From a virus, in the IMG/VR virus record IMGVR_UViG_3300010938_000951, positions 1-64,000 of that record: a stretch of 64,000 bases of DNA; one strand, 5' to 3'. Below the pieces are notes generated by a model. That model worked only from the letters and a program-made list of their open reading frames with translations. It was not told the origin of the DNA and did not search any database. Within the stretch, counting starts at the first letter, position 1; the number at the start of each line of letters is the position of its first letter. Made by a program: the position numbers and the translations under genes. Below, piece after piece: positions 1-64,000 of the stretch.

Positions 1-465
1 ATGCTAAGAAAAATCTGTAATTGGTTGGCTAAACATTTACCATCATTTACCATTCCAACGCCTGATGGCGAACCATATCTCACTAGATATTATTTATTTG
101 GTGCGGATCGTAAATGGGGAAATATTTTCTTGCATCACTTTCATTCTTCCGACAAAGATATGGCTCCAAGTGGTACGTATTATTTACACAATCACCCTTG
201 GCCATGGTCTTTCTCCATTATCCTCGTAGGTGGATATGTTGAAGAAAGGCGCCGAGCTGATGATTCTATTGAAGAAAGAACTTACCTTCCCGGTTCAATT
301 AATACGATGACAGATAAAGATTTTCATCGTGTTGAATTAATTGGTAAAGATGGTTGGAGTCTCTTTTTTACTGGCTGGCGCTCTGATAAACGTAGCTGGG
401 GATTCTGGGATAGAATCACCAAAGAATATCTTGACTTTAAAAATTTCGCAAAAGCGATTGAATGA
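1..465 (+). CDS. Cupin-like protein, paralogue of 5304-5792
   Basis: 154 codons beginning with ATG at the first base of the window, so a start further upstream cannot be excluded. The middle of the protein has the pattern LHNHPWPWSFSIILVGGY, then a PG..N....DFHRVEL stretch and a WSLFFTG..S..WGFW ending. The gene at 5304-5792 has the same three blocks (HDHPWNFLSFILKGGY, DFHKLTL, WGFQ). Histidine-rich double-stranded beta-barrel patterns of this kind are typical of cupins, where the histidines bind a metal. No substrate can be named. The next gene starts 13 bases downstream. Confidence 0.7.
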   Translation: MLRKICNWLAKHLPSFTIPTPDGEPYLTRYYLFGADRKWGNIFLHHFHSSDKDMAPSGTYYLHNHPWPWSFSIILVGGYVEERRRADDSIEERTYLPGSINTMTDKDFHRVELIGKDGWSLFFTGWRSDKRSWGFWDRITKEYLDFKNFAKAIE

Positions 466-478
466 GGAAGGAAAGTCA

Positions 479-1360
479 ATGTCAAAAGAAAAGAAATCAA
501 GTGCTGGGCTATGGACATTATTTGCTAAGCTTGGTAGCAAAATGTTTAGCATCGGCGCTAAACTTTTAAAGGGACTTAAGTTTACTAAAGTTGGTTTAGC
601 GGGGCTATCTCTTGCTGGGTATGCTGCCGTTTATACTTGGAAGTTCGCACTGTTATTAATGATTGCAGTTGGCTTTCATGAGAGTGGCCACGTATGGGCC
701 ATGAAGAAGATGGGAATCAAAACCAAAGGATTCTACTTCTTACCTTTTATTGGCGGTGCAGCTATCGCTGAAGAAGAGTACAAAACGTACGGAGAAAATG
801 CATACATTGCTATCATGGGTCCAGTCTGGGGCGCTTTACTAGCGGGGCTTTGTGCTGTGGCTTATTATGTTACAGGGATCCCACTATTGGCAGCGGCTGC
901 CGCATGGATGGCAACGTTGAATATTTTCAACCTACTACCCATCTCTCCACTAGATGGCGGACAGTTAATGCGATCAATTGCTTTCTCAATTCATAAAAAC
1001 CTAGGAGTTATCTTCTTGGCTTTATCTATGATTTTGGGCGTGGTAATTATGATCAAATTAAAAGTTGGATTATTTGCCCTAATTCTTATCGTTGGTGGTT
1101 TAGAATTATTCTTAGAATTACGCAAACGTTTCCTTCTTGCCAAAGTAAAATCTGGAGATTTGCCGACTTGGAAACTCCCAGAATCAATGTTTGATGATTC
1201 GCAGCCAGACGGTCTCAAAAAATATCCTGATTCGATGAATGGAAAACAATTAGCTCTCACAGCAGTATCTTACGTGGGTACCATTGCTGTACTAATTAGT
1301 ATCTTATTCTTGATGGCACATGCTCCGGGAGCTGATCTAGCAAAACAGTTCCTCGAATGA
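479..1360 (+). CDS. M50 site-2-protease-like membrane metallopeptidase
   Basis: The chosen ATG at 479 follows a GAGGAAGG ribosome site; the longer open frame from 341 overlaps the previous gene. The 293-aa protein has several hydrophobic segments. It carries HESGH (H67, E68, H71), the HExxH zinc motif of peptidase M50, inside a membrane segment, and NLLPISPLDGG (D159), the family's second motif that supplies the third zinc ligand. Site-2 proteases cut transmembrane segments, often of anti-sigma factors or signal peptides. Both catalytic motifs are intact, so it is probably active in the host inner membrane. The target is unknown; cleaving a host membrane regulator is speculation. Confidence 0.88.
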   Translation: MSKEKKSSAGLWTLFAKLGSKMFSIGAKLLKGLKFTKVGLAGLSLAGYAAVYTWKFALLLMIAVGFHESGHVWAMKKMGIKTKGFYFLPFIGGAAIAEEEYKTYGENAYIAIMGPVWGALLAGLCAVAYYVTGIPLLAAAAAWMATLNIFNLLPISPLDGGQLMRSIAFSIHKNLGVIFLALSMILGVVIMIKLKVGLFALILIVGGLELFLELRKRFLLAKVKSGDLPTWKLPESMFDDSQPDGLKKYPDSMNGKQLALTAVSYVGTIAVLISILFLMAHAPGADLAKQFLE

Positions 1361-1573
1361 TCGATCATTTATTACGATCATTATCAAGGGTATGCTACGA
1401 TCAACTTACTATACACCCCCTATAGATCCCCCATCGCGATGTCGAGATCAAGTTCAAAAAGATTTTGAATAGCTTTGGCGCCATGTTTTCTTATAAATTA
1501 GCTAAGGTTAGTATTGACCTCCGACATGGTTATGGTTCTATGGGATTAGAATAAATTGAAAGAACAATATACA
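1361..1573 (+). other. Intergenic gap, no gene seen
   Basis: About 210 bases with no convincing ORF. A TTGAAT near 1465 and a TATAAA about 21 bases further on could be a weak promoter for the next gene, but the spacing is poor compared with the TTGAC-N16 promoters elsewhere in the window. Confidence 0.3.
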
Positions 1574-1762
1574 ATGAGCAACCTTTCACTTAAGCCTTGT
1601 CCTATCTGTAAAAAGATGATGTGGGTCATTGGTACCGATGCTAAAGGTAAAAAGATTACCTCTTGCGGCCATAAGTTTAGATTTAAAAAGACCAAGTCTC
1701 AAAAGGACATGGATCGGAAGTATGTCCGTACTCCTGATGGCGGATTAGAATTGGTAAAATAA
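1574..1762 (+). CDS. Small zinc-ribbon-like protein
   Basis: 62 aa from the ATG at 1574. CPIC near the N-terminus is followed after 17 residues by CGHKF, a Cys/His arrangement suggesting one zinc knuckle. The second half is very basic (KFRFKKTKSQKD). Its stop overlaps the next start (TAATG), so the two genes are translationally coupled. Function unknown; a small nucleic-acid-binding protein would fit. Confidence 0.7.
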   Translation: MSNLSLKPCPICKKMMWVIGTDAKGKKITSCGHKFRFKKTKSQKDMDRKYVRTPDGGLELVK

Positions 1763-2211
1763 TGAGCAAAGAATTTCATAGAAATGATAAAGCTGACCGT
1801 TCTGCTTGGGCTCCTGGCCCCTGGGATGAGGAACCAGACTTCTATGAATGGACTACATCTGTAGGATATGAAGCTTATATGTTTCGTCTAGACAGTGGTG
1901 CATGGGCTGCATCTATTACCGCTCCACACCCTCAAGGTATGATGCTATTAGCATTCTCACATCATATGCGCGATACTTATCCCAATGCTCATCAAGCAGG
2001 AATGATTTCCAAAACAGACATTGAAGGGATTGGTGAATTCTGTTTGAGTATGGAACACTATGCTAGTCCCGGTCCTGCATATGGTGGTCGTACTTGGAAT
2101 CGTGGCCCCTATAAGACATTATCTGAAGTAATTCAAATCTGTGAAGATGTTGCTTCTAATATTTATGAGACACATAAGAGCGGTACTTATATAAATTATT
2201 TTAAGATGTAG
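1762..2211 (+). CDS. Hypothetical protein
   Basis: 149 aa starting in the stop codon of the preceding zinc-ribbon gene. Rich in aromatic residues (WAPGPWDEEPDFYEWTTS), soluble, no membrane segment. I do not recognise a family. Confidence 0.75.
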   Translation: MSKEFHRNDKADRSAWAPGPWDEEPDFYEWTTSVGYEAYMFRLDSGAWAASITAPHPQGMMLLAFSHHMRDTYPNAHQAGMISKTDIEGIGEFCLSMEHYASPGPAYGGRTWNRGPYKTLSEVIQICEDVASNIYETHKSGTYINYFKM

Positions 2212-2226
2212 GCACATATCCTACAC

Positions 2227-2254
2227 TTGACCGCGAAAAATTCGTGATTACATT
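2227..2254 (+). promoter_or_regulatory. Promoter, TTGACC-N16-TACATT
   Basis: TTGACC at 2227-2232 and TACATT at 2249-2254 with a 16-base spacer, about 20 bases before the next start codon. The same spacing and a GCG just after the -35 box recur at 16490, suggesting a shared phage promoter class read by sigma70-type RNA polymerase. Confidence 0.65.
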
Positions 2255-2275
2255 TTTAACAAATTGGTGATTCAA

Positions 2276-2647
2276 ATGACTGATCGAGATGATTTCAGAG
2301 GCGGAATGCCTGCTCCACGAAAGACTCAAGCATACTCTTTTGTTGAGCCACAGAGAGTAGTGAACGTAGGAGAGCGCTCAGTGGAACCAACTATTCCAAT
2401 GGAAGCTATGGAAATTCTCTCTGTCAAAGATGTTGTTCATCGTTTGATTGAGCGCAATCTTCAAGCATGGAAAGCTTTGCCAGAACGCATCCGAGATAAG
2501 ATGCTGGAAAGTCCACAAGATTTTCAGCTTATTATGAATAAGCTTGCCAAAGAAGGCGATTTTGATTACAATATTCTATACAATGGTACTGTGTGGCGCT
2601 ATCACAATACTGCCCTTGTATGGATGATTTCTGATATCATACGATGA
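2276..2647 (+). CDS. Hypothetical protein
   Basis: 123 aa from ATG 2276, preceded by GGTGA. The open frame extends to a TTG at 2264, but that would leave no ribosome site. Soluble, mixed helix and loop, no recognisable motif. Ends in the start of the HAD-like gene (ATGA overlap). Confidence 0.7.
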   Translation: MTDRDDFRGGMPAPRKTQAYSFVEPQRVVNVGERSVEPTIPMEAMEILSVKDVVHRLIERNLQAWKALPERIRDKMLESPQDFQLIMNKLAKEGDFDYNILYNGTVWRYHNTALVWMISDIIR

Positions 2648-3147
2648 AAATAGTATTTCTTGACATAGACGGTGTGTTCAATTCGGCCAACTACAACAAC
2701 TCAGAGAGATATCTCTTAGAAACTGCGGGTATGTCAGACGCCGAGATTATGTTGATTGCGCACCACACTCATCTCGACCCTCTATCAATTCAAATATTCA
2801 ATGATTTGATTAAGCGATCTGGAGCTGTAGTTGTTTTATCTTCTACATGGCGAGCCCGTTATTCTCCCGAAGAGATGACCAAGATGCTACAGGATCGAGG
2901 TGCCGAGTTTGAGATTAAGGAATCCACACCAATTCTTTTTGGTAAGATGTCCTCTCGTATCCCAAGAGGAAAAGAGATTGCTGCCTATTTAAAAGGATTA
3001 CAAGAGCAACCAGAGTCATTTGTTATTCTTGATGATCATGATGATATGTTACATCTTAAGCCGTTTCTTATTCAAACATCTGTAAAAACGGGTATTACTA
3101 TTCAAGATGTTGAAAAGGCTCTCAAAATTCTAAACGGAGACAAGTAA
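2644..3147 (+). CDS. HAD-family protein of the RNA-repair 'Swiss army knife' type
   Basis: 167 aa. Opens with VFLDIDGVFN, the HAD nucleophile motif DxDG, followed by VVLSSTWR (motif II) and VILDDHDDM (acidic motif). This short cap-less form with LDIDGV and SSTWR matches the HAD domain described in multidomain RNA-repair proteins and phage homologues, where it is thought to act as a phosphatase on RNA ends. All three motifs are intact. Given the RNA ligase at 59730 and the 2H phosphoesterase at 43690 it could take part in RNA end healing, but a nucleotide phosphatase role is equally possible. Confidence 0.75.
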   Translation: MKIVFLDIDGVFNSANYNNSERYLLETAGMSDAEIMLIAHHTHLDPLSIQIFNDLIKRSGAVVVLSSTWRARYSPEEMTKMLQDRGAEFEIKESTPILFGKMSSRIPRGKEIAAYLKGLQEQPESFVILDDHDDMLHLKPFLIQTSVKTGITIQDVEKALKILNGDK

Positions 3148-3148
3148 G

Positions 3149-3646
3149 ATGCATTGGTGTATGGATGAAACACTTGCGTTATTGGCTATGATTCCTGTCA
3201 TTGGCTATTTCTTTCGCAAGCTTCATGTCTGGTGGCATGAGAAAATTTCTCATACTTGTCATGAAAAACATTGTGATGAAACTCATGCAGAGCATCCTGA
3301 GTTTCAATTTTCACCCAACTCTCCTTATCATCCCGATAATTGGCATAAGCCTGTGATTGTATCTGATCAAGACATGGAATATTTGCGAAGAGCACCAGCG
3401 CCATTGAAGATAACAATACCTGTTACTATTTGGGATTCTATTGAACAAGAAGATGTTGCTGAACGTTTTGGCAATGACTTAGTTATCTTTTTGTACGCAG
3501 AGCTAGAAGATGCCGGACTTACTAATATTAGTAAGGAAGAAGTGCATTGGTATATCAATGACAAAGCAGAACTTCAAGTAGAAGTTCGTGACAAAATATT
3601 TCTTCATGATTATCAAACTTGCGAATATGGATGGAGAATGGCATGA
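3149..3646 (+). CDS. Hypothetical protein with N-terminal hydrophobic segment
   Basis: 165 aa. Residues about 8-22 are hydrophobic (LALLAMIPVIGYFF), followed by a His/Cys-rich stretch (HTCHEKHCDETHAEH) that could bind metal. The C-terminal half is soluble. Family not recognised. Confidence 0.7.
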   Translation: MHWCMDETLALLAMIPVIGYFFRKLHVWWHEKISHTCHEKHCDETHAEHPEFQFSPNSPYHPDNWHKPVIVSDQDMEYLRRAPAPLKITIPVTIWDSIEQEDVAERFGNDLVIFLYAELEDAGLTNISKEEVHWYINDKAELQVEVRDKIFLHDYQTCEYGWRMA

Positions 3647-3870
3647 AAAGATACAAAGCCATCATGCATTTCAATAAGCCCGGCTCTGCACAGGGTAAAC
3701 CCTGGACAGTGCATTGGCGCGGAACATGTTATCAAGTCGAAGAAATTAGGTGTATGGTTCCTATGGTTTCTGAATGGAAACCAAATAAAAAAAGTAATCC
3801 ACGCGCCTTCTTTACCGCACAAGTAGCAACGCTATCAATTACACAAAATGGTATAGCAATATTACAATGA
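3643..3870 (+). CDS. Hypothetical protein
   Basis: 75 aa from the ATG at 3643 that overlaps the previous stop (ATGA). Basic, beta-rich looking. Not recognised. Confidence 0.65.
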   Translation: MKRYKAIMHFNKPGSAQGKPWTVHWRGTCYQVEEIRCMVPMVSEWKPNKKSNPRAFFTAQVATLSITQNGIAILQ

Positions 3871-4058
3871 ACGACGCAAATTCTAAATTAGAAAATTATT
3901 CCCACAGAGAGATTATGGTTGCCCTTGCAAAGCTTCAGGAAAAATTTCCTGCGGTTTATCGTTGGTTTCTCATCTGGGAACTGGAGAAGATGTATGGTGC
4001 CAGAGGAAGTGATTCAGGATTGGATCAAGAACAAGAAGCGAATCCAGGATCGCCTTAA
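3867..4058 (+). CDS. Small hypothetical protein
   Basis: 63 aa starting in the stop of the previous gene (ATGA). Overlaps by 65 bases the 3994-4209 frame, which has its own ribosome site, so one of the two may be non-coding. Not recognised. Confidence 0.5.
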   Translation: MNDANSKLENYSHREIMVALAKLQEKFPAVYRWFLIWELEKMYGARGSDSGLDQEQEANPGSP

Positions 4059-4209
4059 CCGTATTAAAAAGCGCTTGAAAAAACTTCAGAAGCAAGAAAA
4101 ACATTTTGAGATGCGACTAAGGATGATTCAAAAACATGAAAAAGAAAGTGCTATCAAAGAAGAAATCAGAACCAATTCGACACGAAATCCGGACGGACTA
4201 TCTGGGTAA
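3994..4209 (+). CDS. Small basic coiled-coil protein
   Basis: 71 aa from ATG 3994, preceded by GGAGAAG at good spacing. Almost entirely charged helix (IKKRLKKLQKQEKHFEMRLR) with heptad-like leucines. Its 3' end overlaps the phosphoribosyltransferase start by 74 bases, more than usual here. No family recognised. Confidence 0.5.
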   Translation: MVPEEVIQDWIKNKKRIQDRLNRIKKRLKKLQKQEKHFEMRLRMIQKHEKESAIKEEIRTNSTRNPDGLSG

Positions 4210-4603
4210 AGTGTATGGTAAGGAGTTTCTTAAGCTGGTCCCCAAAGCAGCCAAGAAGCTCCGAGCTATTAAGCGTAAGCATCCATTTGATGCTATCGCG
4301 TTTACAGGATCTAGTGGGGCGGCATTAGCGTATCCACTATCTTATCTTTTAAAGATGCCACTTATCCATGTGCGAAAGGGTAGTAGTCACTATAGCGGCA
4401 AAATTGAAGGAACTATTTCTTCTAAAAAATATATCATCATCGATGATTTTATTGATACTGGTAAAACCTTACTTAAGGTCATGAAAACTATTGATGAGGC
4501 CCTTGAGAAGAAAGCTAAGCCGGTTGCTATTTGTCTCTATAGTTCTGGTCGTGAAAGTGATTTTTCTTTCAATAAGAAAAAGATTCCAGTATTTACGGTG
4601 TAA
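4136..4603 (+). CDS. Phosphoribosyltransferase-fold protein
   Basis: 155 aa. YIIIDDFIDTGKTL near residue 105 is the PRPP-binding signature of type I phosphoribosyltransferases, and AFTGSSGAALAYPLSYLL upstream corresponds to the pyrophosphate loop region. Size and motifs fit a purine/orotate-type enzyme, though the base specificity cannot be read. It could salvage nucleobases during infection. Confidence 0.78.
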   Translation: MKKKVLSKKKSEPIRHEIRTDYLGKVYGKEFLKLVPKAAKKLRAIKRKHPFDAIAFTGSSGAALAYPLSYLLKMPLIHVRKGSSHYSGKIEGTISSKKYIIIDDFIDTGKTLLKVMKTIDEALEKKAKPVAICLYSSGRESDFSFNKKKIPVFTV

Positions 4604-4612
4604 ATTAATACA

Positions 4613-4969
4613 ATGAAACCTTATATGCACGCTAAAAATAGTGCCAAAAAGCATGGTGGTAAGCCGGAAGATTACCAAAAAATTCATGACTTCATTGACT
4701 CTACTAAGGCCGCTATGCCAGATATGAGACATCGAGCAATCTTACATAGTGCATTTGGTATTTTTATGGTAGAGCAAGTGTTTGGAACTACCATCACCAA
4801 CTCAGAGGGCAAGAAGGTTTGCACTCGCGACCTAGCCGAGGATCATGTCATTGAAGACCTGGGATTCATTCCTACTATGGAGCACTGGTTAAAAAATATG
4901 ACTATGCAGGATTGGATGTTTGGTGGCCGTCGCAAAGAAGTCAAAGATAAGTTTATTAAAATTGACTGA
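4613..4969 (+). CDS. DUF6915-like protein
   Basis: 118 aa. The pattern HAKNSAKKHGGKPEDYQKIH, then DMRHRAILHSAFGIFMVEQ and EDHVIEDLGFIPTMEHWL matches a small conserved family I know as DUF6915, common in phages and prophages. Function unknown. It lies 8 bases before the next gene. Confidence 0.65.
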   Translation: MKPYMHAKNSAKKHGGKPEDYQKIHDFIDSTKAAMPDMRHRAILHSAFGIFMVEQVFGTTITNSEGKKVCTRDLAEDHVIEDLGFIPTMEHWLKNMTMQDWMFGGRRKEVKDKFIKID

Positions 4970-4977
4970 GAAGTAAA

Positions 4978-5301
4978 ATGTCAAAAGGTATATGGGAAAT
5001 ATTAGTACCAACTGTGCGTCGATTGGAGCCAGGAAAGTACTATACTACCCGATATCATCGTGTTTGGGATAGCAAAGTTCGGGCTATTACTGGAGGATTA
5101 ACGGTAATGGCCCCCGCTCGTGGACAATGGATTAACCCTACTACAGGCGAGCTATTTCAAGAAAGAATGATTCCTGTTAGGATTGTAGCTACTCGTGAAG
5201 AAATTGAACAAGTAGTTGATCTAACACTTAAATATTATGACCAACTTGCTGTTCTTTGTTACAAGATTAGTGATGAAGTCATTTTGAAATATAAGGATTG
5301 A
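4978..5301 (+). CDS. Conserved hypothetical phage protein
   Basis: 107 aa after a GAAGTAA ribosome site. Contains RVWDSKVRAITGGLTVM and ERMIPVRIVATREEIE, which resemble a widespread family of small phage/bacterial proteins of unknown function. No catalytic motif visible. Confidence 0.65.
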   Translation: MSKGIWEILVPTVRRLEPGKYYTTRYHRVWDSKVRAITGGLTVMAPARGQWINPTTGELFQERMIPVRIVATREEIEQVVDLTLKYYDQLAVLCYKISDEVILKYKD

Positions 5302-5303
5302 AA

Positions 5304-5792
5304 ATGAGTTGGTTTCCTATTGGTGCTATTTTATATATGCGCGAGGTTATCCGTAGCCTCTTCTTAGTAAAAGAGATTGTTTCCAAAGAAGGTCAAGTGC
5401 ATTTTAGACGATGGCGCCTATTAGCTACTCCTTGGTTTAACATCTACATTCACAACATTCTAAGGTCTGACGAGGAGGCTCACCCTCATGATCATCCTTG
5501 GAATTTCCTTTCTTTTATTCTGAAAGGTGGATACACAGAAGCATGGCTTCCGTTTTATGAAGATGTGGCTTTTAGGAATGGTGCCTCTCTTCTTAATTCT
5601 AAGAGGCGACCAGGCACTTTCGTGTATCACGATGCAAAAGATTTTCATAAGCTTACACTATTAAAAGGTAGTGCTTGGACTTTGGTGTTCACATTTGGCA
5701 AACGACGCCCCACTTGGGGGTTCCAGACTGAACAAGGCTGGATTGAACACAAGGCATACCGAGAATTAAAACATGAGGGAAAGTTACGATGA
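5304..5792 (+). CDS. Cupin-like protein, paralogue of 1-465
   Basis: 162 aa from ATG 5304 (a TTG two codons upstream lies inside the previous stop). Shares with 1-465 the blocks HDHPWNFLSFILKGGY, PGTFVYHDAKDFHKLTL and WTLVFTFGKR.PTWGF. The His/Asp pattern suggests a metal-binding cupin barrel. Two diverged copies within 5 kb imply local duplication. Substrate unknown. Confidence 0.72.
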   Translation: MSWFPIGAILYMREVIRSLFLVKEIVSKEGQVHFRRWRLLATPWFNIYIHNILRSDEEAHPHDHPWNFLSFILKGGYTEAWLPFYEDVAFRNGASLLNSKRRPGTFVYHDAKDFHKLTLLKGSAWTLVFTFGKRRPTWGFQTEQGWIEHKAYRELKHEGKLR

Positions 5793-6274
5793 AGTTTAAA
5801 GAAGGTGATAGGGTTGGGGCTGGTGTAGATGAAGAGGGTGGGTTTACTAAGAAACTTCGCTATGATGGCGAATTTTGTGATGGTCCAGTCTTCGGCAAAG
5901 TAACGGATGTTATTTCTGCTACTAAGGTAAAAGTCTTATGGGACGATAATTACCTTAATGATCATAGCGATTCATTTAGTAAGAAAACTGGTAAATTGCT
6001 AAAGTCTATCCCAGTTCCGCGAGAGATGGATGTAAAGTTTCTATTGCCCGAAGAGGAATGCAAAAAGAAATTTTCTGAGCTAGAAAAAGAATATGAAGAT
6101 ATTGCAGTCCAAGTTCGCGCCAAGCTAAAGGAAGCTGGATCTTTGATTAAAGAAGCCAATAAGCTTGCTAAAAAAGCTGGGGCTGATTCTTTAGCTGATA
6201 TGTATGATGCAATTGACCCGCTTGAGTCGGCTATGGATGCTTGTGGTTGGCGCAGTTCTTCTTGGAGTTGTTAA
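5789..6274 (+). CDS. Hypothetical protein with C-terminal GWRSSSWSC tail
   Basis: 161 aa, ATGA overlap with the cupin gene. The N-terminal 60 residues look like a small beta domain (KFKEGDRVGAGVDEE); residues 85-135 are a helical hairpin (AKLKEAGSLIKEANKLAKKAG). The helices plus the ending ACGWRSSSWSC recur in the gene at 16820 (AKLAEAADAMKEVNRLRVKAG, ending AGWSTSSSYC), so the C-terminal module is shared. No known family. Confidence 0.7.
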   Translation: MKFKEGDRVGAGVDEEGGFTKKLRYDGEFCDGPVFGKVTDVISATKVKVLWDDNYLNDHSDSFSKKTGKLLKSIPVPREMDVKFLLPEEECKKKFSELEKEYEDIAVQVRAKLKEAGSLIKEANKLAKKAGADSLADMYDAIDPLESAMDACGWRSSSWSC

Positions 6275-6275
6275 G

Positions 6276-6698
6276 ATGGATACCGTATATGTTTTAATGG
6301 AAGAGGGATGGGAATATAATGATGAGATTTATTTCCGTTCAGAGGGCGGAAGTGGATCGCCTCATTCTTTCTTTACTGATAAAGAAAAAGCCCAAGCGGA
6401 ATGTGATAAGCGCAATCTAGATTCCTTTAGAAAACTGTGGGAGTCTGGAGAGATTCGTGAGTATTGTTATGGGTTTGATGATCTTATCCCATACAACAGT
6501 CGGAAAGATAGAGCAAAACGCAAAGCGTTAGACAAGATTTGTGAGAAGATTTTCGGCAAGGATTTCGGGGAAATTTCCGAAGATTTTTACAACGATGAAG
6601 ATGTAAAAATCGAATCAAGATCCGATGAAGATTGGAAAGAACTCATGTCTTATTTAAAGCTTAATTTCTGGGAAGTAGTTCCGGTAGAAAAGGGATGA
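6276..6698 (+). CDS. Hypothetical protein
   Basis: 140 aa from ATG 6276, immediately after the previous stop. Acidic, with DTVYVLMEEGWEYNDEIYF at the N-terminus and a conserved-looking FFTDKEKAQAECDKRN segment. Not recognised. Confidence 0.7.
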   Translation: MDTVYVLMEEGWEYNDEIYFRSEGGSGSPHSFFTDKEKAQAECDKRNLDSFRKLWESGEIREYCYGFDDLIPYNSRKDRAKRKALDKICEKIFGKDFGEISEDFYNDEDVKIESRSDEDWKELMSYLKLNFWEVVPVEKG

Positions 6699-6701
6699 TC
6701 A

Positions 6702-7130
6702 ATGGCTAAGTTATTTGATGAGCTAACTGCGCTCAAAGAAGCATACGATACTAAGCTTGAAGAAGAAGGAGAAGATGCTGTAAAAGAACTTTTTAAAGAG
6801 TTCTTTGAGGCTCACCCTAAAGCTGCTGCCGTGTCTTGGCGCCAATATACTCCATACTTCAATGATGGTGATCCTTGTTATTTCAGAGTAGGTGAGATGT
6901 CCCTTCATCTTCATGAAGAAGATGACGAGGAAGAAGACTATGATCCTGATGGTGGGTATGATTCTTACAGTCTTTCTCATTCAGAAGATCCTGAATTAAA
7001 AAAGATGAGCGAGGATTTTGATAAGTTAACAGATATTCCTGAAGAAGTTTTGGAGTATGTGTTTGGTGACCACGTTACCATTACAGCCACTTCTGAAGGA
7101 TTTGAAATTACCGAATACGATCACGATTAA
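6702..7130 (+). CDS. Acidic hypothetical protein
   Basis: 142 aa, strongly acidic in the middle (EEDDEEEDYDPDGG). No motif recognised. Three bases after the previous stop, so same operon. Confidence 0.7.
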   Translation: MAKLFDELTALKEAYDTKLEEEGEDAVKELFKEFFEAHPKAAAVSWRQYTPYFNDGDPCYFRVGEMSLHLHEEDDEEEDYDPDGGYDSYSLSHSEDPELKKMSEDFDKLTDIPEEVLEYVFGDHVTITATSEGFEITEYDHD

Positions 7131-7140
7131 GGACTAACAA

Positions 7141-8295
7141 ATGTTACAATTGCAAATTGCCGATCCCAACGTCAGCACAGGAAGTGTTGCTGTCTCATGG
7201 TGTTTAGACCATGAAGTGCTTAAAGAATTAGCTAACCAAGGTCTCCACGATCCTCAAATTGTGATTGTTGTAGCTCCCACGGAGAAATACCACATTTCAA
7301 AAGAATCTCGTAGGGTTGTTCCTCTAAAAGATTTGATGACTTACATTGAGTGCAGGTCGGCTGGCCCTAATAAAATTTATGCTCTTATCTCATTTAGAGA
7401 GCCGAAAGATGCTAGAGAACATTATCTTTCCAAAGAAGATGGTGCTTACCGGAATAATGTTTTAGATTACGACGGTGAATCCTATAGTTCTCGTTTAATT
7501 GGTCAGGAGGACCCAGACGACATTGAAGCGGGAAATTATAAATATCTTTCTGAGCCCCTTGCAATTAATGTGCCAAAGGGAGTCTTTGCTCCCGAGCCTC
7601 CTAAATGGGAAAAAGCTTGGGTCAATTTGTTTTTCCGAAGTAAAACAGTTGATCAATGTGATTACCGTAGGCGTCGATTGTTTGCCTATTCAATTCAGCT
7701 TTTAATTGTTGGATTCAATTTATTAGTTCGTTCTCTTATATTGCTTCTTGGTTTGCTAACAGGAGCCCGTGATCTCTCATTAAAGTATCTTAATCCTATC
7801 ACGTATAGGTGGAAAGATACTTTTGAAATTTGGGAGAGTGGTAGTGTGTTTATTAAACATCAACCAGAAGATGATAATGCGGGCGAAGAACTTGCATATA
7901 TACCTCCCGGCTATCTACTCCGCAGCTTTTGGCTTGCCCCTCTTATGCCATTGTTTTCAATTCCGGTTGGATTATTAGTGTGGTTTCACCACCCCTACTG
8001 GGCTCTTAGTATTCTTTTAATTGTATTCCTTGCATTACCAGTGTTGTTGGTGACTATATCGTATCTAGCTACTAATGGTAATGGTGGCAGGTTATTTAGA
8101 AAGACATGGAAGTATGTGACTAATTTGTTTACCACTGATGAGTTGTGGTATCTTCAACAAGAAGATATGCAACTTATCACTTGCAATAGTGATAAATCAC
8201 CTACAACTTATAAAAGTCTACCAGCTCGTAAGAAGACAGTTCGTTTACGATTCCAAAACCTAAAAACCAAAGTATGTAAGCCGTTTTCAGTTTGA
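7141..8295 (+). CDS. Polytopic membrane protein of unknown function
   Basis: 384 aa. The N-terminal 170 residues are soluble; hydrophobic segments follow near 185-212 and 270-325 (about four helices), then a soluble basic C-terminus. Preceded by AAGGACTAAC. No family recognised. Last gene of the first operon before the tRNA-Leu region. Confidence 0.7.
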   Translation: MLQLQIADPNVSTGSVAVSWCLDHEVLKELANQGLHDPQIVIVVAPTEKYHISKESRRVVPLKDLMTYIECRSAGPNKIYALISFREPKDAREHYLSKEDGAYRNNVLDYDGESYSSRLIGQEDPDDIEAGNYKYLSEPLAINVPKGVFAPEPPKWEKAWVNLFFRSKTVDQCDYRRRRLFAYSIQLLIVGFNLLVRSLILLLGLLTGARDLSLKYLNPITYRWKDTFEIWESGSVFIKHQPEDDNAGEELAYIPPGYLLRSFWLAPLMPLFSIPVGLLVWFHHPYWALSILLIVFLALPVLLVTISYLATNGNGGRLFRKTWKYVTNLFTTDELWYLQQEDMQLITCNSDKSPTTYKSLPARKKTVRLRFQNLKTKVCKPFSV

Positions 8296-8353
8296 AAGCG
8301 GCCTCCCATTCACGGCGTAAAAGTATACGCATAATAGGTGATATATTAAAGAC

Positions 8354-8437
8354 TTGGGATAGGCTATTCAGAAAACTAGGGTATTTCCCCTCCTTTCTGC
8401 CCGACGTTTCAAATTGATTAGAATAGCCCTATCCCAA
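8354..8437 (+). other. Inverted repeat / tRNA-like structured spacer before tRNA-Leu
   Basis: TTGGGATAGGCTATTC at 8354-8369 pairs with GAATAGCCCTATCCCAA at 8421-8437 (one extra base). Just inside the right arm is GTTTCAAATTGATTAG, resembling the T-loop-like motif that precedes the closing stem of the array elements described at 41404-53297. The right arm ends 3 bases before the tRNA. Confidence 0.5.
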
Positions 8438-8440
8438 CCT

Positions 8441-8523
8441 GCCGAGATGGTGGAATGGCAGACACAGGGCACTCAAAACGCCCCGCGAACAGCGTGAGGG
8501 TTCAAGTCCCTCTCTCGGCACCA
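8441..8523 (+). tRNA. tRNA-Leu(CAA)
   Basis: 83 bases including encoded CCA. Acceptor GCCGAGA/TCTCGGC, Leu-type D arm (TGGTGGAATGGCAGACAC), anticodon loop CTCAAAA giving CAA, a class II variable arm and T-loop TTCAAGT. Position 31:39 is an A.C mismatch, a feature repeated in several tRNAs here. Confidence 0.9.
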
Positions 8524-8531
8524 TGATTTAT

Positions 8532-8822
8532 ATGAAAGTTTATTTATTAACAATATTTTTGTGTGCCTGCGCTACAGGGGTTTCCGATCCAATTGATGAT
8601 CCTGTAGTAGAAATTCCTGAGAATAAATCTGCTCCTAAACCAGCACCAACAACACCTTCTGCTTCTTCTTGTGAGGTAGATAGTTATTGGTCGGGTAATT
8701 GTTTTATTAAAAAGACTTATTGTTCTAATCAATTAGAACGAATTGATGTAATGTGTGATAGGGGCAGAAAGCTGTTTCCCTGGGAATATATTCCTGATCC
8801 TCCATTTGATGGTACAAAATAA
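8532..8822 (+). CDS. Small lipoprotein
   Basis: 96 aa from ATG 8532; an in-frame ATG at 8523 overlaps the last base of the tRNA CCA. MKVYLLTIFLCACATG is a signal peptide with a lipobox-like LCAC, so the mature protein would be lipid-anchored at the Cys. The mature part is Pro-rich and then has four cysteines. Function unknown; surface exclusion is one possibility. Confidence 0.65.
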   Translation: MKVYLLTIFLCACATGVSDPIDDPVVEIPENKSAPKPAPTTPSASSCEVDSYWSGNCFIKKTYCSNQLERIDVMCDRGRKLFPWEYIPDPPFDGTK

Positions 8823-10441
8823 TGTCCTCAGAAGAAAACCTAATTCAAGTTCGCAAGGATAAGCATCAAGAAATTAATAGCGGCACTTATCCATTAGCCA
8901 GCGATCCGGCAACATTGCCATTTATCACTCATACTAATATTGAGCATGTTCGTCGTATGATTGATCTATTGCGAAATAATGGCAAGTTAGTTACTTCTGT
9001 ATCACCATCTGAATTGGGGGATACTGATAAGTACATCATCAGAGGCCGCATTGCGGCTTTGCGTAAGTCAGGAGCAATTACGTTCATTCGAGTGACTGAT
9101 GCTTCAGGGTCTATACAAGTTATTGTAAGTAAGTCGGCTTTTGATAGCTATGAAAAGCTCAAGCTGCTTGATCTAGGAGACATTGTAGAAATTGGTGGTC
9201 GCGCCTGCCAATCTAAGACTGGCGAAGATTCTTTGCTAGCTTTTACTGTGCGCGTTCTAACCAAGGCACATCGTCCACCACCTGAAAAGTTTGCAGGCAT
9301 TGCAGATCAAGAGCTTAAGTATCGTAAGAGATATCTTGATTTAATGTCTTCAGAAGAGAGTCGCGCTAGGTTTACTGTCCGCGCCTATGCTCTTCGAGCC
9401 ATTCGTGAATTTATGGAGTCTCATACTTTCCTAGAAGTAGAAACTCCTACGCTTGGCGCGATTGCAAGTGGTGCCAACGCTAAGCCATTCATTACGCATC
9501 ACAATGCTTTGGATATGGATATGCGATTGAGAATTGCTCCCGAGCTTTATCTCAAGAGGTTGCTTGTTGGTGGTCTTGATAGAGTGTACGAGATTGGTCG
9601 CAACTATCGTAATGAAGGTATTGATACACGCCACAATCCAGAATTCACTATGATGGAGAGTTATCAAGCATACGGAAATTTCCAACAGCTTGTTAATTTT
9701 GCAAAGCAACTACTACAACATGTAGTATCTTATCTATCTAATAATCTTCCTCCAAGTGCTGCTCCCTTCTATAAGCGGTGGTTGGATGAGGCCCCATATG
9801 AATTTTATCATTGCGTAGATATCAGTATGGAGCAGGCTGCTCTTAACGCTTTAGAGAAGATGGATATGAGAGCAGATGAAGAGTTTGCAATCATTGAATT
9901 CAATCATCTAAATGATGAGGCTCCACCAGAAGCAGTCAAGCGTCGTACAAGCGGAATCAATTGGGTTGCCTTTCACCATTTACTAGGTGAGTGTCAATCC
10001 CGTGGTGAAAGGGTTGCTCTTTGTTTTGAAACGTTTGCCGAACCATTCTTAGTAGATGATTATCGTAATGAATCTGGAAATAAGTCGGTTCCGGTATTCA
10101 TTACTGACTACCCAAAGGATATCTCTCCTTTGGCTAGGGCAAAAGATTCTGATCCATCGATTTGTGATCGATTTGAATTGTTTGTAGATGGTCGAGAATT
10201 GGCAAATGCATTTCAGGAACTAAACGATCCGGAAGAACAAGCTCTTCGTTTTCAGGAACAGTTGGATGCTAACAATAAGGATCCAATGGATTTTGATGCC
10301 GATTATGTAGAGGCATTGGAACATGGTATGCCACCTGCTATTGGATTTGGGATTGGCATTGATAGATTAGTGATGTTACTTACTAATACCACATCTATCA
10401 AGGATGTAATCCTATTTCCAACCTTACGACCGGAGAAGTAA
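8822..10441 (+). CDS. lysS: Lysyl-tRNA synthetase, class II
   Basis: 539 aa, slightly longer than the usual ~500. N-terminal OB-fold anticodon-binding domain (IRGRIAALRKSGAITFIRVTD), then the class II catalytic core: LysRS-type PFITHHNALDMDMRLRIAPE, motif 2 RNEGIDTRHNPEFTMMESY, and motif 3 GIGIDRLVML near the end. All are intact, so it should charge tRNA-Lys in the cytoplasm. Starts in the stop of the lipoprotein gene. Five tRNA-Lys genes lie in this window. Phage-encoded aminoacyl-tRNA synthetases are rare. Confidence 0.95.
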   Translation: MSSEENLIQVRKDKHQEINSGTYPLASDPATLPFITHTNIEHVRRMIDLLRNNGKLVTSVSPSELGDTDKYIIRGRIAALRKSGAITFIRVTDASGSIQVIVSKSAFDSYEKLKLLDLGDIVEIGGRACQSKTGEDSLLAFTVRVLTKAHRPPPEKFAGIADQELKYRKRYLDLMSSEESRARFTVRAYALRAIREFMESHTFLEVETPTLGAIASGANAKPFITHHNALDMDMRLRIAPELYLKRLLVGGLDRVYEIGRNYRNEGIDTRHNPEFTMMESYQAYGNFQQLVNFAKQLLQHVVSYLSNNLPPSAAPFYKRWLDEAPYEFYHCVDISMEQAALNALEKMDMRADEEFAIIEFNHLNDEAPPEAVKRRTSGINWVAFHHLLGECQSRGERVALCFETFAEPFLVDDYRNESGNKSVPVFITDYPKDISPLARAKDSDPSICDRFELFVDGRELANAFQELNDPEEQALRFQEQLDANNKDPMDFDADYVEALEHGMPPAIGFGIGIDRLVMLLTNTTSIKDVILFPTLRPEK

Positions 10442-11476
10442 ATGTCTGATATTCTTCTTGCCAAACCAAAGCTGCCACCTGATTGGATCGACGTTTCCGT
10501 AGGTGAACCACATCTTGTTAAAGATAATCTAATTAAAGTCTTTCAATTAGAAGAAGAACTTAAGATTGGTCATCTTAAAGTAGATGATTTAGTTTACCCC
10601 GCTCCAACAGGGTATCAGCCTTTAGTCAGGCATTTAGAAGAAAAACATGGGGCTCCAGTTATCATTACTAATGGTGCCAAACAAGCGTTAGGTGCCTGCT
10701 TTTATGCCCTACGAAAATTGGGCAAAGAGTATGTGGCTATGAGGAATCCACATTGGTGTTTAATTCCACCTCTAGCTAGAATGCATGACCTGGAGCCCAC
10801 CTTTTCCGATCCTGATGTAGAATCGGGAGACCCGTATCTTTTATTGGCGCCTAATAATCCAGATGGATTTTGTCAATCACCAGAAGAATTAAAAGAATTA
10901 TCTGCCGAATATAAAGAAGCTGGTGTGCCTTTTATTCATGATGCGGCATATTACACCCACATTTATCTACCAGAAACACATACGCTACCTAAGATTGGTG
11001 ATGTTCAGATTTACTCTATCAGTAAAATGCTCGGGTTATCTGGTCTTAGAATAGGATACGCCGTTTGCCACAATCCTGAATATTATAAATTGATTCAGGA
11101 ATATATGGAAGCTATGACGGTAGGAGTTTCCATCTCCTCTCAGACGTGGCTTTATGATTTGTTAGACCGTCGTATGCGTAGCTTTCCAACATTAGTTCAA
11201 CAGTTCGAAGGAACCACTTCGTTGCAGTTAGAGGCTAATAAAAAACTCTGTCTTCAGATAGATCCAGAAGTTTTAGAGGTACCTGCCACTTCTGTTCAAG
11301 TACCTGGCATGTTTGGTTGGTTCAAGACAGGGCCAAAATTTAGCGTTGAAAAATCGAAAATTAATTTTATTGACGGGGCCTTGTTTGGCATGCCGGGCAT
11401 GATTAGAATGAATTTGGCATTTGACCACGCCCGAATGCAAGAAGTGGTCAATCGATTAAACTCTTGTAAAGAGTAA
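10442..11476 (+). CDS. PLP-dependent aminotransferase (class I/II fold)
   Basis: 344 aa directly after the lysyl-tRNA synthetase stop. Recognisable fold-type I features: APNNPDG (usually NPTG), FIHDAAYY with the cofactor-binding Asp and Tyr, and SISKMLGLSGLRIGY with the Schiff-base lysine. An aspartate/aromatic-type aminotransferase is likely; the amino acid is not readable. Its pairing with LysRS is intriguing but proves no pathway. Confidence 0.88.
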   Translation: MSDILLAKPKLPPDWIDVSVGEPHLVKDNLIKVFQLEEELKIGHLKVDDLVYPAPTGYQPLVRHLEEKHGAPVIITNGAKQALGACFYALRKLGKEYVAMRNPHWCLIPPLARMHDLEPTFSDPDVESGDPYLLLAPNNPDGFCQSPEELKELSAEYKEAGVPFIHDAAYYTHIYLPETHTLPKIGDVQIYSISKMLGLSGLRIGYAVCHNPEYYKLIQEYMEAMTVGVSISSQTWLYDLLDRRMRSFPTLVQQFEGTTSLQLEANKKLCLQIDPEVLEVPATSVQVPGMFGWFKTGPKFSVEKSKINFIDGALFGMPGMIRMNLAFDHARMQEVVNRLNSCKE

Positions 11477-11484
11477 GAAGTAAT

Positions 11485-11856
11485 ATGTATATTTACTATG
11501 TTTGGGTTACAGCTTTATTGCCTTCATACCAAGATGGATTAATTGCAGGATTAGTTCAACGTGGTTATATGGTAGGACCAGCAGCTAAAGACGGCAAAGT
11601 TTCAATGGCTGTTGAGGGTTGTCCGGCTGTATTGATTGCCCTTTCTGTTTACAAACAGGAAGAAGAAGTAGACGTTAAAAAAATCTACGAAGATGTTTTG
11701 GCGGTTCTTACAGAGATTCCCGCCAGATATTATTCTGTGGTGATTTCACTTTCTCACGAAGCAACATGGGTTGGTGCTAATTTTACCTTACCAGCTAAGA
11801 GTAAAAAAGAACCCCCACCTGTTCCTCCTGCCGGCAAAAAGACTAATATGAATTAA
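11485..11856 (+). CDS. Hypothetical protein
   Basis: 123 aa, ribosome site AAGAAG. Starts YIYYVWVTALLPSYQDGLIA; no clear membrane helix; Pro/Lys-rich C-terminal tail. Not recognised. Confidence 0.65.
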   Translation: MYIYYVWVTALLPSYQDGLIAGLVQRGYMVGPAAKDGKVSMAVEGCPAVLIALSVYKQEEEVDVKKIYEDVLAVLTEIPARYYSVVISLSHEATWVGANFTLPAKSKKEPPPVPPAGKKTNMN

Positions 11857-11872
11857 ATGGCATTAACACAAT

Positions 11873-12088
11873 ATGCCAAAAGTCCCGTACGAGCGTATTG
11901 CTCCAGAAGCTAATAAGCTTTTTGAAAAAATGACTACAGCACCAGACCTAAAAACTGTTAGGTTCTGGTATGAAGCTTATGTCTCTTTACTAGAAGCAGC
12001 CGGCTGGGATCCAGTTTCTTTTGATAAAGAGACTCAAAAGAGAGTTGATGAAGGCTGGGAAGATACTAAGCCTGTTATTTGGAATTAA
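11873..12088 (+). CDS. Small hypothetical protein
   Basis: 71 aa, helical, aromatic-rich. Not recognised. Spaced 16 bases from the previous stop and followed after 2 bases by the next gene. Confidence 0.6.
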   Translation: MPKVPYERIAPEANKLFEKMTTAPDLKTVRFWYEAYVSLLEAAGWDPVSFDKETQKRVDEGWEDTKPVIWN

Positions 12089-12090
12089 AA

Positions 12091-12750
12091 ATGTTTAATA
12101 AGAAAGTTGCTTGTGGAGAGTTTGTAAAGAGACAAACTCCGGAATCAGGATATTCTCATTTTGATGGAACCTGGGAACAGTTAGAAGAGTTAGTTACCAA
12201 GCAAATGGAAAGCGATCCTACTAGAGTTCGTCCGGGATACAAAGATGGTGTGGTTCTAGTAGATTTAGTATCTTATGGTTTTAAATCTGCTATTGTGAAA
12301 TTAACTGAGGAAACAAAGTTAACTGCCAATTATGCGCCTCGAAGACTAGGAGAAGATCCTTTTATTCGAGTGTCAGCAAAAGCTAAAAAACAACCAGCCA
12401 AATATGCATCTGTCGTGTTATATCGACACGACGTTCTTGCAGAGAACAACGAACGTGAAACAGATGCTGAGTGGGAAATTGTAGCAATTAAAGCTAGAGT
12501 TACAGAGGAAGAAGAGCCAATGGATCCATATACAATGGCTCGCAATTTTCTTCACCTTAAAGGTGGAACTAAAGGTGATTTTACGGCTGAGCAATTTGCT
12601 CAGTCAATTTTGTATTGGAATAACCATTGTATGACTACTGGTAAGCCAAAATGGTATAAAAAGATCGCAGCGTGGTTTCGACAACTACGCCATGATATTA
12701 TTGAGGGCGGTCTGAGATTGTGGAACAACATACCTTATTTGAAAGATTGA
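12091..12750 (+). CDS. Hypothetical protein
   Basis: 219 aa from ATG 12091 (an upstream in-frame TTG at 12079 lies inside the previous gene). Soluble; residues 80-150 look like a beta domain. No motif recognised. The downstream AAA ATPase begins 20 bases later. Confidence 0.65.
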   Translation: MFNKKVACGEFVKRQTPESGYSHFDGTWEQLEELVTKQMESDPTRVRPGYKDGVVLVDLVSYGFKSAIVKLTEETKLTANYAPRRLGEDPFIRVSAKAKKQPAKYASVVLYRHDVLAENNERETDAEWEIVAIKARVTEEEEPMDPYTMARNFLHLKGGTKGDFTAEQFAQSILYWNNHCMTTGKPKWYKKIAAWFRQLRHDIIEGGLRLWNNIPYLKD

Positions 12751-12770
12751 TATCTAAAGTAGAGGAAATA

Positions 12771-14348
12771 ATGAGAAAAGCAGTTGCGAAAAAGGTTGAT
12801 ACGAAGGCTGATGCGAAGATTGCATTTAATACGGCAGTTCTAAAAGAGGTGGTCAAGGGCTATGAAAAAGATTTGCCCCTGTCTCTTGGAAAAGATCGAG
12901 TAACAGAAATCGTGCTCACCGATGAAAACAAGGATCTCTTGGAATTCCTTCAGGATAACATTCCACTTACTGCTGCGCAAAGCGTAATGCTTTCTAAGTG
13001 GTTGTATGGAGATAAACCAACCAACCTATCTGAAGTGTCAGCCAGTTCGGTTAATGAATTCTTCAGGAAGATTGCGCATCTTACCACTTCACCTGATCCG
13101 CTAATCGAGGTTAAGATTGCCAACAAATGGTATCCTGTAAAAGCTAGCGTATCTAAGTTCAAGACTTTTATGGGAGATCATATTATTGATTTCCATTTCT
13201 ATGCTAAGTTGGGCGACCTTCAGTTTCAGAAGAGATTCTACATTGGATCATGGGACTTCACTGATAACGATGATAGGCCATGGAAGCGAACCTTTGATGA
13301 GGTTCTTGCTAAGAAGAATATCCGTGCAGCCTCTCCAGAGTCTATTGAAAGGGCTAAGAAGCTGAATGCGCAAATCATTGCTTTCAGCAATGAAACCAAC
13401 AAGCAATATGATGCTTGGGGTGTTGGCCTTGTTAACGGCTGGTGGGGATTTGAGGAAGTCAACGTTGGTTGGAAAGATTCTCCAACACCAGTTATCGTTG
13501 AGCCGGATTTGGAAAACGAAGATGCTCATGATGACAGGCACCAAGGTAACGAGTGGCATTTGCCATTTGTCCGCGTCTTCTCTTTGAAACATAAGGGATA
13601 TATTTATGTGGATGTTGAGTCCATGAAGGAACATGTTTATCATCGAGATGGTCGAAATAAGATTGTTCTTCCGAAGAAAATGTTTACTGCATTGGATAGT
13701 ATTTTCAATGCTCAAAGGGAAAACATTTTCGGCGACTTGTTCCATGGCCGCCATGGTGGTATCGTAGTTATGGCTAACGGACCATCTGGTGTGGGTAAGA
13801 CTTTGACTGCTGAAGTTTTTGCTGAGTTTCAGGAACGCCCACTCTACTCTATTGAGATGAGTGAGATTGGTACCTCCGTAACTTCTGTTGAGGAAAATTT
13901 GCAGAAAATCTTTGCTCGTGCAAAGAAATGGAATGCAGTTCTTCTCTTTGACGAAGCAGATATCTTCTTGTCAGAGCGTGAAGCGTCCGACCTCGAACGT
14001 TCTGCAATCGTTGGTATCTTCTTGCGTTTGCTAGATTATTACGAGGGTACCTTCTTCCTTACTACCAATCGTGGTGAGGGAATTGATAAAGCGTTCAAGT
14101 CTCGTGTTACACTATACTTGAATTATCCAGAACTTTCTGCGGATACCCGTAAGAAGATTTGGCAGACAATGCTACAGGCAGCTAATGCCAATGTAACAGT
14201 TGATACTGTGACTTGGGATGACATTGCTGCTAAGCCGCTCAATGGTCGCCAGATTCGTAACCAAGTTCGTTTGCTCAAACTAATGTATCCAGATGGCAAC
14301 ATGGCCACCTCGAACATTGTTGAGAGTATGGAATTCACGGCAATCTAA
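12771..14348 (+). CDS. AAA+ ATPase
   Basis: 525 aa from ATG 12771, preceded by AGAGGAAATA. The first ~320 residues are a unique domain. The C-terminal AAA module has Walker A GPSGVGKT (about 337-344), Walker B VLLFDEAD, sensor 1 TTNR and a likely arginine finger FKSRV. The arrangement is that of classical AAA unfoldase or remodelling ATPases that work as hexamers. No protease domain is fused. Substrate unknown; the N-terminal domain probably selects it. Confidence 0.85.
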   Translation: MRKAVAKKVDTKADAKIAFNTAVLKEVVKGYEKDLPLSLGKDRVTEIVLTDENKDLLEFLQDNIPLTAAQSVMLSKWLYGDKPTNLSEVSASSVNEFFRKIAHLTTSPDPLIEVKIANKWYPVKASVSKFKTFMGDHIIDFHFYAKLGDLQFQKRFYIGSWDFTDNDDRPWKRTFDEVLAKKNIRAASPESIERAKKLNAQIIAFSNETNKQYDAWGVGLVNGWWGFEEVNVGWKDSPTPVIVEPDLENEDAHDDRHQGNEWHLPFVRVFSLKHKGYIYVDVESMKEHVYHRDGRNKIVLPKKMFTALDSIFNAQRENIFGDLFHGRHGGIVVMANGPSGVGKTLTAEVFAEFQERPLYSIEMSEIGTSVTSVEENLQKIFARAKKWNAVLLFDEADIFLSEREASDLERSAIVGIFLRLLDYYEGTFFLTTNRGEGIDKAFKSRVTLYLNYPELSADTRKKIWQTMLQAANANVTVDTVTWDDIAAKPLNGRQIRNQVRLLKLMYPDGNMATSNIVESMEFTAI

Positions 14349-14695
14349 TGAAAGAGCGTACAGAAAGAAATCGCCATCCAGGGTGGGCGGTTCGATTTGT
14401 AGATGGTAGTTGGCTAGCATACGCTCATGGATGGCATCTATTTGAAGATGCCTTTTATGCTAGAATCTTTTCCTCTGCCCAAGAAGCTGAGGATGCCGTT
14501 AAAGATGCGGCAGATGACTTTACCAAGCTGGACGAGTATGATATCGTTCCAGCTTGGGAGCCAGTCTGTGAGCAACTACGTCATGACGTAGCGCAGCTAG
14601 AACATGCCAACAAGTTTAGCCCGAATGATATATTTGAGATAACAATGGATTTAGAAGCCATTCTTGCAAGATTAAAGGAAAGAAATGATCATTGA
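14348..14695 (+). CDS. Hypothetical protein
   Basis: 115 aa, TAATG overlap with the AAA ATPase gene and an 11-base overlap with the amidohydrolase. Trp-rich N-terminal half (WAVRFVDGSWLAYAHGWHLF), helical C-terminal half. Not recognised; translational coupling suggests it works with its neighbours. Confidence 0.65.
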   Translation: MKERTERNRHPGWAVRFVDGSWLAYAHGWHLFEDAFYARIFSSAQEAEDAVKDAADDFTKLDEYDIVPAWEPVCEQLRHDVAQLEHANKFSPNDIFEITMDLEAILARLKERNDH

Positions 14696-15527
14696 CTGTC
14701 ATGTCCATTTGGGACGCAACGATCATATTAAGGCTAATGTAAGTGAATTACTTACATCTATGGATGGAGCAAAGATTGACAAAGCCATGGTGTTTGCTGG
14801 CGATCTGAATGCTTATCCAACTTATGAGATGCTAAAAGAAATTGAGCCATACCGTGACAGATTGTATGGAGTGGCTGCTTGGAATTTTGGGCATGTCGTT
14901 AATATCACTTCACCAGAATATGGGGCGTGGGCTCTTGGTACACCTCAACGAGATATTTACCGCAAGTTATACCATGCAGGATTAATTTCTGCCGTTAAAT
15001 TCTATACAGGCTATGATCATTACATGCCTAATGGAGAACAAGTTAGGTACGCCTTAGATGAATTAAACAAAGTAAAATGCCCAGTTATCTTTCATATGGG
15101 AGATTGTTTAAATTCTGTGCATCGTGCCAAACTTAAGTATGCGCACCCTTTACACATCGATGATATTGCGGTAGATTATCCCGATATTAATTTCATCATT
15201 GCCCATATGGGATATCCATGGGTCCGTGATACAGCCGAAGTTTGCTATAAGAACAAAAATGTTTTTACCGATATTTCTGGTTTTGTTTATGGAGAATTCA
15301 ATAAGGATGATGTAGGAAAATTTGGTAAGACACTACAGGAGTTTTTAGATATTGCTGACAGTAGTAAACTATTGTTTGGTACGGATTGGCCAATTTCCAA
15401 TCAACGTTCATATCTAGAAACACTAGACTACCTTGCAAATGTTGCTCCGTCCTTAAAAATGAGAGAAATTCTTTCACCTCAATATATGACCAAGAATACT
15501 CAACAAGCATTCAAACTCAATGTCTAA
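14685..15527 (+). CDS. Amidohydrolase-superfamily metal-dependent hydrolase
   Basis: 280 aa. IIDCHVHLG at the start gives the HxH metal site of the TIM-barrel amidohydrolases; FHMGD and FIIAHMGYPW supply later histidines, and FGTDWPISN the catalytic Asp. This order matches amidohydrolase family 2. The reaction (hydrolysis or decarboxylation of a small molecule) cannot be specified. Overlaps the next gene by 8 bases. Confidence 0.82.
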   Translation: MIIDCHVHLGRNDHIKANVSELLTSMDGAKIDKAMVFAGDLNAYPTYEMLKEIEPYRDRLYGVAAWNFGHVVNITSPEYGAWALGTPQRDIYRKLYHAGLISAVKFYTGYDHYMPNGEQVRYALDELNKVKCPVIFHMGDCLNSVHRAKLKYAHPLHIDDIAVDYPDINFIIAHMGYPWVRDTAEVCYKNKNVFTDISGFVYGEFNKDDVGKFGKTLQEFLDIADSSKLLFGTDWPISNQRSYLETLDYLANVAPSLKMREILSPQYMTKNTQQAFKLNV

Positions 15528-16134
15528 GCTAAAGATTAGAACCCAAGGAGATATGGCTGCTGGTTCCATCAAGCATCGTATTGCTATGGAAGATCCGGAA
15601 GCTAACTATCGAGATTGGAATAAAAACGTAGCAGATTCTTTAAAGGGAAAGTCTGATGAAGAAATCCGACAAATCCTTCGGGCTACTGCTAATCCTTTCT
15701 CAGTGTGTTTTGAACACTGGCTGGGTGATTTTAATATGGCTACTGGTATTAGAAATGCTAATGGTTTCAATGCTAAAGAAATTTTTTACATTGGAGATAA
15801 GAAGTGGGATCGGCGTGGAGCAGTAGGCGTTCATAATTATACAGAAGTTCAATGGATTCCTACTGTTAGCGATCTGGCTTCTCTACAAAACAAATATACT
15901 TTTGTAGGCATTGATAACGTTCCGGGTTCGGTACCTATGGCTGATTATGAGTGGCCAGAGAATACTCTAATGATTTTCGGAGAAGAGGGGCCGGGACTGA
16001 CGCCAGCTATGCAGTCCTTCTGCAAAGATATTGTTCACATAGAAATGTTTGGTAGTGTTCGATCTTTTAATTGTGGATCGGCCTCGGCTATTGCTATGTA
16101 TGACTTTGTTACAAAGTATAGGGCAAAACTATGA
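15520..16134 (+). CDS. SpoU/TrmH-type RNA methyltransferase
   Basis: 204 aa. The C-terminal half has the SPOUT knot motifs: NTLMIFGEEGPGLTPAMQ (motif 2), IEMFGSVRSFNCGSASAIAMYDF (motif 3), where SAM is bound and the Asn/Ser-rich loop is catalytic. TrmH-class enzymes 2'-O-methylate tRNA (position 18 for TrmH) or rRNA. In a genome with so many tRNAs, a tRNA target is likely. The N-terminal ~80 residues are unlike TrmH and may give specificity. Confidence 0.85.
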   Translation: MSKLKIRTQGDMAAGSIKHRIAMEDPEANYRDWNKNVADSLKGKSDEEIRQILRATANPFSVCFEHWLGDFNMATGIRNANGFNAKEIFYIGDKKWDRRGAVGVHNYTEVQWIPTVSDLASLQNKYTFVGIDNVPGSVPMADYEWPENTLMIFGEEGPGLTPAMQSFCKDIVHIEMFGSVRSFNCGSASAIAMYDFVTKYRAKL

Positions 16135-16463
16135 TTTTCTGGATTTTGTTAGCTATAAGTGTCTGGATTATGGGGGCTGTAGTTTTTGGCGCTTTGGATG
16201 GTTGGTTTGAATATGGAATGACAGAGGGTGAATTGTTTTGGTCATCAGTGTTTTGGCCTATAATTGTTCCTCTGGTTCTTCCATTTCTATTGTATGAGTT
16301 TTTGCATGCAAAATTGAAGGAAGCTAAGAAGAAAAAGAAAATTAGAATTGCTAACGAAGAGAAAATTAGAATTGCAGCAGAAAAAGAATTAGAAAAAATT
16401 GAAGAGGAAATTGAAGCTTCTCTTCAAGAAGAAGCCAAAAAACCCAGGCGCCTTAAACGTTAG
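16131..16463 (+). CDS. Membrane protein with cytoplasmic coiled coil
   Basis: 110 aa. Two hydrophobic helices (about 2-24 and 38-58) joined by a short loop, then a highly charged coiled coil (EAKKKKKIRIANEEKIRIAA). Overlaps the methyltransferase by 4 bases. Resembles small phage inner-membrane proteins; function unknown. Confidence 0.65.
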   Translation: MIFWILLAISVWIMGAVVFGALDGWFEYGMTEGELFWSSVFWPIIVPLVLPFLLYEFLHAKLKEAKKKKKIRIANEEKIRIAAEKELEKIEEEIEASLQEEAKKPRRLKR

Positions 16464-16489
16464 ATGCGTTTTCTAAAAATTAGCGGGGG

Positions 16490-16517
16490 TTGACCGCGCT
16501 AAATCTATGATTATATT
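16490..16517 (+). promoter_or_regulatory. Promoter, TTGACC-N16-TATATT
   Basis: TTGACC at 16490-16495 and TATATT at 16512-16517, 16-base spacer, followed by no ORF for 300 bases. Same -35, spacer length and GCG downstream of -35 as the promoter at 2227. It should start a transcript near 16524. Confidence 0.75.
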
Positions 16518-16800
16518 TTGGCATAACTGGAGAGACGCGCAGGATAGCTTCCTGCTATTGAGATGGAAACTCAAGAATACTGGAGTCGCTACCAGAAAGC
16601 CACCCCTGCTTGGGATAAAAGTTCGCTGAAAGGACAGCGATGTTTTAACTATGTTATTATGAAAGTTACAGAGTAAGAATCTATAATATAAGTAATAGCT
16701 CTTTTAGTTAAGATAGAAACGGACCACCCAGATAACAACACAGATGATTGACTTAGTTCTCATCGCAGAAACGGGTTAAGCCGTCTCCTTTTATTCTGAA
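16518..16800 (+). ncRNA. Candidate structured noncoding RNA
   Basis: About 280 gene-free bases between a strong promoter and a terminator-like hairpin. Successive local hairpins are visible: ATAGC-TTCCT-GCTAT, TTGAG-ATGGAAA-CTCAA, CTGG-N8-CCAG and TCGCTG-AAAGGA-CAGCGA, all within the first 130 bases. The last hairpin is GAAACGG-GTTAAG-CCGTCTC followed by CTTTTATT. It does not resemble tmRNA, SRP RNA or RNase P RNA. Alternatively it is only a long structured leader for the gene at 16820. Confidence 0.5.
16774..16798 (+). terminator. Terminator-like hairpin
   Basis: GAAACGG / CCGTCTC stem (one mismatch) with loop GTTAAG, followed by CTTTTATT. It lies only about 25 bases before the next start codon, so it could also attenuate the downstream genes. 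Confidence 0.45.
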
Positions 16801-16819
16801 TTTAAATTGAGAAAGAATC

Positions 16820-17155
16820 ATGAGCGAATTGGATAAAGATTTCGATAGCCTAGTTGCGCAAATTAATACCAAATTAGCAGAGGCCGCAGATGCGATGAAA
16901 GAGGTTAATAGGTTACGAGTAAAAGCCGGACTTAACTCTCTTATCTTTTCACAATGGGAAAGAGAGTATATTTATGAAAAAGTCTCTCGTGAAGTAAATG
17001 AATCTGAAGATTCACTTCATCCCGATCTTGATGAAGATGAAATCATTGATATGAAAATGGATGAGATTGCTGCTAGATATGATCGTATTCAAACTGATGC
17101 GCTAGAGCAAGAACTTAATCAGGCTGGGTGGTCTACGTCTAGCTCTTACTGCTGA
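16820..17155 (+). CDS. Hypothetical protein with C-terminal GWSTSSSYC tail
   Basis: 111 aa. Helical N-terminus (AKLAEAADAMKEVNRLRVKAG) and an acidic centre; ends AGWSTSSSYC. Both the helix and the tail resemble the end of the protein at 5789-6274 (ending CGWRSSSWSC). Function unknown. Confidence 0.7.
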   Translation: MSELDKDFDSLVAQINTKLAEAADAMKEVNRLRVKAGLNSLIFSQWEREYIYEKVSREVNESEDSLHPDLDEDEIIDMKMDEIAARYDRIQTDALEQELNQAGWSTSSSYC

Positions 17156-17161
17156 GGTAAT

Positions 17162-17590
17162 ATGAAAGAAGCTGGAGTAATGCTTATCATTAAAGATGGC
17201 CTGATCTTATCAGTATCTCGCAGATATGATAAGAATATCTTTGGTTTGCCTGGAGGTAAGTTCAACCCCGAACCACCTGATAATGACCGAAATACTAAAG
17301 ATACTGCCATTAGAGAGACTGCAGAAGAAACGTCGGTAAAGGTTCATGATGCTACTTTCATTTATGAGAGAGTAGAACTTGGCGGCGGCCCTAACCCTGT
17401 CGATTATTATAGTCGATGTTACTATGCAACTTCTTGGGAAGGCGTTCCGCAGAACTCGGAAGAAGGGGAAGTAAAATGGCTAACTGCCGAAGAACTTACT
17501 TCTACTAAAGCTGCCTTTGGTGATTATAATCGAAAAACTTTGGACATCTTCAAAAAGATGTATCCTGATGTCTATATTAAAGGAGAATAA
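17162..17590 (+). CDS. Nudix hydrolase
   Basis: 142 aa. Nudix box: GLPGGKF followed by a longer than usual insertion, then AIRETAEETSV, giving the Gly and RExxEE metal-binding residues. The enzyme would hydrolyse a nucleoside diphosphate linked to another group. Six bases after the previous stop. Confidence 0.85.
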   Translation: MKEAGVMLIIKDGLILSVSRRYDKNIFGLPGGKFNPEPPDNDRNTKDTAIRETAEETSVKVHDATFIYERVELGGGPNPVDYYSRCYYATSWEGVPQNSEEGEVKWLTAEELTSTKAAFGDYNRKTLDIFKKMYPDVYIKGE

Positions 17591-17592
17591 AA

Positions 17593-17895
17593 ATGCCTGG
17601 TCCTAAGCAGAATAATCGTCGTGTTTACCCTGATGCTACTCGTCAACCACGCCATTTGGATTCGCTCCGAAAGCGTGAAGCTAAAGAGCGCCAAGAGGCA
17701 TATGCAAAACTCTCTTTAGAAGAGAAGCTTGCCCGCCTTCCGGCCGCACCCGCCGCAGCTAAACAGCGCGCCAAGTTAACGGCCCTTCTGGAAAAGAAGA
17801 ATCAAAAAGTTGAGAACGAAAAACTTGTTGCCGAACAAACTGCGGCAACTGAACAAATCAAACAAACTAAGAAGTCTAAGAAAGGACAAAGCTGA
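17593..17895 (+). CDS. Basic Ala/Lys-rich protein
   Basis: 100 aa, strongly basic N-terminus (KQNNRRVYPDATRQPRHLD) and a helical Ala/Lys/Glu C-terminus. No known domain; may bind nucleic acid. One base before the LemA gene start. Confidence 0.65.
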   Translation: MPGPKQNNRRVYPDATRQPRHLDSLRKREAKERQEAYAKLSLEEKLARLPAAPAAAKQRAKLTALLEKKNQKVENEKLVAEQTAATEQIKQTKKSKKGQS

Positions 17896-17896
17896 G

Positions 17897-18589
17897 ATGA
17901 AATTTTATAGTGTTATGATGGCCGTGATGCTTGGTGTTACTGGTGTCACTGTTTCTGGTTGTGATCTTGCTGACAAGGGTGTTGCCAAATACGACACTTT
18001 AGTTGATAAAGATGAAGCCTGTTCTAGGGCTTGGGCCGATTATGAGTCTAACCTAACTCGTCGTGCACAGATGGTCCCGCAGCTAGTTGCGATTGTAAAA
18101 GCGCAATCTGCCAATGAGTCTACCACCTTGCTTGCCATTGCTCAGGCACAAGCCAATGCAACTCGCCCAGAAATTAAGCTTGACCCAAAGCAGGGTGATT
18201 TGGAAGACCCGCAGAAGTTTGCAGCTTATCAGAAAGCCCAAGCTTCTCTTGGCACTCAGTTGAGCCGACTCTTGGTGCAAGCTCCTGCACAGTATCCAAC
18301 TCTTGGTGCCAATGCAGCATTCCATGATCTTCAAGTTCAAATTGAAGGTACTGAGAACCGACTGCTTCGTGCCCGTGAGCAATACAACAAGGCAGTTGAA
18401 GCCTTTAATAAGGAACTACGCCATGTGAGTGGTAAAGTTATCAATCCGGTAACTGGCCATGAATTTAAGCCCAAGGCTTATTTCCAGGCGGATGAGTCTG
18501 ATAAGGCCGCTCCAAAACTTGACTTCGGTGCACCTCCTGTTCAGACGGCGGTAACACCAGCTCCTGTTGCACCAACTCCTAGTAAGTAA
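17897..18589 (+). CDS. LemA-family lipoprotein
   Basis: 231 aa from ATG 17897. A signal peptide ends in a lipobox (VTVSGC), so it is probably lipid-anchored. LemA pattern: YDTLVDKDEACSRAWADYES, RRAQMVPQLVAIVKA and, later, LQVQIEGTENRLLRAREQYN. LemA proteins form a helical bundle at membranes; in bacteria their genes are often next to TPM-domain genes, as here (19218). Role unknown. Confidence 0.85.
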   Translation: MKFYSVMMAVMLGVTGVTVSGCDLADKGVAKYDTLVDKDEACSRAWADYESNLTRRAQMVPQLVAIVKAQSANESTTLLAIAQAQANATRPEIKLDPKQGDLEDPQKFAAYQKAQASLGTQLSRLLVQAPAQYPTLGANAAFHDLQVQIEGTENRLLRAREQYNKAVEAFNKELRHVSGKVINPVTGHEFKPKAYFQADESDKAAPKLDFGAPPVQTAVTPAPVAPTPSK

Positions 18590-18599
18590 TTGAGCGCGA

Positions 18600-18845
18600 A
18601 TGAATGGTCCTAAAAATAAAAGTCTTCGCAAGACTGTGCGCCAAATTGAAGATGAGTTTGGCGTAGACAAAGATATCGAAGATATTGTAGATAATATCCT
18701 TAGTATTTTTGATGATGAGGAAGAAGATGAAGAAGAATCATTTGGTGGTTCTATCTTTGATTCTGATGATAGCGATGACGACTCTGACTCTGGAGATTTT
18801 GGAGATGGAGATTTTGGGGGAGGCGGCTCCTCCGATGATTGGTGA
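18600..18845 (+). CDS. Acidic protein with GGGGSSDDW tail
   Basis: 81 aa. A helical N-terminal 45 residues, then Asp/Ser/Gly-rich sequence ending FGGGGSSDDW. First of four consecutive genes with nearly the same C-terminus. No membrane segment. Function unknown. Confidence 0.7.
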   Translation: MNGPKNKSLRKTVRQIEDEFGVDKDIEDIVDNILSIFDDEEEDEEESFGGSIFDSDDSDDDSDSGDFGDGDFGGGGSSDDW

Positions 18846-18850
18846 GTCAA

Positions 18851-18958
18851 ATGACATTGCTAATTATTATTGTTGTGGTAATTTTACTTCTCCTATTGCT
18901 TGGTTCTAAGTTTGGTGGAGGAGATTTCGGAGGCGGTGGTTCGTCTTCTGATTGGTAA
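18851..18958 (+). CDS. Miniprotein: one membrane helix plus GGGGSSSDW tail
   Basis: 35 codons, ATG 18851 to TAA 18958, in the gap between two tail-sharing genes. TLLIIIVVVILLLLLLG is a membrane helix, followed by SKFGGGDFGGGGSSSDW. The tail is practically identical to those of its neighbours, strong evidence that this tiny frame is coding. The start lies 5 bases after the previous stop. Confidence 0.75.
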   Translation: MTLLIIIVVVILLLLLLGSKFGGGDFGGGGSSSDW

Positions 18959-18977
18959 TTTTATATAAGAGGATAAT

Positions 18978-19208
18978 ATGACAACTTTATTGTTTGTGTT
19001 AGTGCTAGTATTATTTGTATTAGCGGTTGTGTGGGTACTTGTCAAGCTACTTGGTAGTGGTAGTGGCTCTGGTTGGGGTGGCGGAAGCTCCTCCGGTGGA
19101 AGTTGGGGAGGCGGCAGTTCCTCTGGCGGTTCGTCTAGTTCTTCTTCGGATAGTGGAAGTTTTGGCGGCGGTGATTCCGGTGGTGGAGGCTCCAGTTCTA
19201 GCTGGTGA
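18978..19208 (+). CDS. Membrane-anchored Gly/Ser-rich protein, GGGGSSSSW tail
   Basis: 76 aa after an AAGAGGATAAT ribosome site. One N-terminal membrane helix (LLFVLVLVLFVLAVVWVLVKLL), then a flexible Gly/Ser repeat ending GGGDSGGGGSSSSW. Looks like a larger version of the 35-aa neighbour. Confidence 0.75.
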   Translation: MTTLLFVLVLVLFVLAVVWVLVKLLGSGSGSGWGGGSSSGGSWGGGSSSGGSSSSSSDSGSFGGGDSGGGGSSSSW

Positions 19209-19217
19209 TTCTGAGCA

Positions 19218-20402
19218 ATGAAGAAAATTGTCGCTATGTTAGTTGCTTTGGTAGCAACCTTGTTCACAGTGAATGCTTTAGCATTTACACCGCCTCCATC
19301 TCCTGCACCTGCAAGTTGGATCTCAGATAGTTCTCACGTACTTTCTGATGATGCTCACGCTCGATTAGATGCTAAATTAAGGCAGATTAATCAGAGTAGT
19401 GCTAATGAAATTGCAGCATTGATTATCCCATCTTTAGATGGTGAGGATATTGCCACTGTTGGAGACCTTACTGCTAAGGCATGGGGCGTTGGCAAGAAAG
19501 ACTTAGACAATGGAGTTCTAGTTGTTCTTGCTATGAAGGATCGTAAGTCACGCATCTCTACTGGTAAAGGTGTAGAGGGTGATCTTCCTGACCTAAAAGC
19601 CAATGATATTTTGGTAGCTGCCCGCCCTTATCTTCGTAAGGGTGATGTAGAAGGGGCACTTGGTTTTATCTTTGATAGTACCAGCAAAGCTATCGCCAAT
19701 CACAAAGCAGAGGTTGCAGCCGGAAAGTCTTCTGGTAGCTCAAGCCGTCCAGCATGTGATGTTTCAGGTGGTGTTGGAGCTGGTGATGGCACTGGTTGGG
19801 TACTAGTTTTAGTTGCTGGTGGTGCTATTGCTTTAGTTTGGTACCTTGCCGCTCAAGCAAAGCGTAGGCGCCAAGCTGAAGAAGCAGAACGTCAAGCTGC
19901 CAAACAAAGGTTAGAAGCTCGTAAACGACTGATTGAAGAGCGAGAAGCGGCCAGAAAACGAGATGAAGAACGACAGCGTAGAGAATCTCTAACTAAGAAA
20001 ACTCCAGTAGTAGATGTTCCAACTGTTCCTCGTCCAACTGTCCCGCGCCCCACACGTAAACCTGTAGAGCCTACTTCCCCAGTAGTGCCAGTAGGCGCAT
20101 CTGCTATTTCAGCCGCCGCATCTTTAGCCGCCGCTGAAGAGCAAACTCGTAGACAAAGAGCAGAAGCGGATCGTCGTAAGCGTGAACAAGAAGAAGAATC
20201 TCGACGAGCCCGAGAAAGAGCAGAAGAAGATCGTAGACGCCGAGAAAGAGACGAAGAAGACCGTCGTAGACGAGACTCTGAAAGCTCCTATAGTTCTAGC
20301 TCAAGTTCTAGTTGGTCTTCTGGTGGCTGGGATTCCGGCGGATCCTCTGGCGGATTCGGAGGCGGAGACTCAGGTGGTGGTGGATCATCTTCTGATTGGT
20401 GA
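19218..20402 (+). CDS. TPM-domain protein with Gly/Ser tail
   Basis: 394 aa. Signal peptide (residues 1-22), then a TPM domain of about 125 residues (ISDSSHVLSDDAHARLDAKL, GVGKKDLDNGVLVVLAMKD, VRPYL-like motif ARPYLRKGDVEGAL). A membrane helix near 190-212, a long Arg/Glu coiled coil and the tail GGGDSGGGGSSSDW follow. TPM proteins with such Gly-rich W-ending tails and LemA neighbours are known in bacteria. Here the pair is extended to a five-gene set. Confidence 0.85.
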   Translation: MKKIVAMLVALVATLFTVNALAFTPPPSPAPASWISDSSHVLSDDAHARLDAKLRQINQSSANEIAALIIPSLDGEDIATVGDLTAKAWGVGKKDLDNGVLVVLAMKDRKSRISTGKGVEGDLPDLKANDILVAARPYLRKGDVEGALGFIFDSTSKAIANHKAEVAAGKSSGSSSRPACDVSGGVGAGDGTGWVLVLVAGGAIALVWYLAAQAKRRRQAEEAERQAAKQRLEARKRLIEEREAARKRDEERQRRESLTKKTPVVDVPTVPRPTVPRPTRKPVEPTSPVVPVGASAISAAASLAAAEEQTRRQRAEADRRKREQEEESRRARERAEEDRRRRERDEEDRRRRDSESSYSSSSSSSWSSGGWDSGGSSGGFGGGDSGGGGSSSDW

Positions 20403-20447
20403 TTTACGCTAGGTAAGTGCGATGCCATTAAATTCGCGCGTCCAACG

Positions 20448-20473
20448 GAGCCTAATCTTGACTGGTTAGGCTC
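20448..20473 (+). promoter_or_regulatory. Palindrome over the -35 box (operator-like)
   Basis: GAGCCTAA at 20448-20455 and its exact complement TTAGGCTC at 20466-20473, separated by 10 bases that contain the -35 TTGACT. A repressor site is one reading; a transcript hairpin from upstream is another, though no T-run follows. Confidence 0.5.
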
Positions 20474-20485
20474 TGTCCATACTCT
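20458..20485 (+). promoter_or_regulatory. Promoter, TTGACT-N16-TACTCT
   Basis: TTGACT 20458-20463 and TACTCT 20480-20485 with the 16-base spacer seen elsewhere, about 25 bases upstream of the Nudix start. Confidence 0.6.
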
Positions 20486-20510
20486 ACATCGACTTTTGAA
20501 AGTTTAATAA

Positions 20511-21050
20511 ATGACTACATTACCCGAAACTGTTTTTGTAAAAGACTCTCATTGTTCATATTGTGGTACTAAATTTACCGAACAAAAAGAATGGCCACGA
20601 AAATGTTTTCGTTGTTGGAATGAGAGTTATAAGAACCCAATTCCTATTGTTGTAATGTTAGTTAGAGTTTTCAAGCGAGGGGTTGGTGCCCAATGTGGTT
20701 GGCTTATTCAACAGCGTAATATCCCGCCTGAGAAAGATGGTTGGGCGTTTCCTAGTGGGTATGTAGATTTCGGAGAGACGTGGCAACAAGCTGCTGCTAG
20801 AGAACTTCAAGAAGAAGTTGGTTTAGTTACTGAGCCACAGGATTTTGAAATAATTCGTATTATAAACTCCACTCAGGGGAATATGCTTTTATTCTGTGCC
20901 CATAAGCGCGGGGTTTATGAAGATGAGATTAAGTTTTCTCCTAATGAAGAGGTTAGTGCTGTTCAGTTCCCAGTTCTTCCAGAACATTTGGAATTATGCT
21001 TTCCATCGCATAATGAAGTTTGGCGAGATTATTACTACGATATCGATTGA
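20511..21050 (+). CDS. Zinc-ribbon Nudix hydrolase
   Basis: 179 aa. N-terminal four-Cys ribbon (CSYCGTKF ... CFRCWN), then a canonical Nudix box GYVDFGETWQQAAARELQEEVGL. Zinc ribbon plus Nudix resembles the NudC-like NADH/NAD-capped RNA pyrophosphatase layout, but the NudC substrate motif is not evident. Substrate could be NAD(H), ADP-ribose or NTP derivatives. Confidence 0.88.
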   Translation: MTTLPETVFVKDSHCSYCGTKFTEQKEWPRKCFRCWNESYKNPIPIVVMLVRVFKRGVGAQCGWLIQQRNIPPEKDGWAFPSGYVDFGETWQQAAARELQEEVGLVTEPQDFEIIRIINSTQGNMLLFCAHKRGVYEDEIKFSPNEEVSAVQFPVLPEHLELCFPSHNEVWRDYYYDID

Positions 21051-21102
21051 AACGGGGCCGTCCTGGCTCCAGGCGACTGTATAAATAAGGATTGAGAAGC
21101 CC

Positions 21103-21498
21103 ATGCCACCTCGCCCTGTACCCGACCCCTTCTATCTAATAAAAGACATGCCTCCCATTCACATCACACTTAACCAGTGTGAACGACAGTTTATATTTAC
21201 GCTTGTCAAGCCGAGGGCCGGCGCCCTACCAGGGCCAGTTTTCGAGGTTCATATGCTACATTATCATCATTGCCCTACATGTTATGAGCATTGGAAATGT
21301 GAATTAGATTGTACTATTGAGCCCGATTTAGAAGATAATGGCAAAGAATTCGGCGCACATTGTACTTGTCCAGAATGTGATAAGATGATTGATCATGAAC
21401 TTATTTTCTATTCTAATGATAATAAGAAGTACAATACCAAGGAATTCTGGGACGTATATAATGGATTTGTAAAGGTAAGAAAAAATGTCTTGGTCTGA
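21103..21498 (+). CDS. Cysteine-rich putative zinc protein
   Basis: 131 aa from ATG 21103. A cluster HHCPTCYEHWKCELDC and later CTCPECDKM suggest two zinc sites. Overlaps the next gene by 14 bases. Family not recognised. Confidence 0.65.
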   Translation: MPPRPVPDPFYLIKDMPPIHITLNQCERQFIFTLVKPRAGALPGPVFEVHMLHYHHCPTCYEHWKCELDCTIEPDLEDNGKEFGAHCTCPECDKMIDHELIFYSNDNKKYNTKEFWDVYNGFVKVRKNVLV

Positions 21499-22609
21499 TA
21501 AGCTCAAAGAAGCTGGTGTTAATATCCACATAATTGCGACTGGTGGAGGAGCTGGTGTGCAGAAATTACTTTGGCAAGTTCCCGGTAGTTCTGCCTATTT
21601 ATCAGGCTCTAGTTTTCCTTACGCTGCTGAAGAGCAAGAAGAACTTTTAGGGTTCATGCCAGAACATTTCTGTAGTGAGGAAGCTTCTGTTGACTTAGCT
21701 ATGGCAGCTTATATGAAGGCTTATAAGTTTGGTGGTAAAAAACCTGTCGGTGTTGGTTTAACTGCCTCAGTAGCATCTGAAAAAATTCACCGTGGTGACC
21801 ATCGCATTTTTGCAACTATCATCACTGAAGATAAAGTGCGAACCGCTCACTTCGTTTTAGAGAAAGGTGCGGGAGAAGCAGCACGTCATTATGATGGAGA
21901 GATGTGCGATGATTTGGCCTGGTTCCTTTTGATTGATTCATTGGCTGTTAGTGAAACAGAATTCACCCACCCAGATCATCCTTATAGCTATAAGGATAAT
22001 ACAGCTTTGGCTAAAGAGCGTTTCTTTTTGAGGCCATTCTTTGCGGCCAATGGTAAACGTTTAGAGACTATACCTACCAACAGGCACTTAGCGATTATGC
22101 CGGGAGCTTACAATCCCCCTCATGAGGGTCATTTTGGTACAGCTCAGAGCGTTATGGATGAGTATGGTCGTACTGTTGTATTTGAAGTTACTGCTGAACC
22201 ACCTCATAAAGAGGCTCTCACGGTTCAACAATTGCTACAACGAGCCAAATTACTTCAGGGCCATGACCGATTTTTTACTCGTAAAGAGCCGATGTATTTG
22301 GATAAAGCTAGACGGTTCCCTGGAGTTCCTCTAGTTTTAGGGGCTGATGCTATGGTGCGCATGCTTGACCCTAAGTGGGGCATTAAGTCAGTTGATCTTT
22401 TCAAAGGATTTATTGATTTGAATACTAAATTGCTAGTAGCTGGTCGTGTGGTGGGCGATAAATTTATGACTTGTGAAGATATTCAAGATAGCTTATTACC
22501 TCGTAATGGTGGTGATAGGGGCGTCTGGATTTTAGCCAGTAATGTTTTACTTCCTTTAGAAGGAAGGTGGGACGTTTCTTCTACTGAACTAAGAAACAAA
22601 GTGGTATAA
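21485..22609 (+). CDS. CinA-like / NMN adenylyltransferase fusion
   Basis: 374 aa with two parts. Residues ~15-150 resemble the CinA C-terminal domain (GGGAGVQKLLWQVPGSSAYLSG; GVGLTASVAS), which in bacteria deamidates NMN, though similarity is weak. Residues ~200-374 are a nucleotidylyltransferase: GAYNPPHEGH (207-216) is the ATP-binding GxxxPxHxGH motif and SSTELR near the end is the second signature, as in NadD/NMNAT. It would make NAD or NaAD from the mononucleotide. The fusion suggests both steps act on NMN. Confidence 0.75.
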   Translation: MSWSDKLKEAGVNIHIIATGGGAGVQKLLWQVPGSSAYLSGSSFPYAAEEQEELLGFMPEHFCSEEASVDLAMAAYMKAYKFGGKKPVGVGLTASVASEKIHRGDHRIFATIITEDKVRTAHFVLEKGAGEAARHYDGEMCDDLAWFLLIDSLAVSETEFTHPDHPYSYKDNTALAKERFFLRPFFAANGKRLETIPTNRHLAIMPGAYNPPHEGHFGTAQSVMDEYGRTVVFEVTAEPPHKEALTVQQLLQRAKLLQGHDRFFTRKEPMYLDKARRFPGVPLVLGADAMVRMLDPKWGIKSVDLFKGFIDLNTKLLVAGRVVGDKFMTCEDIQDSLLPRNGGDRGVWILASNVLLPLEGRWDVSSTELRNKVV

Positions 22610-22616
22610 AGTAAAT

Positions 22617-22734
22617 GGAGCGGTGGCGGAATGGCGTACGCGGGTGCGAGAGGGAAGTGCATTTCCCTCAAACACCTATTCCAAACTGATGCTACCAGTA
22701 GGAATTGCACGTTCAACTCGTGCCCGCTCCACCA
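22617..22734 (+). tRNA. Class II tRNA (Leu-like) with a hairpin insertion in the anticodon loop
   Basis: 118 bases, acceptor GGAGCGG/CCGCTCC, CCA encoded, T arm GCACG-TTCAACT-CGTGC, Leu/Ser-type D arm, and an extended variable arm (ATTCC/GGAAT stem). Between anticodon stem strands GGGTG and CACCT lie 26 bases instead of 7, folding as GAGGGAA-N5-TTCCCTC. The anticodon cannot be assigned; about 19 bases would have to be removed. Confidence 0.7.
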
Positions 22735-22746
22735 AAAGGTATTGAA

Positions 22747-23130
22747 ATGTACAGTGTAATTCGTCGTTCACACGAGCGCTACGGCTCCGTTATCCACATA
22801 GAACGAGCAGAGAATGGGAGGCTGACTACGCCATTTCAAGCAGTTAACGCCGCTATGAAAGAACGGCGCTTATGGATGGAAGCCGGTACTAAAAAAGTTA
22901 GAATTCTGGTAGATGATAAGGTAATGAGTCCCAAGCAAGCTGATCACTGGGCTCGTGAAGAGTATAGCTCTTTACCCAAATGTGAAGGTTGTGCTAAAAT
23001 TCTTGATGGGAATATTCATACCCACCAACTTTCTGGTACTAAATTTTTCTGTTCAGCTCTCTGTGCTGACAGAGATTATCTAGAAGAAATAGAGAAACAA
23101 AAAGATGAAGAAGAAATCGACTACCTCTGA
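22747..23130 (+). CDS. Putative zinc-finger protein
   Basis: 127 aa from ATG 22747, 12 bases after the tRNA; the longer frame from 22705 runs through the tRNA and is rejected. CEGCAKIL and FFCSALCADRDYL form a CxxC...CxxxC zinc site. Not a named family. Confidence 0.65.
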   Translation: MYSVIRRSHERYGSVIHIERAENGRLTTPFQAVNAAMKERRLWMEAGTKKVRILVDDKVMSPKQADHWAREEYSSLPKCEGCAKILDGNIHTHQLSGTKFFCSALCADRDYLEEIEKQKDEEEIDYL

Positions 23131-23419
23131 TCTTCCTACAGTAGGAATGGGGGCCACTATTCATGTGGGTTCAGATTCTTATCCAGCAACTGTGATTCAA
23201 GTTACCAGAAATGGAAAGAGGGTTGTGATTCAAGAGGATATTGCAATTCGTATTGATAATAATGGGATGTCTGAATCTCAAGAATATACATACGAACCTA
23301 ATCCTCAAGGTACAATTCATATTGTTACTTTACGTAAAGATGGTCGATATCGTGAGAGCGGTACTACTACGCCAGTTTCCATTGGTTTTCGTAGGAAATA
23401 CTACGATTTTTCGTTCTAA
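23105..23419 (+). CDS. Conserved hypothetical protein
   Basis: 104 aa overlapping the previous gene by 26 bases. Beta-rich (MGATIHVGSDSYPATVIQVT) with SIGFRRKYYDFSF at the end. A domain of this look occurs in other phage and bacterial hypotheticals; function unknown. Confidence 0.65.
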   Translation: MKKKSTTSDLPTVGMGATIHVGSDSYPATVIQVTRNGKRVVIQEDIAIRIDNNGMSESQEYTYEPNPQGTIHIVTLRKDGRYRESGTTTPVSIGFRRKYYDFSF

Positions 23420-23440
23420 ACAAATGGGTGGAGATATATA

Positions 23441-23689
23441 ATGATTGTGTATAAAAACTATCAAGTCTTTACGATTCTGGGTGAAGAAGTAAATATCATT
23501 TCAGATGAAACAGAACATGGTAGGAACACAGTTGTAGAGATTAATAAAATCTTCCATCATATGGGTGATGAGTTTCCTGGTGTTGCCGCAGCAATCTATG
23601 CCTGGCAAGAAGTTAATGGTCGCGACCTAACGAACGAGGAGCTTCATCAAATTCTAGAAGATAATAAATTACTCTCTAAAGCTATCTAA
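23441..23689 (+). CDS. Small hypothetical protein
   Basis: 82 aa after GGGTGGAGATATATA. Helical C-terminal half (NEELHQILEDNKLL). Not recognised. Confidence 0.65.
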   Translation: MIVYKNYQVFTILGEEVNIISDETEHGRNTVVEINKIFHHMGDEFPGVAAAIYAWQEVNGRDLTNEELHQILEDNKLLSKAI

Positions 23690-23706
23690 ACGTTTAGGAG
23701 AATAAG

Positions 23707-23940
23707 ATGCCAGCTAAGAAAGCAACAGCTAAAAAGGCCGTTAAAAAGCCAGCAAAGAAGCCAGTTAAGAAAATGGCAACTAAGAAGCCAGCAAAGGCAG
23801 CTAAGAAGCCAGCAAAGAAAGTAACAGCCCGCAAACCAAAGAAGGTTGCAGAGCCGGCCACAGATGTGGTTGTATCTCCGGTTGTGGATCCATCAGGTGT
23901 TGTCACCGTGGCGCCCGTAGCTAGTGATATGTTGAATTAA
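23707..23940 (+). CDS. Histone H1-like basic protein
   Basis: 77 aa after TTTAGGAGAATAAG. The first 55 residues are Lys/Ala/Pro repeats (AKKATAKKAVKKPAKK), as in bacterial H1-like and eukaryotic linker-histone tails, followed by a neutral Val/Pro/Ser C-terminus. It should bind DNA or RNA non-specifically. A terminator follows, so it ends this operon. Confidence 0.8.
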   Translation: MPAKKATAKKAVKKPAKKPVKKMATKKPAKAAKKPAKKVTARKPKKVAEPATDVVVSPVVDPSGVVTVAPVASDMLN

Positions 23941-23965
23941 TTTCAAAACTTAAATGTATTAATTT

Positions 23966-23998
23966 AATGCCTGGGTAATTACTCGGGCATTTTCTTTT
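23966..23998 (+). terminator. Rho-independent terminator
   Basis: AATGCCTGGGT / ACTCGGGCATT, 11 pairs including two G.T, loop AATT, followed by TTCTTTT. It overlaps the ribosome site region of the following gene. Confidence 0.8.
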
Positions 23999-24008
23999 GG
24001 AAGATATT

Positions 24009-24623
24009 ATGTTTGTACTATCATTGTGCAGGCATTTCTGCCCAGATAAGATTCCTTATCAACCTGATATTAGACTCGGTGAAGGTGCTGATGGAGAAGT
24101 ATTTTCCATCATTAATGATGATGCTAAAGTTATTAAGCTTGGCATTAAATATGAACACCATGATGAAGATGTAGATAAAGAATATCATCGTATTCAGGAT
24201 GGTCTCCAGTACTTTATCGATAAGCAACCAAGCGTGTATGCGCGCGTGTATGAACAAGGTTACTTGGGAACTTTTTCGAGAAAGATTGGTTCGTTCCGTG
24301 GTGGAGAACAGAAATTTATTATCTATTACTACACGATGGAAAAACTAGAAAAAATTACAGAGGACGAGAAGAAAGTATTTCATAGTATTATTTCACACGA
24401 AGATCGCGGAATTGAAAAGAATTTTTCTCCAAGCAAAGTTCGCGAAATGTTGCAGGGTATGAGCCGAGGGCTTGACTTTGATTTAGAAAAGGTTATGTTT
24501 TTCTGCGAAAATATCAAATCGGCATCTGTCTCGCACCTCGACATACACGTCCGAAACATTATGAAAAATGGTTCGGGTGATTTTAAATTGATCGATTTAG
24601 ATCGTATTAAATTGGAGAAATAA
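24009..24623 (+). CDS. Protein-kinase-like protein
   Basis: 204 aa from ATG 24009 (in-frame TTG at 23997 is less likely). LGEGADGEVFSI is a glycine-rich loop, VIKLG supplies the ATP-binding Lys, and SHLDIHVRNIMKNG with FKLIDLDR matches the catalytic loop (HxDxxxxN) and metal-binding DxD of kinases. It may phosphorylate proteins or a small molecule. All key residues are present. Confidence 0.75.
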   Translation: MFVLSLCRHFCPDKIPYQPDIRLGEGADGEVFSIINDDAKVIKLGIKYEHHDEDVDKEYHRIQDGLQYFIDKQPSVYARVYEQGYLGTFSRKIGSFRGGEQKFIIYYYTMEKLEKITEDEKKVFHSIISHEDRGIEKNFSPSKVREMLQGMSRGLDFDLEKVMFFCENIKSASVSHLDIHVRNIMKNGSGDFKLIDLDRIKLEK

Positions 24624-24625
24624 TT

Positions 24626-24913
24626 ATGGCTAAGAATAAAGTTGATTTAACCGTTCTGAAAAGACTGGTTGCAGAATTGGAATCTACATTAAGTACCGCA
24701 GAAGGAATTCAAACTGATGTAGCTGCTGATAAAGTAGAGTTTGTTGTAGAAGCTAACAAAGCTACTGGTTTAGCGGCTGGTATTATGATGGAGGCTGGAC
24801 TGTTAATGGGTGATATTCAGAACCTACTTCAAGGTGCGAGTGCCCCATCAGTCAAGTCAGATTTTCTAGAAAAACTACTCGGTGGTTTGAAGGGGCCAGG
24901 CTCGTCTAATTAA
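24626..24913 (+). CDS. Hypothetical helical protein
   Basis: 95 aa, 2 bases after the kinase-like gene. Ala/Glu/Leu-rich helices; no membrane helix strong enough to call. Not recognised. Confidence 0.65.
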   Translation: MAKNKVDLTVLKRLVAELESTLSTAEGIQTDVAADKVEFVVEANKATGLAAGIMMEAGLLMGDIQNLLQGASAPSVKSDFLEKLLGGLKGPGSSN

Positions 24914-24929
24914 AAGAAATTAGACGCCC

Positions 24930-24958
24930 TTGCCACGTCAAAAATTCGTGTTTAATTT
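24930..24958 (+). promoter_or_regulatory. Weak promoter candidate
   Basis: TTGCCA at 24930 and TAATTT at 24953, 17-base spacer, 40 bases before the start at 25000. Poorer match than the other promoters. Confidence 0.35.
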
Positions 24959-24999
24959 ATAAAAGATTCCCGCTAAGAGGAAAATTAGGAGATTATAAA

Positions 25000-25290
25000 A
25001 TGTCTAATACTGTTCGTAATGAAATGAGCCGTCTTGCTCAACAGATTGAAAATCTTGCTCGTCAAGTGCAAGATAAGATTGCATCTGGCACAGACTATAA
25101 CGGTCTAATCACAACTGCCAATGAACTTGTTCGTAATAGCAGCGTGTTTGTTTTCACCTTTGGTGAAATGGCTGCTCTTGAAGAGACTGTTAAAAAGGTG
25201 AAGACTACTGTTGTTAGTAATCCTAACAACACTAAACCTCGTAACTATCACAACGTCCGTGACTCCTTGGGACGTTTCAGCCGAGTGTAA
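25000..25290 (+). CDS. Hypothetical helical protein
   Basis: 96 aa with a TTAGGAGA ribosome site. Predicted helical bundle (RLAQQIENLARQVQDK), ending RNYHNVRDSLGRFSRV. The ending resembles SRxxGxF-type tails of small phage proteins. Unknown. Confidence 0.65.
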   Translation: MSNTVRNEMSRLAQQIENLARQVQDKIASGTDYNGLITTANELVRNSSVFVFTFGEMAALEETVKKVKTTVVSNPNNTKPRNYHNVRDSLGRFSRV

Positions 25291-25535
25291 TGCAAAACGA
25301 TAAGTTAACCGAAGCGTTAGCTGTGATTCCTGTCATCATAATGATGACTCTTATTGACGTTCTTATCGCCTCGATTGTATCCATTACATTCTTTTTACAT
25401 CTTGTGTTAGTGATGGAGATATCAAAAGGCGTTTCTTTGGGGATGGCTATTCTTGTGGCCATAGCTGTACTGGCGTATATTCGCTTTCAGCCAAACATGA
25501 GAAAATATATAGACACGAGGAGTCGTAAAGTATGA
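25290..25535 (+). CDS. Small membrane protein
   Basis: 81 aa starting at the previous stop (TAATG). Two hydrophobic stretches (residues ~10-38 and ~47-64) and a basic C-terminus. Function unknown. Confidence 0.65.
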   Translation: MQNDKLTEALAVIPVIIMMTLIDVLIASIVSITFFLHLVLVMEISKGVSLGMAILVAIAVLAYIRFQPNMRKYIDTRSRKV

Positions 25536-25966
25536 GTGTACCATTACATATTCAATCTTACTTAGATAGTAAAATCTCTATTTTTCAAGTTGTGGACGAA
25601 GTTCTTGATGCTTGGAATGGAGAAGGTTGCCTTCAGTTCCCAACCCTAATGGGAACTGTAAATGCCAAGATGGGCTGGACAGACAAAGAAGGTGAGAAAC
25701 TTTCTAGAGCTAATGAGCCTATCATCCGTGACTACGTTCGTAACCATCCTAACTGGTATGTTACGCGCGGTGCTCATGGTGGTATTATGAGGGCATCTGA
25801 TAAACAAAAGAAAGAAGAAGCAAAAGCGGCAAAAGAAAAAGCTAAAGCTGAATTGGCTGCCGCTATTGAGGCAGAAGTGGCCCGTAAGAAGGCTGAAGCT
25901 GCCGCTTCTCAGACAACTGCATCACCTGCAATTGTTACAGACAATACCAATATTGATTCCGAATAA
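25532..25966 (+). CDS. Winged-helix-like protein, YVTRG motif
   Basis: 144 aa. Residues 1-85 contain DYVRNHPNWYVTRGAHGGIM; the protein at 60542-60874 has NHYAHDNSLSYVTRGKNGGII, so the two share a small domain that resembles a winged helix. The C-terminal third is an Ala/Lys/Glu helix. Possibly a nucleic-acid-binding pair of paralogues. Confidence 0.65.
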   Translation: MSVPLHIQSYLDSKISIFQVVDEVLDAWNGEGCLQFPTLMGTVNAKMGWTDKEGEKLSRANEPIIRDYVRNHPNWYVTRGAHGGIMRASDKQKKEEAKAAKEKAKAELAAAIEAEVARKKAEAAASQTTASPAIVTDNTNIDSE

Positions 25967-25974
25967 TTCGGACA

Positions 25975-26006
25975 AAAGGTGGACCGGGTAATACTTGTCT
26001 ACCTTT
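25975..26006 (+). other. Stem-loop between genes
   Basis: AAAGGTGGAC / GTCTACCTTT, 10 pairs (one G.T), 12-base loop, shortly before the start at 26024. No T-run follows, so a processing or regulatory hairpin is more likely than a terminator. Confidence 0.5.
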
Positions 26007-26023
26007 CCACAGTTAGGTAACTT

Positions 26024-26218
26024 ATGGCTACAGATTTATCACGTGAGGCTTTAGAAGCCTGGAAAGAATTTAAAAAGTTCTTAACAGTCAAAAATATTAT
26101 TGTAACAATAATTGTAGTTCTGGCACTTATAGTAGTGTGCTCTCCAAAATCATCGAACCCTCATGACGACTGTAGTGAAGATCATTGTCCAATGAGGTTG
26201 CATGATAATATCCGTTGA
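26024..26218 (+). CDS. Small single-pass membrane protein
   Basis: 64 aa. One membrane helix (NIIVTIIVVLALIVVCS) flanked by an N-terminal charged helix and a short Cys/His tail. Overlaps the next gene by 17 bases. Unknown. Confidence 0.65.
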   Translation: MATDLSREALEAWKEFKKFLTVKNIIVTIIVVLALIVVCSPKSSNPHDDCSEDHCPMRLHDNIR

Positions 26219-26489
26219 TTATGATAATACTTATACTGCTGCCCCTCAATTATGGGACGCATTTATTACTATGGCCCTTGCTGCCGGTCATACAGTAATC
26301 TGTACTACTGCTCGCCCTGAAACTATGGGACAAGTAGTATTGGATTCTATTGGCAAGTTAGTGCCAGTTATATTTGCGGGTGGGGAGTGGAAAAGAGAAA
26401 TAACACTCAAACGCGGCTATAAAGTAGATGTTTGGATTGATGATATGCCTGAGTATATTGGACCTCAAACTATCATAGGTCATCGTTAA
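26202..26489 (+). CDS. HAD-like phosphatase, short
   Basis: 95 aa. ISVDYDNTYT is the HAD DxDxT motif, VICTTARPE is motif II and DVWIDDMPEYIG the acidic motif. Small, cap-less. It would act on a phosphorylated small molecule or nucleic acid end; distinct from the HAD protein at 2644. Confidence 0.75.
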   Translation: MIISVDYDNTYTAAPQLWDAFITMALAAGHTVICTTARPETMGQVVLDSIGKLVPVIFAGGEWKREITLKRGYKVDVWIDDMPEYIGPQTIIGHR

Positions 26490-27403
26490 TGGATAAAGTT
26501 CTTCTTATTGACGCGCACAATGCTATGTGGCGCGCTAGTATTGGCTTTGGCCCTAAGAAAGAACCCGCCCCCATAGCTTCAAGTCCTCAATCGGATACTG
26601 AAGATGGCTGGGAAATGGTGCCAGGTGATCCGGCCCCACCTATGCCAGAAAAGAAAAATACAGAAGAGTTTGTTCTCATTTTTAATTTCTTCCGTAATCT
26701 TCGACCAATCATTGAGTTATTCTCCCCTGACAAATGTTTTTTTGTTTTGGAGGGTCACCCTCAATTTAGATATGATTTGTTTGCCGATTACAAAGCAAAT
26801 CGTATTATTAAGCAGGCTAGCTCTAAAGAAAAATTGGATTCTTTTCTAAAGAATAAAGATGAGATTGTTAGAATCCTTCAATACTTTCCTGTTACCGTAG
26901 CACGAGCTGCTAACTATGAAGCAGACGATGTTATCGCCACTCTTTGCGATAATATGCGAGATGAGGAATTAACAATTCTGAGTAATGACTCAGATTATAT
27001 TCAACTCTTACAGCGCGGTTATCCTAATTGTAAGGTTTATAATCCTATCAAAAAAGTTTTTATGGAAGCCCCGCCTTATCCATATGTGGCATGGAAGTGT
27101 TTAAATGGCGATAAATCAGATAATATTCCAGCGCTTTTGAAACCAAAGAAAGCTTTAGATACTGTAAACAATCCTGAACTCTTTAAAAAGTTTATGGAAG
27201 TAGAAGAAAATCGTGCCAATTTTAATGTCAATCGTCAATTAATTGAATTTCGTTCAGTTCCTATGGAAGAAATTACTATCTATGAAGGAATTCGTAACTT
27301 CGATATAGTTAAACAAGAATTTGCTAGAATGGATTTTCAATCCATAATTAATGATAAATCCTGGGATAAATATACAAAAACATTTGACTGTTTGAGGTAC
27401 TGA
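26489..27403 (+). CDS. 5'-3' exonuclease, FEN/T4 RNase H type
   Basis: 304 aa, overlap TAATG. VLLIDAHNAMWRA carries the first Asp, YEADDVIATL the acidic cluster, ILSNDSDYIQLL the next Asp pair, and NGDKSDNIP the helix-hairpin-helix start. This is the order in T4 RNase H and the polymerase I 5' nuclease, which remove RNA primers and 5' flaps. An insertion rich in Pro/Glu lies at residues 25-55. Confidence 0.88.
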   Translation: MDKVLLIDAHNAMWRASIGFGPKKEPAPIASSPQSDTEDGWEMVPGDPAPPMPEKKNTEEFVLIFNFFRNLRPIIELFSPDKCFFVLEGHPQFRYDLFADYKANRIIKQASSKEKLDSFLKNKDEIVRILQYFPVTVARAANYEADDVIATLCDNMRDEELTILSNDSDYIQLLQRGYPNCKVYNPIKKVFMEAPPYPYVAWKCLNGDKSDNIPALLKPKKALDTVNNPELFKKFMEVEENRANFNVNRQLIEFRSVPMEEITIYEGIRNFDIVKQEFARMDFQSIINDKSWDKYTKTFDCLRY

Positions 27404-27404
27404 A

Positions 27405-28286
27405 ATGGATCATAAAGCATTTAAGTCAGATATGACTTACGCTCTAAAGAAGATGACTAAAGAAGGTAAGACTATTACTTTTGAAGTCCTTTCAGATAAT
27501 CTCCAATTGGTTGATGGCAAGCTTACTTTACCTAGTGACAAGGTAGACGTATTAGAGGCTTTTGCTTTAGTCAAAGGATATCAATTGAGTCCAGTCAAAG
27601 AAGTATCAGATTGGGCCGCATCTGATGGTGCTAAATTTCATTTAGAATGGTATCATCACGAGGCATTTGGTATTCCTGTTGCAGACATTATTTCTGAGCA
27701 AGGGCAAATTGCCAAGTCCGATCTCTATGATTTTATGGATGGCCTAGAAAATGTGGCCGGCAACGACAAGACTGAGTTCTACAAGGTGGGAGCTTATCTT
27801 CGTGAGAAGTTTACTCCGATTGGTGTACGAACAGAAACTTTACAGAAAACTAAGTATCAAGACACAAAGGCGGTAGAAACTGTGCGCAAATTTATTGTTC
27901 ACAACAGAGTTATTCCTGGCGGATGTGCCGGCTCTAGCTGTACCAAGCCAGGGGTAAAGGGCCTTCCTTCCATTGTGGAAGTGGAATGTGAAGTGTTTAC
28001 TCCGCTCCTGTCGCCACCTGGTGAATTTGCAGCGCGCATTCTTAAGCCAGAATGGTTATGGGAACCGACTCGAACCCTACAGAATGGGGTTTTAGTTGAT
28101 GTAGATATGCCACCCGTCTATTGTAGCCATGCGGTATATGAAACTGTTGAAGCAGCAAGAGATGTTGCCCATCGACAAATTCGCAGTGGCCTGGAGTTTG
28201 AAGTTCGTAAGGGAAGGATTTCTTCTTTCACGGAAGAAGAATTCAAGTCCCGATGTGATCAAGTTCAAGAAGTTCATCTATCATGA
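27405..28286 (+). CDS. Hypothetical protein
   Basis: 293 aa one base after the exonuclease gene. Contains a Cys-rich loop (GGCAGSSCTKPG) and a conserved-looking PEWLWEPTRTLQ segment. Not recognised; position suggests a DNA-metabolism accessory role. Confidence 0.65.
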   Translation: MDHKAFKSDMTYALKKMTKEGKTITFEVLSDNLQLVDGKLTLPSDKVDVLEAFALVKGYQLSPVKEVSDWAASDGAKFHLEWYHHEAFGIPVADIISEQGQIAKSDLYDFMDGLENVAGNDKTEFYKVGAYLREKFTPIGVRTETLQKTKYQDTKAVETVRKFIVHNRVIPGGCAGSSCTKPGVKGLPSIVEVECEVFTPLLSPPGEFAARILKPEWLWEPTRTLQNGVLVDVDMPPVYCSHAVYETVEAARDVAHRQIRSGLEFEVRKGRISSFTEEEFKSRCDQVQEVHLS

Positions 28287-28864
28287 GAATCTTTATTGTT
28301 GGTTTACCAAAGAGTGGTCGAACGACCGTATCTAAAGCTGTAGCTGAAGCTCACAACTTTGAATACATTGACGCGATGTCATGGGTTCGATCCACCTTTC
28401 GTGAGCGCAAAGAGGACGAGCACCCCCAACAATATGAAGATGAGTATCATCACTATCTTACAAAAAGAATGATGGTGAATCCTTGGTTTATTAGTGATCA
28501 TGTCTATGAAATGATGAAGGTTAGTGGAAAGGATGAAGCTACCTTTATTATTGATGGGATTGCTTCTCCAAAGGATTTTACCACTTTGTTTGATTATCGG
28601 CAAGATATTGTAGTATTTCTTAATAGAACAGATCATGACCCAGAGTCGAGAGATCACGAATCAATTGGTGTTTCAGTTATTCGAGACTATTGTTTCTGGA
28701 TGTCGGCAGCCGGCGTATTAACTAGAGATCGATGGTTAGAATATAACTTTAAAATTCCCGGAGAAGACTCTGATCATATTAAGCCAATGGGTGCACAGAA
28801 TAGCGTATTCATTTGTCGTTCAATTAAGAAAGTAATTTCTCACTTATCAGATAGATTCAAATGA
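28283..28864 (+). CDS. P-loop kinase-like protein
   Basis: 193 aa, overlaps both neighbours by 4 bases. IFIVGLPKSGRTT is a Walker A motif in the position seen in nucleotide and shikimate kinases. Later residues do not identify the substrate. Confidence 0.65.
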   Translation: MRIFIVGLPKSGRTTVSKAVAEAHNFEYIDAMSWVRSTFRERKEDEHPQQYEDEYHHYLTKRMMVNPWFISDHVYEMMKVSGKDEATFIIDGIASPKDFTTLFDYRQDIVVFLNRTDHDPESRDHESIGVSVIRDYCFWMSAAGVLTRDRWLEYNFKIPGEDSDHIKPMGAQNSVFICRSIKKVISHLSDRFK

Positions 28865-29817
28865 GTATTACCTTCATTGATTTGTTTGCTGGTGTTGGAG
28901 GATTCAGGGTTGCCCTTGAACAATTAGGGGCAACCTGTGTTTTTTCCTCTGAAATAGACAAGTATGCTTTACAAGTCTATAAAGCAAACTTTAATGAAGA
29001 TGCCTCTGGGGATATCACTAAAATAAAAGAAGAGGATATACCGGCGCATGATGTATTGTGCGCCGGATTTCCTTGCCAAGCTTTTTCTGATTTTGGCAAT
29101 CGAAAAGGGTTTGGCGATCCTAGAGGTACGCTTTTCTTTGAGATTGTTAGGGTTGCCAAGCATCATAAGCCCAAAATTGTACTACTAGAAAATGTGCAAG
29201 GATTAACTTGGCATGACGGTGGTAAAACGTTTAGAACCATTCTTGATAGTCTAGAACAAATAGGATACAAAGTATATTGGAAAGTTTTAGACGCTATCAT
29301 GTTTGATGTGCCACAGCAAAGGAAAAGAATTTTTATTGTTGGTGTACGCAATGACATCGATAAGGAATTCGTCTTTCCAGATGGCAAGTTAACTACTAGA
29401 ACAATGAAAGATATTATTGAAAGTAATGTCGATGCTAATCATTTTCTCGCAGAAGAACGATATGAAAAGGTTTTAAAACAAAAGGCTAATGGAAAATGTC
29501 AGTATAGTCATTTCGTTATTGGGCCTAATGATTATGCACACACTTTACTTACATCTAAATATGAGCACAATTTAGTTGTTGATCATACATCTCCAACGGG
29601 CAAATTCCATAATGTTAAAGCTAAAACGGCGAAAGCTGCTCGAATCAATAAGCAACATGTTCGCCGTTTAACTCCAAAGGAATATAGTAGGCTACAAGGA
29701 TTTCCAGATACGTTCCAAGTGCCAGTATCTAATAAGCAGGCTTATAGATTATTTGGTAATGCAGTAGCTGTTCCAGTAGTAGCCGCAGTATTTGAAGAGA
29801 TTAAAAAAGTATTATGA
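28861..29817 (+). CDS. DNA cytosine-5 methyltransferase
   Basis: 318 aa. All main motifs in order: FIDLFAGVGGFR (SAM binding, I), CAGFPCQAFSDFG with catalytic Cys72 (IV), LLENVQGL (VI), QQRKRIFIVG (VIII), KEYSRLQGFPDTF (IX) and YRLFGNAVAVPV (X). Intact, so probably active. No restriction enzyme gene adjoins it; protecting phage DNA from host restriction is the likely use. Confidence 0.95.
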   Translation: MSITFIDLFAGVGGFRVALEQLGATCVFSSEIDKYALQVYKANFNEDASGDITKIKEEDIPAHDVLCAGFPCQAFSDFGNRKGFGDPRGTLFFEIVRVAKHHKPKIVLLENVQGLTWHDGGKTFRTILDSLEQIGYKVYWKVLDAIMFDVPQQRKRIFIVGVRNDIDKEFVFPDGKLTTRTMKDIIESNVDANHFLAEERYEKVLKQKANGKCQYSHFVIGPNDYAHTLLTSKYEHNLVVDHTSPTGKFHNVKAKTAKAARINKQHVRRLTPKEYSRLQGFPDTFQVPVSNKQAYRLFGNAVAVPVVAAVFEEIKKVL

Positions 29818-31863
29818 TTGAATTATCTCTTGTACTTCCTGAACAAATAGTTGGTTGAAGATTTCTTCTGCCATTTGATCGGCAGTAGCATCATCGATTT
29901 CATCAGATTGATTACCAACATCTTGGGCCATTTTATGAAGAGCTTCAGCCTCTAAAACTTTGGCCAATAGTTCTAGTCTTCTAGATAATTCTTTTCTTCC
30001 TAGATCATATGTAGCTGTCGTTTCTAATGATGGCGGCTCTTCTTGTAAGATGTTCTTATAGATATAATCTATTAGAATAGGATAAAACTTAATAGAAGTT
30101 AGATAGTGAGAGCGGCCGTATCTACTTCCTTTTTGTGGAAAGTATCTAACAAAAATATCTTGCATTCTTTGTAATTGATTTGCCGCTTCTCTAAGGCCAA
30201 TTCTTTCAGGCTCACTAATATTCCAAGTACCTGAAGAGTCTTGCTGTTTCTGTATGTTATATAAAAATTCTTCAACTTTTTTGAAATGTGGCGCTAGTTT
30301 TAAGGCCCAAAGGTATCCTCTAAGATTTTCAGACCTTAAAAGTGTTTGTTTAATTGCTGCTTTCAAATCTCTAATTGCTTGAAATTTAGCAGTATTGTTT
30401 TTCTTTTTGATAGCCATAGCAAGAGCATCAACATAAGGAGTTAAAATTTTTGTTTCCTCTTCGCTAATACCACTTTCTTTTGGTCTAGTAACATACTTCT
30501 TAGCATCAGAAGTAATTGTGTTATTTAGTTCTCTAAATTTTTTCAATAGAGCCGGATAAGTTGCAGTATTAAAATCTACTTGTTTCTGATATCTTCCTCC
30601 GCCTCTCATTGGTTCAGCGGCAGGAATATATTCTCGTCCTTCTAGTTTGCCTTTTTCCTCAGTTCTTTTTCTATCATATTGGGCCTTAGTCATCTTATCA
30701 GTAAACTGAGCGGCACCACTAATGGATTCTTGCATCTTCTTGTATTGTTCAGCGGATAGATTTGGATCGGCAGTTAGAGCCTCAATGAGTCTAACCCTCT
30801 CTTTAGCTTCTTTACCATAGCCATACTTACCAGATGTTCTCAACTCTTGAAGTTTTAATTTCTCTTCTAGAATTCTTTTTTCTTGCGGGCTTGTACCTGG
30901 TTGATTAATCTTTTCTCTAAGAGTATCTACTTCGCTGCTTTTATAAAACTTATTAAGATTTCTTTTGAGTAAGCGTCTTTCGCGCTCTAATTTACTTAGT
31001 TCCTCACGAATCTTAGTGAGTCGTGCCTCTTCTTCTGGATGTGGAACTTCGGTTTCAACTTCAATCTGATTAGAAATTTTGATAGCCTCTAAGGTGAGGG
31101 CGCTAAGTTTACCTAGCACATCAACTAGTGTACGTAAATTAGCCTGTACTCTAGGATCTTTGCGGCCAGCTCGTGCAGATGGAGTCAATAGTTCAGCCGG
31201 ACCATTTAAATCTCTATCATATTTTTCACGCTCATTAGCGTAAATAGCAGCCCAATCTTTATATGTATGAGCTTTACCAACACTGTATCCTCTTCCTGTA
31301 CCACTAGCTGCTGCTTCTGGACTGACGCCCCCAGTAGGATCCCACTGAGTAACTCCACCTTCTTCTTCAAAAGCTTTTTCTGCTCCTCCACTATAGCCTA
31401 GTAAGCTAGCTTCATAAGCAGAAACATCATCATCGCCTTCCTCAGGCTCTTCATAGCTGTATGGAGTGTCTTCACCACGTGCTGCTGTGGCTGCTACTTG
31501 TAGCTCACGAACATCGCCAGGTGAGTCAGGACGCTGAGCGCGACTCTTGATAGAGTTACCAATTTGATTTAATAGGTTTTCAACTGGTTCAGACTCTTCC
31601 TCATCAGGATCAATATCTTCAATGATACTAGATAGGGCCATATAAACGGTGTGGAAGCCGCCATTAATTTCTAAAGCTTTACCATACATTGCCGCTAGGA
31701 CTCTTAAGTTATAAGATAATTCAGGATTGACAGCCTCTTTAGAAGCCTTTATTAATTCAGTCAGAAGGGCTTTGTCGTCAGCTCCCAGAGAGACTAAACT
31801 ATAAGTTTCCGCAATCTTGAAAAACTCATCTATTCTTTTGATTAAGCTTGGTAAAAACGGCAT
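29812..31863 (-). CDS. Large hypothetical protein, only minus-strand gene
   Basis: 683 aa read right to left; the start codon complement is at 31861-31863. Mostly helical with charged coiled-coil stretches around residues 260-360 (KLERERRLLKRNLNKFYKS), an acidic/Pro-rich region near 125-180, and a helical C-terminus. Its end overlaps the methyltransferase end by 6 bases (convergent). A structural or scaffold-type virion protein would fit; nothing identifies it. Confidence 0.7.
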   Translation of the reverse strand: MPFLPSLIKRIDEFFKIAETYSLVSLGADDKALLTELIKASKEAVNPELSYNLRVLAAMYGKALEINGGFHTVYMALSSIIEDIDPDEEESEPVENLLNQIGNSIKSRAQRPDSPGDVRELQVAATAARGEDTPYSYEEPEEGDDDVSAYEASLLGYSGGAEKAFEEEGGVTQWDPTGGVSPEAAASGTGRGYSVGKAHTYKDWAAIYANEREKYDRDLNGPAELLTPSARAGRKDPRVQANLRTLVDVLGKLSALTLEAIKISNQIEVETEVPHPEEEARLTKIREELSKLERERRLLKRNLNKFYKSSEVDTLREKINQPGTSPQEKRILEEKLKLQELRTSGKYGYGKEAKERVRLIEALTADPNLSAEQYKKMQESISGAAQFTDKMTKAQYDRKRTEEKGKLEGREYIPAAEPMRGGGRYQKQVDFNTATYPALLKKFRELNNTITSDAKKYVTRPKESGISEEETKILTPYVDALAMAIKKKNNTAKFQAIRDLKAAIKQTLLRSENLRGYLWALKLAPHFKKVEEFLYNIQKQQDSSGTWNISEPERIGLREAANQLQRMQDIFVRYFPQKGSRYGRSHYLTSIKFYPILIDYIYKNILQEEPPSLETTATYDLGRKELSRRLELLAKVLEAEALHKMAQDVGNQSDEIDDATADQMAEEIFNQLFVQEVQEIIQS

Positions 31864-31890
31864 GTATTCCCTATAAACTTTTGAATTTGT

Positions 31891-31918
31891 TTGACTGTTA
31901 TATATACAGCATTATGAC
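31891..31918 (+). promoter_or_regulatory. Promoter, TTGACT-N16-TATGAC
   Basis: TTGACT 31891-31896 and TATGAC 31913-31918, 16-base spacer, 17 bases before the start at 31936. It marks the restart of plus-strand transcription after the minus-strand gene. Confidence 0.55.
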
Positions 31919-31935
31919 CACATAAGGATGGACTA

Positions 31936-33123
31936 ATGGAAGTTGTTTACGCTGGCGAGGAAATGCCGGAAAAATTTACAAAATCAATGTTTCTGGCTGG
32001 GCCGACACCTAGAAATAAGGAAGAAGTAGAAAGCTGGCGCCCTGACGCTCTTCAAATTTTGGAAGATATTGGGTTTGATGGAGTGGTTTTTGTTCCAGAG
32101 CCACGTGATAGAGAGTTTAAACACTCCTATGATGACCAAGTAGAATGGGAAGAAAAGTATCTTAATATTGCCGATTGTATTGTGTTTTGGGTTCCTCGTG
32201 ATTTAGAGCCAGACTCTAAGGGTTATCCGAAAATGGCAGCTTTTACAACCAACGTAGAATTTGGAACCTGGCAGTCTAGTGGTAAGGTTGTATTTGGGGC
32301 GCCACCCGATGCAACCAAGAACGGTTATTTATTATATTATTGTGAAAAGTACAACGTTCCGGTAGCTGAGTCATTAATAGAAACGCTACAAAATGCCATG
32401 GAAATGTTAGGAGATGGCGCGGAGCGTGAGGGAGGCGAACGCTACATTCCATTATTCATTTGGCATTTAGAGTCATTTCAAAATTGGTATAAAGCGCAGA
32501 CTGATGCTGGTAATCGTTTAGAAGAAGCCCGTTTACTTTTTAACTTCCGCCCACGTTATAAGAGTTTTATATTTCTTTGGATTCTACATGCCAAAGTTTA
32601 TGTAGCATCCGAAGACCGTGTTAAAGATAATGAGTTTGTTCTGTCACGACCAGATATCTCTTCTGTGTGTCTTTATCACAAAGTGTCTTCGGGTTTTCCG
32701 GCGGCCTGGAAAGATATTGAAATAGTTTTAGTTAGAGAGTTTAGAACACCAGCAGCAACTGAAAATGGTTTCATATTAGAGTTACCTGGTGGTTCTTCAA
32801 AGAAATCTTCTATGCCCGAAGAGGTTGCAGCCGAAGAAGTTCATGAAGAATTAGGTTTATACATTGACCCCGAACGCCTACGAATTTGTGGTTCGCGACA
32901 ATTGGCTGGAACTTTATCGGCACACAAAGCCGTTCTATTTTCTGTAGAATTAACTGAAAAAGAAATGGAATGGCTTAAGTCTCAGAAAGATATTGCACAC
33001 GGCAAAGAAGAAGATACAGAAAGAACTTTTATTGAAGTGCATCCAGTGTCTCAATTAATTAACAATGAATCGATTGATTGGACCACATTGGGGCAAATAC
33101 TTTCTGTAGTTGCTAAATCATAA
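31936..33123 (+). CDS. Nucleoside 2-deoxyribosyltransferase-like / Nudix fusion
   Basis: 395 aa. The N-terminal ~150 residues look like nucleoside 2-deoxyribosyltransferase: MFLAGPTPR, VFVPEPRDRE, VEWEEKYLNIADCIVFWVPR, TNVEFGTW. The C-terminal ~150 residues carry a Nudix box LPGGSSKKSSMPEEVAAEEVHEELGL. The fusion suggests release and hydrolysis of a nucleobase- or ribose-phosphate compound, perhaps in ADP-ribose/NAD handling. Substrate unknown. Confidence 0.8.
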   Translation: MEVVYAGEEMPEKFTKSMFLAGPTPRNKEEVESWRPDALQILEDIGFDGVVFVPEPRDREFKHSYDDQVEWEEKYLNIADCIVFWVPRDLEPDSKGYPKMAAFTTNVEFGTWQSSGKVVFGAPPDATKNGYLLYYCEKYNVPVAESLIETLQNAMEMLGDGAEREGGERYIPLFIWHLESFQNWYKAQTDAGNRLEEARLLFNFRPRYKSFIFLWILHAKVYVASEDRVKDNEFVLSRPDISSVCLYHKVSSGFPAAWKDIEIVLVREFRTPAATENGFILELPGGSSKKSSMPEEVAAEEVHEELGLYIDPERLRICGSRQLAGTLSAHKAVLFSVELTEKEMEWLKSQKDIAHGKEEDTERTFIEVHPVSQLINNESIDWTTLGQILSVVAKS

Positions 33124-33159
33124 TCTTATTATGATAAGGTAATTTTGTCATATGATTAT

Positions 33160-33321
33160 ATGTTCGACGACAAACTACATAAGTTCTTATTCAAGTGCGA
33201 AGATTGCTCAATGATCGTTTCAATTGAGCTAGAGGAAGAAGAAGAGTTAGAGCGGGTTAATGAGAACAAGTTTGTTCTTGAATGCCCCTGTGGTGGTAAG
33301 AGTTACGTATTGCGTGACTAA
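33160..33321 (+). CDS. Small zinc-ribbon protein
   Basis: 53 codons, ATG 33160 to TAA 33321. KCEDCSMIV near residue 13 and ECPCGGKSY near 42 make a four-Cys ribbon separated by an acidic stretch. It lies between the fusion gene and the Ro60 promoter. Confidence 0.7.
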   Translation: MFDDKLHKFLFKCEDCSMIVSIELEEEEELERVNENKFVLECPCGGKSYVLRD

Positions 33322-33339
33322 TTTATTATTTCACTTCTA

Positions 33340-33423
33340 CTAATACTGATATATAAGTCTTATCGAAAGAGGGAATTTCGATTCGGGCGCACGTCCGTTT
33401 ATTTTAGAAAATTAACTCCGTCC
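33340..33423 (+). other. Hairpin-rich region upstream of the Ro60 promoter
   Basis: ATCGAAA-GAGGGAA-TTTCGAT (7 bp, 7-base loop) is followed directly by CGGGC-GCAC-GTCCG. Two tight adjacent hairpins in an otherwise gene-free gap next to a Ro60 gene could belong to a small RNA; no promoter for it is obvious. Confidence 0.35.
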
Positions 33424-33451
33424 TTGACGCCGAATGTGCAATGTTTACAAT
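33424..33451 (+). promoter_or_regulatory. Promoter, TTGACG-N16-TACAAT
   Basis: TTGACG 33424-33429 and TACAAT 33446-33451, 16-base spacer. The leader to the Ro60 start is about 75 bases and contains a TTGGGA-CTATT-TCCCAA hairpin just before the ribosome site. Confidence 0.75.
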
Positions 33452-33528
33452 GCGCAATCCGACGACAAAGGCATAAGTGTCGTTTCATTTGTTGGGACTA
33501 TTTCCCAAATACTGGAAGGAGTATTATC

Positions 33529-35115
33529 ATGTCAAACAAGAAGTTATTTGCTAATAAAAAGAAGTCAACTGTATCTGTTTCGCAGAAAGTTACCCTTAAA
33601 CCGAACACGGTCAATGAGGCGGGCGGAGCTGCATATAAGCTGTCCGATAAGGCTGCTTTGGCACAATACGCTATGACTGGTACTTTCAATGGTACCTATT
33701 ACGCTTCTGATGCAGATCAGCTCAAGCGTACGCTTGAATTGGCTAACAAAGTTGAGCCAGAGTTCGTGGCTAAACTGGCAGTGTACGCACGCCAGAAGGG
33801 CTTAATGAAAGACATGCCTGCCGTTCTAGCTGCTGTTGTAGCTGGAAAGGACGCCGATCTTCTTTCCAAGATTTTTGATCGTGTAATTGATAATCCGAAG
33901 ATGCTCCGCAACTTCGTTCAGATTATTCGATCTGGTGCAACTGGCCGTAAATCTTTGGGTACTCGTCCAAAGAAACTAATCCAGAAGTATCTGGAAAGCC
34001 TGACTGATGAGCAGTTGTTCAAGGCTGATGTAGGCAATGATCCATCGTTGCAGGACATTATTAAGCTGGTTCACCCAAAGCCAACTAATAAAGCGCGTAG
34101 TGCTTTATATGGATACTTGCTAGACAAGGAATACAACAAGAAAGATTTAGTGCCTTTGGCCAAGCAGTATGAGGCATTCAAGAAGGATCTCGGTGAAGAA
34201 ATTCCTGATGTTCCATTTCAGATGCTAACGGCTTTACCACTAAAGGATAGCCACTGGAAGCAGATTGCCGAGAATGCAACCTGGAATCAGGTTCGTATGA
34301 ATCTAAATACCTTTGCCCGTCATAAGGTATTAGAGGATAAGAAGCTGGTGGAAGTTTTGGCAACGAAGCTATCCGATCCAGAATTGATCAAGAAGTCTAA
34401 GACTTTCCCATATCAATTGTTCACTACTTACCAGAATGTGGACCCTACAATTCCGGTTAAGTTGACGAATGCATTGCAAGATGCAGCCGATATCTCTTTG
34501 GATAACATCCCAGAGATTCCAGGAAAGGTCTACGTCATGGTAGACACTTCAGGTTCTATGAACAGCGCGATTACGGGTAACCGTGGTTCCGTTACTTCCA
34601 AGACTCGTTGCATTGATGTGGCAGCACTGGTTGCAGCAGCTATCTTGCGTAAGAACCCAGATACGGAAATTATTCCGTTCGACACTTCAGTACATGTTGG
34701 TCATCGATTCAATCCTCGCGATTCAGTCATGACCAATGCAAAGACTCTAGCTTCATTCGGTGGTGGTGGTACCAACTGCTCCGCTGCTTTGGAGTATGTC
34801 AATCGTAAAGCTGGCAAGGGCGACCTTGTTATCTATGTTTCTGACAATGAGTCTTGGGTTGATAATGCTCGTTCACTATATGGTCGTGGCACTGCTACGA
34901 TGCAGGAGTGGAACAAGTTCAAAGCCCGCAACAAAGATGCAAAGCTTGTTTGCATTGACATTCAACCATATGCCTCAACTCAAGCACACGACAGGGATGA
35001 TATCCTGAACGTGGGAGGCTTCAGTGACCAGGTCTTTGATGTAATCGCAAGATTCATTGAGCTTGGAAACAATAAGGATCTTTGGATCAAAACGATCGAA
35101 AGCGTCAAGCTCTAA
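33529..35115 (+). CDS. Ro60/TROVE-domain RNA-binding protein
   Basis: 528 aa from ATG 33529 with a GGAAGGAG ribosome site; the longer frame from a TTG at 33424 is rejected because that TTG is the -35 box. The N-terminal ~320 residues form the TROVE helical-repeat ring (YARQKGLMKDMPAVLAAVVA; IVPLTALPL-type repeats), and the C-terminal VWA domain has a MIDAS VDTSGSM, a Thr and a later Asp. Ro proteins bind Y RNAs and misfolded RNAs; bacterial homologues act with Y-like RNAs and 3' exonucleases in RNA quality control. Confidence 0.93.
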   Translation: MSNKKLFANKKKSTVSVSQKVTLKPNTVNEAGGAAYKLSDKAALAQYAMTGTFNGTYYASDADQLKRTLELANKVEPEFVAKLAVYARQKGLMKDMPAVLAAVVAGKDADLLSKIFDRVIDNPKMLRNFVQIIRSGATGRKSLGTRPKKLIQKYLESLTDEQLFKADVGNDPSLQDIIKLVHPKPTNKARSALYGYLLDKEYNKKDLVPLAKQYEAFKKDLGEEIPDVPFQMLTALPLKDSHWKQIAENATWNQVRMNLNTFARHKVLEDKKLVEVLATKLSDPELIKKSKTFPYQLFTTYQNVDPTIPVKLTNALQDAADISLDNIPEIPGKVYVMVDTSGSMNSAITGNRGSVTSKTRCIDVAALVAAAILRKNPDTEIIPFDTSVHVGHRFNPRDSVMTNAKTLASFGGGGTNCSAALEYVNRKAGKGDLVIYVSDNESWVDNARSLYGRGTATMQEWNKFKARNKDAKLVCIDIQPYASTQAHDRDDILNVGGFSDQVFDVIARFIELGNNKDLWIKTIESVKL

Positions 35116-35127
35116 TCGTCATTTAGT

Positions 35128-35155
35128 CCATGTGTTTGTTAAGTCTAACACATGG
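35128..35155 (+). other. Stem-loop between Ro60 and helicase genes
   Basis: CCATGTGTT / AACACATGG, 9 perfect pairs with a 10-base loop, 12 bases after the Ro60 stop. No T-run follows. A transcript-processing or stability hairpin is likely. Confidence 0.55.
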
Positions 35156-35193
35156 GCCTACTATATTTGAAATTATTACGGAGATCATTTAAT

Positions 35194-36828
35194 ATGATTC
35201 GAATTGGAACATACATAGTATTTGACAATCAAATAAAGGCTGGTAATGAGTATTTCAACACTCTAATTGATAGAGACATTCCAATACTCTGCGCTCAGCC
35301 TCAAATGGGGAAAACTGGTGTTCTTATTTATGTTGCTTCAAAAATCCTTGAGTATTGTAAATACAATAACATCAAAAAATTCCGGATAAATCACATATTA
35401 CACGACGCCAATAATGATGTACGCGATCAAACGAAAGCTGATTATGAGTCAGCTTTTGGTAATGGTTATGCTGGGTTTACTCCCCACAGCCTATTTAATA
35501 CAAAGAATCCAATTCTAAATATCATTCATCGCCCAAATTTAGCGTCTCAGCAAAAATCAATTGACAAAGATACAGTTTATTTCAATCTATATGATGAGAG
35601 TCATATAGCTATTGTACGAGATGGCCAGTTAGATGACTGGGATTTAGCTTTAAAAGAAGGTGGAATTGATTTTCATACTGGTCATTGTTCGGCCACCCCT
35701 TTTGTTTACAATTTATTGTCAAATCCTCCACATGTTCCAATTGTTTTAGAGCCCTCTGATAAGTATTTTGGTATTCAACAATATTTTGATCAGAAAAGGA
35801 TTAGGCCCTTAACAACTCCATTTTTCGAGAAAAGTGAAAATGAACGACGGTTAAGTGCAACTGCTGTCTATACTATCATTCCCGATATAGTTAATAGAGT
35901 TAATAATGATGGTCCTGGTTATGTTCCTTTGAGAGACCGTTTGTTATCTGAAGAAGACGCAGAGTCTTTACAAGATTATTTTATGTTGAAATACAACATG
36001 AAGTGTATTGTTGAATTCTATAATAATAAAGAAGAGAATATGAAAGAGATTCAACTTAGGTTGAAATCTCCTTTATCCAGAGATGAAGCGGATATTGTTT
36101 TTGTAGTTCTAAAGGGCGCCTTACGTGTAGGCAAGAGAATATCTAAAGATCACATTAGGTGTATTATAGATTCTCCAAGGGCCCAAAGTGGAGCAACTGT
36201 GGTTCAATCTTTATTAGGCCGAGTATGTGGTAATGATATAAATAATTTCAATTTTAATATCTATTGTGATATTAAAGAGATTAACCAATATATTACCTGG
36301 TGGAATGACTTAGTTAATGGAAACAATCCAATTGCTATCCCCTCTTCGCCATATAATTATTCGAACGATTCTGGTATGAGGAGACAATATCATGTGACCC
36401 CACCAGGAACTTTTCCTAAGAGACCTGATGAAAATAAGATTCGTGATTATATGGTAAAAAATAATCTACCATTCATAGTAGATGGTAAAAATATTCTACC
36501 CAAATGTTGGGTTAGAGTTACAGAAACAAATAAGCCAGTTAAATCACTTAATCGTTCAAACGAACACTCCAACAATATGGCTCGTGCTGTTGCTACTGGC
36601 ATATCTGTATCTACTAAAACTGATACTAAAAATGGAGATCTAGTAATTGCCGGTGTTCATTTAGATGGCCCAAGTCCGTATTACCAAGAAGATTGGAACA
36701 AAGTTATGAATAAGGGTTATAAACCCGGAGAAGTTGTTTTGTTTTTCTATTTGGGAATGAATAATAAATTACTGCCGGCTAATCAAGATCTGATTACAGA
36801 TAAATGTTTTTTCAAGGGGAAAGAATAA
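35194..36828 (+). CDS. Superfamily 2 helicase-like protein
   Basis: 544 aa from ATG 35194 with ACGGAGAT upstream; the frame from 35152 overlaps the hairpin. CAQPQMGKTGVL is a divergent Walker A, NLYDESHIAIV gives DESH, HCSATPFV matches motif III, and VVQSLLGRVCGN is a QxxxGRxxR-like motif VI lacking the final Arg. This is SF2-like, similar to helicases of restriction or nuclease systems. Located between Ro60 and a tRNA-like RNA, it may unwind structured RNA, but DNA is equally possible. Confidence 0.7.
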   Translation: MIRIGTYIVFDNQIKAGNEYFNTLIDRDIPILCAQPQMGKTGVLIYVASKILEYCKYNNIKKFRINHILHDANNDVRDQTKADYESAFGNGYAGFTPHSLFNTKNPILNIIHRPNLASQQKSIDKDTVYFNLYDESHIAIVRDGQLDDWDLALKEGGIDFHTGHCSATPFVYNLLSNPPHVPIVLEPSDKYFGIQQYFDQKRIRPLTTPFFEKSENERRLSATAVYTIIPDIVNRVNNDGPGYVPLRDRLLSEEDAESLQDYFMLKYNMKCIVEFYNNKEENMKEIQLRLKSPLSRDEADIVFVVLKGALRVGKRISKDHIRCIIDSPRAQSGATVVQSLLGRVCGNDINNFNFNIYCDIKEINQYITWWNDLVNGNNPIAIPSSPYNYSNDSGMRRQYHVTPPGTFPKRPDENKIRDYMVKNNLPFIVDGKNILPKCWVRVTETNKPVKSLNRSNEHSNNMARAVATGISVSTKTDTKNGDLVIAGVHLDGPSPYYQEDWNKVMNKGYKPGEVVLFFYLGMNNKLLPANQDLITDKCFFKGKE

Positions 36829-36836
36829 TCACAAAA

Positions 36837-36900
36837 GTCTTTAGCCGTAGGGCGTCCCTGAGAGGTAAGGGGATTGCTAGTGCAAGTCTAGCATAAAGGC
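36837..36900 (+). ncRNA. tRNA-like RNA next to the Ro60 genes (Y RNA-like candidate)
   Basis: 64 bases fold like a small tRNA. Acceptor GTCTTTA/TAAAGGC (7 pairs, one G.T), a D-like arm GCC-GTAG-GGC, an anticodon-like arm TCCCT/GGGGA with a 9-base loop, and a T arm GCTAG-TGCAAGT-CTAGC. No CCA and a 1-base bulge before the acceptor. Bacterial Y RNAs (YrlA) end in a tRNA-like domain and lie near Ro genes, so this is a candidate; the long Ro-binding stem is not evident. Confidence 0.55.
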
Positions 36901-36919
36901 CGATATATAAGGGTACAAG

Positions 36920-37780
36920 ATGATTAAGCGAAATGGTGTCGAGGTAATGAATGCTCGCACGAAAAATGTAGCTATTGCTAAAGAGACCATTCGAGTCACT
37001 AACAATCAGAAATATACAGCGCCAAGCGGATCTGTTGTAGATATCTCTAATGAGATGGATGCTGCCTTAGAAGGAACTGTATATTATCCCGGCGAGGATT
37101 TGATTGGCATGCCGCCCGGTCAGTCTCCCATTCACGTCACCATTGAAGTCACAAATGAAACCACAGCCCAAGCTGCGGTTCGTTTACAAGCTGCTGGAAA
37201 AACCAATTTAGTCGCTCTAAATTTCGCATCTGCCCGCAATCAAGGTGGAGGATTTCTTGCTGGGGCAATTGCTCAAGAAGAAGATTTATGTAGAGCCTCC
37301 GGGCTTTATCTCTGTTTAAAAAGAAAGCCGTTATTTTATAATGCTAATATCATGTGTGATGATACTTATTACACAGATGGTTTGCTTTATTCTCCTAACG
37401 TTCCATTCTTTAGAGACGAACATAATCTCTTCCTAGAGAAGCCATTCCTATTGTCTATTGTGACATGTCCTGCTCCGAATCTTTCCGGCATCAAACCAGA
37501 GGGACTTCATCATAAATTGAAGGGGCTGATTAGAGAGCGCTGTATTAGAATCTTACAAGTAGCTCATGCCAATAGTCATAAGAATATCATTCTTGGAGCT
37601 TGGGGTTGTGGAGCTTTTGGTAATGATCCTAAGATGGTATCTGAAGCATTTATGCTAGCGCTCGCTAAAGTTCCTTATTTTGAACACGTAACATTTGCGG
37701 TATATGATACCAGAGAGCCGTTTGTACTCTATGAAACGTTTAAAGAAACTTGTAACGTTGTACAGACCAACGGGGCCTAA
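36920..37780 (+). CDS. Microbial-type poly(ADP-ribose) glycohydrolase (PARG)
   Basis: 286 aa. NFASARNQGGGFLAGAIAQEEDL contains the PARG signature GGG...QEE (G109-111, E120/E121), with the family's YSPNVPFFR, TCPAPN and LGAWGCGAFGNDP blocks. Such enzymes remove ADP-ribose from proteins or nucleic acids. Key glutamates present. The next gene overlaps its end by 50 bases and its N-terminal part may also belong to ADP-ribose biology, which suggests an anti-defence or self-modification role. Confidence 0.9.
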   Translation: MIKRNGVEVMNARTKNVAIAKETIRVTNNQKYTAPSGSVVDISNEMDAALEGTVYYPGEDLIGMPPGQSPIHVTIEVTNETTAQAAVRLQAAGKTNLVALNFASARNQGGGFLAGAIAQEEDLCRASGLYLCLKRKPLFYNANIMCDDTYYTDGLLYSPNVPFFRDEHNLFLEKPFLLSIVTCPAPNLSGIKPEGLHHKLKGLIRERCIRILQVAHANSHKNIILGAWGCGAFGNDPKMVSEAFMLALAKVPYFEHVTFAVYDTREPFVLYETFKETCNVVQTNGA

Positions 37781-38318
37781 AGAATTAGATTTAATCAAAA
37801 AGTCTGGTTATAAGAAATTTCCGCCACGCTTGCCCGAGCAACCTATTTTTTACCCAGTTCTTACCAAAGAATATGCAGTAAAAATTGCTAGGGATTGGAA
37901 TGTTCCCGCTTCTGGAATAGGATACGTTTTAGAATTTAAAGTTCTAAAAGAATATTTAGATAAATACCCAATACAAATAGCTGGTGGAAATTCTCATCAA
38001 GAATATTGGATTCCTGCCGAAGAATTAGAAGAGTTTAATAATGCTCTTGTAGGGGATATTAGAGTTATTGAAACGTATCAGAAATGGTATGTGTACATTC
38101 TAGAGTGTGCGGATGGTACATTATACACGGGTATTACAAACAATCTAGAAAAACGAATCAAGAAACATAACGAGGGTAAAGGCGCAAAGTACACGAGGGG
38201 TCGTGGTCCCGTTGCCCTTGTTAAGTCTTTCACTCTAAATTCAAAGAGTGAAGCCTTGAAATTAGAACGCCGTATTAAAAAACTCTCCAAAGAAGAGAAG
38301 TTGAATTTCAATGTCTAG
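37731..38318 (+). CDS. Fusion: ADP-ribosylation/crystallin J1-like domain + GIY-YIG nuclease domain
   Basis: 195 aa from ATG 37731. The N-terminal ~110 residues (LYRPTGPKELDLIKKSGYKK, PRLPEQPIFYPVLTKEYA, EYWIPAEELEEFN) match a small family that I know annotated as ADP-ribosylation/crystallin J1. The C-terminal ~85 residues are GIY-YIG: WYVYILECADGTLYTGIT, then LERRIKKHNEGKGAKYT. The single-domain UPF0213/SLX1-type GIY-YIG has this length. The fusion next to PARG is unusual. Confidence 0.72.
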   Translation: MKRLKKLVTLYRPTGPKELDLIKKSGYKKFPPRLPEQPIFYPVLTKEYAVKIARDWNVPASGIGYVLEFKVLKEYLDKYPIQIAGGNSHQEYWIPAEELEEFNNALVGDIRVIETYQKWYVYILECADGTLYTGITNNLEKRIKKHNEGKGAKYTRGRGPVALVKSFTLNSKSEALKLERRIKKLSKEEKLNFNV

Positions 38319-38853
38319 ACGAGGTAGAAAAGGGTTTAGTCCTCAGTTTGAAAGAGACTATACGTTTTATTTATCTAATAAGGACAAATTCACATTTGCA
38401 GGCTCTGACCTCAAAAAAGATTACGGTATTCAATTTCCAGGAGAACCGGAACAGCCCGACAATCCTTTTAGGATTCCTTACTCTCCAAATGGTAAAAGCG
38501 CTAAGGTATGCTTTCACCAGTTAGATAGCACAGGTAAATGTAAACCTTGTGCTGAACCTCAGCTCCTAGTTGAAATTCTCACATGTAAAGCCGCAATCAA
38601 TTTACAAATTAAGATTTGGGCACATAGTAGAGCCGAGTGGACTTTATCTAAAATTGAGTTAATAGAGTATCTGGAAGAATATAAAGCGCCCGACTGGGTT
38701 CTGAAAGCAATTGAAAATCAAAAGCTTAGAATCCTCAAAGAATGGGCGGCCGACAAGAAGTATCAAACAGATTTATTCAAGAGAACTTTTGAGCTTCATT
38801 TAGGCGAGATTTTGGAAGAGCAGGGTTCCGGTGTTATATTAGATCCGAAATGA
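38311..38853 (+). CDS. Hypothetical protein
   Basis: 180 aa, 8-base overlap with the GIY-YIG fusion. Contains one Cys pair (STGKCKPCAEP) and a long helical second half. Not recognised. Confidence 0.65.
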   Translation: MSRRGRKGFSPQFERDYTFYLSNKDKFTFAGSDLKKDYGIQFPGEPEQPDNPFRIPYSPNGKSAKVCFHQLDSTGKCKPCAEPQLLVEILTCKAAINLQIKIWAHSRAEWTLSKIELIEYLEEYKAPDWVLKAIENQKLRILKEWAADKKYQTDLFKRTFELHLGEILEEQGSGVILDPK

Positions 38854-38875
38854 TCAAACACTGATAGGAACATCC

Positions 38876-39583
38876 ATGACAAAAGAAAACTTTACTTCCA
38901 TTAACGTAATTATTGACGCCTCTGGCTCAATGGCCCATTTATCTCACGATACTATTGGTAATTTTAATACTTTCTTAAAAGAACAAAAAGAATATCCGGG
39001 CGAAGCGGTCTTCACCCTTTGCACATTTAATACTGATTATCGTTTACCTCATGATTTTGTTAAGATAGCCAGTGTCCCAAATCTAGATTCCAAGACTTAT
39101 ATCCCACAGGGTGGTACTGCCCTACTAGATGCAATGGGTACTACCATTGATTCTGTTGGTAGAAAACTGGCCGCTATGCCAGAAGAAGAAAGACCATCTA
39201 AGGTTATTTTCCTTATCATTACTGATGGTCATGAGAATTCTAGCCGTCGTTATACCGCAGAACAGATTAAGAGTATGGTTGAACATCAAAAAGATGTGTA
39301 CTCTTGGGAATTTGTTTTCATGGGCGCCAATATTGATGCAATTGCAACTGGTACCAATCTTGGTATTTCTATGCAGAATACGCTCAATTATGATGCTACC
39401 TCAGCAGGTACACATGAACTTTACAAGAGTATCAGCTCTAACATGAATACTTATCGTAGTTCCAATTCTTCTAGAGCCGACTTCTTTAATCAAACCCAGC
39501 AAGGTCTTGGTTCAGTACAAACTCCAGTAGTTGTTACCACCACCACTACAACCACAACAGGCGGATCTACAAAGGGTAAGTAA
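38876..39583 (+). CDS. VWA-domain protein
   Basis: 235 aa. VIIDASGSMAHL is the MIDAS DxSxS; PQGGTALLDAMG supplies the Thr and FLIITDGHEN the Asp, so metal binding is intact. Ends in a Thr-rich low-complexity tail (VVTTTTTTTTG). VWA proteins mediate protein contacts; Ro60 at 33529 has one too. Partner unknown. Confidence 0.82.
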   Translation: MTKENFTSINVIIDASGSMAHLSHDTIGNFNTFLKEQKEYPGEAVFTLCTFNTDYRLPHDFVKIASVPNLDSKTYIPQGGTALLDAMGTTIDSVGRKLAAMPEEERPSKVIFLIITDGHENSSRRYTAEQIKSMVEHQKDVYSWEFVFMGANIDAIATGTNLGISMQNTLNYDATSAGTHELYKSISSNMNTYRSSNSSRADFFNQTQQGLGSVQTPVVVTTTTTTTTGGSTKGK

Positions 39584-40356
39584 TGGAAAAATGGCACGAC
39601 CCATCTCTTCCATTAGGTAAGAGATGTATAGAATTTGCAAAAAATGAAATGGCTAATGGCGTAGCTGAGGATAAACCTAATTCATTTACCTCACCCCGCA
39701 TTAGAGAGTATTTTAGCATCTGTACTCGATTAATTAATGGCAAAGAAACTCCAATTGGAAAGACTTTTAAAGCTGGAAATTGGTGTTCAGCGGGCGTGTC
39801 TTTTACTTTACATAACTGTTATTTAGAACAAGATGGTTCCCTTCCGCACGGCTACAGATTGGGCGTAATCGAAGTTATGTCTGACATGCAAAAGAAGGGA
39901 ACCTACCGTTCTATTGATCAAGTAAGGAAAGGTCTCTACAAGATTAAAGTAGGCGATCCGGTCTTTTTTGATCGTAGTAATCCAAACAATCCTGCCTCTT
40001 CTTGGTGGCGTCATATTGGATTTGTTTATTCTGTTGAGGCTAATGGTAAATTTATTTGTATTAGCGGTAATAACGGTGGTAGGTGGAGGCTAAGTAATCA
40101 TGATATCAATCAAAAATCTTTACTAGGTTTTGGTGACTATCCTGATGTTAGTGTGGTACAAACAGTTCCAGATGTTGTTGTCGTTAATACTACAGTAGTG
40201 ACAACGCCACCTGCCCCTCCAGAACCTTCTGTTAATATAGATGATTTAGATGACCAGTCATTAACCCCGCCACCACATGATACTGGCAAGGGACTAGGTG
40301 TTAAGAATCCTTTGGTTGCCATTATTGATTTTATCCTTAGTCTATTTAAGAGGTAA
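39583..40356 (+). CDS. CHAP/NlpC-P60-like peptidoglycan hydrolase (probable lysin)
   Basis: 257 aa. GNWCSAGVSFTL places a Cys at a helix start, followed much later by SSWWRHIGFVYSV with the catalytic His and ICISGNNGG, the order of CHAP-type papain-like hydrolases. A Pro/Thr linker and a hydrophobic C-terminal segment (NPLVAIIDFILSLFKR) could reach the membrane. No signal peptide, so it would need a holin. Confidence 0.68.
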   Translation: MEKWHDPSLPLGKRCIEFAKNEMANGVAEDKPNSFTSPRIREYFSICTRLINGKETPIGKTFKAGNWCSAGVSFTLHNCYLEQDGSLPHGYRLGVIEVMSDMQKKGTYRSIDQVRKGLYKIKVGDPVFFDRSNPNNPASSWWRHIGFVYSVEANGKFICISGNNGGRWRLSNHDINQKSLLGFGDYPDVSVVQTVPDVVVVNTTVVTTPPAPPEPSVNIDDLDDQSLTPPPHDTGKGLGVKNPLVAIIDFILSLFKR

Positions 40357-40359
40357 ATA

Positions 40360-40566
40360 ATGTGTGCGGTATCTGTGATTTATGATATGTTTGGCAAGCA
40401 GCCTGATGATTGGTATACACTAGACCGCATTGATTTGTTTAAACGCATGGTGGCTGACGCTAAAGTTTTTGATGAAGAATCTGGTCAGCCCGATTGTGAA
40501 GATCCTGAAAAAGCAAAAATTACTGAACGTATAGAAAATCTAGAAAAAGAATTAGAGCAAAAATAA
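40360..40566 (+). CDS. Small hypothetical protein
   Basis: 68 aa after AAGAGGTAAATA. Starts MCAVSVIYDMFGKQPDDW and ends in a charged helix. Overlaps coaD (TAATG). Not recognised. Confidence 0.65.
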   Translation: MCAVSVIYDMFGKQPDDWYTLDRIDLFKRMVADAKVFDEESGQPDCEDPEKAKITERIENLEKELEQK

Positions 40567-41087
40567 TGTGCAAAGCTATTTACGCTGGTACGTTTGATCC
40601 TATCACTTTCGGTCATATGGATATTATTAAACGTACTATGCAGTTCGCTAGAGAATTAGTGATTGTAGTTGGAATTAATTCAAATAAACAAACTCTTTTT
40701 ACAGAAGAAGAACGAATTAATTTGATTAATAAATCATTTGATTCTGAAATAGATTTTCTAACGGGCACCAATATTAAAGTAGTTTCTTATCAAGGGTTGA
40801 TGGTAAGCTATGCTAAAGAAATTGGTGCATCTATAATGGTTAGAGGTATTAGATCAGTTTCTGATTTTGAATATGAAATCAACTTAGCTAATGTTAATAA
40901 AACCTTAGCACCAGATATAGAGACTGTCTTTTTACCAACTCGTCCTGAACTAGCTGTTGTTTCTTCTTCGATGGTTAAGGAGATTGCTAAGTTTAATAGA
41001 GATATTAAACAGTATGTTCCAGGCTGTGTAGCAGAAGCAATAGTTTCTAAATTTGGTTTTGTCAAGTTTGGGGAGCCGCAAAAATAA
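40566..41087 (+). CDS. coaD: Pantetheine-phosphate adenylyltransferase
   Basis: 173 aa, close to the usual 160. YAGTFDPITFGHMDII is the ATP-binding motif, VRGIRSVSDFEYE and AVVSSSMVKEIAKF are the other CoaD signatures. It converts 4'-phosphopantetheine and ATP to dephospho-CoA, a step in CoA synthesis. Last gene before the tRNA array. Another CoA-like gene is at 61216. Confidence 0.93.
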   Translation: MCKAIYAGTFDPITFGHMDIIKRTMQFARELVIVVGINSNKQTLFTEEERINLINKSFDSEIDFLTGTNIKVVSYQGLMVSYAKEIGASIMVRGIRSVSDFEYEINLANVNKTLAPDIETVFLPTRPELAVVSSSMVKEIAKFNRDIKQYVPGCVAEAIVSKFGFVKFGEPQK

Positions 41088-41100
41088 AAATTAGGGCCAC

Positions 41101-41128
41101 TTGACGGTTCAATTTTTTGGTATACAAT
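41101..41128 (+). promoter_or_regulatory. Promoter of the tRNA array, TTGACG-N16-TACAAT
   Basis: TTGACG 41101-41106 and TACAAT 41123-41128 with a 16-base spacer; the first tRNA starts 75 bases later. No other good promoter is seen until 51686, so one long transcript may cover the array. Confidence 0.75.
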
Positions 41129-41202
41129 GTTCGTTATCCAAATCGCGAAATCGAAAAATCTGGGCATAGCCTGATATAGATGATACGATTCCGCATTTTC
41201 AT

Positions 41203-41285
41203 GGGGGAGTAGCTCAGAGAAAGAGCGCAAGGAGTCCGTAAGGAAAACCTTGAGGTCCCAGGTTTAATTCCTGGCTCCCCCACCA
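41203..41285 (+). tRNA. tRNA with 15-nt anticodon loop, identity unclear
   Basis: Acceptor GGGGGAG/CTCCCCC, ACCA end, T arm CCAGG-TTTAATT-CCTGG, D stem GCTC/GAGC but a D loop (AGAGAAA) without GG. The anticodon stem CAAGG/CCTTG is perfect, yet its loop has 15 bases with an internal TCC-GTAA-GGA hairpin. An 8-base insertion seems likely, so no anticodon is assigned. Confidence 0.7.
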
Positions 41286-41326
41286 AGCCATATATTAGTA
41301 GCGTCCTAGGTACTAATAGGCTATAT

Positions 41327-41403
41327 GGGACAGTAGCTCAGTGTTAGAGCACCGGCCTTTAACTGCCGGGGGTCGCTGGTTCAACTCCATGCCTGTCCCA
41401 CCA
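41327..41403 (+). tRNA. tRNA with 8-nt anticodon loop (CTTTAACT)
   Basis: Acceptor GGGACAG/CTGTCCC, ACCA end, normal D arm. Anticodon stem CCGGC/GCCGG encloses 8 bases. Standard numbering gives TTA; shifted by one it is TAA (Leu). T stem weak (GCTGG/CCATG, three pairs). Could be degenerate, a Leu tRNA or an expanded-loop tRNA. Confidence 0.6.
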
Positions 41404-41463
41404 AACCGAATGCAAGTAGGATTACATCGGATTAAAAATAATCTTACTAACCTTTCGTCGGTT
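41404..41463 (+). repeat. Array element 1, short form without tRNA
   Basis: Closing stem AACCGA/TCGGTT. Left part ATGCAAGTAGGATTACAT, only five bases (CGGAT), then TAAAAATAATC...CTTTCG. It starts at the base after one tRNA's CCA and ends 2 bases before the next tRNA. It shows the element can exist without an inserted tRNA. Confidence 0.6.
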
Positions 41464-41465
41464 AT

Positions 41466-41552
41466 CCTGTCTGATTCGATGCCTGGGAGCATCTACCGGC
41501 TGTAACCCGGTCGCCAATGTGCTAAGTGGTTCGACTCCACCAGGCAGGACCA
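41466..41552 (+). tRNA. tRNA-Tyr(GTA)
   Basis: Acceptor CCTGTCT/AGGCAGG with one G.T, CCA encoded. Anticodon stem ACCGG/CCGGT, loop CTGTAAC giving GTA; class II variable region as in bacterial tRNA-Tyr; T arm GTGG-TTCGACT-CCAC. D region is irregular. Confidence 0.75.
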
Positions 41553-41559
41553 AAACTAA

Positions 41560-41622
41560 ACTGTAATAGGAGCTTCGGCTCTAATATTTGTGACGCACAA
41601 GAGTTAAGCAAGTATTTACAGT
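41560..41622 (+). other. Structured spacer in tRNA array
   Basis: Closing stem ACTGTAA/TTACAGT encloses two hairpins, GGAGC-TTCG-GCTC (UUCG tetraloop) and TTGTG-ACG-CACAA. Same closed-spacer plan as elsewhere in the array. Confidence 0.5.
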
Positions 41623-41652
41623 CTGTTCAATGACAACTGAATATCTGTTTAT

Positions 41653-41729
41653 CGGGGATTAGCTCAATCTGGTAGAGCGCTAGTTTTGGGTACTAGATGT
41701 TGCACGTTCAAATCGTGTATCCCCGACCA
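41653..41729 (+). tRNA. tRNA-Pro(TGG)
   Basis: Acceptor CGGGGAT/ATCCCCG, ACCA end, D arm with GG, anticodon stem CTAGT/ACTAG, loop TTTGGGT (TGG), T arm GCACG-TTCAAAT-CGTGT. Regular cloverleaf. Confidence 0.92.
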
Positions 41730-41870
41730 TAGAAGATGGTCCTAATCACAGCCCCACAAGGGCCGCGAGTGGAAAACAATAGCATCATACTAGTTCTGAG
41801 TAAGCGGTATTGGTATCTGGCTTACGCTTTCCTTTTCCACAAGTAGGTTGACCTTTTACCAAATCTTCTA
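41730..41870 (+). other. Structured spacer in tRNA array
   Basis: TAGAAGAT at 41730 pairs with ATCTTCTA at 41863-41870. Inside are nested stems GTGGAAAA/TTTTCCAC, GTAAGC/GCTTAC and GCCC-CACAA-GGGC. The whole 140 bases form one closed multibranch structure. No ORF. Confidence 0.5.
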
Positions 41871-41875
41871 GTAAT

Positions 41876-41951
41876 GGCCCTGTCGTCTAATGGATAGGAT
41901 AAGAGACTTTCACCCTCTTGATGTTGGGTTCGATTCCCACCAGGGTCGCCA
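41876..41951 (+). tRNA. tRNA-Glu(TTC)
   Basis: Acceptor GGCCCTG/CAGGGTC (one G.T), GCCA end, D arm GTCT-AATGGATA-GGAT, anticodon loop CTTTCAC (TTC), with an A31.C39 mismatch, T loop TTCGATT. Confidence 0.9.
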
Positions 41952-42059
41952 TGACGAATGCCCGAAAGGGTTTACATTGTATGCGAAACAATCCGATGGA
42001 GTTCGATTCTCCTTTAAGGCTGGTGCCAGGTAAAACAACTCTTTCATTATTAGTCGTCA
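41952..42059 (+). repeat. Array element 2 with degenerate tRNA pieces
   Basis: Closing stem TGACGA/TCGTCA. Left hairpin ATGCCC-GAAA-GGG-TTTACAT, right part TAAAACAACTCTTTCATTATTAG. Inside are an anticodon arm ATTGT-ATGCGAA-ACAAT (would read GCG, Arg), a T-like arm GGAG-TTCGATT-CTCC and a GGC-TGGT-GCC hairpin in place of an acceptor. No D arm, so probably decayed or very reduced. Confidence 0.55.
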
Positions 42060-42061
42060 AT

Positions 42062-42138
42062 CAGAGCGTGGTGTTTAATGGCTAGCATCCGTGGTCTGGA
42101 ACCATGTGGAGTCAGTTCGAATCTGACCGCTCTGACCA
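42062..42138 (+). tRNA. tRNA-Pro-like (TGG), C33
   Basis: Acceptor CAGAGCG/CGCTCTG, ACCA end, T arm GTCAG-TTCGAAT-CTGAC. Anticodon stem CGTGG/CCATG, loop TCTGGAA gives TGG but position 33 is C, not U. D arm GTTTAATGGCTAGCATCC is nearly identical to that of the tRNA-Pro at 42327. Confidence 0.65.
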
Positions 42139-42186
42139 ATGCCAGTATAACTCAAATATAATTTGGTAGATTAGTTTGGGCTGGTA

Positions 42187-42320
42187 CATACCGAATGAGC
42201 TTAAGAGCTACTTAGTCCTAAGGTAGGCAGTCCGCTTACCTGACAATGAATGTAGCTACCTTAAAACAACCGTTATAGTTAGGCTCTAAAGGAATTGTGA
42301 CAAACATTTTTGTCGGTATG
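42187..42320 (+). repeat. Array element 3 with long structured interior
   Basis: Closing stem CATACCGA/TCGGTATG (8 bp). Left part ATGAGC-TTAAGA-GCT-ACTTAGT is a variant of the conserved hairpin; the right end AAACATTTTTG fits the right motif. The interior has an 8-bp stem TAAGGTAG/CTACCTTA but no clear tRNA. Confidence 0.5.
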
Positions 42321-42326
42321 TTTTAT

Positions 42327-42403
42327 CAGGGAATGATGTTTAATGGCTAGCATCCTACCTTCGGAGAGTAGAAGTCCCGGTTCGAATCCGGGTTCCCTGA
42401 CCA
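42327..42403 (+). tRNA. tRNA-Pro(CGG)
   Basis: Acceptor CAGGGAA/TTCCCTG, ACCA end, anticodon stem CTACC/AGTAG (C31.A39 mismatch), loop TTCGGAG giving CGG, T arm CCCGG-TTCGAAT-CCGGG. Confidence 0.82.
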
Positions 42404-42429
42404 TCAGCAAATGCCTGTAGGGATTACAT

Positions 42430-42506
42430 TGCATTTGGAGCACGAGGAGAAGGTCCGATTCCTTCCGGCCCGACCATATCGGGACGAGGTGTTATGGCAG
42501 CACGCG
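42430..42506 (+). tRNA. Permuted tRNA-Gln(TTG), 3' half before 5' half
   Basis: 3' half 42430-42476: anticodon loop ATTTGGA (TTG), stem strand GCACG, T arm GAAGG-TCCGATT-CCTTC, acceptor CGGCCCG, ACCA. After TAT comes the 5' half 42480-42506: acceptor CGGGACG, D arm GTGT-TATGGCA-GCAC, G26, CG. Joined, the acceptor pairs 6/7 and the anticodon stem CG+TGC/GCACG pairs 5/5; the junction is between positions 28 and 29. It sits inside an array element: closing stem TCAGCAA (42404) / TTGCTGA (42530), left hairpin ATGCC-TGTA-GG-GATTACAT, right part TAAAAATAGTCTCTCAATTC. Confidence 0.7.
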
Positions 42507-42536
42507 TAAAAATAGTCTCTCAATTCTTGTTGCTGA

Positions 42537-42815
42537 ATATCTTCGCATTAGTGTAATAGCTAGTGCGAGGACCATGAGGTCACTCAACTGAAACCTCATC
42601 CATCTAAACGGTCGTCCATTATCGGTTAGAGGAAAATGTAAAGTGGACGTAGCCACAAGGTTCCCAGCGATCGAATGGCTACATTATATTGTTTGAAACT
42701 ATCACTGGGGGCGTAATCGGTTGCGCTTGATATTCCGATGACTAATGGGAGTGAAGATAGTTCCATTGCAGCCCGCAGCTATCACGATATAGTAACTCAG
42801 CGGGATGCGTTTTAT
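42537..42815 (+). other. Structured gene-free spacer
   Basis: 280 bases without ORF or normal tRNA. Paired segments: ATGAGGT/ACCTCAT, CGTCCA/TGGACG, GTAGCCA/TGGCTAC and AACTATC/GATAGTT. Looks like one folded RNA between the permuted tRNA-Gln and tRNA-Asn. Confidence 0.45.
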
Positions 42816-42889
42816 TCCGAGGTCGTTCAAAGGCAGGACGGGTCGCTGTTAACGACTCTATGTTGGTTCGATTCCAGCCCTCGGAGCCA
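42816..42889 (+). tRNA. tRNA-Asn(GTT)
   Basis: Acceptor TCCGAGG/CCTCGGA, GCCA end, D arm GTTC/GGAC, anticodon stem GGTCG/CGACT, loop CTGTTAA (GTT), T arm GTTGG-TTCGATT-CCAGC. Confidence 0.88.
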
Positions 42890-42892
42890 TAT

Positions 42893-42979
42893 TCTGCGGT
42901 AGCCTAATGGTAAGGCAGGCGGCTGTTAACCGCCCGGTGGTAAAACACTTTCTAGGTTCGAGTCCTAGCTGCAGAGCCA
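42893..42979 (+). tRNA. tRNA-Asn(GTT) with long variable arm
   Basis: Acceptor TCTGCGG/CTGCAGA, GCCA end, D arm GCCT/AGGC, anticodon stem GGCGG/CCGCC, loop CTGTTAA (GTT). The variable region is 17 bases (GTG-GTAAAA-CAC hairpin), unusual for tRNA-Asn, which is normally class I. Confidence 0.8.
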
Positions 42980-42984
42980 AATAA

Positions 42985-43091
42985 TACGGGGACTGATTAG
43001 ACTGGAATGATCCGTATTAGGTGTTGCGTTTGGTCAGTTCTGCGCAACGACAGGAGTTGTCACCGGAACTTTAACCCGGCCAATCTTCTGA
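42985..43091 (+). other. Structured gene-free spacer
   Basis: AATACGG/CCGTATT encloses 22 bases; then GTTGCG/CGCAAC and GACA-GGAGT-TGTC hairpins. No ORF. The first stem is tRNA-acceptor-like in length. Confidence 0.4.
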
Positions 43092-43337
43092 GATGAATGC
43101 GGTAAGGACTACATTACTAATAGCGATCCGCAAGGACAACCCACTCCTTTACAGTACACAAGAGCGGTAGAAAATGCAAACTGAGTACCTGACAAACTTG
43201 ATAACCAGTAAAGCTTCAAGTGTAGGCGGTGAACTACTAAAATTTGCTGCGGACCTTATCGATATCCATAACAGGACTCTTTAAGCAAACCCGCTGTCTT
43301 TACTACCTCTTGTATTGAAATACAAGTTCTTGTCATC
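43092..43337 (+). repeat. Array element 4 with long interior
   Basis: Left part GATGA-ATGC-GGTAAGG-ACTACAT matches the conserved hairpin. Right end CTTGTAT-TGAA-ATACAAG hairpin followed by TTCTTG and TCATC, which can close with GATGA (5 bp). The ~200-base interior has no recognisable tRNA. Confidence 0.45.
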
Positions 43338-43344
43338 AATCTAT

Positions 43345-43419
43345 TCCGCTCTAGTGTAATTAGCACGACGATCCTTTTTCGGGTCGGGGGTCATGGTTCG
43401 AGTCCATGGGGCGGAGCCA
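43345..43419 (+). tRNA. tRNA-Lys(TTT)-like, 8-nt anticodon loop
   Basis: Acceptor TCCGCTC/GGGCGGA, GCCA end, T arm CATGG-TTCGAGT-CCATG. Anticodon stem CGATC/GGTCG with loop CTTTTTCG (8 bases); TTT is at the normal place. The short D loop AATTA lacks GG. Confidence 0.7.
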
Positions 43420-43420
43420 A

Positions 43421-43486
43421 AGCGAGCCATAGAGGAACTTCCTTCTACTCATTTATTAACTGAAAACAGTTCTTCTGCTTTCTCGC
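43421..43486 (+). other. Structured spacer
   Basis: AGCGAG at 43421 pairs with CTCGCT at 43481-43486; an AACTG-AAA-CAGTT hairpin lies inside. Same closed-spacer plan as between other array tRNAs. Confidence 0.4.
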
Positions 43487-43500
43487 TAACTTTTACTACT

Positions 43501-43674
43501 ATGGAAAAAATTGCAACATATAATTTGTCTGAATGTATTCATGCCCGCAATGGTTTAAATGAGCCTTTATGTGGGTTTGATCCTAAACAGGCAAAATTAA
43601 CAGACAACATAGAAGAAGTTGACTGTCCTAGTTGCAAGAAATATAAACAATTTCATCGTTCACAACCAATTTAA
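43501..43674 (+). CDS. Small Cys-containing protein
   Basis: 57 aa from ATG 43501; the longer frame runs through the tRNA. Four cysteines (ECIHA, LCGF, CPSCKKY) suggest a zinc site. Not recognised. Confidence 0.65.
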   Translation: MEKIATYNLSECIHARNGLNEPLCGFDPKQAKLTDNIEEVDCPSCKKYKQFHRSQPI

Positions 43675-43689
43675 TACCATGAGAAAATT

Positions 43690-44118
43690 ATGTTTACATC
43701 TACCGGAATCTTGCATTATGATCCCGGCTTGGGATCTAAACAATATGACCCTTGGTGGGCTCTTCTAATCTGTGACGATGAAGTGTCTAGGTATTATGCC
43801 TGGTTATTAAAGAGAAATGGAGTAGAAGTTTATCCCAATGATAAAGGATTGTGGGGCACACACGTTTCAGTTTTGAAAGGTCAAATCCCAGAAAATACGA
43901 CTAATTGGGGGAAATACGAAGGCTACGAAGTAGAATTCCATTACAATCATCTTGTCCGTTATGATAACGGTAAACATGCTTGGGTGGATGTATATTCCGA
44001 AGATTTATCGTATATACGTCAAGAATTAGGATTCGAGGCAAAGCCCTGGTATCACTTGACAATAGGAAGATTAGTTAGGCCATATGCAGTAGACTTTACA
44101 AAGTATGGCATAACATGA
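43690..44118 (+). CDS. 2H phosphoesterase-like protein
   Basis: 142 aa. Two HxS/T motifs: GTHVSVLKG (H58, S60) and YHLTIGRL (H122, T124), spaced 64 residues apart, the hallmark of 2H phosphoesterases (LigT/ThpR, CPDase families). These open 2',3'-cyclic phosphates or join RNA 2'-5'. Located within the tRNA array, it could heal RNA ends left by tRNA cleavage; this link is inference. Only the motifs, not full-length similarity, support the call. Confidence 0.72.
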   Translation: MFTSTGILHYDPGLGSKQYDPWWALLICDDEVSRYYAWLLKRNGVEVYPNDKGLWGTHVSVLKGQIPENTTNWGKYEGYEVEFHYNHLVRYDNGKHAWVDVYSEDLSYIRQELGFEAKPWYHLTIGRLVRPYAVDFTKYGIT

Positions 44119-44132
44119 TATAACTGCTATAC

Positions 44133-44207
44133 GGTCCCGTCGTTCAATGGTTAGGACAGCACCTTGTCACGGTGCATACGAGGGTTCGATTCCCTTCGGG
44201 ACCGCCA
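44133..44207 (+). tRNA. tRNA-Asp(GTC)
   Basis: Acceptor GGTCCCG/CGGGACC, GCCA end, D arm GTTC/GGAC, anticodon stem GCACC/GGTGC, loop TTGTCAC (GTC), T arm GAGGG-TTCGATT-CCCTT. Confidence 0.93.
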
Positions 44208-44216
44208 GCATATAAT

Positions 44217-44291
44217 GCCTCCGTACGCATCTGGTGAAGCGGGGTGATTGTCAATCATCTGAGGGCGGTTCGATTCCGCTCGGGGGCGCCA
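44217..44291 (+). tRNA. tRNA-Asp(GTC), second copy
   Basis: Acceptor GCCTCCG/CGGGGGC, GCCA end, D stem CGC/GCG, anticodon stem GGTGA/TCATC, loop TTGTCAA (GTC), T arm GCGG-TTCGATT-CCGC. Sequence quite different from the copy at 44133. Confidence 0.82.
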
Positions 44292-44362
44292 AGCCAAATG
44301 CCTTGATAGGATTACATTGAACTGTTAATTCAAACCTATATCTTATCTAATTTTTGTTGGCT
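44292..44362 (+). repeat. Array element 5 carrying only an anticodon arm (GTT)
   Basis: Closing stem AGCCAA/TTGGCT. Left hairpin ATGCC-TTGATA-GG-ATTACAT; the interior is a perfect anticodon arm TTGAA-CTGTTAA-TTCAA (GTT, Asn); right part TATCTAATTTTTG. Read as a whole it resembles a tRNA with acceptor, tiny D arm and anticodon arm but no T stem. Confidence 0.6.
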
Positions 44363-44366
44363 ACAT

Positions 44367-44445
44367 CGGACAAAAGGTAAGCTGGTGGCATCCGGAAGTC
44401 TTATAAACTTCTCATAGGAGGGTTCGATTCCCTCTTGTCCGACCA
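44367..44445 (+). tRNA. tRNA-Ile(TAT)
   Basis: Acceptor CGGACAA/TTGTCCG, ACCA end, anticodon stem GAAGT/ACTTC, loop CTTATAA (TAT, reads AUA), T arm GAGGG-TTCGATT-CCCTC. D arm irregular. Confidence 0.8.
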
Positions 44446-44448
44446 TAT

Positions 44449-44525
44449 GGCACGGTAGTCCAAAGGCAGGAGACACCTGACTTAAAATCAGTTCAGTGTG
44501 GGTTCGAATCCCACCCGTGCTACCA
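44449..44525 (+). tRNA. tRNA-Leu(TAA)
   Basis: Acceptor GGCACGG/CCGTGCT, ACCA end, anticodon stem CTGA/TCAG, loop CTTAAAA (TAA), T arm GTGGG-TTCGAAT-CCCAC. The variable region is short for a Leu tRNA. Confidence 0.78.
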
Positions 44526-44527
44526 AA

Positions 44528-44549
44528 TGATAATCTTGCGCAAGATTAT
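44528..44549 (+). other. Perfect 22-bp palindrome
   Basis: GATAATCTTGC and its complement GCAAGATTATC abut with no spacer. It lies between tRNA-Leu and the permuted tRNA-Phe. No T-run follows, so it may be a protein-binding site or an RNA hairpin. Confidence 0.6.
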
Positions 44550-44582
44550 CAGATAAAGACAGAATGCCCCGAAGGAATACAT

Positions 44583-44670
44583 AGAACAGCAATTGAATGA
44601 AAATCAATAGATTGTAGGTGCGAATCCTACCTCTCCCACCAATAATAAGATATATGGGAGGGAAGCTAAA
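44583..44670 (+). tRNA. Permuted tRNA-Phe(GAA), junction in D loop
   Basis: 3' half 44583-44641: D-stem strand AGC, anticodon arm ATTGA-ATGAAAA-TCAAT (GAA), T arm GTAGG-TGCGAAT-CCTAC, acceptor CTCTCCC, ACCA. A 14-base linker leads to the 5' half 44656-44670: acceptor GGGAGGG, AA, GCT of the D stem. Acceptor pairs 7/7 and D stem 3/3 across the halves. Flanked by the array element: closing stem GACAGA (44558) / TCTGTC (44697), left ATGCCCCGAAGGAATACAT, right TAAAACAAACTTCTTTCAA. Confidence 0.72.
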
Positions 44671-44705
44671 TAAAACAAACTTCTTTCAAATCTTTGTCTG
44701 TCAAT

Positions 44706-44781
44706 GGAGCTTGAGCAAGTGTGGTCATTGCATCGGTCTGAAAAGCCGACAAATCCGGTTCGATCCCGGAAGGCTCCACCA
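44706..44781 (+). tRNA. tRNA-Phe(GAA)
   Basis: Acceptor GGAGCTT/AGGCTCC, ACCA end, D stem GCA/TGC, anticodon stem TCGGT/GCCGA, loop CTGAAAA (GAA), T arm TCCGG-TTCGATC-CCGGA. Confidence 0.85.
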
Positions 44782-44790
44782 ACTACCAAT

Positions 44791-44865
44791 GGTCCTGTAG
44801 CTCAGTGGTAGAGCGCTTGCCTGAAGAGCAGGGCGTCGGGGGTTCAATTCCCTCCGGGACCACCA
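44791..44865 (+). tRNA. tRNA-Phe(GAA), further copy
   Basis: Acceptor GGTCCTG/CGGGACC, ACCA end, D arm GCTC-AGTGGTA-GAGC, anticodon stem CTTGC/GCAGG, loop CTGAAGA (GAA), T arm GGGGG-TTCAATT-CCCTC. Followed immediately by an ATG. Confidence 0.82.
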
Positions 44866-45219
44866 ATGAGAATTGTTCAGAAGCCTTGGGGCCATGAAGA
44901 AATCTGGGCCGAAACTGACAGTTATGTTGGTAAAATCCTAGTAATTAATCCTGGTCACAAACTTTCTCGACAATATCATAATTTCAAAGAAGAAACTTTT
45001 AGAGTACTAGAAGGTATTCTTTATCTTGAAATTGGCAATCCTGGTGATATAGATTTTGCTACTTATACTTTATATGAAGGAAATTCTTTTCATTGCCCGC
45101 CAAAAACAATTCATAGAATGATTTGTTCTACTGGCAATATTCAGGCAGTTAAAGTACTAGAAGTATCGACCAATCATTTGGATGATGTAGTAAGACTAGA
45201 AGATGACTATAAAAGATAA
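44866..45219 (+). CDS. Mannose-6-phosphate isomerase type II-like cupin
   Basis: 117 aa starting at the base after the tRNA CCA. KPWGHEEIWAET, GHKLSRQYHNFKEETFRVLEG and NSFHCPPKTIHRM are the metal-binding blocks of the ManC C-terminal/sugar-phosphate isomerase cupin family. It may modify a nucleotide-sugar or hexose-phosphate; ATG placement suggests translation from a tRNA-processed mRNA. Confidence 0.82.
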   Translation: MRIVQKPWGHEEIWAETDSYVGKILVINPGHKLSRQYHNFKEETFRVLEGILYLEIGNPGDIDFATYTLYEGNSFHCPPKTIHRMICSTGNIQAVKVLEVSTNHLDDVVRLEDDYKR

Positions 45220-45394
45220 AATAGTAGAGTTAGAAATTGAAAGACTTTCTTTATTAGAAGTAGTAAGGCAATTTACAATACATGATTGCGATGCAAGAAT
45301 GTGGTGTGAACTAAATGAATTCTTAATAAAGATTGAAGAAAGAGCAGAAGAAATAAATCGTGCCATAGCTCAGTTGGTTAGAGCGCATGTCTGA
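45203..45394 (+). CDS. Small helical protein whose end overlaps tRNA-Ile
   Basis: 63 aa, starts 17 bases inside the previous gene's end. Charged helix (KIVELEIERLSLLEVV). Its stop codon lies in the anticodon arm of the tRNA at 45359, so the last 12 codons share sequence with the tRNA. Coding status moderate. Confidence 0.5.
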   Translation: MTIKDKIVELEIERLSLLEVVRQFTIHDCDARMWCELNEFLIKIEERAEEINRAIAQLVRAHV

Positions 45395-45435
45395 TACACA
45401 TGAGGTCGCAGGTTCGACTCCCGCTGGCACGACCA
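45359..45435 (+). tRNA. tRNA-Ile(GAT)
   Basis: Acceptor CGTGCCA/TGGCACG, ACCA end, D arm GCTC-AGTTGGTTA-GAGC, anticodon stem CATGT/ACATG, loop CTGATAC (GAT), T stem GCAGG/CCCGC with one mismatch. Confidence 0.88.
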
Positions 45436-45444
45436 AGATAACAT

Positions 45445-45519
45445 GGGATGTTAGTTCAACGGTGAGAACGGAAGTCCGATAAACTTCAGACAATGGTTCA
45501 ACTCCATTACATCCTACCA
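45445..45519 (+). tRNA. tRNA-Ile-like (GAT), C33
   Basis: Acceptor GGGATGT/ACATCCT, ACCA end, D stem GTTC/GAAC, anticodon stem GAAGT/ACTTC, loop CCGATAA. GAT is in place but position 33 is C. T arm AATGG-TTCAACT-CCATT. Confidence 0.68.
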
Positions 45520-45548
45520 CTGAAACAAATGCTCGCAGAGGATTACAT

Positions 45549-45627
45549 CGCATATCCAGCGGGTTACGTGAGTGCGAATCTCACTCTCAGCTCATTATGC
45601 TGAGATCGTCTAGCAGTCTAGGACACC
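45549..45627 (+). tRNA. Permuted tRNA (anticodon ATC, Asp-like)
   Basis: 3' half 45549-45592: CGC-ATATCCA-GCGGG, T arm GTGAG-TGCGAAT-CTCAC, acceptor TCTCAGC and one base; no CCA. A 6-base linker leads to the 5' half 45599-45627: acceptor GCTGAGA, TC, Asp/Glu-type D arm GTCT...GGAC, A, CC. Acceptor pairs 7/7; anticodon stem CC+CGC/GCGGG pairs 5/5; junction between positions 28 and 29, as in the tRNA-Gln at 42430. Flanking element: closing stem TGAAACAA (45521) / TTGTTTCA (45653), left ATGCTCGCAGAGGATTACAT, right TAAAAAATAGTCTTCTCAA. Confidence 0.72.
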
Positions 45628-45672
45628 TAAAAAATAGTCTTCTCAATTCTTGTTGTTTCACAATTATGCCTC

Positions 45673-45863
45673 CTATCATGGCTGGAAACTGATAGCGATA
45701 CCACCAGGCGGTCCCAGAGGGATGCAGCAGGGGAAGTACAAGAGTATCAAACAGAAGGGACGCCTTCTAGCCTGCTCACATGGTTGGAAACTGTGACGCG
45801 GTCTTGGTCGCGATAGACCAAGTAGTAAAACCGCAAGCCTGCCCACATGGTCGGAAACTGTGG
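45673..45863 (+). repeat. Three hairpins with conserved loop TGGYYGGAAAC
   Basis: CTATCA-TGGCTGGAAAC-TGATAG at 45673, TCACA-TGGTTGGAAAC-TGTGA at 45776, and CCACA-TGGTCGGAAAC-TGTGG at 45843. Stems differ but stay paired; the 11-base loop is almost constant. The last two are also preceded by AGCCTGC. The region between them has no ORF. Confidence 0.65.
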
Positions 45864-45867
45864 AAAG

Positions 45868-45943
45868 AATCGTCTAGCTCAATGGTAGAGCTACGTCACT
45901 AGTGACGACGTGGATCTGGGTTCGAATCCCAGGATGATTCCCA
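45868..45943 (+). tRNA. tRNA-Thr(AGT)-like
   Basis: Acceptor AATCGTC/GATGATT, CCCA end, D arm GCTC-AATGGTA-GAGC, anticodon stem CGTCA/CGACG with A.C at 31:39, loop CTAGTGA (AGT), T arm CTGGG-TTCGAAT-CCCAG. A34 in a bacterial-type Thr tRNA is unusual. Confidence 0.72.
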
Positions 45944-45971
45944 GCGAAGCAAATGCCCCGAAGGTTTACAT

Positions 45972-46058
45972 TTGAGAAACTGTATTATCGCAAGATAGTC
46001 GTGGGTTCGAATCCCACATCACCGCAAGGTGATTGGCTGAGTGGTCTAAAGCGACAGT
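45972..46058 (+). tRNA. Permuted class II tRNA (Leu GAG)
   Basis: 3' half 45972-46024: loop TTGAGAA (GAG), stem ACTGT, class II variable arm ATTATC-GCAA-GATAGT, T arm GTGGG-TTCGAAT-CCCAC, acceptor ATCACC. The halves are joined by GCAA. 5' half 46028-46058: acceptor GGTGAT, Leu/Ser-type D arm, stem ACAGT. Acceptor pairs 6/6, anticodon stem 5/5. Flanking element: closing stem GAAGCAA (45946) / TTGCTTC (46091), left ATGCCCCGAAGGTTTACAT, right AACTTTCAAATTTTTTG. CCA not encoded. Confidence 0.72.
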
Positions 46059-46099
46059 GCCGCAAGGCATGCTAACTTTCAAATTTTTTGTTGCTTCAT

Positions 46100-46229
46100 C
46101 TCCCGCTAGTTTAAAACGAAACACCTGTTATAGAGGACGTATACTTCAATCTATGAGGGGTTAGTAGTCCAGAAGAATACCTTCCAGTGAGGAAGGAGAT
46201 GCGAGTGCAAGTCTCGCAAGGGAGACCAA
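46100..46229 (+). tRNA. tRNA-like gene with large interior insertion
   Basis: 3' end is tRNA-like: class II-like hairpin CCTTCC-AGTGA-GGAAGG, T arm GCGAG-TGCAAGT-CTCGC, AAGGGAG, ACCA. Upstream CTCCCGC plus a D-like arm GTTT/GAAAC could be the 5' side (5 of 7 acceptor pairs). About 45 extra bases lie between; no anticodon assigned. May be a pseudo-tRNA. Confidence 0.45.
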
Positions 46230-46232
46230 TTT

Positions 46233-46559
46233 ATGGAAAAGAAAATTCCAACTATGAAGGATCTCAAAGAAGGTCCGCCATTACTCTGTCCAATTTGTGA
46301 CAGACCAAATTATTTTCCATCCGACCATCATATGGTACCAAAGTCTAGGGGCGGTAAAACTACCGAAACTATTTGTGAAGATTGCCATAAAGCAATTCAT
46401 GCGCATTTCACCAATAAAGAATTAGAAGAAACGTATCATACGCCAGAAGCTTTGCTATCTCATGAGGGGTTTGCAAAACAGATTAAATTCCTTTCTAAAC
46501 AGGATCCTGGTGGCCGAACCAAAACGAAAAAGAATAAAGATCGTTTGAGGCGAGAATGA
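46233..46559 (+). CDS. HNH endonuclease
   Basis: 108 aa. CPICDRPNYF, then HHMVPKSRGGKTTETICEDCHKAIHA: the HNH core with two CxxC zinc knuckles and catalytic His. Starts 3 bases after the tRNA-like CCA. A free-standing HNH in a tRNA array fits a homing endonuclease. C-terminus very basic. Confidence 0.88.
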   Translation: MEKKIPTMKDLKEGPPLLCPICDRPNYFPSDHHMVPKSRGGKTTETICEDCHKAIHAHFTNKELEETYHTPEALLSHEGFAKQIKFLSKQDPGGRTKTKKNKDRLRRE

Positions 46560-46825
46560 GTAGGATTATTGAATTAGTAAAAGCTGGCGCCAAGATTCAA
46601 CAAGAAATTGTTGATGAATTAGTAGTTGATGTCTTAAAAGACGTCGAATTACATCACGAAGAACTTGACATAGCTTTGTCGTTAGATTTTGATAAAATAA
46701 AAGATCCAAATGATAAAGATTTAGCCATTTATCTGGCATTGGATGCTATACGTGATGCGAGAGAAACATTATCTATAATGAAGAAGTTATTAAGAGCCAG
46801 CGAGCTTTTAGATCGTATCGGGTGA
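46556..46825 (+). CDS. Small helical protein
   Basis: 89 aa overlapping the HNH stop (ATGA). Acidic helical bundle (ALSLDFDKIKDPNDKD). Not recognised; could be an HNH partner. Confidence 0.6.
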   Translation: MSRIIELVKAGAKIQQEIVDELVVDVLKDVELHHEELDIALSLDFDKIKDPNDKDLAIYLALDAIRDARETLSIMKKLLRASELLDRIG

Positions 46826-46828
46826 TTT

Positions 46829-47020
46829 ATGGAAGAGAAGAAAGATTTTTGTGAAAAGTGTCAAAAAGAAGTTTGGTCGCTGTATTTACATAAACACTGT
46901 CCTGAATGTGACTCAGATCCAAGCCAGCATGAGCTAAGAAATTATGACATGATGTGGCACGAAGGAGACATTCATTGTGGTAAGTGCGGAACATTTGTTA
47001 GATATTATGACGCCGGCTAA
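46829..47020 (+). CDS. Small zinc-binding protein
   Basis: 63 aa, 3 bases after the previous stop. CEKCQKEV, HCPECDSD and HCGKCGTFV give six cysteines and several His, enough for two zinc sites. Unknown function. Confidence 0.68.
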   Translation: MEEKKDFCEKCQKEVWSLYLHKHCPECDSDPSQHELRNYDMMWHEGDIHCGKCGTFVRYYDAG

Positions 47021-47086
47021 TCGTTCGATATATCTATTACAACCTGCGTGAGCCCTAGTGGCCACGGTCGAATTAAAGGTGGTAAT

Positions 47087-47674
47087 ATGAATAAAATTCA
47101 AAGATTGCAAATGAGGGGCGTGAGGCTCACGTCCGAGGCAGACTGGGAGAAAGTTATAATTTCCCCTGAAGAGGTAGAAGAAGGCATTAGGCTCGGTACG
47201 CTGCAAGAGATGGAGTCCGCAAAACTGGGATTAAAAGATCGATCATTCTCCGGAGATGAAGGAGATTCGTTAGCAAGGTCAATCGCAGCCAAACAGTTCG
47301 AATTTGCAATTAGACGATGGGGTGGTGGTACTGCTCGCATTGTGCAAATTAATGAGTTCCATGACTTCCCGGACGTTGGGAAAGTGAATGCTCGATATAC
47401 ATTCAACACTGGTTACGGGATGATTATTACCAACCGTGATCAGGGTAAAGTACCAATGATCTTGGGAACGGGTAAATGTCCTGAGTTTTATTTAATGGGA
47501 TGGTTTATTCCAGATTATGCAAAACAAATTATTTTTAAAGTCCACCAAAAACGCAATGAAGATTGTGAAACCGATTTTGGTTTCTTGCAGGAAATGAAAG
47601 ACCACGAATGTTGTCAGCTTAATATGCAAATGCTTTTTCCTATGTGGTCTTTCAATAAAGAACTACTAAAATGA
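47087..47674 (+). CDS. Hypothetical protein
   Basis: 195 aa from ATG 47087 with AAGGTGG upstream. Soluble; segment GYGMIITNRDQGKVPMILGTG looks like a beta hairpin core. Not recognised. Confidence 0.65.
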   Translation: MNKIQRLQMRGVRLTSEADWEKVIISPEEVEEGIRLGTLQEMESAKLGLKDRSFSGDEGDSLARSIAAKQFEFAIRRWGGGTARIVQINEFHDFPDVGKVNARYTFNTGYGMIITNRDQGKVPMILGTGKCPEFYLMGWFIPDYAKQIIFKVHQKRNEDCETDFGFLQEMKDHECCQLNMQMLFPMWSFNKELLK

Positions 47675-47683
47675 TATAAGTTT

Positions 47684-47790
47684 AGGAAGCAAAACAAAGT
47701 ACCTGCTGTTCAAGGGAAAGTTTTGATGAGGAGAGCCGGAACAGGGCAATCCTAAGTTAGGGGTGGACTCAACATCCAACCGCCGCTTCC
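47684..47790 (+). other. Structured spacer before tRNA-Lys
   Basis: GGAAGC at 47684 pairs with GCTTCC at 47785-47790; inside is GGTGGA-CTCAACA-TCCAACC, a hairpin with a 7-base loop. No ORF. Same closed-spacer style as in the main array. Confidence 0.4.
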
Positions 47791-47796
47791 GCTTAT

Positions 47797-47873
47797 GGGC
47801 TCTTAGTGTTAACGGTAGCACACCTGACTCTTAATCAGGCAAGTCCTCGGTTCGAATCCGGGAGAGCCCACCA
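47797..47873 (+). tRNA. tRNA-Lys(CTT)
   Basis: Acceptor GGGCTCT/AGAGCCC, ACCA end, D stem GTGT/GCAC, anticodon stem CCTGA/TCAGG, loop CTCTTAA (CTT), T arm CTCGG-TTCGAAT-CCGGG. Confidence 0.92.
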
Positions 47874-47874
47874 G

Positions 47875-48114
47875 ATGTATCACAAATGGGAATTCGGGAA
47901 AGGTCCCGCATATAGAATTGGTTTTCAATTCCTACATGTATGGTGGTCATTTACTTCCAAATGTTTTGGAATTAATTTAGGCTCGCGTTATAGAATTTTT
48001 ATTCAGCGCCTTGCTTTTCCAAACTCAAAACCTTATGTTAGGTTTGAGTTTCATCTTCCCAATAAGAAGATGCCAAATCATCCGAAGTGTTACAGTTTTG
48101 AAATGGGTTCGTAG
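47875..48114 (+). CDS. Small hypothetical protein ending inside a tRNA
   Basis: 79 aa from ATG 47875, one base after the tRNA-Lys CCA; its TAG stop lies within the acceptor/D region of the next tRNA-Lys (48105). Basic and aromatic. Fills exactly the space between two tRNAs. Not recognised. Confidence 0.65.
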   Translation: MYHKWEFGKGPAYRIGFQFLHVWWSFTSKCFGINLGSRYRIFIQRLAFPNSKPYVRFEFHLPNKKMPNHPKCYSFEMGS

Positions 48115-48182
48115 TATAATTGGATTATTACCTCTCCCTCTTAAGGAGCACGATGCGGGTTCGAGTCCCGCTGAACCCACCA
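48105..48182 (+). tRNA. tRNA-Lys(CTT), second copy
   Basis: Acceptor GGGTTCG/TGAACCC, ACCA end, anticodon stem CTCC/GGAG, loop CTCTTAA (CTT), T arm GCGGG-TTCGAGT-CCCGC. First 10 bases overlap the preceding CDS. Confidence 0.82.
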
Positions 48183-48195
48183 ATACGAGGTAAGT

Positions 48196-48396
48196 ATGAC
48201 TCGCAATGAAATCAAAGATTTGATCATGGTAATTCTTGGTCAAGCCGATTATGATCTGATGAAAGCATATGATCCAGAAACGGCTGAAGAACCCGAGTAT
48301 GCCGAATCAGAAATGGAAAGATTAATCGATACAGTAGTGGAACATCTCAAAAAGTTAGAAAAGAAAAAGACTAAGAAGGTAAAGAAAAAGAAGTAA
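48196..48396 (+). CDS. Small protein with Lys-rich tail
   Basis: 66 aa. Acidic helical N-terminal part, ending in KKLEKKKTKKVKKKK. Sits between two tRNA-Lys genes and its own tail is a run of Lys codons. Unknown. Confidence 0.6.
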   Translation: MTRNEIKDLIMVILGQADYDLMKAYDPETAEEPEYAESEMERLIDTVVEHLKKLEKKKTKKVKKKK

Positions 48397-48397
48397 T

Positions 48398-48471
48398 GGG
48401 TTTATAATTCAATGGCAGAATAGCGGTCTTTTAAACCGTCCATCAGGGTTCGATTCCCTGTGAACCTACCA
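48398..48471 (+). tRNA. tRNA-Lys(TTT)
   Basis: Acceptor GGGTTTA/TGAACCT, ACCA end, anticodon stem GCGGT/ACCGT, loop CTTTTAA (TTT), T arm CAGGG-TTCGATT-CCCTG. Confidence 0.9.
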
Positions 48472-48472
48472 C

Positions 48473-48949
48473 ATGCATGATATATTAAAAGTCATGCCAG
48501 ATCAAAGTTTCAAAGTTTGTAGTATTTGTGGTGAAGATAAGCATATTCACTTGTTTAATAATAGGGCTCGTAGTCCTGATGGTAAACAAGTATTTTGTCG
48601 TCAATGCGGCAAAGAAAAATCTAGAAAATATTATCGCGACAATCAATCACATCATAAAAGTGTAGTCTATTCTAGAAAGATAGATCATATACAAAAATCA
48701 AAAGAGTTTGTTCTTTCATTTTTAAAGGAACATTCTTGTATAGATTGCGGAGAACGAGATCCTGTTGTTCTGGATTTTGATCATGTTAGAGGCGAGAAAT
48801 ATCGCAATATTTCTCAGATGGTACATAGAGGAAATTCTTTAGAGAAGATTAAATTAGAAATAGAGAAATGTGAAGTACGATGTGCTAATTGTCATCGCAG
48901 AAAAACTGCAAAGGAATTAGAGTATTTTACATATATTATGGGGTCATAG
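48473..48949 (+). CDS. HNH endonuclease with N-terminal zinc ribbon
   Basis: 158 aa, one base after the tRNA-Lys CCA. N-terminal CSICGEDKHI...CRQCGKEK ribbon; C-terminal HNH: CIDCGERDPVVLDFDHVRG...KCEVRCANCHRRKTA. Similar free-standing HNHs home into phage genes. Its last codons and stop form the start of the tRNA at 48940. Confidence 0.88.
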   Translation: MHDILKVMPDQSFKVCSICGEDKHIHLFNNRARSPDGKQVFCRQCGKEKSRKYYRDNQSHHKSVVYSRKIDHIQKSKEFVLSFLKEHSCIDCGERDPVVLDFDHVRGEKYRNISQMVHRGNSLEKIKLEIEKCEVRCANCHRRKTAKELEYFTYIMGS

Positions 48950-49015
48950 TGTTAGTGGTAGCATAGTGGACTTTTAATCCATCGGTCTCGGTTCGATTCC
49001 AGAGTGGCCCTACCA
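48940..49015 (+). tRNA. tRNA-Lys(TTT), second copy
   Basis: Acceptor GGGGTCA/TGGCCCT, ACCA end, anticodon stem GTGGA/TCCAT, loop CTTTTAA (TTT). T stem weak (CTCGG/CCAGA). First 10 bases overlap the HNH gene end. Confidence 0.78.
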
Positions 49016-49036
49016 AGCATAATTAGTAATAGTAAT

Positions 49037-50056
49037 ATGAGAATTATAATGAACCTCATTTTACTTATTGTCTTAATAATATTTATTCCATTTCATGAAT
49101 TAGCTTGTATTAATTCAAATATATCTCCAACAATACAGCAACCTATTCCTTCTAGAATAGAAAAATCTAAAGTGGTTCTAATTACTTTGGATGGTGTAAG
49201 ATGGCAAGAGATTTTCAACGGAACTGATCCTCTTCTCTATCATGGAAAAAAGATATCAGCCCGCGACTTACTTCCCAATATTTATTATCAGTTTGTTGAT
49301 AGGGGCATGGTGGTTGGTAAGGATTCAACATTTGTAGCTACTGGTCCGAACCATATTTCTTTGCCGGGGTATCTTGAAATTATGAGAGGGCATCCATCTT
49401 CTGATTGTCAAGATAATGATTGTGAGCCCCGTCTGCAAGAAAATACTATCGCTGACTTATTTGACAAGTCAGCAATTTTTGCTTCTTGGGATACTATTAG
49501 AAAAACAGTTGGTAAAAATACAGATAAGTTTGTAGTTAACTGTGGCCGTAATTTTCGTTCTACTGGCTGGAAACAAGCCGAACTAGATGATAATCAAACT
49601 TTTCCAGAAGTATGGGGAGATCCAATTTATAGACCAGACGATCTCACAGAGAAAGCTGCTATAGATTATTTACAGTATTATAGCCCAGATTTCTTTTGGG
49701 TTTCTCTGGGGGATACTGATGAGTGGGCTCATTATGGAGACTATGATAAATATTTAGAATCTTTACAACAGGCTGATAAGTTTATAGGTATGGTTGTGGA
49801 GATGGTGAAATCTGGCGAAGATGGTCAAGATTTTACATTTATAGTTACAGCAGATCATGGTCGTGGATTACAATGGCAATCACATGGCTGGGATAGAGAA
49901 TCCGCCAGAGATTGGGTGATGATGGCGGGAAGAAAGATACCGGCACAAGGTTTCGTATCTTATCCTACCAAAAAATCTCTCTCAAATATTTTTCCTACCG
50001 TTAAGCATTTAGTAACTGGAGTTCATACTAAGAATTCTTTATTATCTAAGGATTGA
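49037..50056 (+). CDS. Alkaline-phosphatase-superfamily phosphodiesterase, exported
   Basis: 339 aa from ATG 49037 (ATG 49049 also possible). N-terminal signal with FHELAC, a possible lipobox. VVLITLDGVRWQEIF supplies the metal Asp, GPNHISLPGYLE the nucleophile region, LGDTDEWAHYGDYDKYL and VTADHGRG the second metal site: the order of nucleotide pyrophosphatase/phosphodiesterase-type enzymes. Likely periplasmic; substrate unknown. Confidence 0.8.
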   Translation: MRIIMNLILLIVLIIFIPFHELACINSNISPTIQQPIPSRIEKSKVVLITLDGVRWQEIFNGTDPLLYHGKKISARDLLPNIYYQFVDRGMVVGKDSTFVATGPNHISLPGYLEIMRGHPSSDCQDNDCEPRLQENTIADLFDKSAIFASWDTIRKTVGKNTDKFVVNCGRNFRSTGWKQAELDDNQTFPEVWGDPIYRPDDLTEKAAIDYLQYYSPDFFWVSLGDTDEWAHYGDYDKYLESLQQADKFIGMVVEMVKSGEDGQDFTFIVTADHGRGLQWQSHGWDRESARDWVMMAGRKIPAQGFVSYPTKKSLSNIFPTVKHLVTGVHTKNSLLSKD

Positions 50057-50057
50057 G

Positions 50058-50606
50058 ATGAAGACTACTATTATCAATTTGTATGGTGGACCTGGTGCAG
50101 GAAAATCCACCTCAGCCTCATATTTGTATTATCTGTTAAAATGTCAACAAGAAAACGTTGAATTAGTTCGTGAATACGTTAAGAATTGGGCATGGGAAAA
50201 CCGACCATTCGGAGTGTATGATGAACTATATTTTCTAGGTAAACAAGTAAGACATGAAAGTATGCTTTTTGGTAAAGTCAAATACATTGTTACTGATGCT
50301 CCGGTGTATATGACAGCCTACTATGCTGATCTTTATTGTAGCAAAGTATTTGCCCAAGGAATTGAGAAAGCTGCTACTGCCTTTTATCAACAAGCTAAAG
50401 ATGATGGACATAATCATGTTCATGTTTATTTAAAACGCTTGCGTCCTTATCAAGCCGAAGGGCGCTATCAATCTGAGCAGGAAGCCTTGTCAGTTGATGA
50501 CGGTGTGCTTAAGATGTTGGCAAGACTGGATGTTCCAGTTATTCATGCCGCTCCTGATGAAGAAGATTTAAAAAGAGTTTTAGAGGATATTCGCAAAGGA
50601 CAATAA
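50058..50606 (+). CDS. P-loop NTPase, AAA_28/NadR-like
   Basis: 182 aa, one base after the previous stop. IINLYGGPGAGKSTSASYL is Walker A; IVTDAPVYMTAYY looks like the DxP segment of nucleoside/NMN kinases. A phage nucleoside or ribosylnicotinamide kinase role is possible but not proven. Confidence 0.72.
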   Translation: MKTTIINLYGGPGAGKSTSASYLYYLLKCQQENVELVREYVKNWAWENRPFGVYDELYFLGKQVRHESMLFGKVKYIVTDAPVYMTAYYADLYCSKVFAQGIEKAATAFYQQAKDDGHNHVHVYLKRLRPYQAEGRYQSEQEALSVDDGVLKMLARLDVPVIHAAPDEEDLKRVLEDIRKGQ

Positions 50607-50607
50607 T

Positions 50608-51021
50608 ATGGTTGAAACTTTCAAAGACCTTGTCGGTGAGGATGTAAAAACTCCTGAAGACATTGATGCTAAACTTAAAGAAAAGCTTGGCATTGGACTT
50701 CAAGAAATGTCATATGCGCTTTGCGATTCATTAAGGCAAAGAGCCGAAGAGGTAGCAGAAGATTGCTATAGTGTTGCTCCTTATGGAGACTATAGTAAAA
50801 TGATTGAAGATCCAGAAGGGGTAGCGAAATTTTTCAGAGATGAAGCTTCAAAGCCCGAGCATTGGAAATTAGAATATCTAGAAGTTCGAAAGAAAGGCGA
50901 TCAGCTCATCGAATTTGTTTTTACTAACTCAGCAGTAGATGATGGCGACATTCTCAAAGGTTTTGTTTTCGTAGGGTTTAGTGGAACCATACGACATGCT
51001 TTTTGTCAGGTTCACACATGA
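50608..51021 (+). CDS. Hypothetical protein
   Basis: 137 aa, one base after the P-loop gene. Soluble, acidic. No motif recognised. Overlaps an ATG at 51018 (ATGA) that leads into the next frame. Confidence 0.65.
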   Translation: MVETFKDLVGEDVKTPEDIDAKLKEKLGIGLQEMSYALCDSLRQRAEEVAEDCYSVAPYGDYSKMIEDPEGVAKFFRDEASKPEHWKLEYLEVRKKGDQLIEFVFTNSAVDDGDILKGFVFVGFSGTIRHAFCQVHT

Positions 51022-51030
51022 AAAAAATCA

Positions 51031-51246
51031 TTGACCATTGAAGAGAGGGTGGATATCCTACTTCGTGAAGGAGTAGATAAACCCAAGAAGTGGGCGGCTG
51101 TTCATGGATATGATGAACCTACTTGGGGAACAAACGATTCTCATGGTTGGGCCAAAGAATATAAAAAGCTTCGTGAACATCATCTTGAAGAAACTAAATT
51201 TCTTTTTGAGGTGATTGGGGAATTAGTAAAGAGAATTAACAAATGA
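51031..51246 (+). CDS. Hypothetical protein, start unclear (possible A7 frameshift)
   Basis: 71 aa if started at TTG 51031. A better-placed ATG at 51018 (ATGA overlap) runs into a stop after seven codons. Skipping one A in the AAAAAAA run at 51021-51027 would join that ATG to this frame (MKKSLTIEERV). A homopolymer indel, a slippery start or a genuine TTG start are all possible. Confidence 0.5.
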   Translation: MTIEERVDILLREGVDKPKKWAAVHGYDEPTWGTNDSHGWAKEYKKLREHHLEETKFLFEVIGELVKRINK

Positions 51247-51473
51247 AAAAGATTCTTTTATTATGTTTAGTTTTGTTTGCTTGTGATGAAGAGACTCGTA
51301 AGCAATGGAATCCAACTCCACAAGAGAGTGCGCAAGGAATTCGTTATGTTAAAGATAATCGCACTGGATTATGCTTTGTTTACAATAACATAGGCATGTC
51401 TGCTCAAGGTGGTGGAGGCGATGTATATACTAATGTACCTTGTACTCCAGAAGTAGAGAAGCTAATAAAGTGA
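51243..51473 (+). CDS. Small lipoprotein
   Basis: 76 aa, ATGA overlap. MKKILLLCLVLFACDEETRK is a lipoprotein signal with lipobox LFAC. The mature part has two more cysteines and a Gly-rich loop. Possibly a surface or lysis accessory protein. Confidence 0.72.
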   Translation: MKKILLLCLVLFACDEETRKQWNPTPQESAQGIRYVKDNRTGLCFVYNNIGMSAQGGGGDVYTNVPCTPEVEKLIK

Positions 51474-51521
51474 TATATAATAAGTAAGTTGTAAGTCCAA
51501 CTTTTTAAATGGAGAAACAAT

Positions 51522-51623
51522 ATGCTTTCTACTTTGACTTTTGTTATGGTAGCTTGTTTATTCGCAAACCTCGCCTATGAAAAGGGCGGAAAGCTTGTCG
51601 AATTAGTTAAGAGCAAGTTCTAA
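51522..51623 (+). CDS. Membrane miniprotein
   Basis: 33 aa, ATG 51522 to TAA 51623, with TGGAGAAA upstream at good spacing. LSTLTFVMVACLFANLAY is a membrane helix, followed by a basic tail. Ribosome site and position after a lipoprotein gene make it credible. Confidence 0.6.
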   Translation: MLSTLTFVMVACLFANLAYEKGGKLVELVKSKF

Positions 51624-51630
51624 TACCTTA

Positions 51631-51654
51631 ATAGAAGGTGGACTTGATTGGGCG
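51631..51654 (+). other. Hairpin after the miniprotein gene
   Basis: AGAAGG and CCTTCT arms, part of an 8-bp stem with a 16-base loop, lie about 30 bases upstream of the next promoter. No T-run follows, so terminator function is doubtful. Confidence 0.35.
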
Positions 51655-51685
51655 CCTTCTATCTAATTAAAAAAATTTGACAGGC

Positions 51686-51713
51686 TTGACGTCTGGTAAT
51701 AAAGTGTTATAAT
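51686..51713 (+). promoter_or_regulatory. Promoter, TTGACG-N16-TATAAT
   Basis: TTGACG 51686-51691 and a consensus TATAAT 51708-51713 with 16-base spacer, 12 bases before tRNA-Ala. Strongest promoter match in the window; drives the second tRNA group. Confidence 0.85.
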
Positions 51714-51725
51714 AGTAAGCGTTAT

Positions 51726-51801
51726 GGGGCTGTAGCTCAGTTGGGAGAGCGTCTCGTTTGCACCGAGAAGGTCAGGGGTTTGAATCCCCTCAGCTCCACC
51801 A
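51726..51801 (+). tRNA. tRNA-Ala(TGC)
   Basis: Acceptor GGGGCTG/CAGCTCC, with G3 facing U70 as expected for Ala, ACCA end, anticodon stem TCTCG/CGAGA, loop TTTGCAC (TGC), T arm AGGGG-TTTGAAT-CCCCT. Confidence 0.95.
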
Positions 51802-51809
51802 TAACTCAC

Positions 51810-51857
51810 TGGCCGGATACGAAACACAATTCGCGAATGTTTCATTATGTTATCCGG
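51810..51857 (+). other. Structured spacer
   Basis: CCGGATA/TATCCGG encloses GAAACA/TGTTTC, a long hairpin between the two tRNA-Ala genes. No ORF in this spacer. Confidence 0.45.
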
Positions 51858-51939
51858 TGTCAGATTGAGTAAAAGTTTGGCGATGTACAACTCGCTACAA
51901 GTCCTGGACATGACTTGGATACGGAAACTGTCCGGTAAT

Positions 51940-52015
51940 GGGGCCTTAGCTCAATTGGGAGAGCGTCACGCTGGCAGTGTGAAGGTCGCGGGTTCGACCC
52001 CCGCAGGCTCCACCA
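51940..52015 (+). tRNA. tRNA-Ala(GGC)
   Basis: Acceptor GGGGCCT/AGGCTCC with G3.U70, ACCA end, anticodon stem TCACG/TGTGA, loop CTGGCAG (GGC), T arm GCGGG-TTCGACC-CCCGC. Confidence 0.93.
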
Positions 52016-52018
52016 TAT

Positions 52019-52117
52019 ATCCCGCAATTCGATATAATCTCTGCTGGCTGTCTTATCGCGGCTGAACATAGGTTGGCACGGACAGAGAACAAGGTGCAAT
52101 TCCTTGGCGGGATACCA
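52019..52117 (+). tRNA. tRNA-like gene with ~39-nt anticodon loop
   Basis: Acceptor ATCCCGC/GCGGGAT (7/7), ACCA end, T arm CAAGG-TGCAATT-CCTTG (5/5), anticodon stem CTCTG/CAGAG. The loop is ~39 bases and the D arm is vestigial. If 32 bases were removed as in the tRNA-fMet at 53304 (4+3 split) the loop would be CTGGGGA (GGG, Pro), but this is a guess. Confidence 0.55.
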
Positions 52118-52122
52118 AATTA

Positions 52123-52323
52123 ATGAGTAAGATTGATTGGTCAAAACACGAGATAGACATGTGGGGCTACTATTGTGAGTCCTGGTGTAAAGCTTGTGAA
52201 AAAGATCGTCGTGTTTGTGAGAAGTGCGGCCTAAACTATGGGGCTGGCCAATGGCACAGTATAGAGCAATGTGCTAAGGTTATTGCCGATGAAAAGGCAA
52301 AACAACTCTCTTTTCCATTCTAA
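52123..52323 (+). CDS. Small zinc-ribbon protein
   Basis: 66 aa starting 5 bases after the tRNA-like CCA. CESWCKACEKDRRVCEKCGLNYG contains five cysteines in a ribbon-like pattern. Unknown. Confidence 0.65.
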   Translation: MSKIDWSKHEIDMWGYYCESWCKACEKDRRVCEKCGLNYGAGQWHSIEQCAKVIADEKAKQLSFPF

Positions 52324-52505
52324 TTTTCGAATTGTTGATATAAACTACGCAACTGATTGTATAGACTTATCCGCATGGATCGCTAGTTAAACTGGCGTTA
52401 CAATTCACCTCTTGGAGAAGGGAGGGCTCATCATGAGCGGTAAAAGTAGTAAAGGCATTAGAGACTAATAAGAAAGAAACGTTTTCCCAACGTTTATCAA
52501 TCCAG
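52324..52505 (+). other. Intergenic region with hairpins
   Basis: About 180 bases. A hairpin CGCTAGT-TAA-ACTGGCG near 52380 and AAACGT-TTTCCCA-ACGTTT just before the next gene. An 11-codon ATG frame (52434) has a good AAGGGAGGG site, but is too short to call. Confidence 0.35.
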
Positions 52506-52859
52506 ATGGCCAAGGTCATTAGAACTTGGGCATTCATCATAGGCCAACTAGTTTTTGTGGTTGGCTGGTTTAGTGGACATCACTTCTTCCCACAGCATTT
52601 ACCTTTCGAGGTATTACAAATCTTACTTCTCACTGAAGGTTGCTGTATTGGATCAGTTTTCTTGATGAATCAGCATCGCGAGCAATCATTGGATCGTCGC
52701 ATTGCAATAAATGATTACATTGTTAATTGTCAGATGAGAAATGATGTGAAAGAATTACTCAAAGACGCCGAAAAGAAAAATAATTTTTGGTGTGTAGGTT
52801 GCGGGGAACCGCGATATAAATGTGCTTGCGAAGAGCAAACGCAACTTCGTCAAAGCTAA
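52506..52859 (+). CDS. DUF1003-like membrane protein
   Basis: 117 aa. Two membrane helices (about 7-26 and 36-58) and then LMNQHREQSLDRRIAINDYIVN, which resembles the DUF1003 signature of small two-helix membrane proteins. C-terminal CVGCGEPRYKCAC could bind zinc. Function of the family unknown. Confidence 0.65.
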   Translation: MAKVIRTWAFIIGQLVFVVGWFSGHHFFPQHLPFEVLQILLLTEGCCIGSVFLMNQHREQSLDRRIAINDYIVNCQMRNDVKELLKDAEKKNNFWCVGCGEPRYKCACEEQTQLRQS

Positions 52860-52895
52860 AGTTTCTATGAATATTCAAGTATCATAGATACTCAT

Positions 52896-52969
52896 TCAGG
52901 GATCGTCTAATGGTAGGACCGCGGCCTTTGACTCCGCAGATACAGGTTCGAATCCTGAGCCCTGAGCCA
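52896..52969 (+). tRNA. tRNA-Gln(TTG)
   Basis: Acceptor TCAGGGA/GCCCTGA (A7.G66 mismatch), GCCA end, D arm GTCT-AATGGTA-GGAC, anticodon loop CTTTGAC (TTG), C31.U39 mismatch, T arm ACAGG-TTCGAAT-CCTGA. Confidence 0.88.
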
Positions 52970-52985
52970 GGTCAGTTAAGTATAC

Positions 52986-53059
52986 TGGAGCATCGTCTAA
53001 CGGCAGGACAACGGACTCTGACCCCGTTTATCTAGGTTCGAATCCTAGTGCTCCAGCCA
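52986..53059 (+). tRNA. tRNA-Gln(CTG)
   Basis: Acceptor TGGAGCA/TGCTCCA, GCCA end, D arm GTCT-AACGGCA-GGAC, anticodon stem ACGGA/CCCGT with A31.C39, loop CTCTGAC (CTG), T arm CTAGG-TTCGAAT-CCTAG. Confidence 0.9.
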
Positions 53060-53063
53060 GTAT

Positions 53064-53137
53064 TCTCCGATCGTCTAATGGTAGGACGGGTCGCTCTGAA
53101 CGATCAAATCGAGGTTCGAATCCTCAGCGGAGAACCA
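53064..53137 (+). tRNA. tRNA-Gln(CTG), second copy
   Basis: Acceptor TCTCCGA/GCGGAGA (A7.G66 mismatch), ACCA end, anticodon stem GGTCG/CGATC, loop CTCTGAA (CTG), T stem GAGG/CCTC. Confidence 0.88.
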
Positions 53138-53161
53138 GCAACAAATGCCAGCTAGGATTAC

Positions 53162-53268
53162 ATAGCTCGCAACTATTTTCCCCGCCAGCCCGAGAGGGCA
53201 AATAAACTTTTATTTTTTATGTTACTAACACGGGGAAATGTTCAAGTCGGTCTGAAAAACCGATAAGG
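53162..53268 (+). tRNA. Permuted tRNA-Phe(GAA), junction near the T stem
   Basis: 3' half 53162-53187: short T arm ATAG-CTCGCAA-CTAT, acceptor TTTCCCC, GCCA. A 44-base linker with a GCCC-GAGA-GGGC hairpin precedes the 5' half 53232-53268: acceptor GGGGAAA, a shortened D region, anticodon arm TCGGT-CTGAAAA-ACCGA (GAA). Acceptor pairs 7/7. Flanking element: closing stem AGCAACAA (53137) / TTGTTGCT (53290), left ATGCC-AGCTA-GG-ATTACAT. The D region is too short for a normal arm. Confidence 0.6.
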
Positions 53269-53303
53269 AACTCTTCTTGGCACCTTTAGTTGTTGCTAAA
53301 TAT

Positions 53304-53404
53304 AGCAGATTGGAGCAGCGGTAGCTCGCCAGGTTCACAATGGGGCTGATGCCCTATAAGGATACCCTGGAGGTCGTGTGGTTCGATTCCCTCATCTGCA
53401 ACCA
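53304..53404 (+). tRNA. Initiator tRNA-Met(CAT) interrupted by 25 nt in the anticodon
   Basis: Acceptor AGCAGAT/ATCTGCA with an A.A mismatch at 1:72 (initiator tRNAs lack this pair), AACCA end, D arm GGAGC-AGCGGTA-GCTCG as in tRNA-fMet, anticodon stem CCAGG/CCTGG. The loop reads TTCA, then 25 bases (53338-53362), then TAC; joined it is TTCATAC with anticodon CAT. The insertion contains a GGGC-TGAT-GCCC hairpin. T stem weak. The next gene is an I-Ssp6803I-type nuclease. Confidence 0.75.
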
Positions 53405-53412
53405 AAACAATC

Positions 53413-53808
53413 ATGAACCCTAAAGAAGTTGGCGAGAAAACAGAAGCCGCCATCCTAAATCATTTCATCCAAAAAGGCGTTTCAGTATCATTGCCGTGGG
53501 GTAATAACCAGCGCTATGATATGATTATTGATGTAGATGGTAAACTTCTTAAAGCACAATGTAAAACTGGCACCTACAAAAAGGGTGTCATTTCTTTTTC
53601 TACTAGCAGCAAAGCTGGCGGAAAAGAACGTAAAGATTATAAGGGTCAAATTGATTGTTTCTTAGTTTATTGTGAACAGCTAAACAAATACTATAAAGTA
53701 GACATTGAGGGTTTACATAATGTAAATGCTATGTCTCTTAGAGTTGATCCTCTTAAAAAGTTTGGTCCCAAGTCTGCCATTAGGTGGGCAAAAGACTATG
53801 AAGTATAA
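53413..53808 (+). CDS. PD-(D/E)XK homing endonuclease, I-Ssp6803I type
   Basis: 131 aa, 8 bases after the interrupted initiator tRNA. VGEKTEAAILNHF (E11), NNQRYDMIID (D36) and LLKAQCKTGT (Q49, K51) reproduce the spaced catalytic residues I recall for I-Ssp6803I, the nuclease encoded in the cyanobacterial tRNA-fMet group I intron. Its position beside an interrupted tRNA-fMet strongly supports the same target. It would cut an uninterrupted tRNA-fMet gene and drive homing. Confidence 0.85.
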   Translation: MNPKEVGEKTEAAILNHFIQKGVSVSLPWGNNQRYDMIIDVDGKLLKAQCKTGTYKKGVISFSTSSKAGGKERKDYKGQIDCFLVYCEQLNKYYKVDIEGLHNVNAMSLRVDPLKKFGPKSAIRWAKDYEV

Positions 53809-53826
53809 CAGATATTAAGTTGTCAT

Positions 53827-54207
53827 ATGGATCCCGTACTGAAAGCACTTTTAAATTCTATGAAGTGCCCTGTATGTGGCGGTCAGATTGATGGTGTAAC
53901 AAAATTCCATTGTGCATTTAGCAAACAGCACTATAGTGTTGTAATTGATAATGACAATTTCCCCATCCGCATTACTCATGAATACGTAAGAGTAAATGAT
54001 GGACATAAACAGTATTATATTATTCAATCTGAGAATAGAACAGAGATTAATATTTTACAATTGAATGGCGACTATGAAGTAATTCCGCCAGACAAAACAC
54101 AGCCGGCTCCTAAGCCATTTGTTTACGATAAAAGACTTTTTGTTTTCTCGAAAACCAATCGAGAAAAACTAATTAACAAGGTCAAAACCATTTTGGTTTT
54201 CTCCTAA
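53827..54207 (+). CDS. Putative zinc-ribbon protein
   Basis: 126 aa. N-terminal CPVCGGQIDGVTKFHC makes a CxxC...C site; the rest is beta-rich. Not recognised. Confidence 0.65.
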   Translation: MDPVLKALLNSMKCPVCGGQIDGVTKFHCAFSKQHYSVVIDNDNFPIRITHEYVRVNDGHKQYYIIQSENRTEINILQLNGDYEVIPPDKTQPAPKPFVYDKRLFVFSKTNREKLINKVKTILVFS

Positions 54208-54228
54208 TTTGTCTCTTCGGAGAATGCA

Positions 54229-55155
54229 ATGTCTAAGAAAAATCTTTCCCGCACCGTTATTGAGGGCGGACGTTATACTGGCAACAAATGGGATCGTCGT
54301 AATTCCCATGCCGAAAGTCGCGCTGAAGAACGCAATTACATGCAAGAAGTGCGCCTTGATCCTGACAACTATGATGAGTATGACATCGAGCCCCTTCAAC
54401 ATGTTTACAAGGGCTTTAAAGATAAACTGAGTCCAATGTATCGATGGCTTAATAGTCAAGTTGGTCGTCCTTGGGATGAAGTTTATGCAGACGTCAGAAA
54501 ATCTTTTGACACTCGTACTACTGCTGGTCGTCATATTGTTTTTGATCATTTACTAAGTTCAGTAGAAATTACACCTCGACCACCATACCGTTGGTCTAGT
54601 GTACCAGATGATCCTACTGCGTCCTATTTTGAACATGATTTCTATGTAGATGATGATGGTATCCTACGCAAGAAACGCTATCTTGGTAGGCGTCGTTATC
54701 GAGAAAAAGTTCCTGCTTTTGATACTAATCGTATTTCCAATTGGTTAAACGGCCGTATTGTTGGTAAAGTGGGCAACAAGCTTTTCTGGTTTGTCCCCAC
54801 CACTAAGTCTAAGAAGAGGGGTGGATATAGCCACATTTGGGCTACTGAATGGCATCGTGGTAGCTATTATGCTGACCCCGGCCCGCAATTCCTTTATCTA
54901 ACTTATGAGCCAATTTATAAGAAAGATTCTATGGGGCGGGCAGTTATTGGTGAGGATGGCAGGATGATTATTGTAGATCATCAAGCAAAATGGATTCGAG
55001 CTAGTGTGCCAAGCCTGCGCCAGGATCGTAAGTTGAATGATAAAGATTTACAATTCTGGAATTCTCTTCCAGAATATTATCAAACTAAGATTCTTCAGAA
55101 ATCGCCCGGTTATCCAAAGCCCGCAAAAACTAATCTATATGGATATTACTACTAA
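54229..55155 (+). CDS. Hypothetical protein
   Basis: 308 aa after TTCGGAGAATGCA. Charged and aromatic-rich; segments SQVGRPWDEVYADVRKSFD and HIVFDHLLSSVEI look conserved but I cannot name the family. Central Arg/Lys-rich stretch (KKRYLGRRRYREK) could touch nucleic acid. Confidence 0.65.
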   Translation: MSKKNLSRTVIEGGRYTGNKWDRRNSHAESRAEERNYMQEVRLDPDNYDEYDIEPLQHVYKGFKDKLSPMYRWLNSQVGRPWDEVYADVRKSFDTRTTAGRHIVFDHLLSSVEITPRPPYRWSSVPDDPTASYFEHDFYVDDDGILRKKRYLGRRRYREKVPAFDTNRISNWLNGRIVGKVGNKLFWFVPTTKSKKRGGYSHIWATEWHRGSYYADPGPQFLYLTYEPIYKKDSMGRAVIGEDGRMIIVDHQAKWIRASVPSLRQDRKLNDKDLQFWNSLPEYYQTKILQKSPGYPKPAKTNLYGYYY

Positions 55156-55170
55156 TTTCACATTTCCTAT

Positions 55171-55692
55171 GTGAAGGTACATGGTCCATATAAAAGAAAA
55201 GATGGTCGTCAAATTGTTATCGTCGTTGAAGATGACGGTACAAGGCGAACTATTTCCTATCCTAAATGGTTATTAGAATTACAATTAGGTCGCAAGTTAG
55301 ATCCAGATTTGGAAACTGTAGACCATATTGATAGTAATTTTGATAATAACGATTTAGATAATCTTAGAATAATGCCACGTAAGGATCATTCTACTGAAGA
55401 TACTAGACGTGTAAAATTAGTTCAATTTACCTGTCCTTGGTGTAAAAAAGATTTCGAACGTAGTCCACGTCTAGTAAGAGATAAGGCTCGTAAAAATAAG
55501 GCCGGACCTTTTTGTTCTAGAAATTGTGCCGGTAAGTATAGTCGAAAATTGCAACTTAAATTAATTGATAAATTTGATACGCAGCCAGTTATTGATTCAG
55601 AATATTACAAGAAAAAGTATGTAAAAGCTTTTTCTTCAATTATCGATAGTGATGCGTTAATTGATTTTATTTGTGACGTGTGGGAAGAATAA
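55171..55692 (+). CDS. HNH endonuclease with zinc finger
   Basis: 173 aa from GTG 55171. ETVDHIDSNFDNNDLDNLRIMP is an HNH_3-type core (catalytic His, N...N), followed by a CPWCKKDF...FCSRNCAGKYS zinc finger as in HNH homing nucleases. No ribosome site is obvious; the GTG start is the best available. Confidence 0.8.
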   Translation: MKVHGPYKRKDGRQIVIVVEDDGTRRTISYPKWLLELQLGRKLDPDLETVDHIDSNFDNNDLDNLRIMPRKDHSTEDTRRVKLVQFTCPWCKKDFERSPRLVRDKARKNKAGPFCSRNCAGKYSRKLQLKLIDKFDTQPVIDSEYYKKKYVKAFSSIIDSDALIDFICDVWEE

Positions 55693-55702
55693 TTTCTTAT
55701 AT

Positions 55703-55731
55703 TTGACTTTTGATGCAAGGCGACATATTAT
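55703..55731 (+). promoter_or_regulatory. Promoter, TTGACT-N17-TATTAT
   Basis: TTGACT 55703-55708 and TATTAT 55726-55731, 17-base spacer, 50 bases before the OmpA-family start. The leader has a GAGGAAAATA ribosome site. Confidence 0.65.
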
Positions 55732-55781
55732 AGGCGTTGGTTTATACGCGATAGTATAGCCGTTACATAAAGAGGAAAATA

Positions 55782-56819
55782 ATGAAGAAAGTCTTAAAGC
55801 TATTTAGCGTCGCACTGGCGAGCATTGGTTTATTAGCACTACCTTCTATAGCTCAAGCCCAAGAGGTAACTTTGAGAGCGGAACCTGGCGTAGCCATTCC
55901 GCTCACTGATCCTCAGGCTCAACGCTTTGGAGTAGGTGGGGCTGTTGCGGTAAAGCCAGAGGTCACCCTATTCCACTATTTAGGAGTTGGTCCAAGTTTA
56001 CAGTGGATTGGTCTTCCATCCAATGTTTCTGGTGTTGATGCTGGTACTGCTACTCGATTGGGTGCTTTTGCACGTGTTAAGCGTCCACATGATGAAACCA
56101 ATACTGGTCGTGGTTTCTCCGCAGCATCCCCTTGGGTTGATGCTGATTTAGGTTATGTTCGTACTGATGGTCTTGATCGTTTAGGCGCCTCTGTTGCTGC
56201 CGGTGTTCAGGTTCCTACTAGTGACTCACGTTGGTTATGGGTTGGCCCATTTGCTCGCTATGATCTTGTTAATCAAGAAGATGGTAAACGCTTGGTTAAC
56301 ACCAACAGTGCTAAAACTTTGATTCTTGGTTTGAGCTTTGAAATTGGGGCGCCTGCTAAAAAGAAAGTAGAGCCACCACCTCCTGCGCCTAAGCCAGTCC
56401 CGCCTCCAGTTGTGGAAGAGCCAAAGAAGCCCGAACCACCTCCAGTTGTTGAGGAAACTGTTGTTAAGTTCAAGCCACGCATCCAGTTTGCTTGGGATTC
56501 TGCAGTGCTTGATGAGGCACAACAAACTGTGTTAAAAGATGTTGTCAAATCACTTTTGGCCGATAAATCTTACAATGTTAAGATTGAAGGTCATGCTTCT
56601 TCTGAAGGTCAGGTTGAGCACAATAACAAATTGTCTCAGCGTAGAGCTGATTCGGTGCGCAATTTCCTCATTGCCAATGGTGTTGATGGAAGCCGCTTGA
56701 CTGCTACTGGGTTTGGTTCCAGAGTACCAGTCGCCGATAACAAAACTGAGGCTGGACGTATCCAGAACCGCAGAGTCGAATTCGACGTATCATTTGTAGT
56801 GGTGAAAGAGAGTAAGTAA
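55782..56819 (+). CDS. OmpA-family outer-membrane protein
   Basis: 345 aa. Signal peptide (cleavage near AQA-QE, residue ~27), an N-terminal region that could be a beta barrel, a Pro/Glu linker (PPPAPKPVPPPVVEEP) and a C-terminal OmpA domain (IEGHASSEGQVEHNNKLSQ, RRADSVRNFLIANGV, NRRVEFDV) that binds peptidoglycan. Phage-carried OmpA proteins could alter the host surface or block other phages. Confidence 0.88.
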   Translation: MKKVLKLFSVALASIGLLALPSIAQAQEVTLRAEPGVAIPLTDPQAQRFGVGGAVAVKPEVTLFHYLGVGPSLQWIGLPSNVSGVDAGTATRLGAFARVKRPHDETNTGRGFSAASPWVDADLGYVRTDGLDRLGASVAAGVQVPTSDSRWLWVGPFARYDLVNQEDGKRLVNTNSAKTLILGLSFEIGAPAKKKVEPPPPAPKPVPPPVVEEPKKPEPPPVVEETVVKFKPRIQFAWDSAVLDEAQQTVLKDVVKSLLADKSYNVKIEGHASSEGQVEHNNKLSQRRADSVRNFLIANGVDGSRLTATGFGSRVPVADNKTEAGRIQNRRVEFDVSFVVVKESK

Positions 56820-56821
56820 AA

Positions 56822-57718
56822 ATGAAGAAACTAGTTTGTATTTGCTCGCTGTTATTGGCAGCGATTGCAGTAGGATGTGGTTCTCAAGTAGTTGAGTTCC
56901 AAGAAGCAGTTGGTAACAGCGATGCTGGTAGTCCTCCAACTCTCCTTGAGCCACCTCCTGCAGAAGGGTGTGTCGATCAGAATTGTCCACTTGGACAAGC
57001 CTGTCGAGATGGAGTTTGTACTGTAGTCGATCCTTGTGAAGGTGTAATCTGTCCACCTGGTGAAGTTTGCCAGAATGGTGGTTGTGCCGTTGTTGATCCA
57101 TGTGCCGGTGTTATCTGTCCAGAAGGATCGTCTTGCAAAGATGGGGCCTGTGTTCCAAATGATCCTTGTGCTGGTGTTACCTGTCCAGAAGGAGCTACCT
57201 GCCAAAATGGAACTTGTGTAACTCCAGACCCATGTGCTGGTGTGGTATGTGAGGCAGGTACTTGCGTCAATGGTCAGTGTGTCATTTCTGACCCTTGTGC
57301 GGGGGTAGTTTGTGATGGCGGAACTTGTGTCAATGGTCTGTGCGTACCAAATGACCCTTGTGCCGGTGTCACCTGTCCAGAAAATTCTACTTGCCAAAAT
57401 GGCACTTGTGTTCCAAATGATCCCTGTGCTGGCGTAACTTGTCCTCCAGGATCTGAGTGTCGTGGCGGTACTTGTGTAGTAACTGATCCATGTGCTGGTG
57501 TAGTCTGTCCAGAAAGCAGAGTTTGCCGAGATGGCGTCTGTGTCTGTGATGGAGATCATGATGATGATAAGGTTTGCCGTCCAGGTAAAACTTTGATTTG
57601 TCACCGCGCTGGTCCACATGGCAAGAAAGTGCAGCTCTGTGTTGGTAATGCAGCAGTCCCGGCTCACCTCAAGCATGGTGATAAGGTTGGGGATTGCGAT
57701 CAGTGTAATTGCCACTGA
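56822..57718 (+). CDS. Cys-repeat lipoprotein
   Basis: 298 aa, 2 bases after ompA-like. Signal peptide with lipobox AVGC. About nine tandem copies of DPCAGVxCPxGxxCxxGxC (~18 residues each), then a Cys/His-rich end (CRPGKTLICHRAGPHGKK). EGF-like/thrombospondin-like Cys repeats of this kind are common in surface proteins of Myxococcota-like bacteria. Likely cell-surface in the infected host. Terminator follows. Confidence 0.8.
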   Translation: MKKLVCICSLLLAAIAVGCGSQVVEFQEAVGNSDAGSPPTLLEPPPAEGCVDQNCPLGQACRDGVCTVVDPCEGVICPPGEVCQNGGCAVVDPCAGVICPEGSSCKDGACVPNDPCAGVTCPEGATCQNGTCVTPDPCAGVVCEAGTCVNGQCVISDPCAGVVCDGGTCVNGLCVPNDPCAGVTCPENSTCQNGTCVPNDPCAGVTCPPGSECRGGTCVVTDPCAGVVCPESRVCRDGVCVCDGDHDDDKVCRPGKTLICHRAGPHGKKVQLCVGNAAVPAHLKHGDKVGDCDQCNCH

Positions 57719-57742
57719 CTAATTCAGTAGGTAATTGATTCA

Positions 57743-57782
57743 AATGACCTACACCGTAAAAAGTGTAGGTCATTCTATTTTT
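57743..57782 (+). terminator. Rho-independent terminator
   Basis: AATGACCTACAC / GTGTAGGTCATT, 12 perfect pairs, loop CGTAAAAA, then CTATTTTT. Ends the OmpA/lipoprotein operon. Confidence 0.92.
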
Positions 57783-57797
57783 ACAGATTAGGGCGCC

Positions 57798-57825
57798 TTG
57801 ACGCGCTATTTATTAAGAATACATT
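57798..57825 (+). promoter_or_regulatory. Promoter, TTGACG-N16-TACATT
   Basis: TTGACG 57798-57803 and TACATT 57820-57825, 16-base spacer. It starts the transcript covering the 57840 ORF and probably the RNase P RNA. Confidence 0.75.
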
Positions 57826-57839
57826 GATGGGTGAAAGTT

Positions 57840-58169
57840 ATGAGCTTACCTTGGTCACGAGATATGCAATTAGATCCTGGCACATTTGGAGGGTCTCCAG
57901 CATGTCATGTATTAGTTGATATGATGAACAAAAATGTGATTCCTGTTCAGGAAAAACATCGAGTTCTATCATTCATTAGCGGTACTATTTTGCATTTCAA
58001 GGCCATCTCTGCCATCAAAGAAAGAGGTATAAGGGCACGGGTTATGGTGCTTTTGAAAAATGATCTGTTTTCCAGAATAGATCAAATGCCATATCCAGCT
58101 CATTTCAACTCTTATCTGAAGAACGTAGTAAATCACCACTTCAGGCGATACTTAAAAGAAGTAGTCTAG
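57840..58169 (+). CDS. Hypothetical protein just upstream of RNase P RNA
   Basis: 109 aa from ATG 57840 (GTG 57831 is the longer option). With the promoter's -10 ending at 57825 the mRNA is almost leaderless. Not recognised. Its last codons form the 5' strand of the RNase P RNA P1 helix, so translation and RNA maturation would compete. Confidence 0.6.
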   Translation: MSLPWSRDMQLDPGTFGGSPACHVLVDMMNKNVIPVQEKHRVLSFISGTILHFKAISAIKERGIRARVMVLLKNDLFSRIDQMPYPAHFNSYLKNVVNHHFRRYLKEVV

Positions 58170-58492
58170 ACAATCGCTCTGCAAGGAGAGGAAAGTCGGA
58201 GCTACATAGGACAGTCTGCTGGCTAACGGCCAGGCGTAGTAATACGACGGAAAGTGCAACAGAAAATAAACCGCCCGCAAGGGTAAGGGTGAAATGGTGA
58301 GGTAAGAGCTTACCGCATGTTTGGCGACAAATATGGCAAGGCAAACCCCAGATGTAGCAAGCTAAACAGAGAGTGACTTGTCCGGTCAATACTCTCGGGT
58401 TAGTGCTGGAGCCGTCAAGTAATTGTCGGCCAAGATTAATGATTGTCTCGATTTATAGACAGAACTCCGCTTATAGGGCTACTTCTTTTAAG
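58151..58492 (+). ncRNA. rnpB: RNase P RNA (bacterial type A)
   Basis: 342 bases. P1 CTTAAAAGAAGTAG / CTACTTCTTTTAAG and P2 AGACAATC / GATTGTCT pair across the gene. Universal core elements in order: GAGGAAAGTC, ACATAGGACAG, AACGGCCAGGCG, AAAGTGCAACAGAAA, AAACCGCC, GGTAAGGGTGAAA, AGAGCTTACCGC, CAGAACTCCGCTTATAG. It is the catalytic subunit that removes 5' leaders from pre-tRNA. No protein subunit gene is in the window; the host's could be used. Phage-encoded RNase P RNA is very unusual. Confidence 0.95.
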
Positions 58493-58510
58493 TTCTTTTA
58501 AGGAATTATT

Positions 58511-59029
58511 ATGCAGAAAAAGAAAGTTATTGCCATAGCTCCCAAAGTGGTATCACAATGGGAAGCCGCCCGCCATGAATATAAAAAACTAGAAGATCAA
58601 ATTTTAGATCGTATTGATTATATTCTCAATACTTGGTTTTCTATTTATGGAGCTAAGTTAGAATATTGGTATTTTGATGGGGCGGCTGAAGGTGAGGTGG
58701 GCGATCTTCATCGATTTATGAATACAGATTCTATCTGGAGTTTTTACGTTGAAACTAAAAATTACCCAGATAATGATATGGTATTTATCGATAAAGACGG
58801 CGATGAATATAGTTGGCAATCAGAAATTCCCACTCGTTGGCTTTATGATGATTCCTTTGAGGAAGAAATTATAAAAGGTAAAGCCGAATATGAGAGACGA
58901 GAAGAGGAGCGTCTTGCAAAGAAAAAGCAAAAGACGGCTAATAAAAAAGCTCAAGACGAAAAACTCGTAGAAGAAGCTAAGAAAAAACTTTCAAAAGAAG
59001 AGTTAGCAGCTCTTCGTAGAACATTATAA
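58511..59029 (+). CDS. Hypothetical protein with charged C-terminal helix
   Basis: 172 aa, AAGGAATTATT upstream. Soluble N-terminal domain (EYKKLEDQILDRIDYILN) and a Lys/Glu coiled-coil end. No relation to RnpA seen. Unknown. Confidence 0.65.
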   Translation: MQKKKVIAIAPKVVSQWEAARHEYKKLEDQILDRIDYILNTWFSIYGAKLEYWYFDGAAEGEVGDLHRFMNTDSIWSFYVETKNYPDNDMVFIDKDGDEYSWQSEIPTRWLYDDSFEEEIIKGKAEYERREEERLAKKKQKTANKKAQDEKLVEEAKKKLSKEELAALRRTL

Positions 59030-59040
59030 AAGGAAAAACA

Positions 59041-59733
59041 ATGGCAGATAAAGTTACCACCGTTAGCGCAAAAGGTTGCGTTGTAACAGATTTTGATACG
59101 GCTACATTTGCACTCTCATTTAATGAGTTTGCTCCTAAAGCCAAAGACGCAAAGCTGAAGCTAAAGAAAGGTGCAGCTAAGATTACAGCGGCCCTTGATG
59201 ATCTCAAGAAACGTGGGTTGGAGTTTTTAACCAACAACTATCGCACTAATATTACAGTGCAACCAAATTATGTTTATGACCGTTCGTCCGGCCAAAACAG
59301 AATGGAAGGACAGAAGGCAACTTACTCTGTAACGTTCCAAACTCCTACACTAGAAATGGTTAGTGAAGCATACGATCTACTTTCTGAATTGGAAGTGAAT
59401 GAACTTTCAATTAATTCTCCTGCTTATTCTGTCAGGTCCGAAGCGCAATTTAAGCAACAAGCATTGGAAGATGCTTGGAAGGTAGCTCAAGTTTTGTTTG
59501 CTAATCAGTGCAAGGTTCTTGGGTTTGATGAAACTAAATTCTCTGTTGATAGCTGGCAGGTTAATTATAGTGGCCATGACCATGGTGGATTTGCTAAGGG
59601 TCGTAGCTATTCAAACTCTGTGCTAGCGGCATCAGCTTCGGCTGATTATGGTGATGAAGCCATTGAACTAAATGCTGGCCGTGCTATCATTGAAGTAGTT
59701 CTGACTGTCGATTACGTTCGTACCGGATCATGA
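59041..59733 (+). CDS. SIMPL (DUF541)-like protein
   Basis: 230 aa after AAAGGAAAAAC. VTTVSAKGCVVTDFDTATFALSF at the start, a long central helix and TYSVTFQTPTLEMVSEAYDLL resemble the SIMPL/DUF541 fold. Unlike most members it has no signal peptide. Role unknown. Overlaps the RNA ligase gene by 4 bases. Confidence 0.6.
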   Translation: MADKVTTVSAKGCVVTDFDTATFALSFNEFAPKAKDAKLKLKKGAAKITAALDDLKKRGLEFLTNNYRTNITVQPNYVYDRSSGQNRMEGQKATYSVTFQTPTLEMVSEAYDLLSELEVNELSINSPAYSVRSEAQFKQQALEDAWKVAQVLFANQCKVLGFDETKFSVDSWQVNYSGHDHGGFAKGRSYSNSVLAASASADYGDEAIELNAGRAIIEVVLTVDYVRTGS

Positions 59734-60401
59734 AAATTAAGCTAGCCTATCCTAAAATTCCTGATACTTTAGACTGTCCACTCAAGCAATGTATTGCTTT
59801 TGAAAAATTGGATGGAACTAATTTGCATTGGGTTTGGAATAGGGAAAAAGGCTGGCATGCTTTTGGTACTCGCCGAGATAGATTTAATCTAGATGAACAA
59901 GGAATTGCTTCTTTCAACCAAGCACATCCCGGACTGGAGGAAGCAATTTCCTTGTTTAGAAAATCGTATGAGCATCTCGCTGAGTATCCACTTAAACATA
60001 AATATGGTCCAATATCAGAATCCACGGGTGACGTAATTCTATTTACAGAGTTCCTTGGAGATAAATCTTTTGCTGGTTCTCACCAAAAAGGCGACCCCAA
60101 AAGATTAGTATTATTTGATGTAATGACTGATAAAGGAATAACTCCACCAGATCAGTTTGTGATTGATTTTGGACAGTTTGATGATATTCCGGGATATTAT
60201 ATTCCACAAATTGTTTTTAGTGGAAAGTTTTCAGGACAATTATTTGTAGATGTTAGGAAAAACAAGTTCAAAGTAAACGAGGGCGTGGTTGTCAAAGGTA
60301 TGTTTGCCGGGCAAGTTTACATGGCCAAGATTAAGACGACTGACTATTTAGAGCGCCTAAAGAAAGAATTTAAAAACGATTGGAAAAATTATTGGGAATG
60401 A
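59730..60401 (+). CDS. RNA ligase (nucleotidyltransferase superfamily)
   Basis: 223 aa. Motif I FEKLDGTN with the adenylated Lys (K26), motif III-like LFTEFLG (105-110), motif IV EGVVVKG (174-180) and motif V MAKIKT (188-193) give the ATP-dependent ligase core. EKxDGTN and small size fit Rnl2/T4 RnlB-like RNA ligases, which seal nicks in double-stranded RNA or broken tRNA. Co-located with RNase P RNA; may mend cleaved, interrupted or permuted tRNAs. Confidence 0.88.
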   Translation: MKIKLAYPKIPDTLDCPLKQCIAFEKLDGTNLHWVWNREKGWHAFGTRRDRFNLDEQGIASFNQAHPGLEEAISLFRKSYEHLAEYPLKHKYGPISESTGDVILFTEFLGDKSFAGSHQKGDPKRLVLFDVMTDKGITPPDQFVIDFGQFDDIPGYYIPQIVFSGKFSGQLFVDVRKNKFKVNEGVVVKGMFAGQVYMAKIKTTDYLERLKKEFKNDWKNYWE

Positions 60402-60469
60402 GCCCGGTTGGACGTAAAAGAATTGTATAATTTAATCTCGATATTCAAATTGTTTTTCTTTTGATTTCG

Positions 60470-60497
60470 TTGACACTATTGGAATCGTGTATATAGT
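60470..60497 (+). promoter_or_regulatory. Promoter, TTGACA-N16-TATAGT
   Basis: TTGACA 60470-60475 and TATAGT 60492-60497, 16-base spacer, 45 bases before the start at 60542. Confidence 0.75.
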
Positions 60498-60541
60498 TAT
60501 GAATATACACGAGGTATGTCCTCAAATTGTGGAGAATTACA

Positions 60542-60874
60542 ATGAGTTCAAAAGACGTCGAGCGTATGACCGCTTTTTCTAAGGAAGTTTATGAGGCCGC
60601 CGAGCATGCTATCGAAGCAATGCAGGATGGCGAACGCATTCAGATTAAAGAGCTTGCTAAGGTAGTTGGGTTAGCTTTAGCCAAGGATCCAAAGGATGTT
60701 CTTGGGTTTGTTAATCACTATGCACATGATAACAGCCTATCCTATGTAACACGTGGAAAGAACGGTGGCATTATCAAGGGCACCAAGCCAGCTAAGGTTG
60801 TTAAAGCTAGCAAGCGCCAAAAGAAAGTTGATACAGTTACTGTAACTGATTCAGTCGTCGATCCAGCTAACTAA
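60542..60874 (+). CDS. Winged-helix-like protein, YVTRG motif
   Basis: 110 aa from ATG 60542 after TGTGGAGAA. LGFVNHYAHDNSLSYVTRGKNGGIIKG matches the domain at 25532 (WYVTRGAHGGIM). C-terminal Lys/Thr/Val tail. Probably binds nucleic acid; paralogue pair. Confidence 0.68.
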   Translation: MSSKDVERMTAFSKEVYEAAEHAIEAMQDGERIQIKELAKVVGLALAKDPKDVLGFVNHYAHDNSLSYVTRGKNGGIIKGTKPAKVVKASKRQKKVDTVTVTDSVVDPAN

Positions 60875-61206
60875 TGAGTAAAGAGCGAGGTGTTCTTGCT
60901 CAAATACTTAAGAGTTGGGCGCAAGAGCATGATACCAACTTTCAGATTGCATCCGCTACTCCTGGCGATCAGGGCGTAGATGAGACAAGTGCATTCTTTT
61001 CTTGGCTTATCAAGAACACCGAAGCTAACATTGATCTAACGTCTTTGCTAGATAGGCTGGAACTTTATTATCTTAATTTGAAAAAGAAAACATACCCAGA
61101 TGGTATGTTTTGTCGTAAGTGCCAATCATTTTACAAATATGCTGAGCCCAATCAGTCCGATGGTACGTTATTATGTTGGTCATGTCGAACTAATCCATTT
61201 AGATAA
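60874..61206 (+). CDS. Zinc-ribbon protein
   Basis: 110 aa, TAATG overlap. Helical N-terminal part; C-terminal MFCRKCQSFYKYAEP...LLCWSCRTNPFR makes a four-Cys ribbon. Unknown. Confidence 0.68.
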   Translation: MSKERGVLAQILKSWAQEHDTNFQIASATPGDQGVDETSAFFSWLIKNTEANIDLTSLLDRLELYYLNLKKKTYPDGMFCRKCQSFYKYAEPNQSDGTLLCWSCRTNPFR

Positions 61207-61215
61207 GAGGAAGAT

Positions 61216-62568
61216 ATGTTGAACTTGAAGAACTTTGTAATCATTGGAGGTGGCACGGTTTCTCATGTTCGTAATCATCTGGCATTGTGCGCTCCAGCAT
61301 ATGGGACCACTGCTAGAAAATTGAATCGTTTGTTTCGTGATAAATTAAATATTGTCGGAGCCGAAGCTCAAATGCGAGAGTATGGTTACTGGCCTTCTGA
61401 TCAATCAGAAGATGTTGTGATGTATCTAACCAAAATGGCAGGATCAGACAACCTTGCACGAGAATCCAATCTAGAAACCAACGCAGATATTTCTAAATTG
61501 GTTGATGAGTTGATCGCAGATCCAAATACTAAGGCTATTATTTTTAATCCAGCTTTGGTAGATTTTGAAGGATCTATTACAACTTCAGGTATAGTTGGCT
61601 ACGAATGGTCCGATGATATTACTACTAAGAGTGGTAAATACGAAGAGCGCCTAAAGACTTCTGAGGGTGAGAAGTCAATGTTATTGTGGCCTTCCGAAAA
61701 AATTATTAGTAAAATTCGTAAAGAACGTAAGGATATTTTCTTAGTTGCGTTTAAGACAACTTGTGGAGCAACTGAAGACGAGCAGTTTTTAACCGGCCTG
61801 CACTTACTCAAGACTAACTCCTGTAACCTAGTTTTGGCTAACGATACCAAGACTAGAGTAAACATGATTATCACTCCGGAACAAGCTCGTCATTGTGTTA
61901 CTACTAATCGAGACATAGCTTTGGATATGTTAGCAGAGATGACTATCTCTCGCTCTAGAGGAACTTTTACCCGCTCTAAAGTAGTGACTGGTAGAGGCGT
62001 TCCCTGGGGCCATGATATGGTTCCAGCCTCTTTACGAAGAGTAGTGAATCATTGTATTCAAGCTGGAGCATACAAGCCATTCCAAGGTTCAACGGTTGGT
62101 CATTTCGCTGTCAAGGTTGATGACAATAGGTTCCTTACTTCTATGCGTAAGACTAATTTCAATCAGCTAGAAGAGTTAGCGCTGGTTCATGCTAATGGCG
62201 ACAATGAGGTTTGGAGTCAGGGAGGGAAGCCCTCTGTAGGAGGACAATCACAACGTATCGTCTTTCGAGAGCATCCTGGCATGGATTGTATTGTTCATTT
62301 CCATTGTCCCCCTAAACCAGGAGCGAAGCTTTCTATCAGAGACCAGGCACCCTACGAATGTGGTAGCCATGAGTGTGGCAAAAATACAAGCAATGGTCTT
62401 CGAGAAGAAGCAGAAGGTATCAAATGTGTCTATTTAGACAATCATGGCCCCAACATTGTCTTCAATCGAAACATCGACCCCGAAAGAGTAATTAAGTTTA
62501 TCGAAGAGAATTTCGACCTAACTAAGTCCACTGACGGAGTAGATAGGACAAAAATAACGGTAGTCTAA
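61216..62568 (+). CDS. CoaB-like / class II aldolase fusion
   Basis: 450 aa. Residues 1-225 resemble the CoaB half of Dfp (VIIGGGTVSHVRNHLALCAPA; FLVAFKTTCGATEDEQ; LVLANDTKTR.NMIITPE), the CTP- or ATP-dependent phosphopantothenoyl-Cys synthase. Residues 230-450 have a class II aldolase/adducin-like pattern (HFAVKVDDNRFLTS; CIVHFHCPPKPG; YECGSHECG). CoA synthesis is consistent with coaD at 40566, but the fusion may do something else. Confidence 0.68.
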   Translation: MLNLKNFVIIGGGTVSHVRNHLALCAPAYGTTARKLNRLFRDKLNIVGAEAQMREYGYWPSDQSEDVVMYLTKMAGSDNLARESNLETNADISKLVDELIADPNTKAIIFNPALVDFEGSITTSGIVGYEWSDDITTKSGKYEERLKTSEGEKSMLLWPSEKIISKIRKERKDIFLVAFKTTCGATEDEQFLTGLHLLKTNSCNLVLANDTKTRVNMIITPEQARHCVTTNRDIALDMLAEMTISRSRGTFTRSKVVTGRGVPWGHDMVPASLRRVVNHCIQAGAYKPFQGSTVGHFAVKVDDNRFLTSMRKTNFNQLEELALVHANGDNEVWSQGGKPSVGGQSQRIVFREHPGMDCIVHFHCPPKPGAKLSIRDQAPYECGSHECGKNTSNGLREEAEGIKCVYLDNHGPNIVFNRNIDPERVIKFIEENFDLTKSTDGVDRTKITVV

Positions 62569-62891
62569 TGTTTGTTCACTATAAAGGCAAGGTAGTCAAC
62601 GCAGACTCTATTGAGTGGATAGACTACTCCAATTTTGCCAAATTGGGATACATTAGGGTCTATTGTGAAGGCCAAGTGGGCCAAGTTGTAGAAGGTCCTG
62701 AAGCTTTCAATATACTAATGCGGCTGTGCCCAGAAGCATTAGAGGGCGAAAATGTCAAATATAAACGCGGGGCTTGGGCTGTTCATAATTTAATTGGGCA
62801 CCCCTTGATGCAGATTTTATCATGGTTAGGTTTCACGAGGTTGGGGTTAAAAATTCATGATGCAACCGTCCCCAATCCTATTACTAAGTAG
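62568..62891 (+). CDS. Conserved hypothetical protein
   Basis: 107 aa, TAATG overlap. RGAWAVHNLIGHPLMQILSWLG and IHDATVPNP form a strongly conserved-looking C-terminal block found in other phage proteins. Function unknown. Confidence 0.68.
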   Translation: MFVHYKGKVVNADSIEWIDYSNFAKLGYIRVYCEGQVGQVVEGPEAFNILMRLCPEALEGENVKYKRGAWAVHNLIGHPLMQILSWLGFTRLGLKIHDATVPNPITK

Positions 62892-62904
62892 ATAAGTAAA
62901 GTAA

Positions 62905-63444
62905 ATGGGAACTAAACTAGAGATTGAACGTAAATTCTTGGTCAAATTTCCGACAGACTGGTCAGCACTCGCTGAGCTTTTTGACGGTATAGTAGATGTT
63001 AAACGCATCTCGCAAACATATTTAAAGCCGGAGCCAGGGGAGCAAGCTGGTCGTGTTAGGAAAACGGTGGAGGGATTAACTGGTGAAACTGAAACTGTAT
63101 ACCACCACAATCAAAAGAAACCAACGGGCGATACTGGAGTGCATGAGGAAACCGAATCTGAAATTAGTGAGAAGGAGTATAACAGCGCACTCAAGAGAGC
63201 AAACCCTGATAAATGCGCTGTTGAAAAAACCAGATTCGTCTTCAAATGGCACGATCAAATTTTTGAGCTTGACTTATTCAAAGGGCATCTCAAGGGGCTG
63301 GCTATATTGGAGATTGAGCTAAACGATAAAGATGATACCGTTGAATTACCTCCCTTCTTAAAAGTTATTAAAGAAGTAACTAAGGATAAAAAATATACAA
63401 ATTTTAGTTTAGCCGATAAAAAACTAAAAGAAAGATGCAAGTGA
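62905..63444 (+). CDS. CYTH-domain triphosphatase-like protein
   Basis: 179 aa. LEIERKFLVK is the ExExK signature of CYTH/triphosphate tunnel enzymes; YLKPEPGEQAGRVRK and ILEIEL complete the tunnel residues. They hydrolyse inorganic triphosphate, ThTP or RNA 5'-triphosphates. In an RNA-processing genome RNA triphosphatase is possible but not shown. Confidence 0.82.
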   Translation: MGTKLEIERKFLVKFPTDWSALAELFDGIVDVKRISQTYLKPEPGEQAGRVRKTVEGLTGETETVYHHNQKKPTGDTGVHEETESEISEKEYNSALKRANPDKCAVEKTRFVFKWHDQIFELDLFKGHLKGLAILEIELNDKDDTVELPPFLKVIKEVTKDKKYTNFSLADKKLKERCK

Positions 63445-63447
63445 CAC

Positions 63448-63672
63448 ATGGATAAACTAAAAGATATCTCGGCAAAAATCACCGAAGCTTTGGACAAAAT
63501 TCTCCCAGACGAAATGCGTTGTGCATTTGTTTTAATTGATTTAAAGGAGAAAGAAGTTTCAACTGTATCTAATATGTCTGATGAGAGCACCATTAGTCTT
63601 TTAGAGCAAGCAGCCGCCGCCATGAAAAATCCAGAAGAAACAGATAATTCAGACGAATTCAAAATTAATTAA
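63448..63672 (+). CDS. Small helical protein
   Basis: 74 aa, 3 bases after the CYTH gene. Mixed helical with acidic tail. Not recognised. Confidence 0.62.
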   Translation: MDKLKDISAKITEALDKILPDEMRCAFVLIDLKEKEVSTVSNMSDESTISLLEQAAAAMKNPEETDNSDEFKIN

Positions 63673-63712
63673 ACATACGAATAATCGGGTATATATGATA
63701 CGCCGATATTAA

Positions 63713-63788
63713 GTCGCAGTACCCAATCGGATAAGGGAGCTGTCTGCAAAACAGCCATTAGCAAGTTCGACTCTTGCCTGCGACTCCA
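63713..63788 (+). tRNA. tRNA-Cys(GCA)
   Basis: Acceptor GTCGCAG/CTGCGAC, UCCA end, anticodon stem GCTGT/ACAGC, loop CTGCAAA (GCA), T arm GCAAG-TTCGACT-CTTGC. D stem CCC/GGG. Confidence 0.92.
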
Positions 63789-63798
63789 CACCTAATAC

Positions 63799-63888
63799 GG
63801 AAGGGTGCGTGAGTGGCTGAAACGGCTACCCTGGAAAGGTAGTGATCTCGCAAGGGGTCCGAGGGTTCGAATCCCTCCTCTTCCGCCA
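63799..63888 (+). tRNA. tRNA-Ser(GGA)
   Basis: Acceptor GGAAGGG/CTCTTCC, GCCA end, anticodon stem CTACC/GGTAG, loop CTGGAAA (GGA), class II variable arm, T arm GAGGG-TTCGAAT-CCCTC. Confidence 0.94.
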
Positions 63889-63898
63889 AATATAATAT

Positions 63899-63988
63899 GG
63901 AAACTTGGCCGAGCGGTTTAAGGCGCTAGTCTTGAAAACTAGAGATCCTGAAAGGGGTCCGGGGGTTCGAATCCCTCAGTTTCCGCCA
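63899..63988 (+). tRNA. tRNA-Ser(TGA)
   Basis: Acceptor GGAAACT/AGTTTCC, GCCA end, anticodon stem CTAGT/ACTAG, loop CTTGAAA (TGA), class II variable arm with TGAA loop, T arm GGGGG-TTCGAAT-CCCTC. Confidence 0.95.
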
Positions 63989-64000
63989 AAGGGTAATAAT

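Follow-up and report, generated by a model that had tools for sequence, protein, structure and literature searches.

Gene neighborhood of the RNase P RNA

The window analyzed here is a stretch of 64,000 nucleotides (positions 1 to 64,000 of IMG/VR virus record IMGVR_UViG_3300010938_000951, 266,899 bases in all), and it carries a class A RNase P RNA (RPR), the only copy in the record (Table 1). The gene order around it is OmpA, Cys-rich, 112-aa ORF, RPR, SIMPL, RNA ligase, p115, p110 and 450-aa, with the final 12 bases of the 112-aa ORF overlapping the 5' end of the RPR. Neither the 112-aa ORF nor the 172-aa ORF has a Pfam match, and no PDB entry matched the sequence of the RNA ligase. This order is partly or wholly kept in nine viral records (L010, L008, L020, L013, L034, L017, L028, L312 and L313) that derive from different metagenomes. 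The upstream unit may end at 57743-57774, where a hairpin and a U-tract are present. A sigma-70 scan around the RPR gave a promoter-like count no higher than in shuffled sequences, and no promoter is claimed.

Table 1. Positions of the RPR, its structural elements and other features in the window
Feature	Position	Strand	Evidence or remark
Class A RNase P RNA (RPR)	58158..58489	+	RF00010, 279.9 bits, E 2.3e-90, full model
Extended P1, 5' strand CTTAAAAGAAGTAG	58151..58164	+	Direct sequence reading
Extended P1, 3' strand CTACTTCTTTTAAG	58480..58493	+	Direct sequence reading
P4 5' strand AAG-U-CGGAG, U bulged	58193..58201	+	Pairing and covariation
P4 3' strand CUCCGCUU	58465..58472	+	Pairing and covariation
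P6 pseudoknot 5' strand GGACA, partner L17	58209..58213	+	Compensatory changes in phage relatives
P6 pseudoknot 3' strand UGUCC in L17	58380..58384 (+/- a base or two)	+	Compensatory changes
L15 GGGUU region	58396..58400 (+/- a base or two)	+	GGUU invariant in 10 phage RPRs
OmpA-family protein	55782..56819	+	PF00691 E 5.9e-22; syntenic
112-aa ORF, function unassigned	57831..58169	+	Homologues upstream of RPR in L008, L010, L020, L312
172-aa ORF, function unassigned	58511..59029	+	Starts ~20-21 bases past RPR; homologue in L312
SIMPL (DUF541) protein	59041..59733	+	PF04402 E 1.3e-16; homologues near RPR in several relatives
RNA ligase	59730..60401	+	PF09414 E 8e-7, phrog_548 E 2e-10; near RPR in 7 relatives
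tRNA array, presumed substrates	41203..53137	+	31 tRNAs in window
Further tRNA cluster (Cys, Ser, Ser)	63713..63988	+	tRNA search
AATGC...TTACAT element starts	41410, 41958, 42411, 44298, 44564, 45529, 45953, 53145		

Fold and covariation of the phage RPR

RNase P is an RNA enzyme that trims transfer RNAs in nearly all bacteria. Alignment of the RPR to the class A covariance model RF00010 was complete (model positions 1-367) and scored far above the gathering threshold of 100 bits, with the catalytic-core nucleotides in place, in agreement with the preliminary description of the element as a type A RNase P RNA that is full-length and encoded by the phage. The two extended P1 strands are exact reverse complements and can form a perfect 14-bp outward extension of the helix, which would bring the limits of the RPR to 58151-58493 and makes the earlier limits of 58151-58492 reasonable as well. 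The type A helices were found, including P4, in which all eight pairs form around a bulged U of the U69 type, and the P6 pseudoknot, whose long-range pairing with L17 is diagnostic of type A. The RPR also has the L15 GGU, which in type A RPRs is the known binding site for the tRNA 3' CCA.

Compared with bacterial class A RPRs (rnpB, E. coli M1 RNA, RF00010), the phage RNA has the same main helices, bulged-U P4, L17-mediated P6 pseudoknot, L15 GGU and J5/15 GCAAG, and its identity to E. coli rnpB is ~66% across 80% of its length. It differs in being encoded by a phage, in a record where no rnpA was found, and in two swapped but fully compensated P4 pairs (CCGGG/CCCGG in E. coli, CGGAG/CUCCG here). 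The swap was rejected as a phage hallmark: it also occurs in Acidimicrobiia and some other bacteria, and its 5' strand is present in at least 120 stretches of bacterial sequence, the majority of them from Acidimicrobiia. Nothing in the phage RPR was found to depart from an ordinary type A core.

To analyze covariation, the type A structure was imposed on 10 phage RPR sequences. In this set 95.1% of pair cells were paired and 61 of the 98 pairs had changed on both sides, a level of covariation reached by none of 500 shuffles. Relatedness can inflate the shuffle statistic; in a control that preserves relatedness, in which the partners were slid, pairing fell to 30-40%. For P4, 98.8% of cells were paired and five of the eight pairs had changed on both sides, the 5' strand occurring as CCGGG, CGGAG, CGGAA, CGGCG, CUGGG or CCGAA with matching 3' strands. 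The 5' strand of P6 likewise varied with compensating partners (GGACA, GGGCA, GGAUA, CAACA, ACACA, GAGUA, AAGCA), forming five of five pairs in eight phages and four of five in G012 and G065, where one terminal pair each is mismatched. The P4 bulge U and the L15 GGUU were invariant in all ten. The covariation supports a standard type A ribozyme fold, and together with the invariant U bulge and L15 GGU motif it indicates that selection maintains the RNA as a ribozyme, with catalysis itself a prediction.

Phage origin and inheritance

The record is a phage: it encodes a terminase large subunit (TerL, phrog_675), a portal protein (phrog_16240), RIIA, a phage-type NAMPT and an NAD-dependent DNA ligase. 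A pattern scan of IMG/VR returned 45 records with a candidate RPR, 44 of them confirmed with RF00010, a number that is not a phage count because some are probably host sequence. The closest relatives of the RPR are in viral records, with 72-90% identity over most of the length, exceeding every bacterial sequence compared. Identity to the window RPR is 90% for G009 (359 kb), 80% for G007 (481 kb) and 72-77% for the others, and TerL identity to the window phage is 91% for G009, 87% for G007 and 79% for G019. Across six phages the ranks of RPR and TerL identity correlate with a Spearman coefficient of 0.83, calculated from 15 non-independent pairs. In the RPR tree, 12 viral RPRs form a clade free of bacteria (support 0.93). 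The tree was built with a loosened 3' motif, as the strict motif dropped sister phages, several of which read ACAGGA at CR-V, and misplaced the window RPR.

These data bear on whether the RPR stems from contaminating host DNA, an assembly error or a host rnpB that was captured recently and does not function. Host rnpB is indeed caught when viral collections are searched by similarity, in host-flanked prophage contigs such as Acinetobacter phage MD-2021a. Here, however, the record itself carries phage genes, some or all of the neighboring genes recur in nine further viral records, and the covariation is strong; synteny, the virus-only clade and the concordance with TerL rule out stray host DNA and misassembly, and we regard this explanation as a whole as extremely improbable. 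A separate RPR-like match was observed on L354, Legionella adelaidensis 'plasmid 23' (52,685 bases), which may be a mislabeled piece of chromosome or a plasmid-borne rnpB.

Among clade members of at least 260 kb, six of nine have the RPR. The other three large relatives, G066, G067 and G068, have no detectable RPR, so some of the clade can do without the RNA. Nine viral records, not all of them confirmed phages, make up another virus-only clade in the RPR tree (support 0.99); they include L032, L026, L021 and L025 (252-369 kb), and two of the nine have a different terminase, Terminase_6N, on the same record. This clade points to more than one acquisition of an RPR. In L032, a gene with an RF-1 release-factor domain lies near the RPR.

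tRNAs and other translation genes

The record encodes a tmRNA, EF-G and 65 tRNAs that cover all 20 amino acids, and CCA is encoded in 63 of the 65. Phages with an RPR have 65, 57, 52 and 56 tRNAs with CCA encoded in 91-98%, against 11, 28 and 37 tRNAs with CCA encoded in 18%, 61% and 81% for clade members lacking it, in a comparison of seven possibly incomplete records (G007 and G068 covered to 400 kb; G064 and G065 left out of the counts) with relatedness uncontrolled.

Several other translation-related features were observed. A Thg1-like tRNA 5'-end guanylyltransferase/polymerase gene (PF04446 E 3.9e-17) at G000 172197-172994 (L052:12197-12994) adjoins tRNA-Thr genes upstream of the tmRNA. 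Two amber tRNAs with anticodon CUA lie at G000 176544-176617 and 176628-176700 (L052), and TAG is the stop codon of six of the 255 ORFs of at least 120 aa, a combination that suggests suppression or avoidance of UAG. A microbial-type PARG at 36920-37780 of the window and an ADP-ribosylglycohydrolase at L047:4468-5397 are possible counters to ADP-ribosylation.

Tetraloop-joined elements in the tRNA array

The preliminary description had proposed that unusual tRNAs with tetraloop-joined ends need a tailored ribozyme, a proposal that the array does not bear out. Bacterial Y RNAs are tRNA mimics, and the clearest tetraloop-joined element (~45985-46085) matches the Y RNA family YrlA (RF02553) at 26.3 bits, below gathering, as does, weakly, a sister element in G007. 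About eight repeated AATGC...TTACAT elements of ~100-150 nt lie among the tRNAs; most are closed by a stem (GAAACAA/TTGTTTC, for example), and one matches YrlA weakly. Upstream of them, at 33424-35115, lies a Ro60-like gene (vWA_Ro60 E 9e-15, TROVE E 4e-10), and the set has the appearance of an array of phage Y RNAs. In the sister phages G007 (L448 ~5950) and G019 (L413 ~12700), tRNA-like elements were observed whose acceptor stem is closed by a GNRA tetraloop (GAAA, GCAA), and likewise at ~46020 of the window.

Given the YrlA match, the Ro60-like protein and comparable elements in the RPR-less G068, the tetraloop-joined elements are more likely Y-RNA-like candidates than the reason for the RPR. 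The idea that permuted tRNAs are special substrates of RNase P was not supported, as Y-RNA-like elements and a Ro60-like protein fit better. Comparison with bacterial Y RNAs and their Ro60/Rsr partners accounts for at least one tetraloop-joined array element, at scores below gathering, and this likeness applies to the neighbors in the array, not to the RPR.

The same elements raise the question, a variant of the tailored-ribozyme proposal, of whether the main substrate of the RPR is something different from ordinary tRNAs, e.g. the Y-RNA-like array elements with closed acceptors, since such elements and GNRA-closed tRNA mimics occur in the tRNA arrays of three RPR-bearing phages. We consider this quite unlikely: G068, though it lacks an RPR, shares this kind of motif, with several AATGC...TTACAT-type matches and one candidate permuted element; the RPR has kept the standard L15 GGU for CCA ends, which an acceptor closed by a GNRA loop does not expose; and its core is of the ordinary type.

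Protein partner and proposed function

A search for the RNase P protein RnpA (PF00825) was positive in 10 known bacteria but found no match in the window phage, nor in any other of the 76 distinct viral records searched, although a highly diverged RnpA could escape the profile. With no RnpA subunit found in the same genome, a holoenzyme would need RnpA supplied by the host. The earlier suggestion that the phage RNA replaces host RNase P during infection is possible, but with no PF00825 match the host protein at least would have to be borrowed.

The lack of any PF00825 match in every RPR-bearing record also fits a host-independent RNase P, consisting of the RPR with an unrecognized phage-encoded cofactor, e.g. 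the adjacent 112-aa or 172-aa ORF, or of RNA alone. The 112-aa ORF overlaps the RPR and, lacking any Pfam match, is conserved beside it in four relatives, but it was not detected in L013, L017, L028, L034 and L313, where some loci are short. Type A RPRs are established to be active without protein, but this requires non-physiological Mg2+, and overall a host-independent enzyme appears unlikely. Alternatively, the RPR could be chiefly a decoy: by titrating host RnpA or pre-tRNAs, it would stop the host from maturing its tRNAs. Some phages do sequester host factors by RNA, and RnpA is precisely the partner that this phage does not encode. A decoy, however, would have no need of an intact P4 with its bulge, P6 or L15 GGU, all of which are kept with compensatory changes, and a phage with 65 tRNAs itself needs RNase P, making this role very unlikely.

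We consider it probable that the RNA is functional and that a huge-phage lineage has passed on this class A RPR by vertical inheritance; together with host RnpA it would mature the phage tRNAs and tmRNA; expression, binding and cleavage are the predicted parts of this explanation. The RPR would be transcribed with its neighbors during infection, then excised, and would fold as a standard type A ribozyme. Since the phages seem to lack an RnpA gene, it would pair with the host protein to form a hybrid holoenzyme. Judging from the available substrates and the conserved motif, the hybrid enzyme would cut the 5' leaders from ~65 phage tRNAs and the tmRNA, with the L15 GGU binding the encoded CCA present on nearly all phage tRNAs. 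The RPR would act alongside the phage EF-G, tmRNA, RNA ligase and Thg1-like tRNA 5'-end polymerase, and the benefit to the phage may be that tRNA maturation is sustained after expression of host rnpB drops.

A broader proposal, to which we give even chances, is that several huge-phage lineages independently captured an RPR and kept it for long, and that it works as a hybrid or host-independent enzyme in a near-complete viral tRNA production line composed of the RPR, RNA ligase, Thg1-like protein, CCA-encoded tRNAs for 20 amino acids, EF-G and tmRNA.

Occurrence and significance

RNase P RNA is generally seen as a ribozyme of cells, and a nearly universal one. We found no report of a virus-encoded RPR in the open-access full texts searched, and none in the jumbo-phage reviews and the huge-phage survey that were checked directly. 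Among the matches examined in the isolate phages of INPHARED there was no clear RPR of the phage's own: one match lay on a prophage contig with host genes (coaD, rpsL, rpsG), one was an annotated host rnpB and two were on unannotated fecal contigs. The view of a phage RPR as exceptional thus stands for the open-access literature and the isolates examined, but it is not unique, as it recurs in the huge-phage clade. The tRNA finders tRNAscan-SE and ARAGORN do not detect RPRs. The huge-phage survey sought RNAs with these two programs and described up to 67 tRNAs, tmRNA, EF-G and tRNA ligation genes (Al-Shayeb et al. 2020, PMC7162821), a set of many tRNAs, tmRNA, EF-G and tRNA ligation genes that the phage described here shares; ribonuclease P, the RNA of which we report, is not named in the main text of that study.

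Phage annotation restricted to tRNA and tmRNA finders overlooks catalytic RNAs. The finding opens to test how viruses carrying 50-65 tRNAs mature them, whether a foreign RPR can use host RnpA in vivo, and the compensatory drift of the highly conserved P4 helix in phages.
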